A stretch of 47,240 nt of DNA, taken from IMG/VR virus record IMGVR_UViG_3300030329_004816, positions 1-47,240 of that record. The stretch is one strand, 5' to 3'. Numbering within the stretch: the first letter of the stretch is position 1; each line of letters opens with the position of its first letter. Below the pieces are notes generated by a model. It did no database searches. It was given only the letters and a program-made list of their open reading frames with translations, and was not told the origin of the DNA. The position numbers were made by a program, and so were the translations under genes. Shown here piece after piece: positions 1 to 47,240 of the stretch. This DNA comes from a virus.

Positions 1-34
1 CAATCTGACCTGCATGTTTAATTTAGAGCAAAAA

Positions 35-835
35 TCAGCTATTTGGGTTAGCTGGGGATTTGACTTCGTGAGAGGCCTGAGTGCCTTCATCGAGCATGGT
101 GACTGTGGGCATTCTGAAGTCGAAAACGTGTCCGGTTCTCCATTGTGAGGAGACTTTATTTTTATTTTCGACATGGAACTCACCTAAGAACTGATAGACT
201 TCTGTATCGGTATCCTCTGCATCTTTAGCGTCTCGGCTAGTATCGTGAACGATTTCCAACTTATCTGGGCCAGTGAGGTGGTAGGAATAGATTTTCCAAT
301 CAAAATTGACAGACTCATTGTAAGTAACTTCTCCTCCATGATTGTGGTTGGCGGTATTTGTGGTTGCTGTGTATTCTCTTCTGGTGAATGTGGCTTTGAT
401 CCAGTAGTAGTTGCCTCCGGTGTCGAGGGGTACTGCGGTGTGTGTGGGGTCGCTACCCATATCAGGGACGTAGAAGTTTTTGTATGATTGTTTTGGTAGA
501 ATGAGTTTTCTACCTGCTTCGTCTGATCCTGATGTTCTATCGTCCCAAGGTGCTAATACGAGTCCTTGGGCTATTTTAAGCGCACCGCCTTCGACATCTG
601 GGGTTGGAGACCAGTAACTTTCTGAATCGGCGGAGCCTTCACGTTGGGCGAGGACGTTATATTTTTTCCCATCGAGGGAGGTAATGGTTTCGTCATCGTA
701 CTGACTTAGATACTCTGTGAGTTCTTTTCCTGTGGAATGTGATTCTTTTAGGGATCGGTTATTATCCTGTTGGAATCCGGGTTCATCTGGATCTGGTGGT
801 GGAAATGAAAAAAAAGATTTGCTGAATGCGGCCAT
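35..835 (-). CDS. Hypothetical protein, probable virion component
   Basis: 266 aa with a proline-rich N-terminus (FPPPDPDEPG near residues 11-20). The C-terminal two thirds is rich in aromatic and beta-type residues, including a YYWIKATFTRREY segment. There is no signal peptide or membrane segment and I do not recognise a family. It is transcribed away from the scaffold gene across a 46-bp intergenic region holding three GTTGA half sites. Its position beside scaffold and capsid genes suggests a structural or tail-associated role, which is inference only. Start: the ATG at 835 is the first in frame and leaves a compact divergent spacer. Confidence 0.7.
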   Translation of the reverse strand: MAAFSKSFFSFPPPDPDEPGFQQDNNRSLKESHSTGKELTEYLSQYDDETITSLDGKKYNVLAQREGSADSESYWSPTPDVEGGALKIAQGLVLAPWDDRTSGSDEAGRKLILPKQSYKNFYVPDMGSDPTHTAVPLDTGGNYYWIKATFTRREYTATTNTANHNHGGEVTYNESVNFDWKIYSYHLTGPDKLEIVHDTSRDAKDAEDTDTEVYQFLGEFHVENKNKVSSQWRTGHVFDFRMPTVTMLDEGTQASHEVKSPANPNS

Positions 836-838
836 ATC

Positions 839-871
839 GTTGACTATACACTAACGTCAACTATTTGTTGA
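839..871. promoter_or_regulatory. Divergent control region with three GTTGA half sites
   Basis: The 46 bp between the divergent starts at 835 and 882 hold GTTGAC (839-844), its inverted copy GTCAAC (856-861) and a third copy GTTGA (867-871). The spacers are 11 and 5 nt. The outer pair is a perfect 6-bp inverted repeat, and the inner pair makes a 5-bp hairpin with loop TATTT. The first copy contains TTGAC, so it could double as a -35 element, but no convincing -10 follows at the right spacing. An operator for a dimeric regulator is the simplest reading. Confidence 0.4.
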
Positions 872-881
872 TGTAAAATTT

Positions 882-2075
882 ATGGATACAGAGGAAGTTA
901 CTGCCGATGAATTACAGCACGACCCTATTGAGGAGTCGGATTCTGTCGCATCTGAGAACAATGAATCCCTGCAACCTGAGACGGACGAGTCGCAAGGCTC
1001 GGAAATAACAGAAGAAAACAACGATGCTGTTTCGGAAGAGGCAGTGGAAGTGGATTCTTCTTCGGAGGTAAACATTGATGACTTATCGACAGTTGAGGCT
1101 GTAGATGAGTTATTGGAGAAATTCGAGACTGAGGAAAACTTTGAGCTTAACTCTAAGCCTGAACCTGATCCTGTAGAGGATGAGGAGCCGCAGGAAGAGG
1201 AGAGTGAGGAGCCTACGACCGAATCGCTGGATCAAGAACAAGATGAACAACCTGAGACTGAAGAGTCACAGGAGGAAGAAATTGAATCCAAGCCAGTTAA
1301 GAGGAGGTTTGCGGCGCAGAACGAGCTAGAGAATGAGTTCGTATCTGTAAAGCAGAGGAATCCGGATGTTTCGATAGAAGATGCTCTTAGCATGGCTAAG
1401 AAGAATCTTGGAATTGAGGAAGTTACTGAAGCGAAAGCGGAAAGTGATGAGCCTGAAGAGTCAGCAGAGCCGACCATGACAAGTGAGGAAGCTCAATTAG
1501 AGGCTGATGCGAAGGCGGAAGAGCATCGACAAGCGATGGTTGACCTTGATTTCGAGAAAGCGGCTGAACTTGCTGTTGAGATTCGAAATCTTGATAAGCA
1601 GGTATTTGAGTTAAAATCAAATGAGCAGAAGGCTAGTATTGAGGCTGAGAAGCAGTTTAATGCTAACTTTGATGCGGATCAGGAAAAGGCTGTAGCCATG
1701 TATCCGGACGCAGGTTCTCCAAACTCTAAGTTGGCTGAAAGGATGAGAGAGATTGACCAATCGTTGAAAGACACTGGCAATGATCTTTATTTTTCGGCAG
1801 ACAAAGTATCTAAGATTGCGCAGATGGCGGCGAACGAGATGGGCATTGCTCCTCTTGCGCCGGGACAAAAGCCAAAAGCCGCAGTTAAAGAAAAGTCATC
1901 ACCAAAGCCGCCTAAGAAGGTTCCCATTCCGCCGCCAAGTGCTTCCGGATCAGCAAAGACAAATCAAATATCGGAAGCTGACAGGCAACATGCGGATAGC
2001 GAGGCTATCTCAGCATTAGATTCGGTTGATGCGTTGGAGAGTTATCTCGATGACGCTATTGGCGGAACCTACTAG
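882..2075 (+). CDS. Putative capsid scaffolding protein
   Basis: 397 aa, very acidic. Residues 1-150 are almost entirely Glu/Asp/Ser/Gln low-complexity sequence. A predicted helical, coiled-coil-like region follows (about 160-330), then a Lys/Pro segment ending in PIPPPSASGSAK and an acidic C-terminal helix. This composition, with a PxPPxSGS stretch near the end, is typical of phage scaffolding proteins, which fill the procapsid during assembly and then leave. The gene lies 36 bp upstream of the major capsid gene in the same direction, the usual order. No protease motif is visible. Several antisense and out-of-frame ORFs here are composition artefacts of GAN/GAR-rich codons. Confidence 0.75.
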   Translation: MDTEEVTADELQHDPIEESDSVASENNESLQPETDESQGSEITEENNDAVSEEAVEVDSSSEVNIDDLSTVEAVDELLEKFETEENFELNSKPEPDPVEDEEPQEEESEEPTTESLDQEQDEQPETEESQEEEIESKPVKRRFAAQNELENEFVSVKQRNPDVSIEDALSMAKKNLGIEEVTEAKAESDEPEESAEPTMTSEEAQLEADAKAEEHRQAMVDLDFEKAAELAVEIRNLDKQVFELKSNEQKASIEAEKQFNANFDADQEKAVAMYPDAGSPNSKLAERMREIDQSLKDTGNDLYFSADKVSKIAQMAANEMGIAPLAPGQKPKAAVKEKSSPKPPKKVPIPPPSASGSAKTNQISEADRQHADSEAISALDSVDALESYLDDAIGGTY

Positions 2076-2111
2076 GTGTCTGTTTGAGTCCGAGCAACTC
2101 AATTAGAAAAA

Positions 2112-3629
2112 ATGGCATATTCAACATCGCCGCCGTCCAGTAACACTGGTGCTGGGTTAAAGGCGCAATCTGGAGAGTCTAAACTCTACCAGAAGACATT
2201 AGAGGTGTATGAGCAGACATCTGACTTCTTTCAACAGTTTGAGGGAGGCAGGGATGCTCTTATACGTACAAACACTGACGTGAGCAAAGGCGCAGGTCAG
2301 ACAGTTACAATCAGATCACTCGCAGGATTCTATGGTGAGCCTAAAGAGGGTGATGCACAGTTCGAGCAGTCTTCAGACTTTGAAGAGTTCAAGATGCAGG
2401 ACTACCAGTTAAAAGTTGACTACATTCGTTGGGCAACTCGTATGACTGAGCGTTCTGAGGAGTTCATGGGTATCCGTGGAGAACTCAAAGCAGGAGTACC
2501 TCGTGAAGCAGGTAAGTGGCTTGGAAGAATCAAGACTGAGCGTATGTTCAAGACCTTGATCGAAAGAGCTTCTTCTGAGAACAAGATTACTGCTAACGGC
2601 AAAACTCAAGGAACGGCTGATAGTGCAGGAAGTTCTCTTCTTTCTGCTGATACACTCAGCTATGACGAGATCATTTCTGGTGCAACCAAGCTGAAAACTC
2701 TTGGTGGTGAACCTGCTTTGATCGGAACTGAAGGTAAAAATTCAGTTAAGGGTTATGCGGTTATTGCCGCAACAGATTCATTATTCTCCTTGGAGAGTGA
2801 CAGTGATTACCTTGATGCAATGAAGTATTCTGATGGCCGTGGCCGAGGAAATCTTCGTTTCGCAGGTGGTTACTCTAATCTCCGTGGAAACATGATTTGT
2901 GAGTACAACAGCATTGATCACGATGGTGATGGTGCTATCGGATCTCCATTAGCTCCTAAAGCTATTCTGGGTGAAGAAGTAGTCGTTGCAGGTAATGGCA
3001 GTGCGGAAAGCTCAAAATTCCTTAAAGGTGGTGGCAGTGCCGCCGCCGCCGCAAAGACTAATGTTTTATACTTCAAGTGGTTTGACGGCTATGCTTACAA
3101 GTTTAGCGAAGGCGATGCTTTAACTGCTGAGACAACTAACGAGAAGTACTTGCTGGTCACTAACCCGAACAATGGAACTGCACACGCTAATAAGTGTAAC
3201 GTTGTTTCCTATAAGGTTAATGATGGTAACAAGATTACAATCTTCAAGGCTTCTGCCGCTTCTGGAGCAAATGCCCATGTGGGTGGTGTACATAGTGACC
3301 AAGCTCCATTTGCAAATAATCTAACACTCACTCTTCAAGTAGGTGCTACAATCGTACCATGTACTCCAGAGGGAGTTCCATACGCTGATACTCTTTTCCT
3401 TGCGAAAGGGGCCGCAGTTCGTGGATACGGAAAGCACCGTAACAAGCGTGGTACTGACACACATGAGGATGGATTCGTAACTGATCTTTACATTAGATCA
3501 GTATTTGGACAGGCAGTCCGTGAGGATGCCGCAGGACGTAAGCCGGGTGTCCTTAGATTGCGCCATGCAATCAGGTACGCAGGTTTACCACACTTCAACG
3601 TGGATGCTACATCAGTAGTTGCTACATAA
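2112..3629 (+). CDS. Major capsid protein, N4 gp56-like
   Basis: 505 aa, expected to form the icosahedral head shell. The sequence resembles the N4 gp56 family of major capsid proteins: an N-terminal helical arm (YQKTLEVYEQTSDFFQQFEG), a central part with KMQDYQLKVDYIRWATRM and RTERMFKTLIERASS, then a segment with YAVIAATDSLFSLE and NLRFAGGYSNLRGNMICEYN. Residues about 300-420 form a Gly/Ala/Ser-rich insertion that could be a surface domain; it contains a GSAAAAAK run. The family call rests on recalled motifs, not alignment. The gene follows scaffold and is closed by a strong hairpin at 3643-3681, consistent with a highly expressed transcript. Confidence 0.82.
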   Translation: MAYSTSPPSSNTGAGLKAQSGESKLYQKTLEVYEQTSDFFQQFEGGRDALIRTNTDVSKGAGQTVTIRSLAGFYGEPKEGDAQFEQSSDFEEFKMQDYQLKVDYIRWATRMTERSEEFMGIRGELKAGVPREAGKWLGRIKTERMFKTLIERASSENKITANGKTQGTADSAGSSLLSADTLSYDEIISGATKLKTLGGEPALIGTEGKNSVKGYAVIAATDSLFSLESDSDYLDAMKYSDGRGRGNLRFAGGYSNLRGNMICEYNSIDHDGDGAIGSPLAPKAILGEEVVVAGNGSAESSKFLKGGGSAAAAAKTNVLYFKWFDGYAYKFSEGDALTAETTNEKYLLVTNPNNGTAHANKCNVVSYKVNDGNKITIFKASAASGANAHVGGVHSDQAPFANNLTLTLQVGATIVPCTPEGVPYADTLFLAKGAAVRGYGKHRNKRGTDTHEDGFVTDLYIRSVFGQAVREDAAGRKPGVLRLRHAIRYAGLPHFNVDATSVVAT

Positions 3630-3642
3630 AATAGCTAGGTTT

Positions 3643-3681
3643 TCTGGGGGGGTGAGTTTTGGTAGTTCTCACCCTCCCAGA
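3643..3681 (+). terminator. Strong hairpin after the capsid gene
   Basis: A 14-bp stem (3643-3656 with 3668-3681) contains a single G-U wobble and closes an 11-nt loop (TTTTGGTAGTT). The stem has seven consecutive G and pairs throughout. Only a weak T-rich stretch follows (3688-3702), after an 8-nt gap. It may therefore be an imperfect terminator allowing read-through, or an mRNA 3'-end stabiliser or processing site that keeps capsid mRNA in excess over downstream genes. Confidence 0.7.
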
Positions 3682-3710
3682 TGCCAGTTTAATTTTTATT
3701 TTTAGATAAA

Positions 3711-3986
3711 ATGGCTGAAACAAAAGCAATAATCTGTTTGCCGAGGCAGAGCATTCATAAGAACCCAAAGATGTGGGAGTTTACTCTTTCAAATCAATTT
3801 GCAGGTCTTCATGTGTGGCAGAATCGGGCAATGGATTTAAACGAATTTAATGAGGTTAGTGAGACAGTAATGAAACGAGCTATCCAGAGGGGTTTTAAGC
3901 CTTTTGCACTGCTTGTTAATGTTGACGCTCCAAAACCAAAAAAGAAGGCAACTAAAAAGGCCGCAAAGAAAAAGGGGGATAAATAA
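3711..3986 (+). CDS. Small basic-tailed protein, unknown
   Basis: 91 aa. The N-terminal 70 residues are globular-looking (QSIHKNPKMWEFTLSNQF, then a helical part ending FKPFALLVNVD). The last 20 residues are almost all Lys/Ala/Pro, a nucleic-acid-binding type tail. No family recognised. It starts 29 bp after the hairpin behind the capsid gene and ends directly before the next start (TAA then ATG), so it is co-translated with the structural proteins. A virion-associated or head-decoration role is inference. Confidence 0.7.
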   Translation: MAETKAIICLPRQSIHKNPKMWEFTLSNQFAGLHVWQNRAMDLNEFNEVSETVMKRAIQRGFKPFALLVNVDAPKPKKKATKKAAKKKGDK

Positions 3987-4427
3987 ATGGCTCTTTCAAA
4001 TCACGCAGAAAATTTAATACTGGATACTTTATTTGGGGTTAACGACACTTACGCCAATGGGGGCAGTTCACTGGACATGAATAATGTTTATATTGCATTA
4101 TTCACAAGCGAAACTACGGACTCCGGTGGAGGCAATGAGGTTAACACAAGCGGCACTGGGTATGCCAGACTCGCCGTTGCAAACAATAATTCTGACAATA
4201 AATGGACAGATGCGGTTGGTGGCGTTAAAAAGAACGCTGTAGAATTGACGGTTACCACAGGGTCGGGTGCGTCAGCAGACTGGGGAACAATTACTCATGT
4301 GGGTATCTTTGATGCCGTAACCGGAGGTAATCTACTTGTTCATGGGCCTTTAACGGCATCTAAAACTGTTTCGACTGGAGATGTTTTTAAGTTCGCTATA
4401 AACGACCTTCAGATCACTCTCAACTAA
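3987..4427 (+). CDS. Small phage structural protein
   Basis: 146 aa. The sequence follows a pattern I associate with a widespread small phage structural family: an N-terminal helix (SNHAENLILDTLFG), then VYIALFTSETTDSGGG, GTGYARLAVA, and a GIFDAVTGGNLLVHGPL block ending in a beta strand. Such proteins lie among head or tail genes and are annotated as tail-fibre-like or minor structural proteins. The gene abuts both neighbours with no intergenic space, so it belongs to the virion operon. The exact location in the particle cannot be read from the sequence. Confidence 0.7.
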   Translation: MALSNHAENLILDTLFGVNDTYANGGSSLDMNNVYIALFTSETTDSGGGNEVNTSGTGYARLAVANNNSDNKWTDAVGGVKKNAVELTVTTGSGASADWGTITHVGIFDAVTGGNLLVHGPLTASKTVSTGDVFKFAINDLQITLN

Positions 4428-5732
4428 ATGGCAACCCATTCAGCCAACACTGTCCTTGGTGGGGTATGTGGTGTTCTTGCTACGGCAACAACCATAACTA
4501 GTCCCACTGCGGCGAACATAATATGCAGTTCGTCAGTTCAGGCTGACGGTACTGTAATCTACGCCAAGTTTGGAAGTGCTAATCTATTAGCATCTTCCTC
4601 TATTAAAGCCGCAGGAAGGTTGACAGTTGACTACCTATCGGTAGGGGATGTGGTGGATGAGGTTTTAATGCTCTGGGGCATTGAATCTAAAGACTTGGCG
4701 AAGGATTTTCTTAGGCAACAGGCTATCAATGAAATTAATGCCTCGATGCAGTTTGTTTCCTCACAGGCCAAGGGACTGGAATATCTGGGGAGGACAACAA
4801 GGACTTATGATTTATCTCAGAATACGGCATCTGTAAGCCTCGAGGCTGACGTTCAGAATGTTATTGGCCCTGTTCGATGGTCTCGACCTGCTGTAGCGAT
4901 TGAGATTATTAAAAACACCAGCCCCTATTGTTGGATAGTGGATTTAGGAAGACTCGAAAGAGGGAACTTTACTTTAACTTTAACAGTTGGGGGAAGTGCG
5001 ACCACTTTTGATGCATGGGTAAAAGAGCCTGACGGAACTGATCCATTCACTCGCCATTATCAAGCTAATGATAAAACGCCTGGTGATTACACAAATAACA
5101 CAGGGAGGCTCGATCAAAGTTTAGATATACCTTTGATGTTAACTACACTGGAAGGTAATTCCAATGTAGCTAAAGGGGATTTGTTTATAACTGGAGAATG
5201 GCCCAGATATAAAATTGAATTAACAAACTCTGGAAGTGCTAGTTTAGGTGTTAGCAATATAAGTTCTGCAACGCTTCGAAGTGAAGATACTCCATTGAGA
5301 CCTATTGCTTCTAGGGGGCAGTTGGAATCTTGGAGGCAGACAACAGGGGCTTACCAAACCGGACATCCTGAATATTATTACATATCGAGAACCAAATCGA
5401 CTGAAAAAGATTCAACATCCATTAGTTTGGAAGTGAGGCCTCATCCGGATCTAGGTCAAGGGGTGGCCGTTGGAACTCTTTCAGTGGATGTGGCAACCGA
5501 GCCTCCCCGGTTCTCATGGCTGGATGTTGTTGCCGCTTCAAACGTCCCTATTCCTCATCGTTACGTTGAGAGTCTATTTTTGCCCATTGTTCGTTACCGG
5601 GCAACAGTGAGCCAGTATTACGTTGGGACTCAGGAAACATCCGCATCCATTCAGGCAGGGTATCAATCAGCACTTGCTCAGTACGGAATGGTTGATCCTC
5701 AAATCAAGGAAGCAGAGGAGGCGGTAGCATGA
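4428..5732 (+). CDS. Putative neck/head-tail adaptor-type structural protein
   Basis: 434 aa. The N-terminal 70 residues are Ala/Ser/Thr-rich. A helical block follows (DEVLMLWGIESKDLAKDFLRQQAINEINASMQF, about 78-110), then a beta-rich middle with LERGNFTLTLTVGG, which looks like a small insert domain. The C-terminal block has PHRYVESLFLPIVRYRA and a helical tail. The helical block and the xRYVESLFLPxxRxxA pattern resemble phage adaptor or tail-completion proteins joining portal and tail. The next protein has a related block (DEYCESMLVPLAARE), so the two may be distant paralogues. The stop overlaps the next start by 4 nt (ATGA). Confidence 0.6.
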   Translation: MATHSANTVLGGVCGVLATATTITSPTAANIICSSSVQADGTVIYAKFGSANLLASSSIKAAGRLTVDYLSVGDVVDEVLMLWGIESKDLAKDFLRQQAINEINASMQFVSSQAKGLEYLGRTTRTYDLSQNTASVSLEADVQNVIGPVRWSRPAVAIEIIKNTSPYCWIVDLGRLERGNFTLTLTVGGSATTFDAWVKEPDGTDPFTRHYQANDKTPGDYTNNTGRLDQSLDIPLMLTTLEGNSNVAKGDLFITGEWPRYKIELTNSGSASLGVSNISSATLRSEDTPLRPIASRGQLESWRQTTGAYQTGHPEYYYISRTKSTEKDSTSISLEVRPHPDLGQGVAVGTLSVDVATEPPRFSWLDVVAASNVPIPHRYVESLFLPIVRYRATVSQYYVGTQETSASIQAGYQSALAQYGMVDPQIKEAEEAVA

Positions 5733-6595
5733 CAACGACTGAGCTAGTTCAGCGTCTTTTGCGCTATACAAAATTTGACGATATCGGGAATCTACCTGTT
5801 GATGACACCATTGATATTCTCGAGGCAATAAGTTCAGGTATAAGAGACTGGTGCATGTTAGCACCTGCTGACTTCACAAGGAGAACAGTTACAGCAACTT
5901 TAAAGAAAAGTGCGACCCTAGATGATTGTGTATTCAAGTCAGGGTCTAAGGATTTTACACCATCAGCCAATCTCAGTGAATACATTGGCTCAACCTGCAA
6001 GATAGAAGGGGAGAGCGAATACAACAGAATTACAGAAAACGGAAAACTGTTATTTGAGTCAGAGACCACAGGATCTAAAAAATTAGAATACTGGAAGGAT
6101 GCGATCAATTTAGGAAGGACTCAAAAAGTTATATCTGCCCCTTTGATAAGAGGAAACAGACTGCGCATGTGGCATGATGCCGACAGGGATCGCAGGACTG
6201 ATGGCAATTCAACTTTATGGAGAGACTATGCGACAGGAGAACCTAAAAGATACTGGCTTGATACAGAGGACAGCGCATCAAACTCGCCTCCTCGGTTTGT
6301 TCTTCGTGTTTGGCCTCTTCCAACTTCTGATGAACAGATAAGTTTTGATGTTCAGGTAACTGCCCCCAGGTATTCACCTTCCGCCCTTACGAACCCTGAA
6401 CACGTTCCAGTCATGGACGAATACTGCGAGTCTATGCTTGTTCCATTAGCGGCCAGAGAACTCATTTCCTCTCCTATCTTTAATGGGAATGCTTCTGCCG
6501 TCATGGAAGCAGGTAAGAGAGCAGAGAGAAGGGCAATTAACCTCGTTCCTGTCAGTGCGACAGCGAATGCAATCTTCACCCCTACTGGGTGGTAA
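5729..6595 (+). CDS. Putative neck/adaptor-type structural protein
   Basis: 288 aa. It begins with a helical segment (TELVQRLLRYTK to EAISSGIRDWCML), has a beta-rich middle, and ends with a helical block containing VPVMDEYCESMLVPLAAREL and KRAERRAINL. The pattern resembles phage tail-tube, adaptor or head-completion proteins, which also begin with an N-terminal helix and close with a conserved helical VxxxYxExMLxPLxxR block. It is translationally coupled to the upstream gene by a 4-nt overlap. Function is inferred from order and pattern only. Confidence 0.6.
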   Translation: MTTTELVQRLLRYTKFDDIGNLPVDDTIDILEAISSGIRDWCMLAPADFTRRTVTATLKKSATLDDCVFKSGSKDFTPSANLSEYIGSTCKIEGESEYNRITENGKLLFESETTGSKKLEYWKDAINLGRTQKVISAPLIRGNRLRMWHDADRDRRTDGNSTLWRDYATGEPKRYWLDTEDSASNSPPRFVLRVWPLPTSDEQISFDVQVTAPRYSPSALTNPEHVPVMDEYCESMLVPLAARELISSPIFNGNASAVMEAGKRAERRAINLVPVSATANAIFTPTGW

Positions 6596-6607
6596 CCATC
6601 AAAAGCA

Positions 6608-6748
6608 ATGCCAAACATCGGAGGAAAAAAGTTTGATTATACACCGGAGGGAATAGAAGCCTCCAAGATATACAAAAAAAAGCCTGAGAGAATGGATGTC
6701 GTGGAGCGGCCTCCTTATAAGGCAAAGAAGAAAAAAACTCGAAAATGA
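6608..6748 (+). CDS. 46-aa lysine-rich small phage protein
   Basis: The product begins MPNIGGKKFDYTPEGIEASK and ends in a Lys/Arg-rich tail (KAKKKKTRK). The N-terminal pattern, MPxxGxKxFxYTxxGxxAAKxYxKK, is one I recognise in very small proteins of many phages, whose function is unknown. It lies 12 bp after the preceding gene in the same direction, and an ATG with a basic, phage-like product supports a real gene although it is short. Confidence 0.65.
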   Translation: MPNIGGKKFDYTPEGIEASKIYKKKPERMDVVERPPYKAKKKKTRK

Positions 6749-6871
6749 AAGAAGAAGGGTAAGCGCAGTTAGTGTTCCTTTCTTCTCACCAATCTCGCAG
6801 TGACAGGGTTTCGTGTGCGCACAGAAATTGGCGATGTGGCCGGGGTTGGTGAGAGGGAAGGGGCAGATGTT

Positions 6872-7171
6872 ATGAGCAAATCACTAGATTTTAAATTTAT
6901 TGCTTCACTCCTGCTTGGTCTTCTTATCCAAGCGGCTGGAATCGTGTGGTGGGCTTCAAAGCTTCAAGCAGATGTTCAGCACAACGATTTTCAAATAAAG
7001 ATGATGGCGAAGGACGTTGAGAAACACGCAATTTTTGTACGTGATTGGCCGAGTGGCAAATATGGGAGTGGATCGCTCCCGGATGATGTAAGACAGAACT
7101 TACATATAGAAAATCTGCGCCGACAACTAGATACTATATCCGAGGCTTTTTTAAGGGACACCCAAAAATGA
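6872..7171 (+). CDS. Single-span membrane protein with coiled coil
   Basis: 99 aa from the ATG at 6872, chosen because a purine-rich GAGAGGGAAGGGG sits just upstream; the frame stays open back to 6800. Residues 9-28 form one transmembrane helix (ASLLLGLLIQAAGIVWW). A soluble helical tail follows with heptad-like spacing (LQADVQHNDFQIKMMAKDVEKH, then HIENLRRQLDTISEAFL). This topology occurs in holins, spanin-like proteins and small injection-related membrane proteins. The main lysis genes lie 5 kb away, so a virion or entry role is equally possible. The stop overlaps the next start (ATGA). Confidence 0.65.
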   Translation: MSKSLDFKFIASLLLGLLIQAAGIVWWASKLQADVQHNDFQIKMMAKDVEKHAIFVRDWPSGKYGSGSLPDDVRQNLHIENLRRQLDTISEAFLRDTQK

Positions 7172-7539
7172 AATGGGCATGGGTAGGGATATTTTTTTGT
7201 TTTTCGTCACTACTAAAATCTGATGATCACTGGGGTACGATTCCTCCAGTCCCCGAGCTACAAATCTTTCACTTTCCTGAGATGGGAGTTATCGAGATTA
7301 GTTGGATCAGCGATTCAACCTTTACGAAGCCTGTATGGTATCTTTTAGAGGTGAAACAAATCGATGAGGATGGCAATCCTGATTCTAACGCTAACTGGTA
7401 TAGACCCTTTAACCCACTTCAAGGGACTAATTTTAACGAGAGGGTTTCCTTGAATCTTACTTATAGGAATGCGGCAGGGGATATCCAGCCTTGGTTCAAT
7501 GCGGAAATGATACGCATTCGTGTAATGTGGGGAGCTTAA
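7168..7539 (+). CDS. Secreted hypothetical protein
   Basis: 123 aa with a signal-peptide-like N-terminus (MKWAWVGIFFCFSSLLKS, cleavage possible near residue 18). A beta-rich domain follows (IEISWISDSTFTKPVWYLLEVKQI), reminiscent of a fibronectin/Ig-like fold, ending EMIRIRVMWGA. No family is recognised. It is coupled to the preceding membrane protein by an ATGA overlap, so the pair probably acts at the cell envelope. It ends 4 bp before the convergent gene at 7544 with no terminator between them. Confidence 0.65.
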   Translation: MKWAWVGIFFCFSSLLKSDDHWGTIPPVPELQIFHFPEMGVIEISWISDSTFTKPVWYLLEVKQIDEDGNPDSNANWYRPFNPLQGTNFNERVSLNLTYRNAAGDIQPWFNAEMIRIRVMWGA

Positions 7540-7543
7540 TATC

Positions 7544-7831
7544 TTACGCCTCTTTCTTCCAAGGGTTTGGCTTAAAGCGGTATGCATTGCCTTCCTCGTC
7601 ATGTCCTGCGACATATTCAAGGTTTGCCGGGGGGAATGCGTTATTATCTTTTTCATTCCACATACTGACAATTTCCTCTTCCGTGCTGTCATCCACATAG
7701 ATAACCAGTCCAGTCCTTTTGAACGTGATATAAGCGGCATTGTTACTCGATCTTGTAATTGTTATACCTGTATCAGCCGTCAGTGCTTTTTTGAGGTCAT
7801 ATTTATAGTCTCTCCATGAACTTGGCTTCAT
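7544..7831 (-). CDS. Hypothetical protein with N-terminal WRDYK motif
   Basis: 95 aa, acidic, no known family. It begins MKPSSWRDYKYDLKK, and the same WRDYK motif occurs in the next upstream gene (TWRDYKRYIKF), suggesting a shared element or paralogy. It is the last gene of the leftward set that starts at the consensus promoter near 9502-9529. The start is supported by a CAAGAAAGGATAAAA leader just upstream, the same ribosome-binding block used elsewhere in this module. Confidence 0.65.
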   Translation of the reverse strand: MKPSSWRDYKYDLKKALTADTGITITRSSNNAAYITFKRTGLVIYVDDSTEEEIVSMWNEKDNNAFPPANLEYVAGHDEEGNAYRFKPNPWKKEA

Positions 7832-7846
7832 TTTTATCCTTTCTTG

Positions 7847-8647
7847 TTAGAGTTTAGCAAGGTCAATTTTGGCCTCGTTAAGTTCGTGAGCTTTTTCTTC
7901 TAGAAGTTCTTTCTTCCGGGCAAGTTCAAACTCAAGATCGTGTAGTTCACTGCGAACCTTTTCCAGTTCAGCATCCCTTTCCTTGACGGCTTCGTTAGCT
8001 TCCTCAATTCTGGCCTTTTCCTCCTCTTCCTTTCTGCGTTTCTCAGCAAGAATTTCGTAGGTAGTAATACCTTCCTTTAACTTATTTTTAAGTTCTTCAC
8101 CCACTACAGTGAATCTTGCAACAGTCTTATCAACCCAAAGCCCGGTGTGATCAGGATCTTCATCAATTTCCCCATCATTGTATTCAGCTTTTAAATACTC
8201 ACTTGCCTCTGTCTCATACGCCAATTCGTAAGGCCCACCTTCGATTGCTATCTTTGCCATGAAAGAATTAAAATGGTAAGGATTGTTAAAGTTGAAGTCA
8301 TCAATAATCATTTTGACTACTTCATCAGCTTCATTCCTGAGTGTTGTTGAATTTAGAGCAGGTTCACTAATGTCCCATTTTTCACCAAATGTTTCCCAAT
8401 TTTCATCAATGGTATTAGCATCCTTCGGTGGGAAGACTAAGAACATTTCATGGTCAAATTTTATATAACGCTTGTAGTCTCTCCATGTCTTAAATCTGGC
8501 TGAACGAAACCGAGATCTGTACGAACTTATCCACTTTTCCTTATGCTCTTTCCTTTCTGCTCTGACATCTGCAATAAACTCTTTTGCAGATCCATTGTGA
8601 TTAGGGAAATATTCAATCAATACCCCATTTACAATTTTTGATTTCAT
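7847..8647 (-). CDS. Hypothetical protein with long C-terminal coiled coil
   Basis: 266 aa. The N-terminal 180 residues are a mixed, charged domain with WRDYK near residue 55. From about 195 to the end the sequence is a continuous Glu/Lys/Leu coiled coil (EKRRKEEEEKARIEEANEAV and onward). No catalytic motif is seen. The gene is in the leftward accessory operon with the alarmone hydrolase-like gene. Its leader carries a 19-nt block identical, in inverted orientation, to the leader of the rightward gene at 10417. Confidence 0.65.
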   Translation of the reverse strand: MKSKIVNGVLIEYFPNHNGSAKEFIADVRAERKEHKEKWISSYRSRFRSARFKTWRDYKRYIKFDHEMFLVFPPKDANTIDENWETFGEKWDISEPALNSTTLRNEADEVVKMIIDDFNFNNPYHFNSFMAKIAIEGGPYELAYETEASEYLKAEYNDGEIDEDPDHTGLWVDKTVARFTVVGEELKNKLKEGITTYEILAEKRRKEEEEKARIEEANEAVKERDAELEKVRSELHDLEFELARKKELLEEKAHELNEAKIDLAKL

Positions 8648-8675
8648 TTTAGTAGTTTTTCCTTTCTTTTTTTTG

Positions 8676-9017
8676 TTAGCCTCCTATCTCGTTGAACTCA
8701 AGAGTGAACTCAATCCAATAAGGGCCGTTAAATTTGTTTTCTGAAACGTGAGCCGTTGCGTTACTTCCATCATCCCATGTCCCGATTGGGATGTAATCTG
8801 GGAAATCGTAAGTCGCTGAAAAATTTCTCCCGGTAATTTCCTTGAGGCGGTAGGCCAAGAACCAAAGCATTTTTTTGGAGGCTCTAATTGAAACAGTCCG
8901 TCTCCCAGTTTCACCATCGTCATTTTTTATTTTGAACGATGACCCCTCTTTCCGGTCGAGAAGTAATTTCCTAGCTTCCGGAGACATAGTTAATTTGTGT
9001 TTGGCTTCTTCTTTCAA
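8676..9017 (-). CDS. Hypothetical protein, TTG start
   Basis: 113 aa. The apparent start codon is TTG at 9017, preceded by GAAAGGAAATAAA at ideal spacing; the next in-frame ATG is at residue 11 (MSPEARKLLL) and lacks such a site. The product has an N-terminal helical part (SPEARKLLLDRKEGSSFKI), then RTVSIRASKKMLWFLAYRLKEITG, and a C-terminal beta part. No family recognised. It sits 1 bp after the stop of the hydrolase-like gene, so it is probably co-transcribed with it. Confidence 0.65.
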   Translation of the reverse strand: MKEEAKHKLTMSPEARKLLLDRKEGSSFKIKNDDGETGRRTVSIRASKKMLWFLAYRLKEITGRNFSATYDFPDYIPIGTWDDGSNATAHVSENKFNGPYWIEFTLEFNEIGG

Positions 9018-9018
9018 T

Positions 9019-9492
9019 TTATTTCCTTTCTATTTTTATTTCGTTTTTCAAGAACAGGATCGCCGAGGGGTATTTGATTTTTTCCTTTTCGGTCGAATCG
9101 CTGTTCAGATTATCAATGATGTCGGCCACCTTGACCTCAATGGCCTTGGCCCCGGCAAGTTTTATCCGGTGAAGATATTCAACGTAGGACTCGGTTCCTT
9201 TGTCATGGGTCACAGCCCTGACAATCTCAATCGCTTCCTCAATCTCATCTTCGAACTCGGGGAACTTCTCAACAAGAGGGGCAACCAAATCAGCCGCACC
9301 GTATTCCGTGTCCTCAAGGACATCGTGAAACAGAGCGGCAATCTTTTTTGCCAATCCGGTGACGTTTTCTGAGACCCGAATTGGATGGGTCACATAATCA
9401 TCGCCGTTTCTTCGAGTAGCACCCTCATGGGCTTTAGTGGCAATCTCTTTTGCCAACCCAAGGATTTCTTTTTCTCTCGTTCTCTCACTCAT
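9019..9492 (-). CDS. Small alarmone hydrolase-like HD-domain protein
   Basis: 157 aa, the usual size of stand-alone small alarmone hydrolases (MESH1/SAH type), which remove the 3'-pyrophosphate from (p)ppGpp and related nucleotides using Mn2+. The family residues appear complete: H36 in YVTHPIRV, H56-D57 and the catalytic pair E60-D61 in LFHDVLEDTE, and D124 in KVADIIDNL. There is no synthetase, TGS or ACT domain. It is the first gene of a leftward set. A consensus promoter places the start codon only 9 nt downstream of the -10, implying a leaderless or nearly leaderless mRNA. SAH proteins are known in phages and can act as antitoxins to toxic small alarmone synthetases. Here a RelA/SpoT-like domain lies in the giant protein of the same phage. 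Other HD hydrolase substrates remain possible. Confidence 0.85.
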   Translation of the reverse strand: MSERTREKEILGLAKEIATKAHEGATRRNGDDYVTHPIRVSENVTGLAKKIAALFHDVLEDTEYGAADLVAPLVEKFPEFEDEIEEAIEIVRAVTHDKGTESYVEYLHRIKLAGAKAIEVKVADIIDNLNSDSTEKEKIKYPSAILFLKNEIKIERK

Positions 9493-9501
9493 TACGACCC
9501 T

Positions 9502-9529
9502 ATTATATACAGGGTTTGAAAGGTGTCAA
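9502..9529 (-). promoter_or_regulatory. Consensus sigma-70 promoter for the leftward module
   Basis: On the minus strand TTGACA (9529-9524) is followed after 16 nt by TATAAT (9507-9502), both perfect consensus hexamers. The ATG of the hydrolase-like gene is at 9492-9490, 9 nt past the -10, so the expected transcription start falls 0-3 nt before the start codon. The strength suggests early or constitutive host-polymerase expression. Confidence 0.8.
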
Positions 9530-9576
9530 GCGTGAAATCATAAGAAAAGTGAAAAAAATACATTGCTATAGAGTAA

Positions 9577-9644
9577 AGTAATATTACTAAATGATAAAAT
9601 ACTTACCTTTTTCATTTGACACTATAATAATAGTGTTGTAAAAG
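9577..9644 (+). promoter_or_regulatory. Rightward promoter with overlapping palindromic operators
   Basis: TTGACA at 9616-9621 is followed after 17 nt by TAAAAG (9639-9644, 4 of 6 matches), placing transcription start near 9651 ahead of the gene at 9685. A palindrome with 7-bp arms, ACACTAT and ATAGTGT around AATA (9619-9636), covers the -35 and spacer. A second perfect 12-bp palindrome, AGTAATATTACT, lies upstream at 9577-9588. The arrangement looks like repressor binding over the promoter. The -10 is weak, so the exact promoter is less sure than the palindromes. Confidence 0.55.
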
Positions 9645-9684
9645 AAGATGTGTCCGAGATAAAAACAACTAACGAAAGGAAAAA

Positions 9685-9909
9685 ATGAAAGACAAAACAC
9701 ACTTCTTTGAATCTGGCGAAGGCTACGAATTTGAGTCTTTAAAAGAAAAGCTCGATTACTTCTTCGGCTACTTCGCAAGAGTCGCTAAAGACATGGATGA
9801 GTCAGGGAATGAAACTACTGCGGAAGATTACAGAGCATCAGTCGAACTCGTAAAGGAATTGGTAGCCTTGGTAAGCGAAGACGATTTAACCAAAAACTAC
9901 AACATCTAA
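9685..9909 (+). CDS. Small acidic hypothetical protein
   Basis: 74 aa, strongly acidic and probably all-helical (FESLKEKLDYFFGYFARVAK, then EDYRASVELVKELVALVSEDD). No family recognised. It is the first gene of the rightward accessory set, directly under the operator-bearing promoter, with an AACGAAAGGAAAAA ribosome-binding leader. Small acidic first-expressed phage proteins often bind host proteins, but nothing here shows the target. Confidence 0.7.
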   Translation: MKDKTHFFESGEGYEFESLKEKLDYFFGYFARVAKDMDESGNETTAEDYRASVELVKELVALVSEDDLTKNYNI

Positions 9910-9928
9910 AGAAAGGAAAAAAAAGAAA

Positions 9929-10390
9929 ATGAACTATAACGAATTTAGCATCGAGGCAGAAGTCCTCCTCTATAAGCTTAATGAGAAAGGCTACGAGCCT
10001 ACCTCAGTTCACAACGGAGTGAGAAAAGAAATTCTCAAGAAGGAAAATAAAACTGATTGGATGGGTCGTAATGACAGACTAGATGAGGCCGTTGGTCACA
10101 TCATGTCGGTCGATGATTCGACTGTCACTTTCAAGAACAAAGAGAAAGACATTTTCAAACTTTACCTCGTCAGGGGAAACAGCCCCGGTGAGCTAGTGAA
10201 TGATGTCTACTTCTCATTGCATCACTCCAAAAAGGAAGCGTTTGAGAAATTTAACGATGCAGTCAATGAAGCGTCTGACGAATTTGAGACCTGGGTCAGG
10301 ATCAATTCCGAATTTGTTTTTGATGAGGTCGGCATTGCCTACGCCCTCGGGATGGGCATGGAAGAGGCGTCTGAAAAATATGGAGGATAA
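9929..10390 (+). CDS. Hypothetical protein
   Basis: 153 aa, acidic, with no recognised family, signal peptide or membrane segment. Visible features are a helical N-terminus (FSIEAEVLLYKLNEKGY), a central beta-type DDSTVTFKNKEKDIFKLYLV segment and a helical C-terminal half. It is preceded by an AGAAAGGAAAAAAAAG leader and lies 19 bp after the previous gene, so it is co-expressed with the module. Confidence 0.7.
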   Translation: MNYNEFSIEAEVLLYKLNEKGYEPTSVHNGVRKEILKKENKTDWMGRNDRLDEAVGHIMSVDDSTVTFKNKEKDIFKLYLVRGNSPGELVNDVYFSLHHSKKEAFEKFNDAVNEASDEFETWVRINSEFVFDEVGIAYALGMGMEEASEKYGG

Positions 10391-10416
10391 CAACTAACAG
10401 AAAGGAAAAACTACTA

Positions 10417-10953
10417 ATGCTAATTGTGAAAAACGGAACTAAGAAAGTGGTCAAGAGAACTCCTCTTGACTACAGGTTCAACGATGGTGGCCGAAAGGAT
10501 GCCGGGTTCAAAGGGAAGGCAAGGGATTGCGTAACAAGAGCCATCGCAGTTGCGGAGGGGAGGGACTACAACGAGGTCAGGGAAGAGTTGATGGCGGCCA
10601 AAAAACATTGGATGGAAACTTCCAGAAGTAAGGCGGCCAAAAGAGCCAAAAGCACAAGTGTTCGGAATGGGACTCCCCACGATGTTTATCGCCCTTATCT
10701 GGAAGCGAGGGGATGGGAAAGAAAGTCACTGATCAAGTTCGGTGATCCGAGCCGGAAAGAATTGATTAAAGAGGAGGTTCCGATGGGAACTGTAATTGTT
10801 GAAATTCCCAAACACATCATGGCTGTCATTGATCATGTGGTGAATGACGCATGGGACAGCAGGGAGACAAAGGTCTGGGTTGATGGAGAACCCACAGAAG
10901 AAACCAAGCCCAGAACGATGACCTCGTACTGGACAAAAACAGAAAGGAAATAA
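10417..10953 (+). CDS. Papain-like cysteine peptidase-fold protein (predicted)
   Basis: 178 aa. The motif KARDCVTRAIAVAEGRDYNE places Cys38 at the start of a helix. His133 lies in GTVIVEIPKHIMAVIDHVVND, followed by Asp144. This Cys...His...Asp order, with the DCVxRAIA helix and a later HxxAVxDxxxxD strand pair, is a pattern I know from a family of phage proteins of predicted papain-like fold and unknown substrate. Length and spacing are compatible with a peptidase or deamidase core. Neighbours are small orphans in the rightward accessory set, suggesting a role against host proteins rather than in the virion. Catalysis is inferred. The leader carries the conserved 19-nt block. Confidence 0.6.
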   Translation: MLIVKNGTKKVVKRTPLDYRFNDGGRKDAGFKGKARDCVTRAIAVAEGRDYNEVREELMAAKKHWMETSRSKAAKRAKSTSVRNGTPHDVYRPYLEARGWERKSLIKFGDPSRKELIKEEVPMGTVIVEIPKHIMAVIDHVVNDAWDSRETKVWVDGEPTEETKPRTMTSYWTKTERK

Positions 10954-11292
10954 ATGGCAACAAAGCTAACAAAGCCAATTTACCGGGAGGCTGAAGTCAA
11001 TGGAGTTGACTACATCGTAGGCCTTGATCCGGAAACTGGCTTCACTTCAAGAAAGAAAGGAAGCAGGGGAAAGGGGGCATCAACTCCACTAAGAATGCTG
11101 ATAGGGGTTGTTGACGATAAACCTAAAGAGAGCAGAGGAGGAACAAGAGAAGAGGTAGTCAATGAACTCAAATCTAAGATATTAGGGAGCGGAATTGATT
11201 ATAAGCTGAAGGTCGAAATACTGGACGCATTAATAGATATCCTCGAAGTGGATCGGTTAGCAATTCTGGAAGGAGCAACCCATGACAAATAA
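10954..11292 (+). CDS. Hypothetical protein
   Basis: 112 aa. The N-terminal half is basic with a short beta motif (NGVDYIVGLDPETGF) and a Gly/Lys-rich stretch. The C-terminal half is helical (EEVVNELKSKILGSGIDYKL, then VEILDALIDILEVDRLAIL). It begins directly after the stop of the papain-like gene, whose coding end contains the AGAAAGGAAATAA site, and overlaps the next gene by 11 nt. No family recognised. Confidence 0.65.
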   Translation: MATKLTKPIYREAEVNGVDYIVGLDPETGFTSRKKGSRGKGASTPLRMLIGVVDDKPKESRGGTREEVVNELKSKILGSGIDYKLKVEILDALIDILEVDRLAILEGATHDK

Positions 11293-11677
11293 TTCCAACA
11301 TTATAAAATTCACTCCTACTGAATGGGAGATGATCACGGACAGACCTCTTGACTGCATAGCGGAGTGCATCACTGATAATCCGGATGACAATACTGGGAA
11401 CTGGACTTTTGATGAAATTATTGATGCCGCTAGGGAAATTTTCGAGAACAAAACAAGGACTGTTGATATGAGTGATCCTTTAACGAAGGCGATTATGTAT
11501 GATGCAATTGCAGGGGGTATGTTTTTAACAATAATTGAAGAGACTGTTTATCTCTATGGCTATCACGATCCTGACATCCCAGCCACTTCAGACGTAACAA
11601 GATCAAGAATGTCTACTGTCCGAAAAGCAGTTAAGACAATTGAAAGTAAAACAGGGTTCACGTATTACGGAGCCTAA
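11282..11677 (+). CDS. Hypothetical protein
   Basis: 131 aa, acidic and largely helical, with no recognised family. Its start lies inside the end of the previous gene (11-nt overlap), with GAAGGAG upstream of the ATG, which supports translational coupling. Visible features are EWEMITDRPLDCIAECITDN near the N-terminus and a basic helix (SRMSTVRKAVKTIES) near the C-terminus. Confidence 0.65.
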   Translation: MTNNSNIIKFTPTEWEMITDRPLDCIAECITDNPDDNTGNWTFDEIIDAAREIFENKTRTVDMSDPLTKAIMYDAIAGGMFLTIIEETVYLYGYHDPDIPATSDVTRSRMSTVRKAVKTIESKTGFTYYGA

Positions 11678-11695
11678 AAAAGAAAGGAACATAAA

Positions 11696-11923
11696 ATGAA
11701 AACTACTGATAAAGGACTGCCGTATTTTGGTGTGGTCGTACATTTCAAAGAGGAACACCACAACCCTTACATCGCATCAAAACTTCATTATGAAGATGCC
11801 GAGAAGACTGTTGAGAAATTTTTCAACCCAACTAACGGCACTTTTAAAAATGCTATTATTTTTTTAGAAGAGCCAAATGAGAAGGCTTTCAAGGTTAGAG
11901 AGATCGATCACCCCTATCTATAA
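11696..11923 (+). CDS. Small hypothetical protein
   Basis: 75 aa, mixed alpha/beta (PYFGVVVHFKEEHHNPYIAS, then FKNAIIFLEEPNEKAFKV). No family recognised. It is the last gene of the rightward accessory set, preceded by an AAGAAAGGAAC site and followed 30 bp later by a rho-independent terminator. Confidence 0.65.
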   Translation: MKTTDKGLPYFGVVVHFKEEHHNPYIASKLHYEDAEKTVEKFFNPTNGTFKNAIIFLEEPNEKAFKVREIDHPYL

Positions 11924-11953
11924 ATTAACTTACTATTAACAAAAAGTAAATTG

Positions 11954-11986
11954 ACGCACTTCATTACGAGGTGCGTTATTTTTTTT
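11954..11986 (+). terminator. Rho-independent terminator of the rightward accessory operon
   Basis: A 9-bp stem (11954-11962 with 11968-11976, one U-G wobble) closes a 5-nt loop ATTAC and is followed by TATTTTTTTT. This separates the accessory genes from the lysis cassette that begins at 12112. Confidence 0.88.
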
Positions 11987-12111
11987 ATTATAATGTAACT
12001 AAACTTGATTTGTAACGTATTTAGATACAAATTTACAGTGCAATGAGATTCTGGAAAAACCGACCGGGTATAAGAAGGAATCGCAAAGTGTTTCCATTAA
12101 GAGGTTACGTT

Positions 12112-12405
12112 ATGAAAAAAATTATAGAATTAGCACAAACATGGTCACATTCAAAAATTGGATGGTTGGCAAATAAAGCAGGTCTCGCCACTGCCGCAGT
12201 TTTAGGCAAGTTAGGGATCGAGAGCGGAGATGCTACTCAGCAGGTAATTGCCGCCGTTGTAGGCCTTGTGAGCGTCCTGCTGGAGTTAGGGGTTAAGACG
12301 GCATCAGATAAGCTCGTGGGAAGCGTTCAGGCCAAGTTTCCTGCCCTTAAACGAGACTTTTGGCCCGGCCCAGCTACCAGAGAAACCATTGAAAAGAATT
12401 TATGA
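12112..12405 (+). CDS. Holin-like small membrane-associated protein
   Basis: 97 aa from the ATG at 12112, chosen for the AAGAGG site 7 nt upstream; the frame extends back to an ATG at 12043 that has no such site. It contains two hydrophobic stretches (GLATAAVLGKLGI and QQVIAAVVGLVSVLLELGV) and a basic C-terminal tail. Size, hydrophobic helices and position directly before lipoprotein and endolysin genes suggest a holin that permeabilises the inner membrane, though only the second stretch is a convincing membrane segment. It overlaps the next gene by 4 nt (ATGA). Confidence 0.6.
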   Translation: MKKIIELAQTWSHSKIGWLANKAGLATAAVLGKLGIESGDATQQVIAAVVGLVSVLLELGVKTASDKLVGSVQAKFPALKRDFWPGPATRETIEKNL

Positions 12406-12587
12406 AATATATATTGTTACTAATAGCTGTTGTTTCCTTCTCATCCTGCTCATTCAATGCAGGGGTCAATGATGCCAAATCTGCCCTTCACGGCGCAGTT
12501 CAGGTAAGAGTTGAGCCAGAAGAGGCATGTCTTTGCTTCTCATGGAGTGGACTAATCAAAAAATTCTCACGACCGAAGCCTGAGTAA
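12402..12587 (+). CDS. Small lipoprotein, outer-membrane spanin candidate
   Basis: 61 aa. The N-terminus MKYILLLIAVVSFSSC is a classic lipoprotein signal, with the lipobox ending FSSC at residue 16, so the mature protein would be only about 45 residues and lipid-anchored. In a lysis cassette this matches an Rz1-type outer-membrane spanin, which bridges to an inner-membrane partner to disrupt the outer membrane. It lacks the high proline content of Rz1. It is coupled to the holin-like gene by ATGA and followed directly by the endolysin. Confidence 0.65.
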   Translation: MKYILLLIAVVSFSSCSFNAGVNDAKSALHGAVQVRVEPEEACLCFSWSGLIKKFSRPKPE

Positions 12588-13130
12588 ATGAGGTTTCTCC
12601 GGTGGCTTTGTAGTCGTTTTAAACGCACCCCGAAAATCAAAAAGTCACCTTTCAAAATGACTTTTGATTCTCGAACCGAAAAGAATCTGGCTACGCTAGA
12701 TCCTGAAGTTCAGGACGAGATGCGAAAATTTGTAGCTTTGGCTAAAAAGGTGGCCGCTAGGTTTGGCATGACGTTCAAGGTAATTTCCGGAATGAGAACA
12801 GCCGAAGAGCAACAAAGACTTTGGAATATAGGCCGAAAAACGCCCGGAAAAATCGTAACGAAAGCTAAACCTTGGACTAGTAGCCACAACTATGGAACCG
12901 CTATTGACGGTGCATTATTTGAAGGTGATGTCTACCTCGATGGCAAAGATTCGAAACTTTCAACAAAGATATACAAAGTAATTGCCAATAATGCGGAAGC
13001 AGATGGTCTCAAAATAGAGGCTGGTGTTCATTGGAAATCCTTTCCCGATCCGCCTCACTTCGAATATATAACTGGCCGCTCAATGGCCGAGATGAAGCAA
13101 AGGATGCAAAAAGGACAATCGGTCGTTTGA
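12588..13130 (+). CDS. Endolysin, M15-type L-alanyl-D-glutamate/D-Ala-D-Ala peptidase
   Basis: 180 aa. It carries the full M15 pattern: SGMRTAEEQQRLW (substrate-binding Arg/Gln), SSHNYGTAID with zinc ligands H100 and D107, and PDPPHFEY with the third ligand H157. VHWKSF precedes the last block. Such enzymes cut peptide bonds in peptidoglycan stem peptides or cross-links at the end of infection. A basic 25-residue N-terminal extension (MRFLRWLCSRFKR and onward) is not a clear signal peptide, so release probably depends on the holin. It lies between the lipoprotein and the membrane/coiled-coil gene. Confidence 0.9.
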   Translation: MRFLRWLCSRFKRTPKIKKSPFKMTFDSRTEKNLATLDPEVQDEMRKFVALAKKVAARFGMTFKVISGMRTAEEQQRLWNIGRKTPGKIVTKAKPWTSSHNYGTAIDGALFEGDVYLDGKDSKLSTKIYKVIANNAEADGLKIEAGVHWKSFPDPPHFEYITGRSMAEMKQRMQKGQSVV

Positions 13131-13131
13131 T

Positions 13132-13485
13132 ATGAATGAACTCCCCCTAGCTGAAGCCATTGTTGCTTTTATTGCCGGATTCGGTGCTTGGCTTTCATGG
13201 AAAGCAAAAACGGAGGCTGGTAAAGCAAATAAAGAAGCTAGAGAGGCTAACATGGCAGTTAACTGCAATAAAGACCCTGCGGCTCCAAGGCTTTATGAAC
13301 TGGTGTCGGAAAACGGAAAGAAAACGGCAGTGATTGAGGAAAGAGTTAATGTTATCAGAGACAAACAAAAAAGCATTGAGGTTAAAGTGGAGGGGCTGAC
13401 TGAAGGGCAATTAAAACATTCCGCCGCCCTTTCAGCACACAATGAAAAATTCTCCCAGATTTCTTCTACTGAGAGAGTTAAATGA
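13132..13485 (+). CDS. Membrane-anchored coiled-coil protein, inner spanin or holin candidate
   Basis: 117 aa. One N-terminal transmembrane helix (LAEAIVAFIAGFGAWLSW, residues 5-22) is followed by a charged helical ectodomain with coiled-coil character (KTEAGKANKEAREANMAV, then AVIEERVNVIRDKQKSIEVKV). This is the topology of an inner-membrane spanin. With the small lipoprotein two genes upstream it would complete a two-component spanin, although the genes are not nested. It begins 1 bp after the endolysin stop and overlaps the next gene by 4 nt. Confidence 0.6.
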   Translation: MNELPLAEAIVAFIAGFGAWLSWKAKTEAGKANKEAREANMAVNCNKDPAAPRLYELVSENGKKTAVIEERVNVIRDKQKSIEVKVEGLTEGQLKHSAALSAHNEKFSQISSTERVK

Positions 13486-14258
13486 GTTATCAATCATTTG
13501 TATTAGTCGGTGACAACCACGGCTCGTTCACCTGCCCTGAATGGAAAAGGGCAGTTCTTAAATTCTGCAAAGATGTAAGGCCTGATCGCAGATTTCATGT
13601 AGGTGATGCCTATGATTTTTCCTGTTTACGCCGGGGGGCGGATGCCTCAGAGAAAAGGGAGTCCGTTAAGGAAGACCTTGAAATGGGAACTCAATTTCTT
13701 ATTGAATACTTTGGTCAGGAAGGAGCGAAAAACAAAGGTGATGTTCTTACGTGGGGTAATCACGATGACAGAATATTTGTTACTGCCGCAACTGGGACTG
13801 GAATGGTTGCTGAGTATGCATCGAGTATTATTAAGGAAATTAAAAAAACCTGCAAATCACTCAGGCTCACGACTACGGAATATTCAATCAGGAAGAATGC
13901 TTATGAGATAGCCCCGGGTAAATTTATCCTTCATGGATTCTTTTCCGGTGCAACGACCGCCCCTCGCAAATCTGCACAAACCTTCGGGAATTGCATTTCA
14001 GGACACATTCACAGTTTTGCCTACTGGAAAGAACCTAACATCTTAGGCAGTGAGGCTTATGTTGTTGGATGCGGATCAACGATTTGCAATGGTGAAGCCA
14101 ATTCTTACAATGCAAGAACTCCAGGCATTCTTTCCCACGAGAGAGGATGGTACTACGGAGTTATTGAAACCAAATCAGGGGATTGGGTTCTCTGGAAAAT
14201 CATACAATCTAAAACGAATCCCAAAAAATGGCTAAACCCACTCAAAATGATAAAATAA
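13482..14258 (+). CDS. Calcineurin-like metallophosphoesterase
   Basis: 258 aa. The ordered metal-binding motifs are visible: GDNHG (D11, H13), GDAYD (D42), GNHDDR (N93, H94) and GHIHS (H175, H177). This is the di-metal phosphoesterase fold, which hydrolyses phosphomono- or diesters of nucleotides, nucleic acids or proteins; the substrate cannot be told from the sequence. Phage members are common and often sit near DNA-metabolism or lysis genes. It is coupled to the spanin-like gene by a 4-nt overlap, and its 3' end overlaps the next gene by 31 nt. Confidence 0.88.
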   Translation: MSYQSFVLVGDNHGSFTCPEWKRAVLKFCKDVRPDRRFHVGDAYDFSCLRRGADASEKRESVKEDLEMGTQFLIEYFGQEGAKNKGDVLTWGNHDDRIFVTAATGTGMVAEYASSIIKEIKKTCKSLRLTTTEYSIRKNAYEIAPGKFILHGFFSGATTAPRKSAQTFGNCISGHIHSFAYWKEPNILGSEAYVVGCGSTICNGEANSYNARTPGILSHERGWYYGVIETKSGDWVLWKIIQSKTNPKKWLNPLKMIK

Positions 14259-14485
14259 AAAATCTTACTAAACTCGCTGAAAAATTTGACAGTGCATGGA
14301 AGGAGAAGCCTCCGGTAAACCAGCCTGAAGGAAGCATTTCAGCGACCCAGTATGCACATCAATTTAATATCACTTATTTTACAGCTAAACGGAGGCTGGA
14401 AGAAATGGTACAAAGGGGGATCGCTACTAAGTCAGAAGAAAGATTTAATCAGTCCTACGTGTTTTTCCTAAATAAAGATTCTTAA
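14228..14485 (+). CDS. Small winged-helix-type DNA-binding protein
   Basis: 85 aa. Residues about 36-84 read as a winged helix-turn-helix: SISATQYAHQFNITYFTAKRRLEEMV (turn and recognition helix) followed by a wing (GIATKSEERFNQSYVFFL). The N-terminal 35 residues are a Lys-rich arm. It could be a late regulator or a terminase small subunit-like protein; no large terminase is present nearby to support the latter. The 31-nt overlap with the phosphoesterase gene indicates co-expression. Confidence 0.6.
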   Translation: MAKPTQNDKIKNLTKLAEKFDSAWKEKPPVNQPEGSISATQYAHQFNITYFTAKRRLEEMVQRGIATKSEERFNQSYVFFLNKDS

Positions 14486-14791
14486 ATGCCGGTAACTCTC
14501 CCATCTAACGAAATAGACATATTCGGACATAAATACCGGATTGCAGTGGAAGAAATGTCTACTGATGAGCTTGGGAGGTGTGATACGGTTATTCAAAAAA
14601 TAACTATCCGGTCTGATCTTTTGCCTGATGCGTCAAAGGATACCCTTTTACATGAAATATCTCATGCGATAGCCTTTCATCTTGGAATTGAAGACCCTGC
14701 ACCTGAAGAGGTGTGGGTATCAAAAATTGCGACAGGACTGAGGACAGTCTTGGCAGGAGATGAACTATCCGATTGGATATTTAGCCGCTAA
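14486..14791 (+). CDS. Small HExxH zinc metallopeptidase-like protein
   Basis: 101 aa. The gluzincin motif HEISH is at residues 56-60 within KDTLLHEISHAIAFHLG. A Glu pair follows in DPAPEEVWVSKIATGL, which may give the third zinc ligand. The order (short beta N-terminus, DTVIQKITIRSDL, then HExxH) matches small phage metallopeptidase-like proteins related to ImmA/IrrE or SprT types. ImmA-like proteins cleave repressors, so a role in the lysis-lysogeny switch is possible but unproven. It directly follows the winged-helix gene and converges on the gene at 14788 with a 4-nt overlap. Confidence 0.75.
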   Translation: MPVTLPSNEIDIFGHKYRIAVEEMSTDELGRCDTVIQKITIRSDLLPDASKDTLLHEISHAIAFHLGIEDPAPEEVWVSKIATGLRTVLAGDELSDWIFSR

Positions 14792-14991
14792 CTAGTACTT
14801 GAATCGCTTCCTAATCCTCCCCTAACCGGGATTGTGAACTGAATCTGAAAAGCGTAATCTTCAGTTTGAACAGTTGAAGCTACTGTTGGCCCCTTAATCG
14901 ATGTGGCCGATTTGTCAGTCTGACTCTGTTGCGCACTCGAATTAGTTTCGCCCTGTTTTGTTGTTGATGTTTGTCTAACCTTATCACTCAT
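14788..14991 (-). CDS. Small Ser/Thr/Gln-rich protein, reversed gene pair member
   Basis: 67 aa. The first half is Ser/Thr/Gln/Lys low complexity (TSTTKQGETNSSAQQSQTDK). The second half holds a beta segment (TEDYAFQIQFTIPVRGG). It overlaps its upstream partner by 8 nt (ATGAGTGA), so the two are translated together. The partner has the same elements in reverse order: beta segment first, Ser/Thr/Gln tail last. I know no family. The pair runs against the surrounding rightward genes. Confidence 0.55.
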   Translation of the reverse strand: MSDKVRQTSTTKQGETNSSAQQSQTDKSATSIKGPTVASTVQTEDYAFQIQFTIPVRGGLGSDSSTS

Positions 14992-15295
14992 AATCGTATG
15001 TGGTTTCTACAGTATTTGAACCTCCAACCCCACTTGATTGAGTTTGGTTTGTGGACTGACTGCCAGTTTCAGTTGTTGTTTGTTCATCAGTAGTCTGACT
15101 CGCTGTTCTTTGGACGGCGTTAAGTCCATCTTTAGCAACTACAGTCATTGAAAACTGAACCCCTTGAGCACCAAATTTTTGATCGGGAAGCTCCACAATA
15201 GCGACTCCCTCGTCTCTTACTGTTGAAACCCCAGTTTTAATCTGCCGAAACGTTTCTGCCACGACCTCTGAAATTTTCTCGATGGGTATTATCAT
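14984..15295 (-). CDS. Hypothetical protein with Thr/Gln/Ser-rich tail
   Basis: 103 aa. An N-terminal helix (IEKISEVVAETFRQIKTGV) precedes a beta domain (VAIVELPD, then GVQFSMTVVAKDG), and the last 40 residues are Thr/Gln/Ser/Gly low complexity (TASQTTDEQTTTETGSQSTN). The layout resembles small effector-associated proteins in which a compact domain carries a disordered tail, but no family can be named. It diverges from the gene at 15364 across 68 bp that must hold promoters for both. Confidence 0.55.
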   Translation of the reverse strand: MIIPIEKISEVVAETFRQIKTGVSTVRDEGVAIVELPDQKFGAQGVQFSMTVVAKDGLNAVQRTASQTTDEQTTTETGSQSTNQTQSSGVGGSNTVETTYDYE

Positions 15296-15363
15296 TTATT
15301 TACTTAGGCTAATTATTCAGTAAAGTGTAACGTACAACGACACATAACTCAAACAGATACACC

Positions 15364-16137
15364 ATGTCTAACAGCTTATTTACAACGATGCCAAAAGGGA
15401 TTAGAACAGAACCTCTTTTAGAAACTGGAAGAAAATTGTCAAATTTGCCGATTATTCCAAACCCTAACGAGCCAGAAGCCCAGCAAGGAGCGCAAAAGCC
15501 TGACAAATTTGATGCTTTTCATGCTTATGCATCAGAACAGATGGCTGATGCAGGGTTTAGAAAGTCGGGATCGGACAAGAAGGCCGGATGGGTCGCTCAA
15601 TCCGGAAGATTTAAAGGGCTTACCCAAGATGAAATTCAAGGAAAACTAAGACAGGAATTTGCAGGGTTTGATGAAGGCAGAAGAGCGAGATATCAAGGAA
15701 TGGCTCAAGGCGAAGACATTGCCGTAGGAGCAGAACAAAAAGATGTAGTGCAAAGGCCTAACCTTTTAGCCAACGAAGAAGCAGGGGCAAACAGGTTATT
15801 AACTGAAGCAGGAAACACACTCAGCGATCAAAATAGGACGAACGAATTAGGCAACTTGGATCTAGGAGTAAAGACAGGATCGGTTAGCGGAACTCCTGAA
15901 CCCAAACTGGTGGATGTCGATAGGCCTAAATTTGGCCCTAATTTTATGAGCGAAATGGAAACTACCGGAAGGGCTGTTCTTGGAGGTCAAAAAGACCCCG
16001 GCAATCTCCCACAGGGAATGATTAGCTCTCCAGATGATCCGAAGAGAATTGACCGAAGAGATATTGATATTGGGACAACAGCCCTTCGGAACAATAAACC
16101 AATTCTCAAAAAGCAACTTCCCGGTAATTTAGGTTAA
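15364..16137 (+). CDS. Hypothetical protein, probable internal virion protein
   Basis: 257 aa, low hydrophobicity, rich in Gly/Asn/Gln/Pro and probably disordered. A compact segment lies at about 50-115 (FDAFHAYASEQMADAGF to LRQEFAGFDEGRRARYQGM). It ends 6 bp before the giant polyvalent gene and is in the same transcript, the usual place for small proteins packaged with such giants in podovirus-like particles. No family recognised; the role is inferred from position. Confidence 0.65.
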   Translation: MSNSLFTTMPKGIRTEPLLETGRKLSNLPIIPNPNEPEAQQGAQKPDKFDAFHAYASEQMADAGFRKSGSDKKAGWVAQSGRFKGLTQDEIQGKLRQEFAGFDEGRRARYQGMAQGEDIAVGAEQKDVVQRPNLLANEEAGANRLLTEAGNTLSDQNRTNELGNLDLGVKTGSVSGTPEPKLVDVDRPKFGPNFMSEMETTGRAVLGGQKDPGNLPQGMISSPDDPKRIDRRDIDIGTTALRNNKPILKKQLPGNLG

Positions 16138-16143
16138 GGAAAA

Positions 16144-19100
16144 ATGGCTCAAAGGAAATTTGGCCGCAAGGTCGAAAATGTAGGAAGACCGGGGCTTAAT
16201 CCCGGAAGAAATAACCTTGAAAGGGATGAGGCTCCCCCAGCTACCGATATAGATCCGGGCATAGCCCAAAAGCCTATTATATCGAGACCAGAGAACATAG
16301 ATCCGGGCATAGTTCATGGAGCAAGACCTAATCCTATGGTCGATGAAATTATTAATCGAACCAGAAAAGAAGCTATTGATGATTCTGCTCCTGTTGGACA
16401 GGAGCCATCGATCCGTCCTAGGATATTTGATCCAAGGAAAATCCAGCACAAACAGTTAAAGGATATTAATAAAGACCTAATCACGAGGCTCAATATAGAA
16501 GACCGAGAGGCCAATCGTAGACAGGAAGCACTTCAGAGGGAAAGCAGAACGAGAAGAGAGAAGGCATCTAAGGCACTTCAGGAACAACTGGAAGAACAAA
16601 GGGCAGAAGATTACTTTCAAGCAGAAAGAAGATTGGATCGAGAAGGCATTCAGTATGATAAGGATCGGCAAGGAAGACCAATCGTCAGGCGTGATAAAGA
16701 GGGGAAACCAACATACACCAAAAAGACAGGTGATATTGAAATTGACGAGAAGACAGGTCGGGCTTTCCGAATGGACAGAGATTCAAAGGGTAACCTTAAA
16801 CGAGTCGATGTTGATAAAGATGCAAAAGTTGGCCCTGATGCCACGAGAGATGACGGATTCATTTATCGCCAGAATAAATATACCGATTGGGAGCAAATCG
16901 ACCCGGAGGAAGGTCGATTCAGTTCTGATAGGAAAGTTGCTGTAGCATCTGCTAAGTATTTATACGAAAAGGAAAAGGAACGCATTGAAAGGCTGATAGA
17001 TGATCCTGTCCTCCCTCCAAAACTTACGAAAAGCGAAAAGAAGAAATACACTGAGGAGAGAGATAACATAAATAAATCTTTAGAAGATCTAGAGAAAAGT
17101 TTTAAAGATGGAGAAATCAAGGAAGAGGATTACAACGAATCTTTAACCTCTCTTCAAAATCAACTTCAAGAAGCGGAAGATAATTTAGGGGCAGGAGCAG
17201 AACGAGAAAAGCTGGAAAGGGAGCTATACGATCTTGAGGGTCGAGGGGCGGCGGCTTTTATGAAGCCGGGAGCCAAAAAGGAGGAGGGTGACCCGGCTAA
17301 AGAGGAGGCAGGGGAGTTAAAGACCCAAATTGAAACTTTTGAAAAAGAGCAGGAAGAATTTTCTCAGGGAATAGAAGCTGAGAAAGCAGAATTGGATGCG
17401 CTTCAAGACAAAGCGAAACAAGGAGGTTTAAGCGCAGAGGAGACTTTTGAGCTAACGGAGGAAATTAAAAGAAAAATAGCGGATGTAAATTCTCGCATTG
17501 AATCTGGCAACGAGAAATTATCTATTGATGCAGAAGATATTCGTAAAAGAAGTAAGGACTTAGCCTCAAGGCAAAAGTTGGCTTATCAAAAAGCTGTAAA
17601 AGAAAGAGACAAGCAACTTGATAGTCTAACGAACCCAATGACTTCAGATGTCATTGATGAGTTTCGTAAAGGGTTGGCTGAAATTGAAGCTAGGGAAAAG
17701 GCGTGGGCGGAGCTTCCCGGGGATCTTGATCGCCTCAAAAAGTTGGGGGCAGGAGCGAAAGCGGAAGACCACTACAAGAAACAGGTTAAGCACCAACTGG
17801 ATTTAGACAGGGAAAAATTAGCCGAACAATTTCAAGCAGGTCTCGAACAAACTGATGCACTGAAATCTGAAGCTGTTGAGGAAATAGAAAAGATACAGGC
17901 AGAAGTAAGCGAAGAGGTTGCATCTATCAGAATGCCTGTAGGCGGATCACGAGGCTTTGATCCAAATATATCTCAAAAAGTTCACGAAGAAAGAGAAGCA
18001 ATTTCAAATACTCTCCCCGAGAGAATTAGAAAATCCTTAACGGAAAAAGGCTTCAAACCTGACCAGATCGAGGCCGTAGTTGGAGATTTTGAAAAATCAA
18101 AAGACGTATTCAATGGAAAAGTGGATTCAGCCCTTTTGTCAGATGGAAGAATACAAGTCTCTCCTAGACTCATTTACAATTCTGATGACGAATTAAAAAA
18201 GACAATATCTCAAGCTGGTGGAACTAAAGAGCAACAGGATGCCGCCTTTTTAGAGGCCAGAAGAATGCAGGATCAAATGGGTGCGGAAATGGCCGAAACC
18301 ATTGGGAAAACCAAGTATGGGAAAGATTTTATCGAGTTCTCATCAAAGTTCATTGATGACTTTAAAAAGCAGAATCCACATTTCATAGACAAGGATGGGC
18401 AATACACAGAGGATAGCGAAGGGTTAAGGCCAACTCATGGCACTCTCATCAGGGCATTTAAGAATGCCAGAGGCGATTTATGGAATAATATTGCTTGGAA
18501 CGAATTTGGTAATTCATTGGGTCAAATCATGGCGTGGGTTCCTGCGATGATGGGATCTCAAAAGTATAAAGATGCAGGTGCTCAATTAAAAAAGGACAAC
18601 GAGGAACTTGCACAGCTTGGAGAGTTGATTGATAGCGAGGGATTTTTCCTTGGCTTTACCAAAAGAGAATTAATGGGCGGAGGATTATCTCTTGTTCCCT
18701 CGATGCTTCCCGGCATGGCGTTTGGGCGAGTAGCTACAGTTTTAGGGGCTGGAGGCAAAGCCGCAACTACAGCAGGTATGGTCGGCGCAACCGCAGGTGC
18801 TTTCGCTCAAAGTGGTGCTCCTACTTATTTTGATGCTCGTGAAGGATTTCAAACCAAGATTTACAACGAGTTACTTAAAGCCGAAGGGGTTGACGTTTCC
18901 GAAATATCGCCTGAAAGAATTTCAGAAATTGAAAAGGAATCGATAGAAAGAGCCGATTCACAAGCTCTTTGGGTTGGTTTAGCCACTGGTACTATCACTG
19001 CCGTTGTTATGGGAGTTTCGGCGAAACTTGTAGGGCCGAAAGGTGTTGAAGCAATCCTGAATAGAAATAAAGGAGGGATGGTTCCTGTCCGTCAGGTGGT

Positions 19101-22100
19101 TCGTGAATTATCTAAAAAGGGATTAAAGAAGGCATTAAAGAGTAAAGAATTTTATGCGTCCATTGGGAAAATGGCCGCAGACTTTGGAATTAATGTGAGC
19201 GAGGAATTTGCAGAGGAATTTTCCGATCAATTATTTAATGGCATCCTTGAAGCAAATACATTTAACCCTGATAAATCCTTTTCTGAAATACTTGCCGAGT
19301 CATGGAAAGCAGGAGTAATGGGGGCAGTTTTAGCTGGTGGCATGTCGGGGGCAGGAAGTGTTAAGAATGGGTCTTCAGAAGGCTGGAGTCAGTGGAGGAA
19401 GTCTATTAAAGACAAGAAGTCTTCGCTTGATAATATAAGTGATATTCCCTCGACTGAAGATCCTGTTGATAACCTTGCTCCGCAGGAGCAGTTAGTTTCA
19501 GCAGAACTTGAAATTGATAACTGGACACCCCCAGAAGGGGCGAACCCAGCGAGTATCGATTTAGACAAGAGGATGGCAAAGGCGGCAGGGCGCATCGCTG
19601 TTGGTGACATTGATTCTGTATCTGAGGCGGATTTAAACCTTTTAAATTTACAGAGAAATAAAGCAGGGGAAGTAGAGTCTGCGAAAGCTGACGGAGATCC
19701 CTGGGCAACTGCGGAAAATGGAGTCCCAATTCTAGGGCAAACATTAATTGATAGCCTGAGTCAAAGGCATCCAACATTAGCAAAACTACTGCCTAAAGAC
19801 GAAGCATCTCAGCGACAGTCGGCAAGACCTGTTGAGGAACAGAAACAAGCGGAGCAACCAAAGGCATCAGAGCCTTCTGAAACAAAGACACCAGAAGAAC
19901 AGGAGCAGGTTGGAGGAACTTTTGAAGTTCCAGTTTATGGAAAGGAAGAGCCTGTTCAGGTTGATGCTCTTGATGAGGAAGAAGCCGGAAGGAAAGTCGC
20001 TGAAATGGGGGTAGGAATGGTGGACTTTGGTGGCATCATCCAAACTGGCGTTGCTAAGACTCCAAGCCCTAAACCGCCAAGCCCTGAGACTGAGGAGATT
20101 GTATCTTCGGCTATTTCCCAGATCGAACAAGAAAAAGGAAGGGAACTTACTGCGGCGGAAAAAGCAGGAGTTAAAAAAGCGGCTTCTTTAGTTTCTAAGC
20201 AAATTGAAAAATGGGGTAAGATTTTTAAAGGCGTAGGCTGGACTCTTGAATCTATAGGGTCAGGGGGGATGTACACTAAAGATGGTAACTTAAATTTCTC
20301 AGTTCCAGATCTTTTAAGGAATCTCGCTTCAGAAAATATTGATTCGAAAACATGGGCGGAAAAAGCAGGTCTTGAGGAAGCGATTCACCTTGTCGCTTTT
20401 CAATTACACAAAGAAGGAAAAATTGATATCCGCAAACTATGGAAAGATTTACCAAAAGAAATCCAAGATGCAGTCAGAAAAACTTACCCAATTGAAAAAA
20501 AGGAACTTCAGAGATTAAGCGAAGAAATAAACGTACCAGTTGGAGAAATAGAAGCTGAACAGTTGGGAAATGAATTTCTTCGGATGATTGTTCAAGGCAG
20601 AATGGCTGTCAAAGATGGCCTTTGGGAGCTTGATGGGAGCGTAGTTTCAACTGAACAGGCTTCAAAAACACTGATACAATCAATCAGAAAGGCTTTTCAG
20701 GAGATTCTTGATTTCTTTAACGGAGTAATGGACTCGGATGAGGAGTTTGCCGTTGAAATCAGAAAGGCGGCAGAACTGATTGAACAAAGACTTAATGAAT
20801 TGACGGCTAAAACTGAGGAAAAGCCCAAGCCCAAGCCCAAAAAGGTGGCTAAAAAGAAAGTTGCTCAAAAAGAAGCACCGACTAGAGGGCCGCCTACCGG
20901 AAGAGTAGAAGGATCTACTGCACAAGTTATTAACGCAGGGAGAACTGTTAATGTTCGGTATGAGGTCAGATCTGCTTCAGATTCTAAACCATCACATGAC
21001 GCTTTAGGCAGAAAAACCGAGGGATACCCACAGGAATTACAGCCAAGGGATCGTTCGACAAAGGAGTACAGGCAACAGGCTAGAAATATCGCTAACAATC
21101 TTGATTTTGATAAGGCTGTATTTTTTCCGGGAACTGATACACCAGCGACTACAGCAGATATTGGAGCACCTATAATTACTCAAGAGGGAGCGATGGGAGA
21201 AGGAAGCCCATCATTTACTCTTATAGGTAATGGAAGGGATATAGGAGCAATAGAAAGTTACAGACTGGATACTCCTGCGTCTAAGGACTACAAACAAAAG
21301 CTCATTGATAATGCTGACAAGTTCGGACTCGACCCCGAGGCAGTATCCAAAATTAAAGACCCTGTATTATACAGAGTAATTACTGATAACTTATCAACAC
21401 CAGAACTAATAAGGTTTTCACAGGAAAGTAATGAGGGTGAAGCAATGGCTTCTAATGCTGTCGAGTTAGCAGGTCAAGATGCTCAAAGACTTACTCCTCA
21501 AATTCTTTATGCCTTAGATCCAGAGTTTGCAATAGACAGTAAAAAGAATCAAAAGTTTCTAACCCTTTACACTCAGAAAGTAATTGGTGCTCGTTCTGCA
21601 AATGAAGCAAACATAACTAAAAGTGATTTAGCTAGAAGAGCTAAAATGGCAATTTTCACGGCGGCTTACGGCCTCGATGCTGAAGGCAGGGCCGCATTGG
21701 ATCGCATGTCTGGTGATTCAGGAGATGCGGCAAAGCGTTTAACTAACGCTTTAATAACTGTTTCCCCGATGGTTGCCCGAATGAGGCAAGATATAGAGGC
21801 AGGTGCATTAAATGATTTAGACATATCCAATGATATTGCTAAAGCAGTTCAAAAGATATCCAGTGCTATCAGAGACGCAAAAAATATTAGCACAGCATGG
21901 GAGAGCCTCGAGGGGCAAGGTGAATTTGATTTAGGAGGAAAGGGAGTTGAAGATTTAATTCTCGATTACTTAGTAACTAACAGGGGAAATAGAAGCTCAT
22001 TAGAAAATGCTATAGGTAACTATGTCGAATCTGTTTACAGAATTGGAGACCCCAGACAAGAGGACATGTTTGGCAAAAGAGCTTTCCCTTCTCGGGAGGA

Positions 22101-25100
22101 ACTTTGGAATATTGCCGCTCAAGATGTGGAAAAGCCTGTAGAGGAAACTCAAAAAGCCGCAAAACCACTAAACGTTGCCTTAAAATCACAGCAGTTATCC
22201 GAGAAAAATTCTTTACAGGAATCCATAGATAAACACAAGGAAGCAGGAATTAAAATTGAGCCGTTCGTGGATTCGGATGGCAGAACCTTTAAGTTTGCCG
22301 AGACTATACTAAAGGCAGTTCAAAAACTTCCGCCGGAGACAAGAGAGGAACTCTTCCGTCTTGCAGTTGAAAATCAAGAGATTGCCAGATCTGAAAAGAA
22401 CAAACTTCCCAAAGAGGTACTTGCTGAAATTGCTAATATTAACAAGAAAAAGATCGAGCAAAGAACTCTTAATAGAGAAGACTACAAAGATCAGTGGAAT
22501 GATCATATTAAGAAGTACGTTAATCCAGAAGAAGGAATTGATTACAATAAGGATTTAGAAACGGAGATTGATAGGTTAGCTCAAGAGAATGGTGCTATTC
22601 CGCTTATGGGGCCAATCAAAGGAGATCGAGCAATCGATAAGGCTATTGATAAGGCAGAGGAGAGAATGGAACATAAACTAAAAATCAATCCAAACTTTAA
22701 CGAAGTTATCGAACCAGACTTTAACGAATTAACTGACGTTATTAGAGGATCATTAATTGCTACCACAAATGCAGAGGTTGATCAGTTAGTAGACTCCGTG
22801 TACGAAAATCCAAACTGGACGGTAATTAAAAATTCAAAAGGCCCAGAAGGAAAGGCCGATAAAAAGGATCGAAAACTTCACAAAAACAGATTTAAAAATC
22901 CTGTCGGCGGATACAAAGATCACATGATCTTAGTTGAAATGGCTCCCGGGGTAATTGCTGAGATTCAAGTTCATCGTGCTGACACTATTTATGCTAAAGA
23001 GGTCGGGCCGGGGCATTTGTTTTACGAGACAACCAGACAAATCATTGAGAGCAAAGTTCACAAAAGGAGTGCGCTAGGCTATAAAGGCACTCGAGTTACT
23101 CGCACTGCGAATAAAAAGTTTAAAGAAATCTCTAGGATATCAAAAGATTACTACACTAATTCGAGCAATATTTATGAAGATCAATTAGGAGACAAATATG
23201 ACCCTAATTTGAAAACTCAACGAGCCGCCGCATCGAGTTCAGCAGAAATGCGAAGAGCTTCCTCCTCGGTGATTTCTTCTGCACCAGAAAGTACAGTTTC
23301 GGTTATCCGAGCACGGCGGTCATCGTCTACAGGCTTAGATGCTCCAGCTATTCTAAGAAAACCCGGGCCTACCTCCCAAGGTATACCTGTTTCAGATAGA
23401 ACAAATGATGTTGTTACTTCCGGCATTACGCCTATTAATACATCAATTCCGCTAAAAGCGCAAGACTTAGATCTATTTAATGACTATGCAAAAACCCTAC
23501 CAGCTAGGACAAAAGCGTCAAAACCAGTATTTAAAAGGAAGGTGGCAAAAGATCTACCAGCCGCCTCGGGAAAGGATATTGATAATTTATTCGATTGGTT
23601 TAATGTGCCTGTAAATGAAGACGTTAGAGGAGATGCCGAAACAGGAACTCAGGGAGCACCCGATTTGGGAGAAGGTTTGGGACAATCTGAGCGAGGAGAA
23701 CCCTCGATTCCTGCTCAACAGTCTAGAGACAGTGGATCAAAGAGCGAAGATGATGATCAGAGCGACCAAGGGAGGGGTAGAGTGGACGAGCGCATCCCAA
23801 CAGATACTCCCGGAGAATCTGGAAGAGCAGAAGCCACTGACAGAGAAGGAACAGAAACAATTCCAGAAGATGAGCGACCTAGTGGAGAAGATGCTAGAAG
23901 AGAGGGACGAGAAGAGTCACCAAGAGTTCTTGAAAGGCCAGAAGTAGATTCCCCTGAAAGGAATCATACAATCGAGAGCCAAGAGGATCTAAATCCTTCG
24001 GGAGTCAAGGCTAGGATCAAAGCAAATGTTAAGGCGTTAAAACTTTTAAGAACGCTTGAAAAAGAGGACAGGAATCCAACTCCAGAGGAAAAATCTGCAT
24101 TAGCTAAGTTTTCAGGATGGGGAGCGGTTCCACAAGTCTTCGATAGAATTAAACTTCAAGAATCTCAGGATCTTGAAAGTTATCAAAGGGACTATGATAG
24201 GAATATAGAGACAGCTAATAAATCAAGTTCCTATATGAAGGATGTCTATCTTGAAGAAGCTCAGAAAGCTAAAGAAAAAATAGATAGATTAGGTAAGTGG
24301 GAAAAGAAATTCGGCAAAGAGGCAAGAGCTTTAAAAGAGCTTTTAACTGAGGATGAATGGGAGACGGCGGCGGCTTCAATCACTAATGCTCATTTTACAA
24401 GCATTGATGTAATTAAAGGAATGTGGGATGCTGTTGAAAGAATGGGTTTCAAAGGTGGGGTTGCTCTGGAACCTGCGGCTGGAGTTGGTCATTTCTTCGG
24501 AGCGATGCCTGACAAACTGTCTGACAGGACTTCAACAGTTGGAGTCGAGTTGGATTCAATATCAGGGCGTATTTTTTCTAAACTATACCCAGAAACAAAT
24601 GTATTTGTTCAAGGTTATCAAGATGCCCCAATAGAACCCGGGGCGGCTGATCTTGTTATCTCAAATGTTCCTTTTGAGAACACGTTTACTGTCGATGATA
24701 AATCATTGGGTAAAACTCCAAAGTTTAACCTTCATAATTACTTTTTCGCCAAAGCCCTTCAATCGGCGAAACCGGGAGGAATTGTTGCATTTATAACAAC
24801 TCATTTCACTATGGATGCTTCAGCAGATCAAAGAAGATGGTTGGCAAAGCATGGAGATTTAGTGGGAGCTATAAGGCTTCCCAATACGGCATTTAAGAAA
24901 AACGCAGGTACAGAGGTAACTACAGATATTATTTTCCTCAGAAAACCAGATGGTAAAAAATTCGAAGGAGAATCATGGAGCGAAGTTTCTGAGCAAAAAT
25001 TCCCTAAAGGGGGGCCAGTAAATGTAAACGAGTACTTTATTAAAAACCCTCAAATGATACTAGGCCGACTCAGTAATGATGGGTCAATGTTTGCTACTGA

Positions 25101-28100
25101 AGAAAAAGGAGAACTTACGGTTCATCCAACAGGGGATCTAGGAAGGCAACTATCTGAAGCAGTTAACAGGCTCCCATCTAATATTTTCGGAGAAGGATCT
25201 AGAACAGGAAAAATAGGAGAAGCAAAAAAAGAATCCAAGCGGAAGCAAGGGTCGATCTATTTGGATGGTAAATCAATTAAGGTGGAAGGTGTTTCTAAAG
25301 CGAAGTTACCAAAAAGGCCAGTAGTTGAATCTTTCATTCAAGTTAGAGATTCTCTTAATAATTTATTGGAAGCCGAAAAAGATCCTAATTCGACTGAGGA
25401 AAATATCACTTCAATACGAAATGATTTAAACAGGCTTTACGACTTACACGTTAAAAAGCATAAGAATTTCCACACAAGGGCATCTAAAGGTCTTTCCGTT
25501 GACCCAGATTACTATCGAGTCCTAGGACTTGAGCTTCAGCAGGAGGACGGCTCATTTAAAAAGGCATCCATCTTTAATGAAAGGGTGATGCGCCCTGTAG
25601 AAGAGCCTACAAGTGCCGACTCACAGGAAGATGCTCTTGCTCACTCACTGTCGTGGAAGGGGCTGGTAGACATCGATTACATGGCTCAACTTCTAGGGCA
25701 ACCTAAAGAAAAGATTTTAGATGAATTTGTAGGAAGCGGCCTTGGTTTTATAAATCCTGATAATGGATTGCCTGAGATCAGAAATCACTATCTCTCAGGG
25801 AACGTAAGGGAAAAGCTATTACAAGCAAAAGAAGCGGCTAAAACTTCAGAGAAGTTTGAAAGCAATGTAGAGGCATTAGAGGCAATTCAGCCAAAAGATT
25901 TAAAATACGAAGAAATATCATATTACCTTGGGTCAGCTTGGATACCCGGGGAGGTTATAGAGGATTTCGCACAAAACAGAATGAACTTAACTATGTCAGT
26001 TAATTATATGAGAACCGACACAGTTAATGAGATGGTTACTGAAAAGTGGGATGTTCAATCAACTGCTAGATGGTCACAGAGTAATGCTGAATTTGACCCA
26101 GGTGTTCCGAGATACAATGCTCAAAAAATATTAGAAAGTGTATTAAATTTAAGAACTCCAATAGTTAGAAAGAATGTAGGGACATCAGAAGACCCTCAAA
26201 TGGTTATAGATGAGAAAGCTACAGCCAACGTTAAGGCCGCCCAAGAAAGGATGAAGTTAGCTTTTAAAGACTGGATTGATGAAAATGAAGGCGCACAGAA
26301 CGCATTAACCGCTAACTATAACGAAAATTTCAATAACTATGTGGAGCCGACATATAACGGTCAACACATGGTGTTGCCTTGGATTAATCCCAAGTTTGAT
26401 TTATTCCCTGCCAAGAAAGACGTTGTATTTAGAGCTATACAAGATCGTAGAGGATTAATTGCTCATGGTGTTGGTGGAGGTAAAACAGTTATTGCTACAG
26501 CCATAGCAATGGAAATGAAAAGGCTTGGATTGGCTAACAAGCCATTGATTGCCGTACACAATGCAACTCTTGAACAATTCTCTGAAACTGTCAGAGAAAT
26601 GGCTCCAGATGCCAACATCCTAGTTGCTAGGAGATCAGATCTTGCAGGTGCAAAAAGAAAAGAGTTTTATGGGAAAATAGCATCAGGCGATTGGGATATG
26701 ATTATTATGGCTCAATCTACATTGGATCGGATACCTGATGATCCTGCTTACGAAAGAAAAATTCTTAATGAGGTAAAAGATCAGTTTATAACTTCCCTTC
26801 AACAAATTGCGATTGATGAAGGCAAGGACACACCAACTGTTAAGGAATTACAGAAAAGAATTAAGAGTATTAATGCTAAAATTGCTAAATTACAAAAAAG
26901 GAAAGTTGATGATATTTTAACTTTCCAAGAAATGGGCATCGATGCTCTTATCTTAGATGAGGCTCACTTATATAAGAAGCTCCCTTATGCTACAAAGCTA
27001 GGTAATCAAATAGCAGGTATAGATCGAGGGGCATCGCAAAGGGGAACATCTTTCTTAACCAAGTCACGGTACATTCAAGAAAACCAGAATGGTAAAAACA
27101 TATTTACCATGACAGGAACACCAGTAACTAACACTCTTGGTGAGACTTGGAATATGATAAGAATGGTTGCGCCTGATTTATTGTCTGATTTTAACGTCAG
27201 CACATTTGATTCATTTGCTACCACTTTTACCGAGATTGAAACTAGAGATGAACTGAGACCTAATGGAAGGTTCAAAAGAATACAAAGACTATCCAAAATA
27301 AGTAATATCCCGGAATGGAATAGGCTGTTTAGGCAAGTGGCTGACGTTAAACTTGGAGAAAAAATGGACGTAAAGAATCGTCCTGAGATCGAAGGTGGAG
27401 AGGCATTGCTTAAAGTGGTTCCTCAAACGGAAGGTGTTAATCAGTTTACTGAATATATCTTCAAGGTGATTGATAAATTTGATAATTTGGAAGGTAAGCA
27501 GAAAAGAGAATTTTCATACATCCCACTTGTTTCGTTTGGTGCGGCTAGAGCGGCGGCAATAGACATGAGAATGGTTGATCCTAATGCAAAGGACGAGCCG
27601 GGGAGTAAACTCAACAAAATGATCGACAGTGCAATCGATCTGTATAAAAAGCACGACAGCCAAAAAGCAACGCAGGTTGTTTTTGCAGACACATTTAGAG
27701 CAGTTAAAAGAGTAAAGCTCGAGGAGTTTCTTGAGGGTAACGTAATCGAGAGAGATATAACTGAGTCAGATGTAGAGGAAGAGGTTTCTTTTGAGGACAA
27801 TGAATTTAATCTTTATCAGGAGATTAAGAACAAACTAGCATCAAAAGGTGTACCAGAAGAGGAAATAGCAGACATCCAAGATTACAAAACTCCAGAATCT
27901 AGGCAAAAACTTTTTGATAAAGTGAATAATGGAGAAGTCCGGTTTGTTTTGGGGAGCACTCAAAAACTAGGCACAGGAGTTAATATGCAAGAGCGGATGA
28001 TTGCCGCTCATCACTTAGATGTTCCTTGGACACCTGCGGATCTCGAGCAAAGAGATGGTAGAGTTTATCGCCAAGGGAATATTTTTTCAGAGCTAAATGT

Positions 28101-31100
28101 GCCTATTCATCTGAATAGATACGGAATGCAGGAATCCCTAGATGCCGCTTTGTGGGATAAGATAGAATTTAAAGAGAGGTTTATCCGTCAAGCTATGAGC
28201 GGTGAAATGAACGCTCGTGTTATTGAGGAGGATGAAGGGCTACTTAGTCTCGCAGAACAAAAAGCTATTCTTATGGGAGCGGATGGCCTTCGCTTTTTCC
28301 AAGTCAGTCAAGAGATCGAGGCATTAGTTAGAGAGCGGAAAGCTCACGATTCATTAAGGGAAAGATCAGTTAACAATCTATCTGAATCAAAGACCAAACT
28401 TGAATTTGCTAAAGCCTTTAATGAAAAGATGACCACTGCAATGGGCAATCTTGAAAACAAGTGGGATGAAGACATGGAATTTGGCATTGAGCTAAATAAC
28501 ATTAAATATGAAGACACTAAAAAGGGAATTAAGGCTTTAGATAGGGTTTTCAAAGCTCACAACAAATCGATAAATAACAAAAGATTTAAAACACTTAGCG
28601 AGTTAAACAATGACAAAAAGCTAAGAGAGCCTCTTGCCAGTGTGACCGTTGATGGGGTCGAGGTTGAATTGAGTCACAGCGTGTTCAGAGAGAATTTAAG
28701 TGGAAAAAATCAATATCGCTCTGAGTTCATTCCGATAATTAAGATGCCTGACGGCTTAACTGTTAATTTGGAAAAAGTTACTTCAGCCGACACTTTTGAG
28801 AAAAGAATTAGAGCCGCCAAGGAAAAAATCAATATTAAGAACATTGGAGCGGAGCGAACAGTGGCTAGGGAGACTGAAAACATTCCTACATATACAGAAC
28901 TCGCAGAAAGGCCATTTCCTCGTGAAAAGGAATTACAGGACATGGTTACCGAATACAGAGAGATCGGGCCTAAGTTTGATGCTGATATGGGAATTGTCGA
29001 TTCTATAGATCCTTTAAGTGAAGAGGAGACTTCAATTCCGTTAAAATCTCAGAACCTTGATACCGATACTGCCCTCCCCTCCCATGATTTAGGAGGAAAA
29101 AAACCTTCTAGAGAAAAAATGGCTGACGCAATGATAGCGGCTAATCAAATGTTGCCTAGGGATCGTAGTCGTAAACAATTTGCTTACGAATACCGAAATG
29201 CAATGCCTAATCAAAAGTGGTTAACTGCATACGAGTTAGGGAACAGGTTATTCAGAGGAAGTGCTGAAGGAAAAGCAGCTTCTCAATCAATCCTTAATCG
29301 GTGGGTTGAGTCTGGCCTTGTGGACAGGATGTGGACTGAAGATGGTACACCTATTTATGCTTGGTCTGGAACGAAGCCGGAAAAAGGACTTTTAACCATG
29401 GATCAAATCAATAAAAAGTATCCAGAAGACGCACCACAATTTGAAAGGTTCGATGCAACTACACCTAATATTCTAAAATCTCAGAACCTTGATCCAGAGA
29501 CAGACGCTAGATACGACTTTGAGAATGTTCTTGATGAATTAACACTTCCTCCTGAGACTCTTAATATTTATTCGGGGGGTAGACTATTAGGGCGAAGAGG
29601 CGAAGATGTAGTTCGCAAGGCTCTTTTATACAAGGGCGAGAAAAGTCCACCTAAAATAAAAGAAGCAATTTTGGACGGAGGAGAGTCCTCAAATGTTTCA
29701 GAATCTATATATCCAGTGATTCTGGTTGAATTGGAAAATGGGGCAGAGTTCCGCAAAATCATTAGAATTTCAAGACATGATCAACTGTCCTCTCGTTCTC
29801 CAAGAGGATACGACTTGGATTATAGAGGCAAGAATTGGACAGAGGTTAAAAGCGATGTGCTTATAGACTTGCAAAACCTCGCTGACGATATTTGGGAAGA
29901 ACAAAAGAAAACCATTACTGGAGAAGTTGTTCCGGCAGAAGAGATAAGCCGAGAGAATGAAAAGAATAGGCAAGAGCGCATAGGCTACATTTCACGCCAA
30001 ATAGATAATCTTGAAAAGATAGGCATTCCTGCCCGAAGAAGGAAAGGCCATCTAGATAAGGTGCAGGAGTTTGAGGAAAGAGTTGCCAAGCTAAAAGAAG
30101 AACTTGTAAGCCTCGGCACTCAAACTACCAGTAATATTCTAAAATCTCAGAACCTTGCTGAAATCACAGGCGATACCGAAATCGATGTAGAACTTAAAAA
30201 GCTATACCAAGAGGCTCTTAACGAGCAATCCGGTGAACGCACTATAGGAAACCCTGAATTAGCTATAGGAGCGGAAGACCCTGCAATAATGTCTGTCGAT
30301 GAATATCGCAAGACGGCTGTAGGGGCTGAAACTTTTGAGCAGTGGAATGCTGAAGCCAAGGTAATGGTAGAAAACGATTACGAAGGAACAGCAGAAAGAA
30401 TTAAACAGCTTGGATTTGAAGGAGGGACTCTCGACCCTGTATTGACAAGAGCGGCGCAAATGATTGTTGCTCAAGAAATGTCGATGCCCATGACGAAGGA
30501 AAGAAGGGAAAATGTTCAAAAATTAGTCTGGGCATACAGGGCAACTGGAACAGAACAGGCCAGAGGACTGGCCTCGAGGAGAGACCCATTTAAAACACCT
30601 GAAGAAAGGCACAAGGAATTTCTTGGCAAGGTAATCTTCACGCCTCCGGCAAAGGTCAGGAAGAAGGTTGAAAAGGCAAGGACGCAGGAAGAGAAACAAA
30701 AGATTCTCGATAAAGATGCTATCCGGATTCAGAAGATTGAAAAAGAACTCGCAAGAATGGGAGTCACCTTTGATGACATTTTTAGAGGGGAAGTCGAGCT
30801 AACTCTTAAAGGATCGAAGATAAAAACAAATATCACAGAAGGATATTCTGCAAAACAAAAAATGGTTATCAAACTATTTAGTAGTGGTAAGACCTTAAAG
30901 CAAATTGCCAAAATGGTTGAATTGACTGTTAGCGAGGTAAAGCAGGTTCGGAATGCCTTTAAAGAGGAATTTGTACGGAGGCATTCGGATAAAGTCAGGC
31001 AAGGAGTAAAAGCAGAGGATCTGAGCGTTGACGATGAAACACTTATCCTTAAATCAAGTCCCTTGGATTTAAGCGAAGCTGAAGTTGATGCTGAAATTGA

Positions 31101-33132
31101 AAGAATGCTTCTTAAAATGGGTATCCCTCCATTAAACAAAATAGGCAAAATGAAAACTCGCAAGAGAAAGCCTAAAAAGAAAATGTTTAGACCTCCTGCT
31201 CCAAGCGGTGCTGAACAGGATGCCAAATGGGATGAGTTTAAAGACAGAGACTTTGAACCTGATTCTACTGATTATGTTCAAGAAGTCATGGTTGGAGTGG
31301 ATCTTTACGACCCTGTTGAAGTAGTTAAGATTGCGAGAGCGGCACAATCGGCTGATAGCAATGGGTGGAGTATGCTCCACGAATACTGGATCAACAATAT
31401 CCTTTCCGGCCCTCAAACGCATGTAGTTAACGTGACAGGAAATGTTGCTAATGCCGCATGGGATTTCACTGTTCAAAGAGGCATGGAGGCCATGCTTAAT
31501 ACAATTTTCAAGTCTGAAAAAGGAGCCACATTTAAAGAATATCGCCACATCATAAAAGGAATAATGCCTGGAGTGGCAAGGGGGATGAGATTAGCCCTGA
31601 AATCGTGGGGTGCTGAAACTGATTTCTTTAGAGCGGAAGTCCTTAATGAGCAGATCGATTTGAATGATGGATATATTAAAGGGGAGGGACATAAATCCTC
31701 TGTTCGTGGGAAAAAAGGAAAAGTCATCAGAATCCCCGGCAGGGCATTGTTATTTGCTGATACTTTCTTCAAAGGTCTCTTTGGAACTATGGAGGCAGGG
31801 GCGCAGGGGTACAGAATATCTAAAGCTCAAGGACTCAAAGGAAAAGAACTTGAGAAGAAAATTGCAGAATATGTAAACACTCCCAATAGTCAGGCTTGGC
31901 AGATCGCCGTTGATAAGGCTACAGATCTCACCTTCCAGACTCCTTTGAGATCAAGAGAAGAAGGAGGCAACTGGGCTGAAGCCGCAGTCCACTGGATATC
32001 AATGGGATCAAGGTCAGTTCCTCTTCTTAATTGGGTGATTCCTTTTGCAAGGACACCATTTAATATTTTTAAACAGGGAATGAGAAAGTCTCCACTTGGG
32101 ACAATTAATTTTGCATCGCACTTCCTCCGGAACGGTCTTTTCCGAAGGGAAAAAGGACAAACTGTCATCGATGCTTACCCTGAATTAATAAGAGATGCCG
32201 CAGAGCAGGTCTTGGCATGGACAGCTTACGCTGTCTTGCATGGAGCGGTTGAAGGAGATGATGATGACGATGAAAAGTTTTTCCTGATTACAGGATCAAG
32301 GCCTCCAAGATCGGGAGAAGCTGGAGTAAGGCAAAGAGATACAGGAGGAGATTATGTTATAAAAATTGGGGATCTCAAAATTCCGTATGGCCGAGTAGAG
32401 CCATTTTCAACAATCTTAGGAACAACGGCTGACTTAATTAGAGCCACGAAATCAAAAGCCACATCAGAAAGAGTTTATGGACAGTTGTGGGGATGGATGC
32501 TGGGTCAGGCCAGAAATAAAACCTTTATGCGTGGGCTAGGTGACGTTGCTAAAGCAATAGAAAAGCCGGAATCAGCTAGTTCATATACAAGTAGGTTTGT
32601 TAAAAATGCCATCGTACCAAACCTTATTCGACAGCCGATAAGGAATGTCGATAAGTATGATCGTGAATGGCGAAGCAAAGAATGGTGGTATGACATCCTG
32701 CCTTTACCATCGGGGGCTGAAAAGAAAGTTGATCCAGCAACAGGAAGATATGTTGAACGTGCTGGAACTGCGGCAACTAGACTGGTAATACCCAAAATTG
32801 AAAAGACTCAGAAGTTGGTTCAATCTGATAAATTTTTAGTTAATTGGAACCGAGAGAACCCTGCTCAAACTTGGGGGCCAACTACGCCTAGCAACAGCCT
32901 CAATATGCTCGATGGAAAAGGTCATATAAAACTGGGGCCGAACAGTTATAAATACCTCGTCAAAAGGTCAGCAACTCTTGCTCAAGGGCTGTTGGATGGT
33001 AAATTATCCCCATTCGACATTAAAGAACCTCGAGAGCGTAAACTGAACGAAATCCAGACAGCTTACAGAAAAGGGCGTGAACAGGCCAGAGATGAGCTTA
33101 GATCAAGACCAGAAATTTTGCTGAAGAAGTAA
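16144..33132 (+). CDS. Giant polyvalent protein (5662 aa), probably ejected with the DNA
   Basis: A single open frame of 16,989 nt. Order of parts by residue: 1-700 disordered and coiled coil; 840-1075 membrane-like Gly/Ala segments; about 1360-1560 degenerate metallopeptidase-like region with EEAIH (1411-1415) in place of HExxH; 1600-1995 DdrB-type ParB domain; 2150-2310 RelA/SpoT-like nucleotidyltransferase; 2340-2610 Ser-rich then acidic linkers; 2620-4060 DarB-like adenine methyltransferase plus helicase; 4060-4290 coiled coil; 4310-4430 winged-helix-like; 4451-4662 unknown domain; 4900-4945 sigma region 4-like helix-turn-helix; 5040-5662 the C-terminal domain with NNILSGPQTHVVN. LKSQNL-type linkers recur between parts. 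Polyvalent proteins of this type (P1 DarB/DdrB are known relatives) travel in the capsid and protect incoming DNA from restriction. It sits directly before the portal gene, consistent with a virion protein. No frameshift or stop interrupts it. Confidence 0.93.
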   Translation: MAQRKFGRKVENVGRPGLNPGRNNLERDEAPPATDIDPGIAQKPIISRPENIDPGIVHGARPNPMVDEIINRTRKEAIDDSAPVGQEPSIRPRIFDPRKIQHKQLKDINKDLITRLNIEDREANRRQEALQRESRTRREKASKALQEQLEEQRAEDYFQAERRLDREGIQYDKDRQGRPIVRRDKEGKPTYTKKTGDIEIDEKTGRAFRMDRDSKGNLKRVDVDKDAKVGPDATRDDGFIYRQNKYTDWEQIDPEEGRFSSDRKVAVASAKYLYEKEKERIERLIDDPVLPPKLTKSEKKKYTEERDNINKSLEDLEKSFKDGEIKEEDYNESLTSLQNQLQEAEDNLGAGAEREKLERELYDLEGRGAAAFMKPGAKKEEGDPAKEEAGELKTQIETFEKEQEEFSQGIEAEKAELDALQDKAKQGGLSAEETFELTEEIKRKIADVNSRIESGNEKLSIDAEDIRKRSKDLASRQKLAYQKAVKERDKQLDSLTNPMTSDVIDEFRKGLAEIEAREKAWAELPGDLDRLKKLGAGAKAEDHYKKQVKHQLDLDREKLAEQFQAGLEQTDALKSEAVEEIEKIQAEVSEEVASIRMPVGGSRGFDPNISQKVHEEREAISNTLPERIRKSLTEKGFKPDQIEAVVGDFEKSKDVFNGKVDSALLSDGRIQVSPRLIYNSDDELKKTISQAGGTKEQQDAAFLEARRMQDQMGAEMAETIGKTKYGKDFIEFSSKFIDDFKKQNPHFIDKDGQYTEDSEGLRPTHGTLIRAFKNARGDLWNNIAWNEFGNSLGQIMAWVPAMMGSQKYKDAGAQLKKDNEELAQLGELIDSEGFFLGFTKRELMGGGLSLVPSMLPGMAFGRVATVLGAGGKAATTAGMVGATAGAFAQSGAPTYFDAREGFQTKIYNELLKAEGVDVSEISPERISEIEKESIERADSQALWVGLATGTITAVVMGVSAKLVGPKGVEAILNRNKGGMVPVRQVVRELSKKGLKKALKSKEFYASIGKMAADFGINVSEEFAEEFSDQLFNGILEANTFNPDKSFSEILAESWKAGVMGAVLAGGMSGAGSVKNGSSEGWSQWRKSIKDKKSSLDNISDIPSTEDPVDNLAPQEQLVSAELEIDNWTPPEGANPASIDLDKRMAKAAGRIAVGDIDSVSEADLNLLNLQRNKAGEVESAKADGDPWATAENGVPILGQTLIDSLSQRHPTLAKLLPKDEASQRQSARPVEEQKQAEQPKASEPSETKTPEEQEQVGGTFEVPVYGKEEPVQVDALDEEEAGRKVAEMGVGMVDFGGIIQTGVAKTPSPKPPSPETEEIVSSAISQIEQEKGRELTAAEKAGVKKAASLVSKQIEKWGKIFKGVGWTLESIGSGGMYTKDGNLNFSVPDLLRNLASENIDSKTWAEKAGLEEAIHLVAFQLHKEGKIDIRKLWKDLPKEIQDAVRKTYPIEKKELQRLSEEINVPVGEIEAEQLGNEFLRMIVQGRMAVKDGLWELDGSVVSTEQASKTLIQSIRKAFQEILDFFNGVMDSDEEFAVEIRKAAELIEQRLNELTAKTEEKPKPKPKKVAKKKVAQKEAPTRGPPTGRVEGSTAQVINAGRTVNVRYEVRSASDSKPSHDALGRKTEGYPQELQPRDRSTKEYRQQARNIANNLDFDKAVFFPGTDTPATTADIGAPIITQEGAMGEGSPSFTLIGNGRDIGAIESYRLDTPASKDYKQKLIDNADKFGLDPEAVSKIKDPVLYRVITDNLSTPELIRFSQESNEGEAMASNAVELAGQDAQRLTPQILYALDPEFAIDSKKNQKFLTLYTQKVIGARSANEANITKSDLARRAKMAIFTAAYGLDAEGRAALDRMSGDSGDAAKRLTNALITVSPMVARMRQDIEAGALNDLDISNDIAKAVQKISSAIRDAKNISTAWESLEGQGEFDLGGKGVEDLILDYLVTNRGNRSSLENAIGNYVESVYRIGDPRQEDMFGKRAFPSREELWNIAAQDVEKPVEETQKAAKPLNVALKSQQLSEKNSLQESIDKHKEAGIKIEPFVDSDGRTFKFAETILKAVQKLPPETREELFRLAVENQEIARSEKNKLPKEVLAEIANINKKKIEQRTLNREDYKDQWNDHIKKYVNPEEGIDYNKDLETEIDRLAQENGAIPLMGPIKGDRAIDKAIDKAEERMEHKLKINPNFNEVIEPDFNELTDVIRGSLIATTNAEVDQLVDSVYENPNWTVIKNSKGPEGKADKKDRKLHKNRFKNPVGGYKDHMILVEMAPGVIAEIQVHRADTIYAKEVGPGHLFYETTRQIIESKVHKRSALGYKGTRVTRTANKKFKEISRISKDYYTNSSNIYEDQLGDKYDPNLKTQRAAASSSAEMRRASSSVISSAPESTVSVIRARRSSSTGLDAPAILRKPGPTSQGIPVSDRTNDVVTSGITPINTSIPLKAQDLDLFNDYAKTLPARTKASKPVFKRKVAKDLPAASGKDIDNLFDWFNVPVNEDVRGDAETGTQGAPDLGEGLGQSERGEPSIPAQQSRDSGSKSEDDDQSDQGRGRVDERIPTDTPGESGRAEATDREGTETIPEDERPSGEDARREGREESPRVLERPEVDSPERNHTIESQEDLNPSGVKARIKANVKALKLLRTLEKEDRNPTPEEKSALAKFSGWGAVPQVFDRIKLQESQDLESYQRDYDRNIETANKSSSYMKDVYLEEAQKAKEKIDRLGKWEKKFGKEARALKELLTEDEWETAAASITNAHFTSIDVIKGMWDAVERMGFKGGVALEPAAGVGHFFGAMPDKLSDRTSTVGVELDSISGRIFSKLYPETNVFVQGYQDAPIEPGAADLVISNVPFENTFTVDDKSLGKTPKFNLHNYFFAKALQSAKPGGIVAFITTHFTMDASADQRRWLAKHGDLVGAIRLPNTAFKKNAGTEVTTDIIFLRKPDGKKFEGESWSEVSEQKFPKGGPVNVNEYFIKNPQMILGRLSNDGSMFATEEKGELTVHPTGDLGRQLSEAVNRLPSNIFGEGSRTGKIGEAKKESKRKQGSIYLDGKSIKVEGVSKAKLPKRPVVESFIQVRDSLNNLLEAEKDPNSTEENITSIRNDLNRLYDLHVKKHKNFHTRASKGLSVDPDYYRVLGLELQQEDGSFKKASIFNERVMRPVEEPTSADSQEDALAHSLSWKGLVDIDYMAQLLGQPKEKILDEFVGSGLGFINPDNGLPEIRNHYLSGNVREKLLQAKEAAKTSEKFESNVEALEAIQPKDLKYEEISYYLGSAWIPGEVIEDFAQNRMNLTMSVNYMRTDTVNEMVTEKWDVQSTARWSQSNAEFDPGVPRYNAQKILESVLNLRTPIVRKNVGTSEDPQMVIDEKATANVKAAQERMKLAFKDWIDENEGAQNALTANYNENFNNYVEPTYNGQHMVLPWINPKFDLFPAKKDVVFRAIQDRRGLIAHGVGGGKTVIATAIAMEMKRLGLANKPLIAVHNATLEQFSETVREMAPDANILVARRSDLAGAKRKEFYGKIASGDWDMIIMAQSTLDRIPDDPAYERKILNEVKDQFITSLQQIAIDEGKDTPTVKELQKRIKSINAKIAKLQKRKVDDILTFQEMGIDALILDEAHLYKKLPYATKLGNQIAGIDRGASQRGTSFLTKSRYIQENQNGKNIFTMTGTPVTNTLGETWNMIRMVAPDLLSDFNVSTFDSFATTFTEIETRDELRPNGRFKRIQRLSKISNIPEWNRLFRQVADVKLGEKMDVKNRPEIEGGEALLKVVPQTEGVNQFTEYIFKVIDKFDNLEGKQKREFSYIPLVSFGAARAAAIDMRMVDPNAKDEPGSKLNKMIDSAIDLYKKHDSQKATQVVFADTFRAVKRVKLEEFLEGNVIERDITESDVEEEVSFEDNEFNLYQEIKNKLASKGVPEEEIADIQDYKTPESRQKLFDKVNNGEVRFVLGSTQKLGTGVNMQERMIAAHHLDVPWTPADLEQRDGRVYRQGNIFSELNVPIHLNRYGMQESLDAALWDKIEFKERFIRQAMSGEMNARVIEEDEGLLSLAEQKAILMGADGLRFFQVSQEIEALVRERKAHDSLRERSVNNLSESKTKLEFAKAFNEKMTTAMGNLENKWDEDMEFGIELNNIKYEDTKKGIKALDRVFKAHNKSINNKRFKTLSELNNDKKLREPLASVTVDGVEVELSHSVFRENLSGKNQYRSEFIPIIKMPDGLTVNLEKVTSADTFEKRIRAAKEKINIKNIGAERTVARETENIPTYTELAERPFPREKELQDMVTEYREIGPKFDADMGIVDSIDPLSEEETSIPLKSQNLDTDTALPSHDLGGKKPSREKMADAMIAANQMLPRDRSRKQFAYEYRNAMPNQKWLTAYELGNRLFRGSAEGKAASQSILNRWVESGLVDRMWTEDGTPIYAWSGTKPEKGLLTMDQINKKYPEDAPQFERFDATTPNILKSQNLDPETDARYDFENVLDELTLPPETLNIYSGGRLLGRRGEDVVRKALLYKGEKSPPKIKEAILDGGESSNVSESIYPVILVELENGAEFRKIIRISRHDQLSSRSPRGYDLDYRGKNWTEVKSDVLIDLQNLADDIWEEQKKTITGEVVPAEEISRENEKNRQERIGYISRQIDNLEKIGIPARRRKGHLDKVQEFEERVAKLKEELVSLGTQTTSNILKSQNLAEITGDTEIDVELKKLYQEALNEQSGERTIGNPELAIGAEDPAIMSVDEYRKTAVGAETFEQWNAEAKVMVENDYEGTAERIKQLGFEGGTLDPVLTRAAQMIVAQEMSMPMTKERRENVQKLVWAYRATGTEQARGLASRRDPFKTPEERHKEFLGKVIFTPPAKVRKKVEKARTQEEKQKILDKDAIRIQKIEKELARMGVTFDDIFRGEVELTLKGSKIKTNITEGYSAKQKMVIKLFSSGKTLKQIAKMVELTVSEVKQVRNAFKEEFVRRHSDKVRQGVKAEDLSVDDETLILKSSPLDLSEAEVDAEIERMLLKMGIPPLNKIGKMKTRKRKPKKKMFRPPAPSGAEQDAKWDEFKDRDFEPDSTDYVQEVMVGVDLYDPVEVVKIARAAQSADSNGWSMLHEYWINNILSGPQTHVVNVTGNVANAAWDFTVQRGMEAMLNTIFKSEKGATFKEYRHIIKGIMPGVARGMRLALKSWGAETDFFRAEVLNEQIDLNDGYIKGEGHKSSVRGKKGKVIRIPGRALLFADTFFKGLFGTMEAGAQGYRISKAQGLKGKELEKKIAEYVNTPNSQAWQIAVDKATDLTFQTPLRSREEGGNWAEAAVHWISMGSRSVPLLNWVIPFARTPFNIFKQGMRKSPLGTINFASHFLRNGLFRREKGQTVIDAYPELIRDAAEQVLAWTAYAVLHGAVEGDDDDDEKFFLITGSRPPRSGEAGVRQRDTGGDYVIKIGDLKIPYGRVEPFSTILGTTADLIRATKSKATSERVYGQLWGWMLGQARNKTFMRGLGDVAKAIEKPESASSYTSRFVKNAIVPNLIRQPIRNVDKYDREWRSKEWWYDILPLPSGAEKKVDPATGRYVERAGTAATRLVIPKIEKTQKLVQSDKFLVNWNRENPAQTWGPTTPSNSLNMLDGKGHIKLGPNSYKYLVKRSATLAQGLLDGKLSPFDIKEPRERKLNEIQTAYRKGREQARDELRSRPEILLKK
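20926..22128 (+). other. DdrB-type ParB-superfamily domain within the giant protein
   Basis: Residues about 1595-1995 carry NVRYEVRSASDSKPSHDALG, then GYPQELQPRDRS, an IGAPIIT segment and LIGNGRDIGAIESY. This is the recognisable order of the ParB-like domain of phage P1 DdrB and related polyvalent proteins (SH, YPQELQPRDR, GAPI, GNGR). A helical part follows, ending near PRQEDMFGKRAFPSREELWN. The family is predicted to be nuclease-like and is linked to protection of incoming DNA; activity here is not demonstrated. Confidence 0.82.
22591..23073 (+). other. RelA/SpoT-like nucleotidyltransferase domain within the giant protein
   Basis: Residues about 2150-2310. A helical lead-in (DKAIDKAEERMEHKL) is followed by ELTDVIRGSLIA with D2198 in the metal-binding position. 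RFKNPVGGYKDHM carries Y2257 in the GY motif, VIAEIQVH has E2273 in the EIQ motif, and KEVGPGHLFYE occupies the place of the conserved AExGHWxYK block. This is the order of the (p)ppGpp synthetase fold. The lead-in lacks a clear copy of the Arg/Lys ATP-binding helix, so the nucleotide donor is uncertain. It may make alarmones, pyrophosphorylate another target such as tRNA, or be inactive. Confidence 0.72.
24001..28323 (+). other. DarB-like adenine methyltransferase-helicase region within the giant protein
   Basis: Residues 2620-4060. The N-terminal block VKARIKANVKALKLLRTLE and KFSGWGAVPQVFD is characteristic of DarB-like proteins. The methyltransferase has EPAAGVG (2776-2782) for AdoMet binding and SNVPFEN (2840-2846) as the catalytic NPPF-type motif. 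The helicase has Walker A GVGGGKT (3442-3448), DEAH (3605-3608), TMTGTPVTNT and the motif VI block QRDGRVYRQG (3969-3978). P1 DarB protects the incoming genome from type I restriction in cis, and the same role is likely here. Confidence 0.9.
29042..30157 (+). repeat. Dispersed in-frame DNA repeat encoding LKSQNL linkers (outer limits)
   Basis: The 18-mer TAAAATCTCAGAACCTTG occurs three times in the giant gene: 29042-29059, 29474-29491 and 30140-30157. The last two copies are identical over 26 nt (29466-29491 and 30132-30157). All are in the same frame and encode LKSQNL. Related peptides without close DNA identity are ALKSQQL (residue 2013), PLKAQDL (2437) and ILKSSPL (4968). The copies bracket compact domains, including a winged-helix-like domain and an unknown domain. 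Confidence 0.9.
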
Positions 33133-33161
33133 CGAATTTAGACACATAACGAAAAAAAACA

Positions 33162-35267
33162 ATGAAAGAACAAGTTGAAAAGTTTCTCGATGATCAAGGA
33201 GGATTTGCCGAAGAGCCGGATGCGACCAAGGCAAAAGTCCCATTTGTATCAGGAATGAGGCTTACTCTAAAACAAGAAGAGAATTTAGTTAAACATGCGA
33301 TGCGTAGGCTTGAGGATCTCGAGCGTGAATCAGGACGGAATTTAACTGGAAATTCGGATTGGTATGCTAATCTTGAAGGCTCAGAGCTAACAGCCGCTTC
33401 TCGCTCTTATCTGGGGAAAAGACAGCTTTTTAAATTGATTTACCAAAACAAGATGAACTTCCGGCCTCATTTGCTGGGAGGGATTTTCAGAGAGTCTAAT
33501 TTAGTAGTACCAATAGCCAGAAGGATTGTTCGCCAGATGGTAGCTCGAGCATCTCGGTTTTTCTTTGGGTCTGATCCTTGGTTTTCTGCACATGGTGTAG
33601 GCCAAAATGATAAAGTTCTTTCAAAGCAGATTCAGAAGTTCGCTGAGTGGAAGTTTTCTAGAGGCACAATCAATCAGGATTTAGCAAATGCTCTAGAGAA
33701 CACCTTTGTAAAAGGGGAGCAAGTAGTAAAGATTAACCATAAAATCGATGATGACTATTACACTTCAACCGAATCAATAATGGTTGATGAGAAAGGCGAG
33801 GCCTTTGTCGATTCGCAGGGGGGATATATCTACGACACCGATAGTTGGTCTCAAGACCCTATGACTGAATCATGGGTTATGGACAGAGATACATCTGTAG
33901 CTAGACCGGATTCGTTTGAATGGAAAGACATTGAAACTAAGAAAAGAGCAGTTCACTACGAAGGCCCAGAAATTAAACCTATCCATGAGAGGGATTTCTT
34001 GTTTCCTTTAACTGCTGAAAACATCCATGAGGCTGACACAGTTGTGCATCTTTACGACATGCCAGTGATGGATTTAGTCGATTACTACCAACGGAGAGAT
34101 ATGCTTGGGACAGATGAGGAAAGAAGAGAGGCAACGGAGAAGGCGATTGCTCTCATAAGGGGAGTATCGGGAGGAAGAGGGACTCATGCCGCCAGTTCAA
34201 AGAGTTTACCTGAAGTGGAGGAGAATATTGAAAACACTGACACCAGCGAGGAATCAGGAAGCCCTATAGCTAAGATAGCCGAGTTCCACATGACTTACGA
34301 TGTCGATGGGGATGGCATTTTGGAAAAGTTTATGCTTGTGATCGAAAGAGAAACCAAACTTCCTATTTTTTACGACTTTACAGCAGAATTGACCCCAGAC
34401 GGCAAACGGCCATTTGAGATGATGAGAATCAACCCTGTCCCGGGTAGAGCTTACGGAATTGGGGGAATCGAGATGTTTGAAAGCACTCAGAATATTATAG
34501 ACCTGCTTATTAACAGAATGAATCATTCACAATCTCGAGCAGGTAGGATTGATCTATGGAGGCCTTACAATACCGTTGAAGGTGATCGAGATCCTAGCCT
34601 TAAACTTAACTGGGGCCAAACATACACGCCAAAACCCGGCATTCCCGATGCAGAAGTATTATCTTCGGTCTATTTAAGGGACTTAAAAAGCAATGACTTG
34701 AAGGACTTGTCAGAATACTTTAGCCAGATGGCTATGAACGAGTCAGGCATCCAACACGCCAATGATAACTTGGTTTCAGGCCTACACTCCACACAACTGG
34801 CAACCGGGATTCGGAATATTGAAGCTGTAGGCAATGAGATGTTTTCTCTCTACATTACTCATTTACGTCCTCAGATAACTACGATTACTCAACGAGGCAT
34901 TTATTGTTTACTATATTATATGGATGCTGAAGAACCGTTCCTGTATTTTGAAGGTGATAATGCAGTCACAGATTATATCAGCTTACCCGACACATCTGAC
35001 TTTGACGTAAATGTAAGGATTCTAATGACGCAGGAAAGGAATGAAAGAATCTTAGAATCGAACGCTCAAGCAGAAGCATTGCTCGAGAGATTCAGGGCGA
35101 AGCCTACAGAGTTTCAGGAAATGGATGCTCCTATGTTACTTGAGCAATTACAAGCAATGCAGATTAGTGTAGCTGATCAGGTTGCTGTTCCCGGGCCTCA
35201 ACACCTTCCCGGGACAATGGCAGGGGAACCAGCCGCTCCGGAAGAGCCTCCAGAACCAACTTTATAA
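33162..35267 (+). CDS. Portal protein
   Basis: 701 aa, the size of podovirus-type portals. Supporting features are a basic, Trp/Arg-rich middle, the clip/stem-type segment with QNIIDLLINRMNHSQSRAGR and DLWRPYNTVEGD, and a long C-terminal helical part (SEYFSQMAMNESGI to ATGIRNIEAVGNEMFSLYI) ending in a Pro/Glu tail. The portal forms the dodecameric gate for DNA packaging and ejection. The gene follows the giant protein by 29 bp and is followed by the small gene typical of this position. The call is by pattern and context, since no terminase gene is in view to confirm the packaging module. Confidence 0.8.
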   Translation: MKEQVEKFLDDQGGFAEEPDATKAKVPFVSGMRLTLKQEENLVKHAMRRLEDLERESGRNLTGNSDWYANLEGSELTAASRSYLGKRQLFKLIYQNKMNFRPHLLGGIFRESNLVVPIARRIVRQMVARASRFFFGSDPWFSAHGVGQNDKVLSKQIQKFAEWKFSRGTINQDLANALENTFVKGEQVVKINHKIDDDYYTSTESIMVDEKGEAFVDSQGGYIYDTDSWSQDPMTESWVMDRDTSVARPDSFEWKDIETKKRAVHYEGPEIKPIHERDFLFPLTAENIHEADTVVHLYDMPVMDLVDYYQRRDMLGTDEERREATEKAIALIRGVSGGRGTHAASSKSLPEVEENIENTDTSEESGSPIAKIAEFHMTYDVDGDGILEKFMLVIERETKLPIFYDFTAELTPDGKRPFEMMRINPVPGRAYGIGGIEMFESTQNIIDLLINRMNHSQSRAGRIDLWRPYNTVEGDRDPSLKLNWGQTYTPKPGIPDAEVLSSVYLRDLKSNDLKDLSEYFSQMAMNESGIQHANDNLVSGLHSTQLATGIRNIEAVGNEMFSLYITHLRPQITTITQRGIYCLLYYMDAEEPFLYFEGDNAVTDYISLPDTSDFDVNVRILMTQERNERILESNAQAEALLERFRAKPTEFQEMDAPMLLEQLQAMQISVADQVAVPGPQHLPGTMAGEPAAPEEPPEPTL

Positions 35268-35530
35268 TGGATATTGAAGATAAAACCAGAAGAGCAGAGC
35301 TTGATCTTGGGCATATAGCAAAACTCCAAGACAGCATACCATTTAATGATTACTTTATAAGGAGGCTTGAGGAGAAAAGACAGGCTCTTGCAAAAGACAT
35401 TCTTGAGAATGATTCAATTGATACAGAAAAACGAGAATCTTTAAGAGTAGTATATCAATTTGTTGGTGAGCTAATAGATTTGCCTAAAACTGATAAAATG
35501 GCTATACGATCCTCGTTCAAAAATCTTTAA
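35267..35530 (+). CDS. Small portal-linked helical protein
   Basis: 87 aa, nearly all helical and charged (LGHIAKLQDSIPFNDYFIRR, then EKRQALAKDILEND and RVVYQFVGELIDLPKTDKM). Small proteins with a yFxRRLxEk pattern commonly follow podovirus-type portal genes; their role is unknown. The start ATG shares bases with the portal stop (TAATG). It converges on the gene at 35527 with a 4-nt overlap and no visible terminator. Confidence 0.65.
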   Translation: MDIEDKTRRAELDLGHIAKLQDSIPFNDYFIRRLEEKRQALAKDILENDSIDTEKRESLRVVYQFVGELIDLPKTDKMAIRSSFKNL

Positions 35531-35718
35531 TATTTCCCAATTCTATCGACCCACTTTGAAAACATCTCTGATTGAGAGATTTGGTTTTCTTTAGCTATAT
35601 TCTTGAATTTTTCAGCTATGTCAGGCTCAATCCTCATGGAAACCACTGTTCTAGGGCTGTCTCTACGTGGCCGACCTGCACCGGGTCTTGCACCTCCTCT
35701 ATTTGTTTTAGTTTCCAT
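35527..35718 (-). CDS. Ribbon-helix-helix-type DNA-binding protein with AT-hook-like tail
   Basis: 63 aa. The N-terminus GGARPGAGRPRRDSP is an extended AT-hook-like segment (GRP core). The rest has a strand (TVVSMRIEPD) and two helices (IAEKFKNIAKEN, SQSEMFSKWVDRI), the CopG/Arc-type ribbon-helix-helix pattern. It probably binds DNA as a dimer and may regulate the leftward replication genes or its own expression. It is separated from the primase-helicase gene by 41 bp. Confidence 0.7.
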   Translation of the reverse strand: METKTNRGGARPGAGRPRRDSPRTVVSMRIEPDIAEKFKNIAKENQISQSEMFSKWVDRIGKY

Positions 35719-35759
35719 TTAGCTGTTACTATATTTTATTTTTGAAAAAAGGCAAGTAT

Positions 35760-37874
35760 TCAATCAACTGAAATATCAGTAGCTTTATGGCCTTTTCTGT
35801 AAATCTTACCCCTTTTTCCTCGACCCCAAACTTCAAGATACTTTTCTTCATGGGCCTCTTTGATCGCTCTGTAACATGCTGATCGAGATGCTCCGAAATG
35901 TTCCTCGAGCTTTTCAGAGAGTTCACCGCCGGATATTTGGCCGCTAAACATATTCGCAATAACATTAGGCGGCATCTTAATCCCTGCTTTCATCTGATTC
36001 TGACCTTCCAATGACGCTCTAAACTCATCGAGGTCGAAATCTGGATCATATTCATATATGCCTGTTTCCTCATTAAATATGACACCGATTTCAGGAAGTA
36101 ACGCTCCGTCATTATTCTTGCCTCCTGCCAACATAAGTTGAGTATAATCATCTGGATCAACCTGCGTTAAATTCCATTGTGCTCGAACAGCATTGAGTAA
36201 GTTCTTTGAATTTCGTCCATAACTTGCCTTGTCCCACCCAGAGGCCTTCTGAGCACCTGCCTTACCTGTTAAAGAGTGATGAATGATTAAAGCACACCTA
36301 TCCGGATTTCCGGTTCTTATCGCTTGAGAAATTAGTCTAGTTACCTCACGCATCTCCGCATCACTGTTTAAATCTTTTGCTGTAAATGTGTTAAGAGGGT
36401 CAAGAACCACTATATCCGGTTGCTCATCATCAACTAACCCTGCAACCTGCCTGTAGTCTTCTTCAGTAGTCAAATCAACGTAAGCATCATCGATTGTTTC
36501 AACTGTATGGATTGCTAGGCATCTTTTAACCATAGCTAATTTGGAATCGGTAAGATCATAAGCCTTTGCGAGAGAGCGAAGGTCTGAGCTTAATCTTCTG
36601 TTATTATTCTCAGTTTGGATGATTAGCCATTTTTTACCTCGAGCGTGTGATTCGATCCCAAGAAACTTTTCACCGAGAATACAGCAAATTGCCATTTGCA
36701 AAACCATTCGAGATTTACCTACACCCCCGGGGCCGAGAAAAGAAACCATCCTACCAGCCGCTAACATCCGGTCACCTAGATAGTTGTCGCTATCATCAAA
36801 CTTCATATTGAGAAGTTCGTCAATGTTTCGGACGGTTAAGGTGCTTTGTCTCTTGGGTTGGGCTATTTCAACTGCGGCAAGAACATCTACAGCAGAAGCT
36901 CCATTCATTACCCAGTCATTTAAATCTTTCACTCCCTCCGGGGGCGCAGTGAACTGGATTCCTTTTCTAATAGCCATGAGGCCTTCACACCACTTTTCGT
37001 TGCCGTTTTTTTCGCCCTCTTTTGCAGGAGGATCGTTCTGACAGAAAGCGACAATAGATCCTCTAGTTCGGCCAATGAGCAAATCCTGAACAAGATCGGT
37101 TGCTGAACAAGATCGAGTTACAGCACACGGAGGTAACATATCAGGCATCTTGTCCACTTTCAGGGCATTAAGGAAAGCAAGACAATCCCATTCGCTTTCA
37201 AAAAGAACTAAGGGCTTTGTGTCATCTCTTACTTCCCCTATTTCCCAAGCTGTTACTGGCCGACCTCCGCCCAGGTATAACCAATCATTATCCTCATCTC
37301 TGAAATGTGTGTTAATTACATTACCTTGATTGTCGTGAACAGGCAGTGCAATCCTGTCATGCCACACTCCCACTAAACCTTCCTTATTCAACCATTTAAC
37401 AAACTCAGGCCTGTATCCTCGCCATTCCGCTAATTTGCTAACCCATTCCTCATCGAAAACTCGGCAACAGGTTTCCCAGTTAAATTTCACACTTTCACGA
37501 GCGTCATCCAATGTCTCTAGTGCTTTCGCCAAGGCTTCAGATGTCTTCTTACTCTTTTTGAGTTTTGGCTTTGGAGGAGGCCATGTGATCCCGGCCATGT
37601 TAAACCACTGCTCTCTTGCCTCCTTTTGACTTAATCCTCTTAGCTTCGCTATGAAGTCGATTTCATCACCTGCTTTATCTCCAGTACCAAAATCTTTCCA
37701 CTTAAATCGTCCGTTCTCGCCTTGGATAACGTGAAACGATCCCTTTTGTTCATCAGGTCTAAATGGAGACTTAACTAATTTTTCAGTAAAGCAATGTCCA
37801 AACCCTGAACTAATCATTACCTTTTCAAGAGGATATAACTGTCTGGCTTGGATTATTGCTTCTTGTATTTCCAT
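35760..37874 (-). CDS. Primase-helicase with Toprim-like and RecA-like ATPase domains
   Basis: 704 aa. The N-terminus resembles a CHC2-type primase zinc domain but without obvious zinc cysteines (SPFRPDEQKGSFHV, then KWKDFGTGDKAGDEIDFIAKL). A Toprim-like part follows at about 220-330 (PLVLFESEWDCLAFLNAL), then a RecA-like helicase domain with Walker A GPGGVGKS (381-388) and Walker B region DIVVLDPLNTF. The C-terminal 60 residues form a winged helix (GELSEKLEEHFGASRSACYR). It should prime and unwind phage DNA at the fork. It overlaps the upstream helicase gene at a TAATG junction, so both are translated together. Confidence 0.85.
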   Translation of the reverse strand: MEIQEAIIQARQLYPLEKVMISSGFGHCFTEKLVKSPFRPDEQKGSFHVIQGENGRFKWKDFGTGDKAGDEIDFIAKLRGLSQKEAREQWFNMAGITWPPPKPKLKKSKKTSEALAKALETLDDARESVKFNWETCCRVFDEEWVSKLAEWRGYRPEFVKWLNKEGLVGVWHDRIALPVHDNQGNVINTHFRDEDNDWLYLGGGRPVTAWEIGEVRDDTKPLVLFESEWDCLAFLNALKVDKMPDMLPPCAVTRSCSATDLVQDLLIGRTRGSIVAFCQNDPPAKEGEKNGNEKWCEGLMAIRKGIQFTAPPEGVKDLNDWVMNGASAVDVLAAVEIAQPKRQSTLTVRNIDELLNMKFDDSDNYLGDRMLAAGRMVSFLGPGGVGKSRMVLQMAICCILGEKFLGIESHARGKKWLIIQTENNNRRLSSDLRSLAKAYDLTDSKLAMVKRCLAIHTVETIDDAYVDLTTEEDYRQVAGLVDDEQPDIVVLDPLNTFTAKDLNSDAEMREVTRLISQAIRTGNPDRCALIIHHSLTGKAGAQKASGWDKASYGRNSKNLLNAVRAQWNLTQVDPDDYTQLMLAGGKNNDGALLPEIGVIFNEETGIYEYDPDFDLDEFRASLEGQNQMKAGIKMPPNVIANMFSGQISGGELSEKLEEHFGASRSACYRAIKEAHEEKYLEVWGRGKRGKIYRKGHKATDISVD

Positions 37875-39244
37875 TATCTTCTTTTTCTTAACAATGAGCC
37901 GATTAATTTAGTAGCGGCTTCACGAGAAGGAACCTGATTTACATCAACGTGAAACTTTTTTAATAATGCTAGTTGCTTGTTTGTGGGAGGATCGCCCTTT
38001 TTCATTCTGGCTATCGCTTTAACATCTCGCCCAACCCATGAACTCAACTGAGATAAACTAAAAATTCTCTCTTTCTTCTTTTTTAAGATCCGGAGCTTTC
38101 TCTCTAAAGCTTTTGTCCTTTCGGCCTCAATGTCCCTAGTTGCATCCGCTATGCCTTCTCCATCTCCCATGCGGTCAAATATTGAATCAATGGATTCATC
38201 ATTTGCCCCAAAAAGATGGGGAGCACGTATCAATTTGTGTTTTTCATGCTCCCATAGGAAATCCAAAAGAAGCAAATCCTCTTTACCCGGATAAATCCGA
38301 GTTCCTCTGCCTACCATCTGAGCAAAAAGTGGGAAGCTCTTAGTTGGCCTTAATGGGACTACGCAGGAGATTTCAGGGCAGTCATAGCCCTCTATTAATA
38401 GTGAGGCATTGCATATAGCTTGAAAGCCGCCCTCACGAAATTCCTTTAAAGTATCTTTGGAACCCTTGCCTCCTTCAACGTGATGAGCTTTCATTCCATA
38501 TCGATTCAGTGCATCTGCAAATTTTTTAGACGTAGCTCTCAAAGGTAAAAATACGATGGTCTTCCTGTCTTTGGCTTTTTCGACAACCATTTGAGCCGCT
38601 TTATCTAAAAAGGGGGATAATACCTCATCAACTCCAGTCACTTGATAATCGCCCGATGATTTAACTCTACTGAGGGACAATCCAAGAGGACAAGAGGCCA
38701 CAGTAATAGGAGACAGCCATCCTCCCTCTATCAATTCTATAAGAGTTGATTCATGTGAAATCTTCTGAAATGTATTACCCAAGTCCTTTCCATCTGCACG
38801 AGATGGAGTGGCTGTTACTCCTAATAGCTTAGTTCCCTTGAAATAACGGACAGTTTCCTGCCATGAATCGGCTTCTACGTGATGAGCTTCGTCAACAATC
38901 ACTAATCTAAAGTGATCTCTAGGCCATCGAGTCATCCTTTCCTTAGAAAAAGTTTGAATAGATCCGACTACCACATCTGCTTTATATGATGCAATTTGGC
39001 TCCCCATTTCAACTTCTGCATCAATTCCTTGAGATCGAAACTCTTCTGCGGCCTGATTTACGAGATTTTCCCGGTGCATCAAAGCTAAAACCTTTTTCCC
39101 GGAAGCCAGACATTCTTTTGCTATTTTAACAAAACAAAAGGTTTTACCTGCTCCAGTCGGTAAAATCGCTAGTAAGCTGTCCAGCGTCAGAAAATCATTC
39201 AGGACACTATTAACTAATGTCCTTTGATATGGCCTGAGACCCAT
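37874..39244 (-). CDS. SF2 DEAD/DEAH-type DNA helicase
   Basis: 456 aa with all landmarks of a superfamily 2 helicase: YQ near residue 6 (Q motif), PTGAGKT (29-35), DEAH (118-121), TATPSR, and the motif VI block QMVGRGTRIYPGK. The C-terminal 45 residues (PPTNKQLALLKKFHVDVNQV to IGSLLRKR) form a small helical module seen at the end of several phage helicases and nucleases. Likely roles are origin remodelling or branch processing during replication or recombination, comparable to UvsW/RadD-type helicases. Located between two small orphans and the primase-helicase in one leftward transcript. Confidence 0.9.
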   Translation of the reverse strand: MGLRPYQRTLVNSVLNDFLTLDSLLAILPTGAGKTFCFVKIAKECLASGKKVLALMHRENLVNQAAEEFRSQGIDAEVEMGSQIASYKADVVVGSIQTFSKERMTRWPRDHFRLVIVDEAHHVEADSWQETVRYFKGTKLLGVTATPSRADGKDLGNTFQKISHESTLIELIEGGWLSPITVASCPLGLSLSRVKSSGDYQVTGVDEVLSPFLDKAAQMVVEKAKDRKTIVFLPLRATSKKFADALNRYGMKAHHVEGGKGSKDTLKEFREGGFQAICNASLLIEGYDCPEISCVVPLRPTKSFPLFAQMVGRGTRIYPGKEDLLLLDFLWEHEKHKLIRAPHLFGANDESIDSIFDRMGDGEGIADATRDIEAERTKALERKLRILKKKKERIFSLSQLSSWVGRDVKAIARMKKGDPPTNKQLALLKKFHVDVNQVPSREAATKLIGSLLRKRR

Positions 39245-39592
39245 TTAATCGATCCCCCCCTTAAAGTTTGGAATTTCAGGCAAAATAACATCAACGCCGT
39301 GGGAGTTCATGCATGTTGCTAAAGCATAAATTGCAAGAATGAACATATCCCTCTCTTCAAATATTGAGACTTTCGAAACCTTTGAAGACGAAGCAAAACC
39401 AGCTTCAGGGAGACACATTAAATATATTAAATATTCAGAAACTTCCCACTTTGCCGCATATCCATAAACGTAATTGCCCCCTATCAACCTCAATTGAAAT
39501 AATCGGTTATCACCATAAACCTTCCATTCACTGCCGGTAGGGAATCCTTTTTCAAAGAAAATTGCAGATGTCGTAATATCAAGGGGGTTCAT
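39245..39592 (-). CDS. Hypothetical protein in the replication operon
   Basis: 115 aa when started at the ATG at 39592. The frame is open back to 39703, but that longer version overlaps the neighbouring gene by over 100 nt, whereas 39592 gives the ATGA overlap (4 nt) used throughout this operon. The product is mixed alpha/beta (DITTSAIFFEKG, YLIYLMCLPEAG, DMFILAIYALATCMNSHG) with no recognised family. It ends directly before the SF2 helicase gene. Confidence 0.65.
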   Translation of the reverse strand: MNPLDITTSAIFFEKGFPTGSEWKVYGDNRLFQLRLIGGNYVYGYAAKWEVSEYLIYLMCLPEAGFASSSKVSKVSIFEERDMFILAIYALATCMNSHGVDVILPEIPNFKGGID

Positions 39593-39891
39593 AAAACAGC
39601 CCCCTCCTTTAACTGCCCCCAAAAATCTAAAGGCTCCGGCTCTGGATTTGCCCTTGTTATGTAGATCGGATTCCGAGGCAGATAGTCTACGAACCTTTGA
39701 CACTTTCCAGTGTACTTAAGTTTGTCCATGCACTCGGCCTCTCCGAGCGGAATTAGCCACCATTCATCCGTGTCAGGAGGGGCGATTTTTTTTCGGATGC
39801 GATCAATTATTTGCGAACCTGCAAGGGTTTCGCCCTCTGGAAGAGCTAAGATTTCCTTACGAGCACTATCTACCCAGCTAGGAGGAATCAT
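39589..39891 (-). CDS. Hypothetical protein, first gene before the attP site
   Basis: 100 aa. It begins MIPPSWVDSARKEILALPEG, has a helical ETLAGSQIIDRIRKKI segment and a Trp/Pro-containing middle (DEWWLIPLGEAECMDKL). No family recognised. It is the first gene of the leftward replication series downstream of attP. The 5' end lies only 16 bp from the first arm-type repeat, so integrase binding could influence its expression. Confidence 0.6.
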   Translation of the reverse strand: MIPPSWVDSARKEILALPEGETLAGSQIIDRIRKKIAPPDTDEWWLIPLGEAECMDKLKYTGKCQRFVDYLPRNPIYITRANPEPEPLDFWGQLKEGAVL

Positions 39892-39907
39892 GCGAATACC
39901 TCCTTTT

Positions 39908-39929
39908 TTGGTATAAAGTTTGGTATAAA
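39908..39929 (+). repeat. attP arm-type integrase sites, left pair
   Basis: Two exact copies of TTGGTATAAA start 12 bp apart (39908-39917 and 39920-39929). The same 10-mer occurs as a second pair with the same 12-bp period and orientation at 40123-40144, on the other side of the tRNA-derived core. Paired direct repeats flanking a core next to an integrase gene are what arm-binding sites of a tyrosine integrase look like. Confidence 0.85.
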
Positions 39930-39978
39930 CTTTTTTGCCCCTGTTGGGGGAGTCTTTGTAACTCCTTGATAATTAAAG

Positions 39979-40037
39979 TGCTCGGAACAGGAATCGAACC
40001 TGCACCCCATTGCTGGGACTAGATCCTTAGTCTTGAG
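39979..40037 (-). other. attP core: 3' half of a class II tRNA gene (probably Leu)
   Basis: Read on the minus strand, the segment contains part of an anticodon loop (CTAAGGA), a long variable arm (CCC...GGG), a complete T arm (GCAGG TTCGATT CCTGT) and the 3' acceptor strand TCCGAGC plus discriminator A, ending at 39979. The long variable arm makes it class II (Leu, Ser or Tyr); Leu fits best, but the anticodon cannot be read safely because the match may begin in that loop. The 5' half is absent, so this is not a tRNA gene but the core by which the phage rebuilds the 3' end of the host gene on integration. The anticodon stem region forms GACTA/TAGTC inverted arms suitable as core-type integrase sites. 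Confidence 0.85.
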
Positions 40038-40122
40038 CTTTTTTATGTAGTAAGGTTTTTTTAGCTTGTTTTTAAAGTTATTTTTAGTACTATTATGCTG
40101 TAAGCGGCCCTTAGCTGTCTTT

Positions 40123-40144
40123 TTGGTATAAAAATTGGTATAAA
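40123..40144 (+). repeat. attP arm-type integrase sites, right pair
   Basis: TTGGTATAAA at 40123-40132 and 40135-40144, again 12 bp apart and in the same orientation as the left pair. This pair lies immediately before the integrase start codon at 40155, so integrase bound here would probably also repress its own gene. Confidence 0.85.
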
Positions 40145-40154
40145 AAAATAGCCT

Positions 40155-41234
40155 ATGAAAACAAAGAAAAAGAATCCGATCAAAGGTCTTTATAAAAACA
40201 ATGGAATATATTATTACAGACCATCTACGCAAGGTCTTTCGAAGAACACAAAAAGACCCAAATCCATCAGTCTCAAAACTAAAGATTTTGATGAAGCTCT
40301 TGAAAAAGTTATCGATTTGAAAGGAGTTAATTTTCAAACTCAGGGGAGGGGAATAGGAGAGTGGTTTGAAGTTTATCTTGCCGACAGAGAAAAAGGAAAA
40401 CATTACGCACCGAGCGTCCTTCCAAATGTCAAAAACATGGTTATAAAGTTTGTTGATTTTGTCGGCCCAAATACGACTCCGGAAAGCATTGGAAAAGGGA
40501 AGGCTATGGACTGGTACAACGAACTGAATGATGGCTCTCGTCAGCCTGTTTCTGTTAAAGGTTATATCCGGTACGCCAGAGCGTTCTTTACTTGGCTTGT
40601 TGATAAGGAAGTCATCAAGGTTAATCCATTTGCGAAGATGAAACTTCCTACTGATGCAGAAACCAGAATAACTGATTTCTGGACGGCAAAGGAAAGAGAT
40701 AAAATTCTTGAAGTGGCAAGTAACTCGAAAATACAAAGAAGAGAAGAAATGTTCTTCGTTTTGATGATGGGATTCTATGCAGGAATGCGAATCAAGGAAA
40801 TTCTCAATATCAAGTGGGGATGGTTCAACATTAAAGGTGACAAAGGCTCGATAACGATTCAAAATGAAGTTGAAGGGTTTAAAACCAAAAGCAGAAAGAA
40901 AAGAACTGTTCCTATGCCTTCTGCTCTTACTAAATTCGTTAAAAGCCTGGATTGGGGTGAAGATGAAGAATACGTCCTTTTTCCTGAAAAGGGTGCTCAA
41001 CTGCATCGGGCTAGAGGTCATAGATGGGACGCAAGAGGTTCTCTCGAAAGAGTTCTCAATGAAGCTAAGACTAAAGGAGGGTTTCATAAAATGAGACACA
41101 GCTACGCACATCTAAGGATTAATGCTAATACACCAGAAACGAAAATCATCACTTGGATGGGCATCACTCCCGAAGTCTACAGAAAGCACTATGCAGGTAT
41201 TTCAGAATTTGATGACGATGCGGATCTTATATAG
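40155..41234 (+). CDS. int: Tyrosine-type site-specific integrase
   Basis: 359 aa. An N-terminal arm-binding-like region (GLYKNNGIYYYRPSTQGLSK) and a SAM-like core-binding domain (VKGYIRYARAFFTWLVDKE) precede the catalytic domain. Catalytic residues visible are R212 (FYAGMRIKEIL), H311 and R314 (HKMRHSYAHL), W334 and the nucleophile Y346 (YRKHYAG). It would catalyse recombination between attP just upstream and a host tRNA gene, and prophage excision with a directionality factor not identified here. The gene runs against the surrounding leftward series. Its 3' end overlaps the convergent gene at 41189 by 46 nt. Confidence 0.93.
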   Translation: MKTKKKNPIKGLYKNNGIYYYRPSTQGLSKNTKRPKSISLKTKDFDEALEKVIDLKGVNFQTQGRGIGEWFEVYLADREKGKHYAPSVLPNVKNMVIKFVDFVGPNTTPESIGKGKAMDWYNELNDGSRQPVSVKGYIRYARAFFTWLVDKEVIKVNPFAKMKLPTDAETRITDFWTAKERDKILEVASNSKIQRREEMFFVLMMGFYAGMRIKEILNIKWGWFNIKGDKGSITIQNEVEGFKTKSRKKRTVPMPSALTKFVKSLDWGEDEEYVLFPEKGAQLHRARGHRWDARGSLERVLNEAKTKGGFHKMRHSYAHLRINANTPETKIITWMGITPEVYRKHYAGISEFDDDADLI

Positions 41235-41650
41235 CGAAGGGATGCCATATAGTCTCTGGCTGAAGGGAAGGATTTAATGGTCTTTTTCTTAGATTTCCAA
41301 AGGTGAACATTCACTTCCCACCCATCTCCTTCGAGTGATTCCTTTGAAAAGCACTGAATAACATTATCTTCAGGCTCCCAGAAAACGTCACGCACCTTCT
41401 GAAGTTCGTCCTGCTTGATAGCTCTGGATCTTCTCTTTTTTTTGCGCCCAAATTCATAAACAATGTGAACAGCAACATGTTCCCAGCCAGTGTCTTCCTT
41501 TTTGTATTTGCCATCGGAAACAACGCAAACAGCAAAGTTTGATGCCGATATTGGCAAAACAAACATTCCTCCATTTGGAAATTCTTCTTGGAGGGTCGCT
41601 AATGGGCCTGTTATGACACGGTACTCTTCTATTTTCCTTAGATCTCTCAT
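41189..41650 (-). CDS. Hypothetical protein, DUF7694-like
   Basis: 153 aa. The middle contains GWEHVAVHIV, then DELQKVRDVFWEPEDNVIQCF and WEVNVHLWKSKKKTIKSFPS. The GWEHVxV ... VxDxFWxPExxVxQ ... HLWK order is one I associate with a small family in phages and mobile elements (DUF7694-like), of unknown function. The C-terminal 15 residues are encoded antisense to the end of integrase. It is the last gene of the leftward series before the integrase interruption. Confidence 0.6.
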   Translation of the reverse strand: MRDLRKIEEYRVITGPLATLQEEFPNGGMFVLPISASNFAVCVVSDGKYKKEDTGWEHVAVHIVYEFGRKKKRRSRAIKQDELQKVRDVFWEPEDNVIQCFSKESLEGDGWEVNVHLWKSKKKTIKSFPSARDYMASLRYIRSASSSNSEIPA

Positions 41651-41755
41651 ATTATTTAGTAAGCGGCTTTTATGCGATTACCGCTTTGGCGTTGAACGTA
41701 TGACCAAGTGATACCTATGAAAACTCACTCGCCGCAATGCCGTTTCTCCCTCCGT

Positions 41756-41995
41756 TCAATTGTTATTTAAAGTATGGTTAAAATTTTCGGGTGAGGGCCA
41801 CCCTTCTTGATCCGCCCTTGTCCATGCCGCATCAATTCTGTCCTTAGAGTAGGTAGTATTCCGATGATGCTGAACAGTGGGTTTTAAACCGAAGTTCTTT
41901 CTTAGTACGGTTAGGTTGCCACGGCCTCCAACGTATGCCTCTGCTACTTTTCTTTTCATGCCTCGAGGCCAAGCACTTGGTATCTCAATAGCCAT
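41756..41995 (-). CDS. Small hypothetical protein
   Basis: 79 aa, basic N-terminal half with a possible helix-turn-helix-like stretch (MKRKVAEAYVGGRGNLTVLRKNFGL) and an Asn/His-rich C-terminus. No family recognised. It lies 2 bp after the preceding small membrane protein gene in the leftward series. The 105 bp after its stop hold a possible AAGCGG/CCGCTT hairpin but no convincing terminator. Confidence 0.5.
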   Translation of the reverse strand: MAIEIPSAWPRGMKRKVAEAYVGGRGNLTVLRKNFGLKPTVQHHRNTTYSKDRIDAAWTRADQEGWPSPENFNHTLNNN

Positions 41996-41997
41996 AA

Positions 41998-42168
41998 TTA
42001 CAAAATGTCAGTTCTTTTCCTTAAACGCTCCTTATAGACCTGCACCTGAGTATAAAGCCTGTCTGACTCCTTCCGTTCCCTTAATAATTCAATAAAGAGA
42101 ATCGAAATGACAACAAGGGATATCCCAGCGCAAATGTAAATAATCCAATCAAATTGCATTATATCCAT
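41998..42168 (-). CDS. 56-aa single-span membrane protein
   Basis: The product begins MDIMQFDWIIYICAGISLVV. One transmembrane helix spans about residues 8-28 (continuing ISILFIELL), then comes a charged helical tail (RERKESDRLYTQVQVYKERL). It fits exactly between its neighbours (stop of the upstream gene 2 nt before its ATG, next ATG 2 nt after its stop), which strongly supports a real gene. No homologue is recognised; small membrane peptides in early operons often act in superinfection exclusion or as toxins, which is only a possibility here. Confidence 0.6.
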   Translation of the reverse strand: MDIMQFDWIIYICAGISLVVISILFIELLRERKESDRLYTQVQVYKERLRKRTDIL

Positions 42169-42169
42169 A

Positions 42170-42697
42170 TCAAAAAGGGGAAGAGGTTGTTGAAACAGGC
42201 GGTGAGGCCGGAGTCAGTGTTGCTTGAGGAGAGGAATCTCCCCCTAAAGCGTCTGCGGCGATAGCCTTTGCCTTACTGCCGATGTTTCCAATAATGTTAG
42301 CTACGGTTGTTTCTTCAAGCGCAGGAGCACCGCTTGAGATTGGATTGATATATTTGATTCGCAATCTCTTCTCTCCTTCCCATTCCTCGAACTCAGCAAC
42401 CACTTGGCACTCGATACCTGAAAAGTTAGTTGTCCCTTTCTGGAGAGCTTCCAAATCTCCATTAAAGCCAAAAGCCTTTGCCAATGCCCTAATGGTAAAT
42501 TCAACCGATGCGTCTGTAAGGTATCCAAACCAGACAGCTTTCTTCCCTTCGTGGGGGCCAGAGCTTACCTGTAATGGAATCCGGATGGCTGGTGTTTCTT
42601 TTGCTCCTCTAGTAGTTAGCCAACCACTTTGAGGCTCTGTCACTACTGCCGGAAATTTTCCGGCAATGTCTAGGTATTCATGTTCTTCTTCACTCAT
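42170..42697 (-). CDS. Putative single-stranded DNA-binding protein
   Basis: 175 aa. A beta-rich N-terminal region about 120 residues long (PAIRIPLQVSSGPHEGKKAV, then ECQVVAEFEEWEGEKRLRIKYI) resembles an OB-type or DUF669-like fold. It is followed by a flexible Ala/Ser/Thr/Pro tail ending SSPF, like the C-terminal tip of SSB proteins although not acidic. Directly upstream is the Sak4-like recombinase; phage Sak4 ATPases are usually encoded beside an SSB that stimulates them. The call is by fold pattern and context. Confidence 0.6.
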   Translation of the reverse strand: MSEEEHEYLDIAGKFPAVVTEPQSGWLTTRGAKETPAIRIPLQVSSGPHEGKKAVWFGYLTDASVEFTIRALAKAFGFNGDLEALQKGTTNFSGIECQVVAEFEEWEGEKRLRIKYINPISSGAPALEETTVANIIGNIGSKAKAIAADALGGDSSPQATLTPASPPVSTTSSPF

Positions 42698-42702
42698 AAT
42701 TT

Positions 42703-43614
42703 TTATTCGCCGTCAGCGATCTCCTGTAATATTGATATTGCGGTTCTAAGACGATCTTCTGATACGCCTTCCAAATCTTTAAGTCTCTCGTCCCATGCCT
42801 TGGCATCCTCTTCGGACATTGATGGTCTCACTAGAGGATAAATAGTTTGAATCCTTTCAACGAGATCCTCTGGTTTGCTTGAGCTTTCAGCCGCTTCGAA
42901 ACTGTCCCATGACAATGGGAGCTTGGCTGGAAGGGATTTTCTGTTCTTAGCGTCAAATCCCGGATGCCAAGTAGTGTATATAACACGCTCTCCACCTGCG
43001 GCCTTTTCTCCAGATCCATCCTGCCTCTTGATTTTATGAACATCTCTAGTGGCAAATAGAACGCAATCAGCCCACTCACGGATTACCCCGGCGAATTTCT
43101 TATTGCCTTTTGCTTCCCATCGATCCCAAGCTTCACCTGCTGGATCAGTAAACGGCTTAATGTGAACATGACCTAGAATGATAATTCTAGTATCGTGTTT
43201 TTGTCTTAACTGATCGAGTTGGCGAAGGAACACAACAAGCTCACTTGTCGCTCTGTCATGTCCCTTGCCATACCCACCATAAGCCTTGTTTATATCGTCC
43301 GTACCTGCGTCAGCGCACACCCACTCATAAACCATCCTTTCCATCCAGTCCGATGTATCAACTACTAGTGATTTATAGTCGATTTTGTCCTGACTCAGCA
43401 GTTCCCCAACGACCCCTGTAATTTCTTCCCATGAATCAGGGCTGAACCTCTCTATTTTCCCAAATTCTGAAAGACCATCCTCAGAGGTAATAAATAATGG
43501 TCTAGGTGCGTTTGCCCCAAAGGTAGTTTTGCCTATCCCCTCAACGCCAAGAAGGAAGACTCTTGAAGGCAATTCCTTGCCTCCAATTCCGATTTTTTTC
43601 AGTAGTTTACTCAT
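42703..43614 (-). CDS. Sak4-like RecA-family ATPase (recombination)
   Basis: 303 aa. Walker A GVEGIGKTT is at 23-31 (RVFLLGVEGIGKTTF). A Walker B-like strand follows in YKSLVVDTSDWMERMV, and a further strand TRIIILGHVHIKPF. The first half is the compact RecA-type ATPase of phage Sak4/AAA_24 proteins, which promote single-strand annealing with an SSB partner. The C-terminal 50 residues are helical and acidic. Neighbours (SSB-like, methyltransferase, PD-(D/E)XK nuclease) make a recombination/repair cassette. The stop of the upstream methyltransferase overlaps its start by 4 nt. Confidence 0.82.
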   Translation of the reverse strand: MSKLLKKIGIGGKELPSRVFLLGVEGIGKTTFGANAPRPLFITSEDGLSEFGKIERFSPDSWEEITGVVGELLSQDKIDYKSLVVDTSDWMERMVYEWVCADAGTDDINKAYGGYGKGHDRATSELVVFLRQLDQLRQKHDTRIIILGHVHIKPFTDPAGEAWDRWEAKGNKKFAGVIREWADCVLFATRDVHKIKRQDGSGEKAAGGERVIYTTWHPGFDAKNRKSLPAKLPLSWDSFEAAESSSKPEDLVERIQTIYPLVRPSMSEEDAKAWDERLKDLEGVSEDRLRTAISILQEIADGE

Positions 43615-44612
43615 AATGTTAAATACGGTTGGGCAGAAGATATTCTTCTATCTGCTATTTTTTTATATTCAGGATTTAGTTCTATTCCTAAAAAGTTTCG
43701 GCCATTCTCGACTGCTACCAGCCCTGTAGTCCCTGCACCGGAAAAGGGATCAATCACGTTGTCTCCACGAGACGAACCTGCTAAAATGCATGGTGTTATA
43801 AGTTTTTTGGGGAACGTGGCAAAATGCGCTCCCTTAAAGGGCCGAATAGCAACATTCCAAACCGAACGTTTATTCCTTGCGCTGTCTTCTTCTTCACTAA
43901 GAGCAGGTTCCTTAATGGCGTTGTGGTCATATTTATAATTAGGAGATTTGCTTAATAAAAATATGTATTCATGTGCTTTAGTGCATCTATCCGTCACGCT
44001 CTCTGGCATGGGGTTGGGTTTGTTCCAGATTATATCCTGCCTCAAATACCAGCCATCCTTCTGAAGAGCAAAAGCGACACGCCAAGGAATGCCGACAAGG
44101 TCTTTTGATTTTAACCCTTCAACCTTATTATTGATAGCGTGGGCCTGTGCGTTTCTGCCTTCTTTGTACTTAGGATCTTTGTGATCTCCCTTGTGGCTTG
44201 TTCCGCAGTAAGAATCACCCAAATTAAGCCAAAGCGTTCCATCGTCCTTTAAGACCCTCTTAATGGCTCTGAATACATCCACCATACTGACAACATATTT
44301 TTCCGGTGAGGATTCCAGCCCCAGTTGATCATCTTCGCGAATTGCTCCACACCTAGGGCATTCTTCTTTATAGATTGCATCGCCTACGCCATTCATCTGA
44401 TCGAAGTTTTTATGACCAGTTATTGTTTTATCGGACTTCTTTGATTCTCTCCGGTGACTGCAATTAGAATCACCTCCAACCCAAGTGGCTGTACCGTAGT
44501 CTCGAAGCCCCCAGTAGGGAGGAGAGGTTATGCACGTTTGGAAAGAGCATTCATCTAGCTCTTTCAAAATTTGCCGACAATCGCCCTCAAGAATTGTAGA
44601 TTCAGCGTTCAT
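43611..44612 (-). CDS. DNA methyltransferase, beta-type order (N4-cytosine or N6-adenine)
   Basis: 333 aa. The catalytic motif SPPY (30-33, TCITSPPYWGLRDYG) comes before the AdoMet-binding motif DPFSGAGT (288-295), the motif order of beta-class amino-methyltransferases. An insertion at about 50-95 holds Cys/His pairs (CSH, then CPRCG) that may bind zinc. No restriction endonuclease gene is adjacent, so it is an orphan enzyme that probably protects phage DNA or marks it for replication control. It follows the nuclease gene by 1 nt and overlaps the Sak4-like gene by 4 nt. Confidence 0.9.
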   Translation of the reverse strand: MNAESTILEGDCRQILKELDECSFQTCITSPPYWGLRDYGTATWVGGDSNCSHRRESKKSDKTITGHKNFDQMNGVGDAIYKEECPRCGAIREDDQLGLESSPEKYVVSMVDVFRAIKRVLKDDGTLWLNLGDSYCGTSHKGDHKDPKYKEGRNAQAHAINNKVEGLKSKDLVGIPWRVAFALQKDGWYLRQDIIWNKPNPMPESVTDRCTKAHEYIFLLSKSPNYKYDHNAIKEPALSEEEDSARNKRSVWNVAIRPFKGAHFATFPKKLITPCILAGSSRGDNVIDPFSGAGTTGLVAVENGRNFLGIELNPEYKKIADRRISSAQPYLTL

Positions 44613-44613
44613 T

Positions 44614-45651
44614 TTAGTTGTTCGGCATATATGCCGCTAAATAATCCTCTAATTGGTCGTGCCAGTATGAGCCGAACCACAATGCCTCAGAATATTCCTT
44701 AACAGGCTCGATGGGTTTTTCATACCGATGGTAATGGTATCTATTGCATTTTCTTAATGCTCGAAGTCTACTATTAGTTAACAGTTCCTTTTCCGACACA
44801 CCGGGAGCAGAAGAAAGCTCCGGATGGGCAGAAGTGCGTTCACGGTATCGAACCCCATCAACTGATGATTGCCCGACACAAAGCTCGAGAAATTCGCATG
44901 AACCATAGTGCAAACAGCTTTCCGGGTTTTTAGGCCACAAATTCTTCTCTCTCCAATAAAGGATTTGCTCCGCACTTGCCCAAGCATCCTTCATATACTC
45001 CTGCAAGGTCTCATTGGTCTGAGCTATCTTCTGAATCTCGACAAAGGATTTCTCTGAATTTTCGATGTTCTCACGGCATCGCTCTTCGTACTCATCCGGC
45101 GTTTCATCTCTTACCTCTAAATATTGATCAGTGCCAGATGTAACAGATTGTTTGGGCGAACCATTTTTATTAAGAACCCTGCTTCCTGAACCATCTAAAA
45201 CAATTTTTTTGCCATCCTCATCAAGAACAGGTCTTGTCCCAAAACGTATTGTTGGCTTTTTAACCACATCATAAATCACTCCCATCACTTCCCGATCCGG
45301 AAATTCGTGAATTAAAGATAAAAGATATTTAGATATTTGAGTATCAATAGATAAACGTTTCCAGTAGTTAGAACCTGGGGAAATATCCTCTGATGATGTT
45401 TTGTGTTCCAAAAGCCAGATGTTTCCATCCTTATCCTCTAATACTCCATCTCTCTTTCCTGACTCAACAAAGGTTTCTGATTCCTTTCCGTCATCGGGAT
45501 TTACTAAAGGGAAAACAAATTCACCCTCCACCTCGATAGGCATAAATCCTTGATCTAAAACTTCAGCCCCAAAAGTTTCACGCCAAGGATTAAATAGGGC
45601 ATGAGCTTTGGCTTTGAGACCCTCAGAAATTCTATCGTCTATCGCTTCCAT
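44614..45651 (-). CDS. PD-(D/E)XK nuclease with permuted Fe-S-type motifs
   Basis: 345 aa. The nuclease core is near the N-terminus: D68 (ESGKRDGVL) and E82-x-K84 (WLLEHKTSS). Three cysteines follow in CLHYGSCEFLELC (246, 252, 258). The last 55 residues (LTNSRLRALRKCNRYHYHRY, then EALWFGSYWHDQLEDYL) match what is normally the N-terminal block of RecB/Cas4-like nucleases, including the fourth cluster Cys (C302) and His (H331). The order of motifs is thus circularly permuted, with no missing key residue. RecB/Cas4-like phage nucleases process DNA ends in recombination, which suits the neighbouring Sak4-like ATPase. No N-terminal extension is possible: the frame closes at a TGA without another ATG. 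Confidence 0.85.
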   Translation of the reverse strand: MEAIDDRISEGLKAKAHALFNPWRETFGAEVLDQGFMPIEVEGEFVFPLVNPDDGKESETFVESGKRDGVLEDKDGNIWLLEHKTSSEDISPGSNYWKRLSIDTQISKYLLSLIHEFPDREVMGVIYDVVKKPTIRFGTRPVLDEDGKKIVLDGSGSRVLNKNGSPKQSVTSGTDQYLEVRDETPDEYEERCRENIENSEKSFVEIQKIAQTNETLQEYMKDAWASAEQILYWREKNLWPKNPESCLHYGSCEFLELCVGQSSVDGVRYRERTSAHPELSSAPGVSEKELLTNSRLRALRKCNRYHYHRYEKPIEPVKEYSEALWFGSYWHDQLEDYLAAYMPNN

Positions 45652-45770
45652 TCGCTCAAAAATTTTGCAATTCGTAAATAATTTCTTGCTCTTTTTTCTT
45701 TTTTGATCGATTTGACTTCAGCCCTATTTGAAAGCCATCCAAAAATTTTAATTAGAAAGGATTTAATCAT
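45639..45770 (-). CDS. Possible 43-aa basic peptide gene
   Basis: An ORF from ATG at 45770 to TAG at 45639 encodes a basic peptide beginning MIKSFLIKIFGWLSNRAEVK and ending LSEWKR. It fills the only gap between the RHH-type gene and the nuclease gene, overlapping them by 8 and 13 nt, which matches the tight packing of this operon. There is no clear ribosome-binding site, so it may instead be a leader for the nuclease gene. Confidence 0.4.
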   Translation of the reverse strand: MIKSFLIKIFGWLSNRAEVKSIKKEKRARNYLRIAKFLSEWKR

Positions 45771-45987
45771 TGATTTCAATAGTTGTGGTTTCGCTTTTGC
45801 GGATCACTAGCTTTCCTTCATCCATTCTATCGAGTGATGCTTTAGTTAGCACTCTGACAACTTCGGATAAATTTCCGTTCGTGTATAAATTAGCTTTTTC
45901 CTCTAAAACCTTGAGAAGCGATTCAGTAAATGCAATCGACCTTGTTCCGTGCCTATTTACCCTTGAATTTGAAATCTCCATTTTCAT
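45763..45987 (-). CDS. Small putative ribbon-helix-helix regulator
   Basis: 74 aa. A basic N-terminus with a strand-like RHGTRSIAFTES is followed by two helices (LLKVLEEKANLY and LSEVVRVLTKASLDRM), the pattern of a ribbon-helix-helix DNA-binding protein, and a short C-terminal strand. It is the first gene of the long leftward series and diverges from the XRE-type regulator across 285 bp, a position like that of Cro- or Arc-type switch proteins. Confidence 0.6.
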   Translation of the reverse strand: MKMEISNSRVNRHGTRSIAFTESLLKVLEEKANLYTNGNLSEVVRVLTKASLDRMDEGKLVIRKSETTTIEIND

Positions 45988-46272
45988 AACTACTTTATTT
46001 ATAATTAGTAATAATTAAGTGATGTTTACAATTGGGGGCTGTAAACTTTATTGTTACAGTGTTATGAATATTTAACAAGCAAAAAATGCAAAATAATTTT
46101 GTTCTTGTTAGGGAAGCTGACTATACACCTTTGTAAACCATTGGAAATCAAGGGGTTATTTTAAGCTGTATCCTTTTTGTTGACATATCGTTAACAATAA
46201 CTTATTAAGTTCTTATTGACGCAGTCCATTCCCATTTGTTATTAAAATAACAAATGGAATCAAATATTTTTA
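45988..46272. promoter_or_regulatory. Divergent regulatory region (lysogeny switch candidate)
   Basis: 285 bp with no gene. It holds: TGTAAAC-type sites at 46024-46030 and 46040-46046 (perfect 7-bp inverted pair, 9-nt spacer) with a third copy at 46132-46138; a rightward promoter TTGACA (46180-46185), 17-nt spacer, TATTAA (46203-46208); a second candidate, TTGACG (46216-46221), 18-nt spacer, TATTAA (46240-46245); and a 12-bp perfect inverted repeat with arms CCATTTGTTATT and AATAACAAATGG around AA (46232-46257), covering the second -10 just before the regulator start at 46273. This is the layout of an autoregulated repressor with operators for both directions. The leftward promoter could not be fixed. 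Confidence 0.65.
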
Positions 46273-46695
46273 ATGAAATTAGCCAAAGAATTTAAAAAAA
46301 TTCGTAATTCAAAATTTTTATCACTCGCAGATGTCGCAAATAAATGCGGAATAACAAGATCAACAATTTGGAAAATTGAACAAGGGAAACTCCCCAAAGG
46401 AGAAAACTTTGAACTCATCATTTCAAAAGGGCTGGGAATCAAAAAAAACTCCGCAACCTATAAAAAGCTTATAGGCCTATGGACAGCCGAGAGACTCGGG
46501 TCTCATTCGATGTCGGATAATGCACTATCAGCGAAAATCGAAATGCATAGTGACGAGTTGAACGATGATGCTCAAAAATTATTGCAATTGATGAAAGGAC
46601 TGTCACATGACCAAGTCCAACAAATCAAATTAGCGATTGAACGACCCAAGGTGTTAGGTGCTATTGAAACCTTGAACGAACTTTACAGTGATTAA
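46273..46695 (+). CDS. XRE-family helix-turn-helix regulator, repressor candidate
   Basis: 140 aa. Residues 1-65 form an XRE/Cro-CI-type helix-turn-helix (LADVANKCGITRSTIWKIEQGKLP). The C-terminal half is helical and acidic, suitable for dimerisation. There is no LexA/CI-type peptidase domain, so induction cannot use RecA-stimulated self-cleavage; the HExxH peptidase at 14486 is one possible inactivator. Position opposite the long early series and behind a 12-bp inverted repeat suggests an autoregulated lysogeny repressor. It converges on the gene at 46692 with a 4-nt overlap. Confidence 0.75.
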   Translation: MKLAKEFKKIRNSKFLSLADVANKCGITRSTIWKIEQGKLPKGENFELIISKGLGIKKNSATYKKLIGLWTAERLGSHSMSDNALSAKIEMHSDELNDDAQKLLQLMKGLSHDQVQQIKLAIERPKVLGAIETLNELYSD

Positions 46696-47144
46696 AGAAA
46701 CACTCGATTAGGTGCGTTCTCAGGCCGAGGGACAGGTTGTTCTACCCATGCCTCATCCTCCGGTGTATCAGGGTCATCAGCCTCAAATTCTCCATCCTCG
46801 TTTCTAGCCCTCACCTTCTCAGTCATATCGCTAGACCAGACGATGAACTTCTTAGCCGGAGTCGGATCCATATCGCCATGGACGTCTCTAAATAGAACCC
46901 AGTGATTCTTGTCACTTTTCATTACAGGTTGTTCCCATTCCGTCCCTGTTTCGTCTCTTAACTTTTTAGTTTTTCCGGTATCAACCCAATGCTCACCTAT
47001 TGTCGTGAAAACATAGCCATCGCCCTGCTCGATGATGTTGATCTTTTCTCCGCCCTCCTCTTCGACAACGGAAGTAAAGCCGTTCGCATCAGCAAACTTG
47101 ACGGCCTGATCTTTGTTTTTGAACTTGAGAAGATAATCAATCAT
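46692..47144 (-). CDS. Hypothetical phage protein
   Basis: 150 aa from the ATG at 47144, chosen because it overlaps the stop of the upstream gene by only 8 nt; an ATG further out (47186) would overlap it by 50 nt. It begins MIDYLLKFKNKDQAVKFADA, has a mixed middle and an acidic, Pro-rich C-terminus (ADDPDTPEDEAWVEQPVPRP). Short proteins opening with YLLKFKdkxxA occur among tail and late genes of phages, function unknown. It is co-directional with the partial gene upstream. Confidence 0.6.
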   Translation of the reverse strand: MIDYLLKFKNKDQAVKFADANGFTSVVEEEGGEKINIIEQGDGYVFTTIGEHWVDTGKTKKLRDETGTEWEQPVMKSDKNHWVLFRDVHGDMDPTPAKKFIVWSSDMTEKVRARNEDGEFEADDPDTPEDEAWVEQPVPRPENAPNRVFL

Positions 47145-47240
47145 CGCCTTCGTCTTCGTCTTCATCACCACCATCTGGGTTTTCACTGGCAGTCACCCAG
47201 TCCTCTGGTAACTCATCCACTAACTCATCCTCGTCAGTAA
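47137..47240 (-). CDS. 3' end of a gene entering from outside the window (partial)
   Basis: The last 104 bp contain an open minus-strand frame ending at TGA (47139-47137). The readable C-terminus is TDEDELVDELPEDWVTASEN followed by a Pro/Gly and Asp/Glu-rich tail (GGDEDEDEGDD). It is very acidic and apparently disordered, and the start lies beyond the window. The 8-nt overlap with the next start (47144) shows the two are translated together. No function can be assigned. Confidence 0.55.
   Translation of the reverse strand, partial: TDEDELVDELPEDWVTASENPDGGDEDEDEGDD

What the first reader, a model, noticed from the sequence alone, without database searches (positions are those of the whole stretch)
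16144..33132. A 5662-residue polyvalent protein takes up over a third of the window
It combines membrane-like segments, a degenerate peptidase, DdrB-ParB, RelA/SpoT-like, DarB-like methyltransferase-helicase, winged-helix, sigma-4-like helix-turn-helix and the C-terminal NxxLSGPxTHxxN domain in one chain. The RelA/SpoT-like plus DarB plus DNA-binding combination is one I do not recognise from described examples, and it sits directly upstream of portal.
Basis: partly seen in the sequence, partly recalled or inferred. Interest (0 to 1): 0.7.

Follow-up and report, generated by a model that had tools for sequence, protein, structure and literature searches.

The report
Giant phage protein carrying alarmone synthetase
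This virus of bacteria encodes one enormous protein, probably packed into the particle and injected, that joins DNA-protecting enzymes to a domain resembling bacterial toxins that convert ATP into a poisonous signal, and the same genome carries an enzyme that may undo that signal.

Summary
The 5,662-aa frame is real and lies directly upstream of a portal gene. It belongs to the known kind 'phage polyvalent / DarB-like giant protein': 115 phage records carry its methylase-helicase, and closed frames of 5,749-6,304 aa occur elsewhere. The combination is not unique: the domain sits N-terminal to DarB in one frame in 6 of 52 other DarB loci, and as a separate gene near portal, an alarmone hydrolase and DarB in PHB04-like phages. 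The window also encodes an HD hydrolase (9019-9492, minus) whose best solved match is a (p)ppApp hydrolase, behind a perfect sigma-70 consensus; the other six fused records lack one. The C-terminus matches internal virion (ejection) proteins of T7-like podophages. Most likely: an injected protein protecting phage DNA and making a (p)ppApp-like nucleotide. New variant of a known kind; activity untested.

The parts
16144..33132 (+). giant polyvalent protein, 5,662 aa
18964..19020 (+). only hydrophobic 19-residue segment over KD 1.6 (aa 941-959)
20368..20403 (+). GLEEAIHLVAFQ, possible degenerate zincin helix (aa 1409-1420); no intact HExxH in the protein
20935..21381 (+). DdrB-like ParB domain (aa 1598-1746)
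   Evidence: Pfam PF18763 E 7.6e-18
22180..22203 (+). repeat tag 1 LKSQQLSE (aa 2013)
22534..23223 (+). RSH-fold, Tas1/Apk-like synthetase domain (aa 2131-2360); K-G, D-VI-R, K-NRF, G-Y, E-I-Q present
23452..23475 (+). repeat tag 2 LKAQDLDL (aa 2437)
23812..28968 (+). DarB-like adenine methylase plus SWI2/SNF2 helicase (aa 2557-4275)
29041..29064 (+). repeat tag 3 LKSQNLDT (aa 4300)
29473..29496 (+). repeat tag 4 LKSQNLDP (aa 4444)
30139..30162 (+). repeat tag 5 LKSQNLAE (aa 4666)
30247..31143 (+). region aa 4702-5000, shared with other giants (22-28% identity)
30853..30945 (+). possible helix-turn-helix (aa 4904-4934), below cut-offs
31048..31071 (+). repeat tag 6 LKSSPLDL (aa 4969)
31354..32892 (+). 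C-terminal ejection-type domain (aa 5071-5583), with NxxLSGPxTHxxN at aa 5084-5096
33162..35267 (+). portal protein (SU10-type)
   Evidence: PF23899 E 1.2e-14
9019..9492 (-). HD/HD_4 hydrolase, Aph1-like; candidate antidote or counter-defence enzyme
9502..9529 (-). TTGACA-16-TATAAT, 12 of 12, directly upstream of the hydrolase ATG

Best explanation
The gene encodes a virion-borne, injected polyvalent protein. Its C-terminal domain is of the kind found in internal virion (ejection) proteins and probably places the chain at the portal and carries it through the ejection path (inferred). Once inside, the DarB-like methylase-helicase protects incoming DNA from type I restriction, as P1 DarB does (inferred from family). 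The RSH-fold domain between DdrB-ParB and DarB is a synthetase nearest to Tas1/Apk1; it probably moves pyrophosphate from ATP to the 3' position of an adenosine nucleotide, making (p)ppApp or a close relative and pulling down ATP and host metabolism early in infection (inferred; predicted fold and catalytic residues are shown, chemistry is not). The separate HD hydrolase, expressed from a host-type promoter, probably degrades this product and so limits the damage in the cell that makes new particles (weakest step).
For: Shown by computation: DarB family, E down to 5e-216, with intact motifs LEPAAGVG, NVPF, GVGGGKT, DEAH, TGTP, QRDGR. C-terminal domain: internal virion protein D of Desulfovibrio phage ProddE, E 1e-14, and other T7-like podophages; ProddE lists it after internal virion proteins B and C and before the tail fibre; its model matches viral internal virion and polyvalent proteins. 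A DarB-like relative, JC1 gp69, was found in purified virions with 51 unique peptides (PMC9144972). Synthetase domain: solved-structure profiles rank Tas1 first: 1.2e-10 for six mostly PHB04-like sequences, 2.9e-4 for window plus G018 alone with no RelA or SAS chain listed up to E 10, 1.3e-11 for five fused forms, next SpoT 0.0077. The predicted fold aligns to Tas1 at Z 9.1, rmsd 4.1 over 162 residues, 23% identity. Residues named for Apk1 (R330, K353, E382 and the Q beside it) are matched, and R stands at D+3 as in Tas1, not D+5 as in the Rel proteins aligned. Of the 7 fused forms, 6 keep D..R and E.Q. Hydrolase: best solved match is a (p)ppApp hydrolase, E 1.4e-12, next RelA/SpoT 4e-9; it has the region's only 12-of-12 sigma-70 site. 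Independent association: in PHB04-like loci the synthetase gene has a hydrolase gene nearby in 12 of 19, a portal in 13 of 19 and a DarB-like gene in 11 of 19 (several loci are fragments).
Against: No activity, virion or infection data. The window domain alone does not match PF04607 nor any RSH chain in PDB; the link runs through relatives. Apk syn3 'GxN' is not met: the window has DxM, and Apk1 N370 is M. The fold cannot separate Tas1 (Z 9.1) from ppGpp synthetases (Z up to 10.2). One fused relative, L176, has lost the R and the Q. The hydrolase lies about 7 kb away on the other strand, and 0 of 6 other fused records carry HD_4; their completeness is unknown. The PHB04 hydrolase is MESH1-like (4.6e-36), not Aph1-like (6e-4), so the pairing is not one inherited module. 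Two giants (G038, G040) carry an HD domain with no synthetase detected, which suits counter-defence. No T7 gp16 chain was matched in PDB.
Confidence: 0.5

Rival explanations
1. The synthetase domain is active but makes (p)ppGpp or pyrophosphorylates tRNA, like SAS or CapRel/FaRel2 enzymes, rather than (p)ppApp.
For: Predicted fold ties with SAS1/SAS2 (Z 9-10) and is near CapRel (7.6). Syn3 is neither the RSH nor the Apk signature.
Against: Sequence profiles rank Tas1 ahead of every Rel/SAS chain; R at D+3 and H after EIQV follow the Apk pattern given.
Confidence: 0.2
2. The domain is a decayed or purely structural module; the giant acts only in antirestriction and ejection.
For: One of 7 fused forms has lost two catalytic residues (L176); the position of Apk1 N370 is not kept in the window.
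Against: Catalytic residues are kept in 6 of 7 fused forms, at 28-36% identity to the window for the four measured, and in all 16 rows of A4, which suggests selection.
Confidence: 0.13
3. The HD hydrolase is unrelated to the giant: it is an early counter-defence enzyme against host alarmone-based anti-phage systems, or housekeeping.
For: Own early-type promoter; 0 of 6 other fused records carry HD_4; HD domains occur inside two DarB giants in which no synthetase was detected.
Against: HD_4 was found in 5 of 15 synthetase-bearing records (6 of 16 with PHB04) against 2 of 77 others; records are related and may be incomplete, and in 43 of the 77 the synthetase was sought only in the fetched stretch. 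Its best solved match is a (p)ppApp hydrolase.
Confidence: 0.3
4. The long frame is an assembly or translation artefact joining several genes.
For: The record has no near match in 50,697 phage records; one relative (L174) has DarB in two frames.
Against: Uninterrupted 5,662 codons; colinear single frames in other contigs and phage genomes with 4,515-5,553-aa DarB proteins.
Confidence: 0.02

Closest known systems
DarB-like giant proteins (P1 DarB; Bcep22/JC1 gp69; PHROG 10089)
   Same: methylase-SNF2 dyad, about 30-35% identity in the listed phage records, 47 records covering at least 80% of the query; large size; virion gene region; DarB before portal in P1 and BKO1-TP3
   Different: added Tas1-like synthetase and a T7-type ejection domain, neither found in 13 DarB proteins from phage records; methylase motif NVPF where 10 of 14 relatives have NPPF
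Phage polyvalent proteins with RelA/SpoT domains (Iyer et al. 2017, PMC5512222)
   Same: disparate domains in one chain near late genes; RelA/SpoT with DdrB-ParB reported in Helicobacter (pro)phages
   Different: the text read here does not mention RelA/SpoT with the methylase-helicase dyad; those examples are from Spirochaetes and epsilon-proteobacteria
Apk2-Aph1 (MuF polymorphic toxins of temperate phages) and Tas1/Apk1 (T6SS effector)
   Same: Tas1 is the nearest solved synthetase; head-gene location; an HD (p)ppApp-hydrolase-like gene in the same genome, as with Aph1
   Different: no MuF domain matched; the domain is internal in a giant; syn3 differs; the hydrolase is not adjacent; no IapK/Tis1-like immunity protein recognised (none was sought with a model)
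Bordetella phage PHB04 block (portal - RSH - HD hydrolase - phosphatase - methylase-helicase)
   Same: same functions as separate neighbouring genes
   Different: separate genes; MESH1-like rather than Aph1-like hydrolase
Internal virion protein D of T7-like podophages
   Same: C-terminal ~450 aa, about 24% identity, LSGPxTH-type motif
   Different: fused to the end of a giant multi-enzyme chain; no match to a T7 gp16 structure

Membership tests
Phage polyvalent proteins | two or more disparate effector domains in one chain | tested here: met
   DdrB-ParB, RSH synthetase, methylase, helicase
Phage polyvalent proteins | gene next to virion genes | tested here: met
   portal 29 bases downstream
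Phage polyvalent proteins | carried in the virion and injected | not testable with these tools
   needs proteomics; a relative, JC1 gp69, is in virions
DarB-like antirestriction proteins | adenine methylase fused to SWI2/SNF2 ATPase | tested here: met
   PHROG 10089; motifs
DarB-like antirestriction proteins | protects DNA from type I restriction | not testable with these tools
   experiment
RSH synthetase superfamily | RSH nucleotidyltransferase fold | tested here: met
   the first 29 VIA rows are all RSH-type synthetases; model pLDDT 70.8
RSH synthetase superfamily | catalytic D and E with K and Y | tested here: met
   invariant in A4
RSH synthetase superfamily | direct match to the curated PF04607 model | tested here: inconclusive
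   window domain alone has none; its relative PHB04 ATI15652 passes
Adenosine 3'-pyrophosphokinases (Apk: Tas1, Apk2) | syn2 with R at D+3 (RYT-like, not AVR) | tested here: met
   window D-VI-R-G-S; Tas1 D-LA-R-N-T
Adenosine 3'-pyrophosphokinases (Apk: Tas1, Apk2) | syn4 H rather than R after E-x-Q-x | tested here: met
   window EIQVH; Tas1 itself reads EIQVN, so this residue is not strict
Adenosine 3'-pyrophosphokinases (Apk: Tas1, Apk2) | syn3 GxN | tested here: not met
   window DHM; hence not filed as an Apk, only nearest to it
Adenosine 3'-pyrophosphokinases (Apk: Tas1, Apk2) | makes (p)ppApp | not testable with these tools
   experiment
MuF polymorphic toxins | N-terminal MuF domain | tested here: not met
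   no MuF match in any of nine pieces in Pfam at E 0.5
Aph1-type (p)ppApp hydrolases (9019-9492) | HD motifs (HP, HDxxED, D...N) | tested here: met
   GDDYVTHP, FHDVLED, VADIIDN in the translation; motif set recalled
Aph1-type (p)ppApp hydrolases (9019-9492) | nearest to Aph1 rather than MESH1/Rel | tested here: met
   7smg 1.4e-12, Rel/SpoT 4e-9
Aph1-type (p)ppApp hydrolases (9019-9492) | adjacent to the synthetase gene | tested here: not met
   about 6.7 kb upstream of the giant, opposite strand; hence not filed as a cognate immunity gene
T7-type internal virion protein (C-terminal domain) | C-terminal domain homology | tested here: met
T7-type internal virion protein (C-terminal domain) | structural match to T7 gp16 | tested here: inconclusive
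   no PDB match at E<=0.001; none by sequence profile

The most novel reading that the evidence does not exclude
DarB-type phages inject a ready-made Tas1-like adenosine pyrophosphokinase with their genome, converting host ATP to (p)ppApp at the first moment of infection, to block host defence, host metabolism or rival phages, while an early-expressed hydrolase lets the infecting phage switch the effect off: a timed alarmone pulse carried in the particle, built in one chain with the DNA-protection machinery and flanked by virus-specific repeat tags that may be processing or docking sites.
Probability: 0.28. Interest if true: 0.8.

Novelty: new variant of a known kind. Interest (0 to 1): 0.52.

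Why it matters
It links two fields that rarely meet: DarB antirestriction giants and the (p)ppApp toxin/hydrolase systems known from T6SS effectors and MuF prophage toxins. If true, some phages deliver an alarmone enzyme from the particle itself, and the recurrence in seven viruses gives natural variants for a direct test: does the injected domain deplete ATP, and does the phage hydrolase reverse it? It also corrects the label: 'RelA/SpoT-like' would send an experimenter to ppGpp, whereas the sequence points to ppApp.

Tried and rejected
Assembly artefact: rejected. Unique combination: rejected. Size as a novelty: rejected, closed frames of 5,749, 5,771, 6,067, 6,102 and 6,304 codons exist. 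The PLxRFG motif as the counterpart of the repeat tags: rejected, it occurs once per protein in 6 of 14 proteins. Tags as packaging tags shared by other virion genes: rejected, they occur only in the giant, apart from three looser matches in short frames of 64-86 codons. An amino-acid shuffle test for the tags was only modest (4 copies against at most 3 in 40 local shuffles); the DNA repeat is clear (3 exact 18-mers, 0.07 expected with up to 3 mismatches). Single-protein scans for close relatives found none. Plasmids: no match to the synthetase region. C-terminal model against PDB: nothing at E<=0.001, T7 gp16 not seen in the 50 rows shown. Profile of the C-terminal domain against PDB sequences: none. 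A genome-contig scan gave one bacterial locus (Oxalobacteraceae MAG), not followed. NCBIfam added nothing decisive for the giant. A DarB phmmer used an out-of-frame query and is ignored; one search replaces it. IapK/Tis1-like immunity proteins were not sought with a model.

Full report
What is there. The window is an IMG/VR virus record of 47,240 bases, possibly a fragment, with no near DNA match for 20000-44000 in 50,697 phage records. A single ATG frame of 5,662 codons spans 16144-33132, followed after 29 bases by a portal gene (PF23899, E 1.2e-14). Neighbours include a major head protein (2112-3629), a head protein (3987-4427), an endolysin (12588-13130), a primase/helicase, a helicase, a Sak4-like protein, a methyltransferase, an exonuclease and a repressor-like gene.

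Anatomy of the giant. DdrB-ParB, aa 1598-1746, E 7.6e-18. DarB-like methylase-helicase, aa 2557-4275; tblastn finds it in 115 phage records, 47 of them over at least 80% of the query. Conserved motifs are intact; the methylase motif is NVPF, also seen in 3 of 14 relatives, while 10 of 14 have NPPF and one has NAPF. C-terminal aa 5071-5583 matches internal virion protein D of T7-like podophages in 18 phage records (best E 1e-14, ProddE); an LSGPxTH-type motif is shared; the AlphaFold2 model (pLDDT 70.5) matches viral polyvalent and internal virion proteins (38 at E<=0.001) but nothing in PDB at that level. The peptidase, membrane, winged-helix and sigma-4 readings are weak.

The RelA/SpoT-like domain. 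The window domain alone matches no Pfam RSH model and no RSH chain in PDB. tblastn found one phage, Bordetella PHB04 (E 7e-3), whose protein ATI15652 passes PF04607. Two profile scans of IMG/VR gave 10 and 19 loci, overlapping. The 16-row alignment keeps K110, D149, R152, K198, Y208, E224 and Q226 without exception. The structure predicted from it (pLDDT 70.8, pTM 0.59) has RSH-type synthetases in the first 29 rows of the second-look alignment. Fold does not discriminate between subfamilies; sequence does: profile searches of solved structures put Tas1 (6OX6) first with 1.2e-10, 2.9e-4 for window plus G018 and 1.3e-11 for five fused domains, with canonical enzymes at 1e-3 or weaker. Published Apk1 residues R330, K353 and E382 with the Q beside it (PMC12691689, passages) correspond to window residues of the same kind; N370 corresponds to M. 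Published signatures separating Apk from RSH (PMC12226406, passages) agree at syn2, partly at syn4, and disagree at syn3. I therefore call it Tas1/Apk-like, not an Apk.

Recurrence. None of 13 other DarB proteins from phage records carries the domain (window found at 4e-62, the best other at 0.14). G018, a 59.6-kb contig with an integrase, has a frame of at least 6,061 codons, running off the contig end, with ParB, synthetase, DarB and the start of the C-terminal domain in the same order. A scan with a three-sequence DarB alignment gave 52 loci; 6 carry the domain in the same frame, N-terminal of DarB (L151, L166, L167, L168 = G018, L176, L181). Five of these 6 keep D..R and E.Q; L176 does not. 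The C-terminal domain was found in 8 of 53 DarB frames, so the modules are reshuffled. In PHB04-like loci the synthetase is a separate gene: of 19 loci, 13 hold the portal, 12 the hydrolase and 11 a DarB-like gene (some loci are short fragments).

The hydrolase. 9019-9492 (-) matches HD (28.8 bits, cut-off 22) and HD_4 (25.5 bits, cut-off 27.2). Its best solved match is a (p)ppApp hydrolase. HD_4 was found in 5 of 15 whole records that bear the synthetase (window, G001, G002, G005, G008) and by ORF scan in PHB04, and in 2 of 77 records without a detected synthetase (18, 16, 43 after removing five fused records and G012, counted before; three of the 52 DarB loci were not: L168 was already covered as G018, L148 and L177 were left out). 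The two exceptions, G038 and G040, have the HD domain inside the DarB giant itself. Among the seven fused records only the window has it. So the pair is suggestive, not established. The gene has TTGACA-16-TATAAT directly upstream, the only perfect site of 20 in 6500-17000; the number of sites overall is as expected (18.3).

Repeat tags. Six copies of a motif like LK[SA][QS]xL lie between modules (aa 2013, 2437, 4300, 4444, 4666, 4969); three share an exact 18-base stretch. G018's giant has its own tag, LGSSPA-like, six copies, also outside the domains recognised there. They could be processing sites, docking motifs or recombination joints; undecided.

Mechanism. Shown: gene structure, domain homologies, predicted fold, residue conservation, recurrence. 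Inferred: presence in the virion (supported by JC1 gp69 in CsCl-purified virions, PMC9144972 passages; and P1 DarB in heads, PMC9024508 passages), passage through the ejection path (PMC8954989 passages for T7 gp16), antirestriction, (p)ppApp synthesis, and control by the hydrolase.

Prior art. RelA/SpoT in phage polyvalent proteins: PMC5512222 (abstract, passages, sections 8, 14, 22, 32). Apk2-Aph1 in prophage heads: PMC12226406 and PMC11699363 (passages). Tas1 and toxSAS: PMC11782079 (passages). A Listeria phage with a predicted alarmone synthetase/hydrolase gene: PMC12282133 (passages). Primary papers on Tas1, Aph1 and Apk2 were not seen, only as cited there. I found no report of the synthetase plus DarB in one chain in searches (listings only, apart from the papers named); the library is incomplete.

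Noticed in passing
window 22180, 23452, 29041, 29473, 30139, 31048; L134 (G018) aa 2304, 2368, 2509, 5280, 5418, 5771: Each of these two giants has its own short repeated tag in the linkers between modules (LKSQNLD-like in the window, LGSSPA-like in G018); function unknown.
   Followed up: partly
L155 and L157 (G038, G040), DarB frame aa 829-938: An HD hydrolase domain related to the window's 9019-9492 protein lies inside two DarB giants where no synthetase domain was detected.
   Followed up: partly
L003, L025, L032, L037 and others: Conserved block portal - Tas1-like synthetase gene - hydrolase (MESH1-like in PHB04) - DarB-like gene in PHB04-like viruses.
   Followed up: partly
L018 6844-19179 (Pseudomonas phage Itty13): The deposited annotation places three genes on the opposite strand of a 4,112-codon DarB-like frame; probably misannotated.
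   Followed up: no
window 43611-44612 (-) and 37874-39244 (-): A second DNA methyltransferase gene and a separate helicase in the replication region.
   Followed up: no
window 13482-14258 (+): Metallophosphoesterase-like gene (PHROG 221); PHB04 also has a phosphatase gene after its synthetase and hydrolase, but the two proteins are only weakly alike.
   Followed up: partly
L174, frames 2577-11570 and 11574-15941: A DarB gene split in two frames by a stop; real or a sequencing error.
   Followed up: no
L048 (Oxalobacteraceae MAG contig): One bacterial contig carries the synthetase family in a 587-codon frame, possibly a prophage.
   Followed up: no

What the first reader, a model, noticed from the sequence alone, without database searches (positions are those of the whole stretch)
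22591..23073. RelA/SpoT-like synthetase domain inside the giant, probably ejected protein, paired with a stand-alone alarmone hydrolase in the same phage
Seen: residues 2150-2310 have the RelA/SpoT order with D2198, Y2257 and E2273 in the catalytic and substrate-stacking positions. The gene at 9019-9492 keeps every catalytic residue of small alarmone hydrolases (H36, H56-D57, E60-D61, D124). Known: toxic small alarmone synthetases (FaRel-type toxSAS) can be neutralised by small alarmone hydrolases, and phages encode such hydrolases. Inference: the phage may inject an alarmone-making or tRNA-pyrophosphorylating activity with its DNA and use the early hydrolase to limit it, or to erase host (p)ppGpp. 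I know of no described phage system delivering a synthetase domain by ejection with its own antidote.
Basis: partly seen in the sequence, partly recalled or inferred. Interest (0 to 1): 0.88.

Follow-up and report, generated by a model that had tools for sequence, protein, structure and literature searches.

The report
Alarmone-synthetase domain in phage giant protein
A bacterial virus carries, inside a giant protein that is probably injected with its DNA, a real domain of the enzyme family that makes bacterial stress-signal nucleotides, and also a separate enzyme that destroys such signals; both kinds of part are known from other phages, but this combination seems undescribed and its purpose is untested.

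Summary
Residues 2150-2310 of the 5662-aa protein (16144-33132) are a RelA/SpoT-type synthetase (SYNTH) domain. A profile built without the window finds it at 56 bits (300 shuffles gave at most 10.6). The predicted fold matches only alarmone synthetases among the 50 listed PDB hits. K2159, D2198, R2201, Y2257, E2273 and Q2275 are conserved down to characterised Apk2 toxins. It lies on the toxSAS/exported-synthetase side, not with long RelA/SpoT. The nearest characterised relatives are RelV/VpEAS, which make only (p)ppGpp, then Tas1/Apk1, which makes (p)ppApp. The product cannot be assigned. The giant looks virion-internal: a DarB-like methylase-helicase core, an internal-virion-protein match near the C-terminus, and a place beside the portal gene. 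Related phages keep its ends but lack this domain. The hydrolase (9019-9492, minus) has an intact HD site and groups with Aph1, but carries an RSH-like Arg where Aph1 has Asp. It follows the only perfect sigma-70 promoter in the window. The claimed novelty is reduced: RelA/SpoT domains in phage polyvalent proteins, and MuF-Apk2 with its Aph1 antidote, are published. The new points are the carrier, the internal position and the unlinked hydrolase. That the two act as a pair is inference.

The parts
16144..33132 (+). Giant polyvalent protein, 5662 aa, immediately upstream of the portal gene
   Evidence: ORF; DarB-like antirestriction PHROG 10089 (E 1e-186 and 5e-213), PHROG 6651 internal virion protein (E 2.4e-9); ddrB-ParB, SNF2, Helicase_C
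22591..23073 (+). RSH-type synthetase (SYNTH) domain, residues 2150-2310; the modelled unit with flanking helices is 22411-23193
   Evidence: independent profile 56 bits, E 3.5e-17; AF2 and Foldseek; conserved K2159, D2198, R2201, Y2257, E2273, Q2275, K2285, H2291, R2298
20935..21381 (+). ddrB-like ParB domain, about residues 1598-1746 of the giant
   Evidence: Pfam PF18763 E 1e-17
24295..28989 (+). DarB-like methyltransferase-SNF2 helicase core of the giant
   Evidence: PHROG 10089, PF00176, PF00271
30231..32688 (+). C-terminal region of the giant conserved in related phages (about residues 4700-5515)
   Evidence: tblastn to relatives E down to 3e-33; PHROG 6651 within it
33162..35267 (+). 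Portal protein gene
   Evidence: PHROG 1216 E 1e-10; 34% identical to the portal of L002
9019..9492 (-). Small alarmone hydrolase (HD domain), 157 aa
   Evidence: phmmer to 7smg (p)ppApp hydrolase E 1.4e-12; PHROG 990, PF01966; HD motifs
9502..9529 (-). Perfect consensus sigma-70 promoter TTGACA-16-TATAAT, 9 bases before the hydrolase ATG
   Evidence: only zero-mismatch site in 47 kb, 0.03 expected per strand
7847..9017 (-). Two further minus-strand ORFs downstream of the hydrolase (8676-9017, 7847-8647), function unknown; no detectable IapK-like immunity gene

Best explanation
The domain is a catalytically competent pyrophosphokinase of the toxSAS/exported-synthetase branch of the RelA/SpoT superfamily, carried as an exchangeable effector module in a DarB-type polyvalent protein that is packaged in the virion and ejected with the DNA. 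In the new host it transfers pyrophosphate from ATP to the 3' position of a purine nucleotide ((p)ppGpp more likely than (p)ppApp, or both), draining GTP or ATP and damping host growth and transcription at the start of infection. The phage also makes a small HD hydrolase from its own host-type promoter. It removes the product, so that phage synthesis can proceed and so that the giant can later be made in the producing cell without poisoning it. Shown here: domain identity, conserved catalytic set, location in a giant protein with virion-internal signatures, intact hydrolase, consensus promoter. Inferred: ejection, activity, product, and action as a pair.
For: Independent profile hit; fold match; invariant residues even with Apk2 included; membership on the toxSAS/EAS side of a 100/100 split from long RelA/SpoT. 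Same domain family recurs in head-associated proteins of unrelated phages: MuF-like minor head protein (L013), portal-adjacent protein in PHB04-like phages. In 3 of 4 large PHB04-like records a hydrolase gene lies nearby, two genes downstream in PHB04 itself. DarB-like and internal virion protein matches. Eleven contigs of the same phage group have neither the domain nor an HD_4 hydrolase, so both are accessory in this lineage. RelV/VpEAS, the nearest characterised kin, are toxic when in the cytoplasm (PMC12691689). Perfect promoter.
Against: No activity, virion content or expression data. The syn3 position that is His in RSH (GYxSxH) and Asn in Apk/RelV (GYxxxN) is Met here (GYKDHM), as in PHB04-like proteins, all uncharacterised. 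Domain and hydrolase genes are 6.6 kb apart on opposite strands, unlike the tight apk2-iapK-aph1 cluster. Many phages have such hydrolases with no known synthetase domain. The window's hydrolase is on the Aph1 side while PHB04's is on the Rel side, so the two pairings are not one inherited unit. Three other phages with the domain (L013, L014, L025 records) lack a detected hydrolase.
Confidence: 0.5

Rival explanations
1. The hydrolase is unrelated to the ejected domain. It is a moron-like gene with its own promoter that erases host (p)ppGpp or neutralises host toxSAS defences or (p)ppApp toxins.
For: Own perfect promoter, opposite strand, lower GC and reversed GC skew around 8-10 kb; small hydrolases are common in phages with no known synthetase (180 INPHARED records at E<=0.01); Pseudomonas phage Adele's hydrolase is read this way (PMC12846349).
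Against: Its closest annotated phage relatives by E-value are Streptococcus phage Aph1 genes, partners of an Apk2 synthetase; both genes are absent together in related phages.
Confidence: 0.38
2. The domain is degenerate or non-catalytic and serves as a structural or nucleotide-binding part of the giant.
For: Met at the syn3 His/Asn position; long branch (2.94 changes per column); 32-residue insertions relative to relatives.
Against: All residues invariant across the family and in Apk2 are kept, including the metal-binding D/E pair, R, Y and Q.
Confidence: 0.12
3. The domain pyrophosphorylates tRNA 3'-CCA ends, like FaRel2 or CapRel.
For: Fold is shared; CapRel structures are among the Foldseek hits.
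Against: CapRel ranks below small alarmone synthetases and Tas1 in the fold search, and sequence similarity is to RelV/EAS and Tas1. tRNA-specific toxSAS sequences were not aligned directly.
Confidence: 0.07

Closest known systems
RelA/SpoT domains in phage polyvalent proteins (Iyer et al. 2017, PMC5512222)
   Same: A RelA/SpoT-type NTase domain in a multidomain phage protein with ddrB-ParB and other effector domains, predicted to be delivered with DNA; that paper also covers DarB methylase-helicase dyads.
   Different: Its examples are (pro)phages of spirochaetes and epsilonproteobacteria; no partner hydrolase is mentioned in the text searched. Here the domain is next to a DarB-type core and a hydrolase is in the same phage.
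MuF-Apk2 / IapK / Aph1 (PMC12226406; loci in Streptococcus phages V22 and Javan119)
   Same: Phage head-associated protein with a C-terminal synthetase domain plus a product-cleaving small HD hydrolase; conserved K, D, R, Y, E, Q, K, H, R set.
   Different: No MuF domain, domain internal, hydrolase unlinked, no IapK found; syn motifs differ (DxxRGS / GYKDHM / EIQVH against RYT / GxN / QYH); Apk2-only profile scores 3.6 bits.
RelV / VpEAS exported alarmone synthetases (PMC12691689)
   Same: Closest characterised sequences (E 8.5e-14); share DxxR[AG][TS], GY[RK]D and E[VI]Q[LV]H.
   Different: RelV/VpEAS are stand-alone 257-269 aa proteins with a signal peptide and an Asn at the syn3 position where the window has Met.
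Tas1/Apk1 T6SS effector (PDB 6ox6)
   Same: Best PDB match of the family profile (E 7.6e-12); local identity EIQV..(x)5 IYAKE.
   Different: PAAR/T6SS delivery; window domain alone scores only 10.5 bits.
PHB04-like Bordetella phage portal-adjacent protein (ATI15652.1) with nearby hydrolase ATI15650.1
   Same: Same domain family (30-33% identity), virion-gene neighbourhood, hydrolase in the same phage.
   Different: Small 494-aa carrier; clustered genes; hydrolase of another subgroup.

Membership tests
RelA/SpoT superfamily synthetase (SYNTH) domain | Fold of the Pol-beta-like SYNTH domain | tested here: met
   Foldseek probability 1.00 to RSH synthetases, E 3e-6, low TM 0.3-0.4
RelA/SpoT superfamily synthetase (SYNTH) domain | Catalytic Asp and Glu, substrate-stacking Tyr, ATP-binding Arg/Gln | tested here: met
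   D2198, E2273, Y2257, R2201, Q2275 invariant with 17 relatives including Apk2
RelA/SpoT superfamily synthetase (SYNTH) domain | syn3 acceptor-base residue (His in RSH, Asn in Apk) | tested here: not met
   Met in GYKDHM; Met also in PHB04-like members
RelA/SpoT superfamily synthetase (SYNTH) domain | Pyrophosphokinase activity | not testable with these tools
   needs biochemistry
Apk2 (MuF polymorphic toxin) | N-terminal MuF domain with C-terminal toxin domain | tested here: not met
   no MuF hit in the giant; domain internal
Apk2 (MuF polymorphic toxin) | Adjacent iapK and aph1 genes | tested here: not met
   hydrolase 6.6 kb away on the other strand; no IapK-like ORF recognised
RelV/VpEAS exported synthetase | Stand-alone protein with Sec signal peptide | tested here: not met
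   internal domain of a giant protein
Phage polyvalent protein | Several effector domains in one protein, encoded with packaging/structural genes | tested here: met
   ddrB-ParB, SYNTH, MTase, SNF2 helicase beside the portal gene
Phage polyvalent protein | Packaged and ejected with DNA | not testable with these tools
   supported indirectly by the internal-virion-protein and DarB matches
Small alarmone hydrolase | HD-domain metal site and catalytic ED | tested here: met
   H36, H56-D57, E60-D61, D124
Aph1 (p)ppApp hydrolase | Sequence clustering with Aph1 | tested here: met
   best PDB match 7smg; tree split 96/94, placement inside unresolved
Aph1 (p)ppApp hydrolase | Asp-Lys in the HD1 loop, as in all Aph1-side members aligned here (not verified as the published signature) | tested here: not met
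   R27-R28-N-G, as in Rel-type hydrolases
toxSAS toxin-antitoxin module | Adjacent antitoxin gene with a stand-alone toxin | tested here: not met
   domain is internal to the giant; no adjacent antitoxin gene

The most novel reading that the evidence does not exclude
The phage ejects a (p)ppGpp- or (p)ppApp-making enzyme as part of a DarB-type giant protein, giving a brief alarmone pulse at entry, and ends the pulse with a hydrolase transcribed at once by host RNA polymerase from a perfect consensus promoter: a timed synthetase/hydrolase switch built into one virion and its first transcript.
Probability: 0.2. Interest if true: 0.8.

Novelty: new variant of a known kind. Interest (0 to 1): 0.55.

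Why it matters
It extends alarmone-synthetase cargo from MuF toxins to DarB-type giant internal proteins and shows the same domain family in three kinds of head-associated phage protein. That makes a testable case for phages resetting host nucleotide signalling at the moment of entry, and shows that the domain is missed by Pfam, PHROGs, NCBIfam and PADLOC.

Tried and rejected
Single-protein searches of viral contigs, plasmids, Pfam, PHROGs, NCBIfam, PADLOC and the PDB for the domain gave nothing relevant; only tblastn against phages gave the PHB04 lead. First thought that the family is Apk/(p)ppApp-type, because Tas1 was the best PDB match of the profile; weakened when a search of 398 Pseudomonadota genomes and group profiles put RelV/VpEAS closer. 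The Rfam tools were not needed. A trimmed structure model was worse (pLDDT 62) than the one with flanking helices (72), so the first was used. An IapK-like gene beside the hydrolase was looked for by eye and not found. One Fisher-type count (hydrolase in 4 of 8 records with the domain including the window, 0 of 11 related contigs without it; 70/3876 = 0.018) is not independent evidence, since the records are related and several contigs are partial.

Full report
Observation. The ORF at 16144-33132 (+) encodes 5662 residues, and 22591-23073 is residues 2150-2310. A tblastn search of phages gave a weak lead to Bordetella phage PHB04 (E 5e-3). That protein recovered close relatives, and then a wider family, from viral contigs and one bacterial genome. 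A profile of 15 such relatives, without the window, hits the giant at residues 2088-2340 with 56.3 bits, E 3.5e-17, while 300 shuffled giants reach at most 10.6 bits. Five of 8 members of a family alignment match Pfam RelA_SpoT. The AlphaFold2 model (pLDDT 72) matches RSH synthetases, and nothing else, among its 50 listed PDB hits; the low TM-scores mean the model supports the fold but not atomic detail. The active-site geometry itself was not measured.

Catalytic set. With two Apk2 domains from Streptococcus phages added, the invariant columns include K2159, D2198, R2201, Y2257, E2273, Q2275, K2285, H2291 and R2298. The syn2 motif D-V-I-R-G-S follows the Apk/RelV layout (D-x-x-R-x-T/S), not the long-RSH layout (D-x-R-A-x-R). 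The syn4 motif EIQVH resembles Apk2/RelV (ending in H) and not RSH (EIQIR). The syn3 motif GYKDHM has Met where RSH has His and Apk/RelV have Asn (motif definitions from PMC12226406).

Which subfamily. Scored against subgroup profiles, the window domain gives 46 bits for two other phage proteins (L014, L025), 41 for PHB04-like proteins, 38 for signal-peptide-bearing 257-269 aa synthetases, 10.5 for Tas1, 3.6 for Apk2 and -0.6 for long RelA/SpoT. RelV and VpEAS make (p)ppGpp only and are toxic in the cytoplasm (PMC12691689). A tree separates this whole side from long RelA/SpoT (100/100) but leaves the window on a long unresolved branch. The product therefore cannot be assigned; (p)ppGpp is somewhat favoured.

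Carrier. The giant has a ddrB-ParB domain, a DarB-like methylase-helicase core (PHROG 10089, E 1e-186 and 5e-213) and a match to an internal virion protein family in its C-terminal part (PHROG 6651, E 2.4e-9). It lies next to the portal gene. P1 DarB is a virion head component (PMC5512222). Contigs of related phages found through the major capsid protein have giants of up to about 5000 residues with the same C-terminal region and parts of the N-terminal region, but a different middle, and neither this domain nor an HD_4 hydrolase. The domain is thus an accessory module in an otherwise conserved, probably ejected, protein. In other phages the same family sits in a MuF-like minor head protein (L013) and in a portal-adjacent protein (PHB04-like).

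Hydrolase. The 157-aa ORF at 9019-9492 (-) keeps all HD catalytic residues. Its best PDB match is the (p)ppApp hydrolase 7smg (E 1.4e-12), and its best annotated phage matches are hydrolase genes that sit in the order portal, MuF protein, small gene, hydrolase, as in published apk2-iapK-aph1 loci. A small tree places it on the Aph1 side (96/94), with PHB04's hydrolase on the Rel side. Its HD1 loop is R-R-N-G as in Rel, not D-K-A-G as in Aph1, so specificity is open. It is preceded by TTGACA-16-TATAAT, the only perfect consensus promoter in the window (0.03 expected per strand), 9 bases before the ATG, which would leave a very short leader or none. This supports transcription by host RNA polymerase; timing is not shown.

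Mechanism. Most likely the giant brings a pyrophosphokinase into the cell and the hydrolase removes its product, either in the infected cell or while the giant is being made. Domain identity, intact residues, gene context and promoter are shown; ejection, activity, product and pairing are inferred. The main rival is that the hydrolase is an independent anti-host or anti-defence gene. Such hydrolases are frequent in phages (180 records at E<=0.01), and one published phage hydrolase is read in that way (PMC12846349).

Comparison with the known. RelA/SpoT domains in phage polyvalent proteins (PMC5512222) and MuF-Apk2 with its Aph1 antidote (PMC12226406) are published, so the idea of a phage-delivered synthetase with its own antidote is not new. 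Here the carrier is a DarB-type giant, the domain is internal, the hydrolase is unlinked and no IapK is found. It fails the membership tests for Apk2, RelV/EAS and toxSAS modules, but meets those for the SYNTH superfamily (except syn3) and for polyvalent proteins.

Verdict. Observation confirmed; interpretation partly supported; a new variant of a known kind; interest 0.55.

Noticed in passing
window 9502-9529, minus: Only perfect TTGACA-16-TATAAT promoter in 47 kb, so close to the hydrolase ATG that the transcript would be nearly leaderless.
   Followed up: partly
window 7847-9017, minus: Two ORFs of unknown function follow the hydrolase in a minus-strand cassette within a plus-strand region; GC and GC skew shift there, as in a moron.
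   Followed up: partly
window 20364-20378 (giant residue about 1407): EEAIHLVAF resembles a zincin helix but lacks the first His of HExxH; the related giant in L002 has EELIHFVA at the matching place.
   Followed up: no
window 43611-44612, minus: A separate DNA methyltransferase gene (PHROG 67, E 8e-69) in addition to the DarB-like methylase domain in the giant.
   Followed up: no
L001 7020-9285 (Bordetella phage PHB04): Portal, synthetase-domain protein, 69-aa ORF and hydrolase in the same order as apk2-iapK-aph1 loci, though the carrier protein shows no PHROG match; an unannotated analogue of the Apk2 system.
   Followed up: partly
L013 5406-8507: MuF-like minor head protein (PHROG 16619) with a C-terminal domain of the same synthetase family.
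   Followed up: partly

Follow-up and report, generated by a model that had tools for sequence, protein, structure and literature searches.

Polyproteins of eukaryotic RNA viruses are cut by a cognate protease at sites repeated between their domains, and the site changes together with its reader. Among phages, the closest described counterparts are the polyvalent proteins, huge multidomain proteins encoded beside virion genes that carry a DdrB-type ParB domain and an adenine methylase-SNF2 helicase dyad; about one third of the members also carry a zincin-like MPTase with an HExxH motif, and Iyer et al. 2017 (PMC5512222) proposed that the MPTase brings about autoprocessing. Processing of DdrB and DarA of phage P1 is reported (PMC5512222; Streiff et al. 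1987, as cited in PMC9024508), and gp245, an ejection protein of the giant phage SPN3US, is cleaved by the prohead protease at an AXE motif (PMC10052503). The P1 proteins and gp245 are carried in the head and ejected, and they are cleaved at short motifs in their sequence. Autoprocessing by MPTase domains, as a prediction, and prohead cleavage of the AXE type (PMC10052503) are thus known already. Passages of Iyer et al. (PMC5512222) containing cleavage and motif terms describe no recurring boundary peptides, and in the open-licence literature we found no account of polyvalent proteins with a boundary peptide that recurs and is private to the genome; such accounts may exist elsewhere.

The window analysed here, the whole 47,240-nucleotide stretch of viral DNA, encodes a giant protein that resembles the polyvalent proteins in its size and multidomain build, in its DdrB-like ParB domain (PF18763, E=9e-18), in its adenine methylase and SNF2-type helicase dyad (PHROG 10089 'DarB-like antirestriction', E=8e-261) and in its position beside virion genes, with the portal gene following the giant gene and the major capsid gene also within the window. 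Unlike the HExxH-bearing polyvalent proteins, it has a zincin-like region that reads EExxH, and HExxH is absent from the entire giant protein. The C-terminal ~450 aa resemble T7-type (gp16-like) internal virion protein D (tblastn, 7 phages; best Desulfovibrio phage ProddE, E=2e-14), but in the window this module is fused behind ~5000 aa of effector domains. Because of this ejection-type C-terminus and the nearby portal and major capsid genes, the giant protein is likely injected into the host bacterium.

16144..33132, + strand: giant DarB-like polyvalent protein, 5662 aa, adjoining the portal gene
20011..20823, + strand: zincin-like region, EExxH...E in place of HExxH, common to loci L003, L022 and L024

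The EExxH form, kept in three lineages, may be a variant or a dead metal site. The model of the zincin-like region is of low confidence (pTM 0.60), and Foldseek and VIA-align gave no zincin match for it.

The giant protein contains six copies of a short peptide, LK[SA][QS]xL, each at a domain boundary, starting at aa 2013 (ALKSQQL), 2437 (PLKAQDL), 4300 (PLKSQNL), 4444 and 4666 (both ILKSQNL) and 4969 (ILKSSPL). With roughly even confidence, we read LKSQNL as this phage's genome-specific boundary peptide of an injected polyvalent polyprotein, most likely a predicted cleavage site.

22180..22197, + strand: motif copy 1, (A)LKSQQL, 3' of the ddrB-ParB domain
23452..23469, + strand: motif copy 2, (P)LKAQDL, ahead of the methylase-helicase block and followed by DLF
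29041..29058, + strand: motif copy 3, (P)LKSQNL, between the end of the helicase block and the start of D3
29059..29472, + strand: D3, small domain between motif copies, no family, homolog in locus L123
29473..29490, + strand: motif copy 4, (I)LKSQNL, between D3 and D4
29491..30138, + strand: D4, domain between motif copies, no family, no homolog found
30139..30156, + strand: motif copy 5, (I)LKSQNL, between D4 and D5
31048..31065, + strand: motif copy 6, (I)LKSSPL, between D5 and the C-terminal ejection module

At the DNA level, three copies share an exact 18-mer, TAAAATCTCAGAACCTTG, at 29042-29059, 29474-29491 and 30140-30157, and two share an exact 26-mer, TAATATTCTAAAATCTCAGAACCTTG, at 29466-29491 (copy 4) and 30132-30157 (copy 5). 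These are the longest exact repeats of the window and lie in one shared frame of the ORF 16144..33132, at the place given in the original prediction. Copies 2 and 3 also have an upstream stretch in common, TCAATTCCG (TSIPLK). The further claim that the domains between the repeats are unrelated holds, since D3 and D4 each match only themselves when compared with the rest of the giant protein, and the diverged versions predicted at other boundaries (ALKSQQL, PLKAQDL and ILKSSPL) are indeed found there.

Among the plausible genes of the window, only that of the giant protein contains LK[SA][QS]xL, the remaining six-frame matches falling outside plausible genes. Within the giant protein, the motif is absent from the junctions that link the membrane-like region at the N-terminus, the zincin-like region and the ParB region. 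When recurring 7-mers were sought blindly, with DNA identity left out of the score, the motif family reached 131, whereas local shuffles averaged 117 (sd 3.4, z=4; 100 shuffles, the best of which tied at 131). Given the peptide, the chance that all codons of the three KSQNL copies agree is ~8e-5 under the codon usage of the gene. Copy 6 (KSSPL) is a degenerate version. D5 has a weak sigma/HTH match; the model of its region is poor (pTM 0.31) and offers weak support at most, placing copies 5 and 6 within or beside low-confidence stretches.

Codon comparison revealed high agreement among copies 3-5 (16/18, 89%, vs 0.38 expected) and near-chance agreement at the identical residues of copies 1, 2, 3 and 6 (10/24, 0.42, vs 0.34 expected), in a test whose copies were selected by peptide and which shows peptide sharing without DNA sharing, not by itself a measure of selection. 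Copies 3-5 therefore arose by recent copying of DNA that encodes an older peptide. Observed and expected codon identities in relatives are 0.55 and 0.50 (L003), 0.32 and 0.25 (L021) and 0.17 and 0.35 (L059), and the old copies of L019 show some excess (0.54 vs 0.36 by chance). The DNA identity had been ascribed to recent copying or to selection on the DNA: copying is borne out for copies 3-5, whereas selection on the DNA is disfavoured by older copies that share the peptide and not its codons.

Relatives are about 45% identical to the window in the methylase-helicase block; the closest viral contigs, L019-L024, reach 47-49% there in their best segments, and direct inspection of them revealed no LKSQNL. 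Alignments of the window protein with that of L019 cover residues 1604-2008, 2439-4276 and 4673-5657 (numbering +2), ending 7 aa before copy 1, resuming at copy 2, ending again ~25 aa before copy 3 and resuming at copy 5. Domain content in relatives had been expected to break exactly at the repeats; the alignments end at or near the copies, some with these offsets. The interval from the helicase to the C-terminal module holds D3 and D4 in the window versus a RadC domain and sigma-70 regions in L019. There, the RadC-containing insert has on either side a linker encoded by a 106-nt direct repeat (93% overall; near-identical core of ~90 nt), so linker copying accompanies domain gain in L019 too. 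The D3 homolog in L123 (40% identity over ~106 aa) is set between quite different linkers and has no LKSQNL flanks; the motif therefore does not travel with the domain.

These comparisons bear on the proposal that the repeats are homology islands in the DNA, kept by selection because they let recombination exchange domains in frame. Such islands would suit the in-frame identity of 26 and 18 bp, the alignment breaks at or near the copies and the Sak4-like annealing protein and PD-(D/E)XK exonuclease that the phage encodes, but in three of the six copies the DNA is no longer identical although the peptide is kept, and L123 has its D3 homolog without the repeat. Across the viral contigs, the exact 18-mer has three chance matches, all outside any such gene, in unrelated DNA where no reading frame matches. 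Islands absent from relatives cannot promote exchange with them, and relatives keep the same domains without the repeats. We consider this explanation improbable; the copying of linker DNA stands (window copies 3-5 and the L019 repeat), and the island function is not supported. Judged from these sequences, it is the peptide that is conserved, and the identical DNA is a side effect of recent copying, because relatives keep the domains without the repeat and the older copies differ in codons.

Homologous boundaries carry different peptides in different genomes. At four of them, the window reads IPLKAQDL, IPLKSQNL, NILKSQNL and LILKSSPL, and L019 reads RLFAGQRS, PSLASGER, VLFSGERD and ELFAGEKP. 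L019 has a motif of its own, [LM][FA][AS]G[EQ][RGK], in six copies, four of which lie at boundaries homologous to those of the window. L021 has LSAPRRN and LFSPTRN at two homologous boundaries, with LSSPARN and LNSPLRA elsewhere; the private motifs of L021 and L003 are weaker than that of L019, and L020 has no clear motif. Boundary segments, picked by homology alone, resemble those of their own genome more than those of other genomes (permutation p=2.9e-4). This value rests on the window and L019, with no contribution from L020, which is without a clear motif, or from L021, which is unremarkable in this test. Genome-specific patterns, which were written after the sequences had been seen, match their own genome only: six times in the window, six in L019, four in L021, four in L003 and five in L136 (RYSP[SGR]R), with 0 matches in others. 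A blind per-protein motif search of 91 giants has low power (only 23 beat five shuffles, many of those not with boundary motifs), and homology-anchored tests were therefore used.

Likeness of linkers within a lineage could also arise by a neutral founder effect, in which inserted domains bring a duplicated linker and the linkers of each lineage are alike because they descend from one ancestral linker, the peptide having no function. Linker duplication is real in L019, where the 106-nt repeat surrounds the RadC-containing insert, and the 89% codon sharing of copies 3-5 and the presence of TCAATTCCG in copies 2 and 3 agree with it. Old copies, however, retain the peptide and not the codons, and what is retained is the peptide core rather than the whole linker. 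In L019, VLFSGERD, ELFAGEKP and SLASGERA occupy homologous boundaries in linkers that otherwise differ. We regard the founder effect as distinctly unlikely.

An independent test was made on ART-PolyVal domains, which end in GTFDPNNPxI followed by a variable tail; the tail was compared with the peptide preceding the same domain. Each of 25 distinct tails, a set in which one genome supplies two entries and the match of L028 (IAFDS) is a parsing artefact, was scored against its own N-flank and those of other entries, and own flanks match better (p=5e-5). A second set obtained with other DNA patterns (n=14, two entries coming from one locus, L162) gave p=0.003, and an earlier version counting matches anywhere in the protein was weaker (p=0.004). 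Flank/tail pairs include LTAAPP/LTAAPP (L132), RFSNR/RFSNR (L124) and LFQKA/LFQEA (L138). These pairings indicate that unrelated polyvalent proteins show the same own-peptide boundary pattern. In L132, an ART domain at aa ~1374-1560 with LTAAPP on both sides is the cleanest one-peptide bracketing outside the window. Window copies 4 and 5 (TTPNILKSQNLD and TTSNILKSQNLA) are shaped like ART tails (NPNI-L-x-[SQ]), a reading for which no homology is claimed.

Cleavage, the second function that the original prediction had offered for the peptide, best fits the private peptide, its homologous boundaries, its concerted turnover and its parallels in unrelated polyvalent proteins, and on this sequence-based footing the sites are putative. 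A private peptide shifting in concert at many sites is most simply explained by one reader: a single trans-acting factor would read the peptide, and hence all copies would have to change together. This reader would most likely be a phage-encoded protease, because processing of P1 DdrB and DarA is reported and autoprocessing of polyvalent proteins has been proposed. The putative cut would fall around the S/A or the Q in [PI]LK[SA]-Q. It would take place before the protein is packaged or once it has been ejected, and would split off the ParB, methylase-helicase, D3, D4 and D5 modules and the ejection module as individual proteins. A newly gained domain would arrive with a linker copy, giving rise to DNA-identical repeats.

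As in the polyproteins of eukaryotic RNA viruses, the same site recurs at domain boundaries in the window and changes in concert between lineages; the analogy is one of working only, the window belonging to a DNA phage with an injected protein, and no homology is claimed. Cuts in SPN3US gp245, bar self-cleavage, yield N-terminal propeptides at AXE, whereas the window motif lies between domains; the window sites, which read LK[SA][QS]xL, contain no AXE motif.

The same private, concerted, peptide-level conservation would be expected of an uncut docking motif, bound at each boundary by a chaperone, scaffold or portal factor of the phage that readies the giant protein for ejection by loading or unfolding it one domain at a time. 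The protein has an ejection-type C-terminus, and the virion RNA polymerase of phage N4, which has an MPTase domain, is packaged unprocessed (PMC5512222). Exact placement between domains is nevertheless expected more for cutting than for docking, for which no binding partner is known, and we rate docking as rather unlikely.

For cleavage by a phage-encoded protease, the preferred reading, the best candidate enzyme in the window is a small HEISH protein encoded two genes upstream of the giant gene.

14486..14791, + strand: 101-aa putative metallopeptidase, HEISH, candidate processing enzyme (PHROG_1233, E=8e-13; DUF6782 and SprT-like matches weak)

No homolog of this HExxH ORF was found in the other compared loci, and Pfam and PHROGs searches of the window ORFs, from a record that may be incomplete, found no prohead protease. 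Somewhat short of even confidence, we suggest that many tailed phages may inject polyproteins cut at a private peptide code by a phage-encoded protease, that the code drifts between genomes (LKSQ, LFSG, RYSP, RFSN, LFQ and so on) and that each captured domain has to gain it. Should this hold, the polyvalent proteins of phages would be polyproteins with readable cut sites, which would define effector boundaries exactly in many giant proteins that lack annotation and help to account for free domain shuffling. The long-standing guess of autoprocessing would become directly testable by N-terminal proteomics, and a private code would predict which genomes have a protease in common.

Several further features were observed in these proteins. 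In L019, aa 3030-3192 comprise sigma-70 regions 2 and 4 (PF04542 and PF08281) inside a probably injected polyvalent protein, and, judged by eye, L021 and L024 seem to carry a similar domain; a phage may deliver a sigma factor along with its DNA. The stretch between copies 1 and 2 (window 22198-23449) resembles, by eye, a RelA/SpoT-type synthetase fold (GYKDHMILVEM...AEIQV), and Pfam and PDB sequence searches gave no match for it. Ahead of the methylase block, a disordered stretch reads QDLDLF in the window (23461-23478), EQLDLF in L019, NQLSLF in L021 and L024 and EDLDLF in L020, which is similar to QL[SD]LF, the motif for binding the bacterial sliding clamp; it perhaps recruits the methylase to DNA. 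The boundary motif itself was considered as a sliding-clamp binder and rejected, as this fits only the adjoining DLF at copy 2 and no other copy. Near the start of the giant gene, a 16-nt direct repeat, ATAGATCCGGGCATAG, at 16249 and 16297 encodes IDPGI twice.

Follow-up and report, generated by a model that had tools for sequence, protein, structure and literature searches.

A very likely natural circular permutation in a RecB/Cas4/AddB-type exonuclease of a phage Sak4 recombination module

We propose that the gene at positions 44614..45651 (minus strand) of a 47,240-base metagenomic virus record from IMG/VR, which was analysed over its whole length and is hereafter called the window, very likely encodes a naturally circularly permuted exonuclease of the RecB/Cas4/AddB type that belongs to a Sak4 recombination module. 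The open reading frame, whose strand had been left out of the preliminary description of this DNA, begins with ATG, and its 345-residue translation (P0001) is recognized as a PD-(D/E)XK/4-Cys exonuclease by phrog_1218 and Pfam PDDEXK_1. In AddB/Cas4-type nucleases a four-cysteine Fe-S cluster ties together both ends of the chain, with one ligand supplied by the N-terminal block and three by the C-terminal end. The residues previously named for the window protein all lie exactly where they had been placed: the active-site aspartate D68 (codon at 45448..45450, minus strand), the E82-x-K84 motif (45400..45408, minus), C246, C252 and C258 (44878..44916, minus), which are three of the four presumed Fe-S ligands, and C302 and H331; a QxxxY motif (Q105, Y109) is also present. 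The protein thus has the four cysteines of the RecB/AddB/Cas4-type Fe-S nucleases, C302 in the GxxxH block and the other three after the core, but not their canonical block-first chain order. Its equivalent of the canonical N-terminal block, residues 290-345 (LLTNSRLRALRKC302..FGxxxH331; 44617..44784, minus), recognized by its phrog_1218 match and by predicted secondary structure, is C-terminal, and the protein is therefore classed as a permuted variant.

The displacement of this block is directly visible in profile matches. The window protein matches PDDEXK_1 (PF12705) with an E-value of 5e-8 and 33.6 bits, above the curated cut-off of 22, and the phrog_1218 exonuclease with an E-value of 5.9e-29 over nearly the whole profile, in two stretches: residues 11-260 correspond to profile positions 95-331, while the C-terminal 56 residues alone correspond to positions 9-56 (E-value 6.8e-10). 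Upon rotation in silico, with residues 290-345 put first, a single stretch results, in which residues 1-316 correspond to profile positions 9-331. Rotation raises the Pfam score of the window protein from 33.6 to 37.8 bits, and that of its counterpart from the Tunturiibacter phage Tunturi_2 from 49.3 to 59.7 bits; the phrog_1218 total of the window protein is not raised (99.5 bits in one stretch versus 102.4 in two). Weak matches to cytochrome f, obtained with phmmer against PDB sequences at E-values of about 0.001, were taken as chance, and a plasmid collection searched with the nuclease yielded no match.

Scanning IMG/VR, genome contigs and annotated phages with profiles recovered 58 distinct block-last proteins, derived from IMG/VR, two cultured phages, a Planctomycetaceae MAG and a deltaproteobacterial MAG, as against 16 close block-first proteins. 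Across the core, these canonical relatives share about 40% identity with the window protein and about 50% with other permuted proteins. Single-sequence scans with the Tunturi_2 protein or with that of locus L152 (see below) gave no further relatives. When permuted and canonical proteins were compared by blastp, 656 of the 661 pairs with two or more alignments showed these in crossed order; hence, two homologous segments are swapped relative to close homologues. The circular permutation put forward in the preliminary description is accordingly borne out by the N-terminal position of the block in canonical homologues, by the crossed alignments and by the nesting of the permuted set among canonical proteins, and the alignment with unpermuted homologues that it had called for establishes that the block-last order is not the ordinary one. 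The exonucleases of the phages Tunturi_1 and Tunturi_2, 27-29% identical to the window protein, share its permuted order and are likewise followed downstream by Sak4 and SSB genes; their annotation reads only "exonuclease", and the paper describing these phages says nothing of it (PMC11924767). Conversely, canonical copies from IMG/VR (L083, L085, L086, L087 and L122) and from Planctomycetota and Myxococcota-group genomes have the same Sak4-SSB neighborhood as the permuted loci, but their block is N-terminal, unlike that of the window protein.

In view of the metagenomic origin of the window, its block-last order might be conceived of as an artefact of assembly or as a fusion of neighboring gene fragments. 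We consider the chance of this to be negligible, given that the same order recurs in many independent contigs, that the block is under purifying selection and that the surrounding gene order is unchanged; moreover, its occurrence in the isolates Tunturi_1 and Tunturi_2 means that it is not a product of assembly, which disposes of the rearrangement that the preliminary description had named as fatal to its claim. It is also highly improbable that the C-terminal block is an independently gained small domain, for instance a DNA- or partner-binding module, in a protein that lost its original N-terminal block: the block retains the cluster cysteine and the GxxxH histidine with the spacing of the nuclease family in 58/58 permuted proteins, and it most resembles the N-terminal block of that same family.

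The permuted proteins bear the marks of retained function. D68, K84, Q105, Y109, the four cysteines, G327 and H331 are invariant across all 58 permuted and all 16 canonical proteins, with position 82 being occupied by E or D. For permuted pairs with unsaturated dS, the dN/dS of the block ranges from 0 to 0.16 (in the pair formed by the window and its closest relative, L001, synonymous sites are saturated), and by this measure purifying selection acts on the moved block. The invariance of the catalytic and cluster residues and the low dN/dS together uphold the earlier view of a functional permutation rather than debris. AlphaFold models were obtained from 15 sequences for the window protein (pLDDT 88.6, pTM 0.82) and from 13 for the canonical L083 protein (pLDDT 88.9, pTM 0.85). 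The latter begins with a helix-helix-strand-helix unit (residues 10-18, 20-28, 31-33 and 38-57), and the former closes with the same unit (293-301, 303-311, 314-316 and 322-339). Against the solved structure of AdnA, the canonical model aligns with residues 789-1039 (Z 16.2, 227 residues aligned) and the permuted model only with residues 857-1039 (Z 9.1, 172 residues aligned), a difference that would follow if the portion of AdnA preceding residue 857 is the counterpart of the moved block, because a sequential aligner cannot use the latter. The match to ACE1 has a Z of 8.0 for the permuted and 15.3 for the canonical model. The model of the viral protein A0A6J5NSY1 matches the permuted model from one end to the other (TM 0.69/0.70), and this protein is probably another permuted member. 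With a linker of about 30 residues, the block could conceivably reach a neighboring chain, such that the protein would form a domain-swapped dimer, each core being completed by its partner's C-terminal block; however, the monomer is predicted with confidence (pTM 0.82), and we regard such a swap as unlikely. The Fe-S cluster would make the tolerance of the permutation intelligible: it would hold the old ends close together, a short linker would suffice to join them, and the active site would stay where it was.

The junction between the old ends is readable in the sequences. Canonical proteins end 25-48 residues past the last cysteine, in most cases a few residues beyond an (H/N)xEL motif, and start a few residues ahead of LLTNSR; in permuted proteins 27-38 residues separate the last cysteine from LLTNSR, and the (H/N)xEL motif is found within this linker too. 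In the window protein the linker comprises residues 259-289 (..SAHPELSSAPGVSEKE; 44785..44877, minus), equivalent to the canonical C-terminal tail, after which the canonical N-terminus follows directly. In the window's type of permutation (type I), the new ends are located in the segment that separates the GxxxH helix from the core helix following it. Thus, the old ends have been joined and the new ends fall between structural elements, as in a circular permutation. A linker composed of the old C-terminal tail plus the old N-terminal start is what would be expected from an in-frame head-to-tail duplication whose outer parts were trimmed. Under this scheme, an ancestral chain in the order block, first core part (D), second core part (ExK) and three cysteines would have been duplicated head-to-tail and read through in frame, with the first block and the second core being lost subsequently, leaving the old C-terminus joined to the old N-terminus. 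Such an origin by tandem duplication and trimming had been suggested before, together with a search for relatives carrying tandem copies. The junction, at which a canonical C-terminal end runs into a canonical N-terminal start, favors it, but two complete copies did not come to light in any relative, and none of the ORFs of the collected relatives had a block at each end. Because of the latter result, the argument for duplication is drawn from the junction. The order nuclease-Sak4-SSB is common to the permuted and canonical sets and therefore fits a change in place. The L152 gene was entertained as a tandem copy and set aside: its ORF begins at the ExK strand after a ribosome-binding-like sequence and, taken together with L160, it is better accommodated by a second permutation.

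Phylogenetic analysis bears on both the direction and the number of these events. In an unrooted tree of the core alone, a single branch parts the permuted from the canonical rows (93/85; 96% of bootstraps). With canonical outgroups as the root, a tree of full-length sequences rotated into a common order unites the permuted rows in a single clade (100/92; 99% of bootstraps), which is nested within the canonical rows and adjoins L086, L087 and L118; on account of this nesting we take the block-first order to be ancestral. Unrooted counts of change are blind to direction, and on those the block-last order could equally be read as the ancestral, ordinary one, with the canonical relatives being the rearranged proteins. 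That polarity is nevertheless extremely improbable: the outgroups L037/L041 and L130/L133 are block-first, as is the wider family represented by phrog_1218, the Pfam profile and the AdnA, AddB, Cas4 and RecB folds, and the permuted clade lies inside the canonical rows. With the block-first order as the starting point, the window's type of permutation most likely arose once, long ago in its lineage. A very divergent block-last nuclease from a Planctomycetota genome was also observed (L124:1480-2706, minus; G106). When it is added to the tree, support for a single origin falls, and one clade that includes it is neither rejected (p-AU 0.44) nor demonstrated; this protein may have acquired the window's type of permutation independently.

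Beyond type I, in which the new ends precede the first core helix, we identified a second arrangement (type II), in which the chain starts at the ExK strand. L160 (contig G858:C781, from a genome of the same class as G617) contains a closed ORF of 378 codons for amino acids (L160:34-1170), bounded by an in-frame TAG at 4-6, a GTG at 34 and a TGA at 1168-1170. The protein starts with VYLTPGAVYVVEHKTSS, immediately ahead of the ExK strand, and finishes with GGKIDALVRIQGAA, immediately past the active-site D; in between, the cysteine cluster, a linker and the block follow one another, with the same junction of C-terminal end to N-terminal start as in type I, and Sak4- and SSB-like genes lie downstream of the ORF. 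The L152 frame (L152:1-825, minus; G617:C455) begins MAFIIEHKTTS at the ExK strand, following the ribosome-binding-like AAAGGGGG; it has a 10-N gap and runs off the contig at the D motif. It probably belongs with L160 in the second permutation. L160 is sister to the canonical L145 (99/97) and type II is placed apart from type I in the tree, though the rejection of a tree that constrains the two types to group is weak (p-AU 0.03). Both contigs end near a new terminus, which enjoins caution on type II. On balance, with type I and with L160 and L152 starting at the same point, circular permutation seems likely to be recurrent in this nuclease family; if so, an Fe-S cluster tying both ends would make the starting point of the chain immaterial to the fold. 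A further candidate for type II, L172, proved to be canonical. Adjoining that canonical nuclease is a 243-residue frame with many near-repeats of GTATAGDRGTATAG (L172:1984-2715, plus).

The gene neighborhood links the nuclease to recombination. The window carries, in series on the minus strand, the nuclease gene, a gene for a Sak4-like ssDNA annealing protein (42703..43614; phrog_124, E-value 7.2e-39) and a gene for a putative single-strand-binding protein (42170..42697), the composition of a phage Sak4 recombination module. The last of these has no match in Pfam or PHROG when considered alone, and its identification follows from its position after Sak4, which is that of the Tunturi_2 gene annotated as SSB. 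A DNA N6/N4 methyltransferase gene (43611..44612, minus; PF01555, E-value 8.8e-52) is interposed between the nuclease and Sak4 genes, and is absent from that spot in L001. Apart from this intervening gene in the window, Sak4 is the next gene downstream in every permuted locus, as it is in 15 of the 16 canonical loci, the sixteenth of which runs off its contig. In phage HK620, Sak4 acts as an annealing protein, and the phage's SSB stimulates it (PMC5928155). With its activity, polarity and cluster taken from its family, we infer the window nuclease to be the end-resecting partner of Sak4: it would resect the ends of double-stranded DNA, baring 3' single strands for Sak4 and SSB, much as lambda exonuclease does for Red beta. 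Upstream of the nuclease a small frame MIKSFLIKIFGWLSN.. (45640-45775, minus) terminates just within the nuclease start, and the overlap ATGgaagcgaTAG suggests translational coupling of the two. Also upstream is a gene for a 74-residue protein (45763-45987, minus) that is CopG/RHH-like by eye, finds no match in a PHROG search and has a relative at the same place in L001. Elsewhere in the window, a tyrosine-type integrase gene (phrog_1; 40155-41234, plus) inside the minus-strand replication/recombination cluster suggests a temperate phage. A single ORF of 5662 residues (16144-33132, plus), occupying over a third of the record and combining ddrB-like ParB, SNF2/ResIII helicase and weak Eco57I-methylase matches, has the appearance of a polyvalent phage protein of giant size.

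It is uncommon for a natural circular permutant to have close unpermuted relatives, a junction that can still be read and a gene neighborhood that has not changed. The permuted and canonical sets described here open up the questions of how permutation happens, including duplication, trimming and their frequency, why the fold accepts it and whether the moved ends alter activity. Automatic annotation reports just an exonuclease in such cases, and profile tools break the permuted proteins into two partial matches. We found no description of circular permutation in PD-(D/E)XK, RecB or Cas4 nucleases in the open literature; the main superfamily surveys appeared in subscription journals, which lay outside this scope, and an earlier mention is possible. 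What is new here is the circularly permuted RecB/Cas4-like exonuclease, the type of phage recombination module being already known. With the RecB/Cas4-like, four-cysteine families phrog_1218 and PDDEXK_1 the window protein has in common the GxxxH, D, (E/D)xK and QxxxY motifs and all four cysteines, but it is rotated relative to them, with the block last rather than first. The closest solved folds to both the window and the canonical models are the nuclease domains of AdnA/AddB and ACE1, an Argonaute-associated Cas4-like protein; these are in canonical order and are either helicase-fused or Argonaute-associated, whereas the window nuclease is encoded by a stand-alone phage gene. In its adjacency of a nuclease gene to a gene for a single-strand annealing protein, the window module is comparable to the lambda exonuclease-Red beta pair. 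Lambda exonuclease, however, belongs to another branch of the superfamily, which is devoid of the four cysteines, and its annealase is Rad52-like rather than a Sak4.
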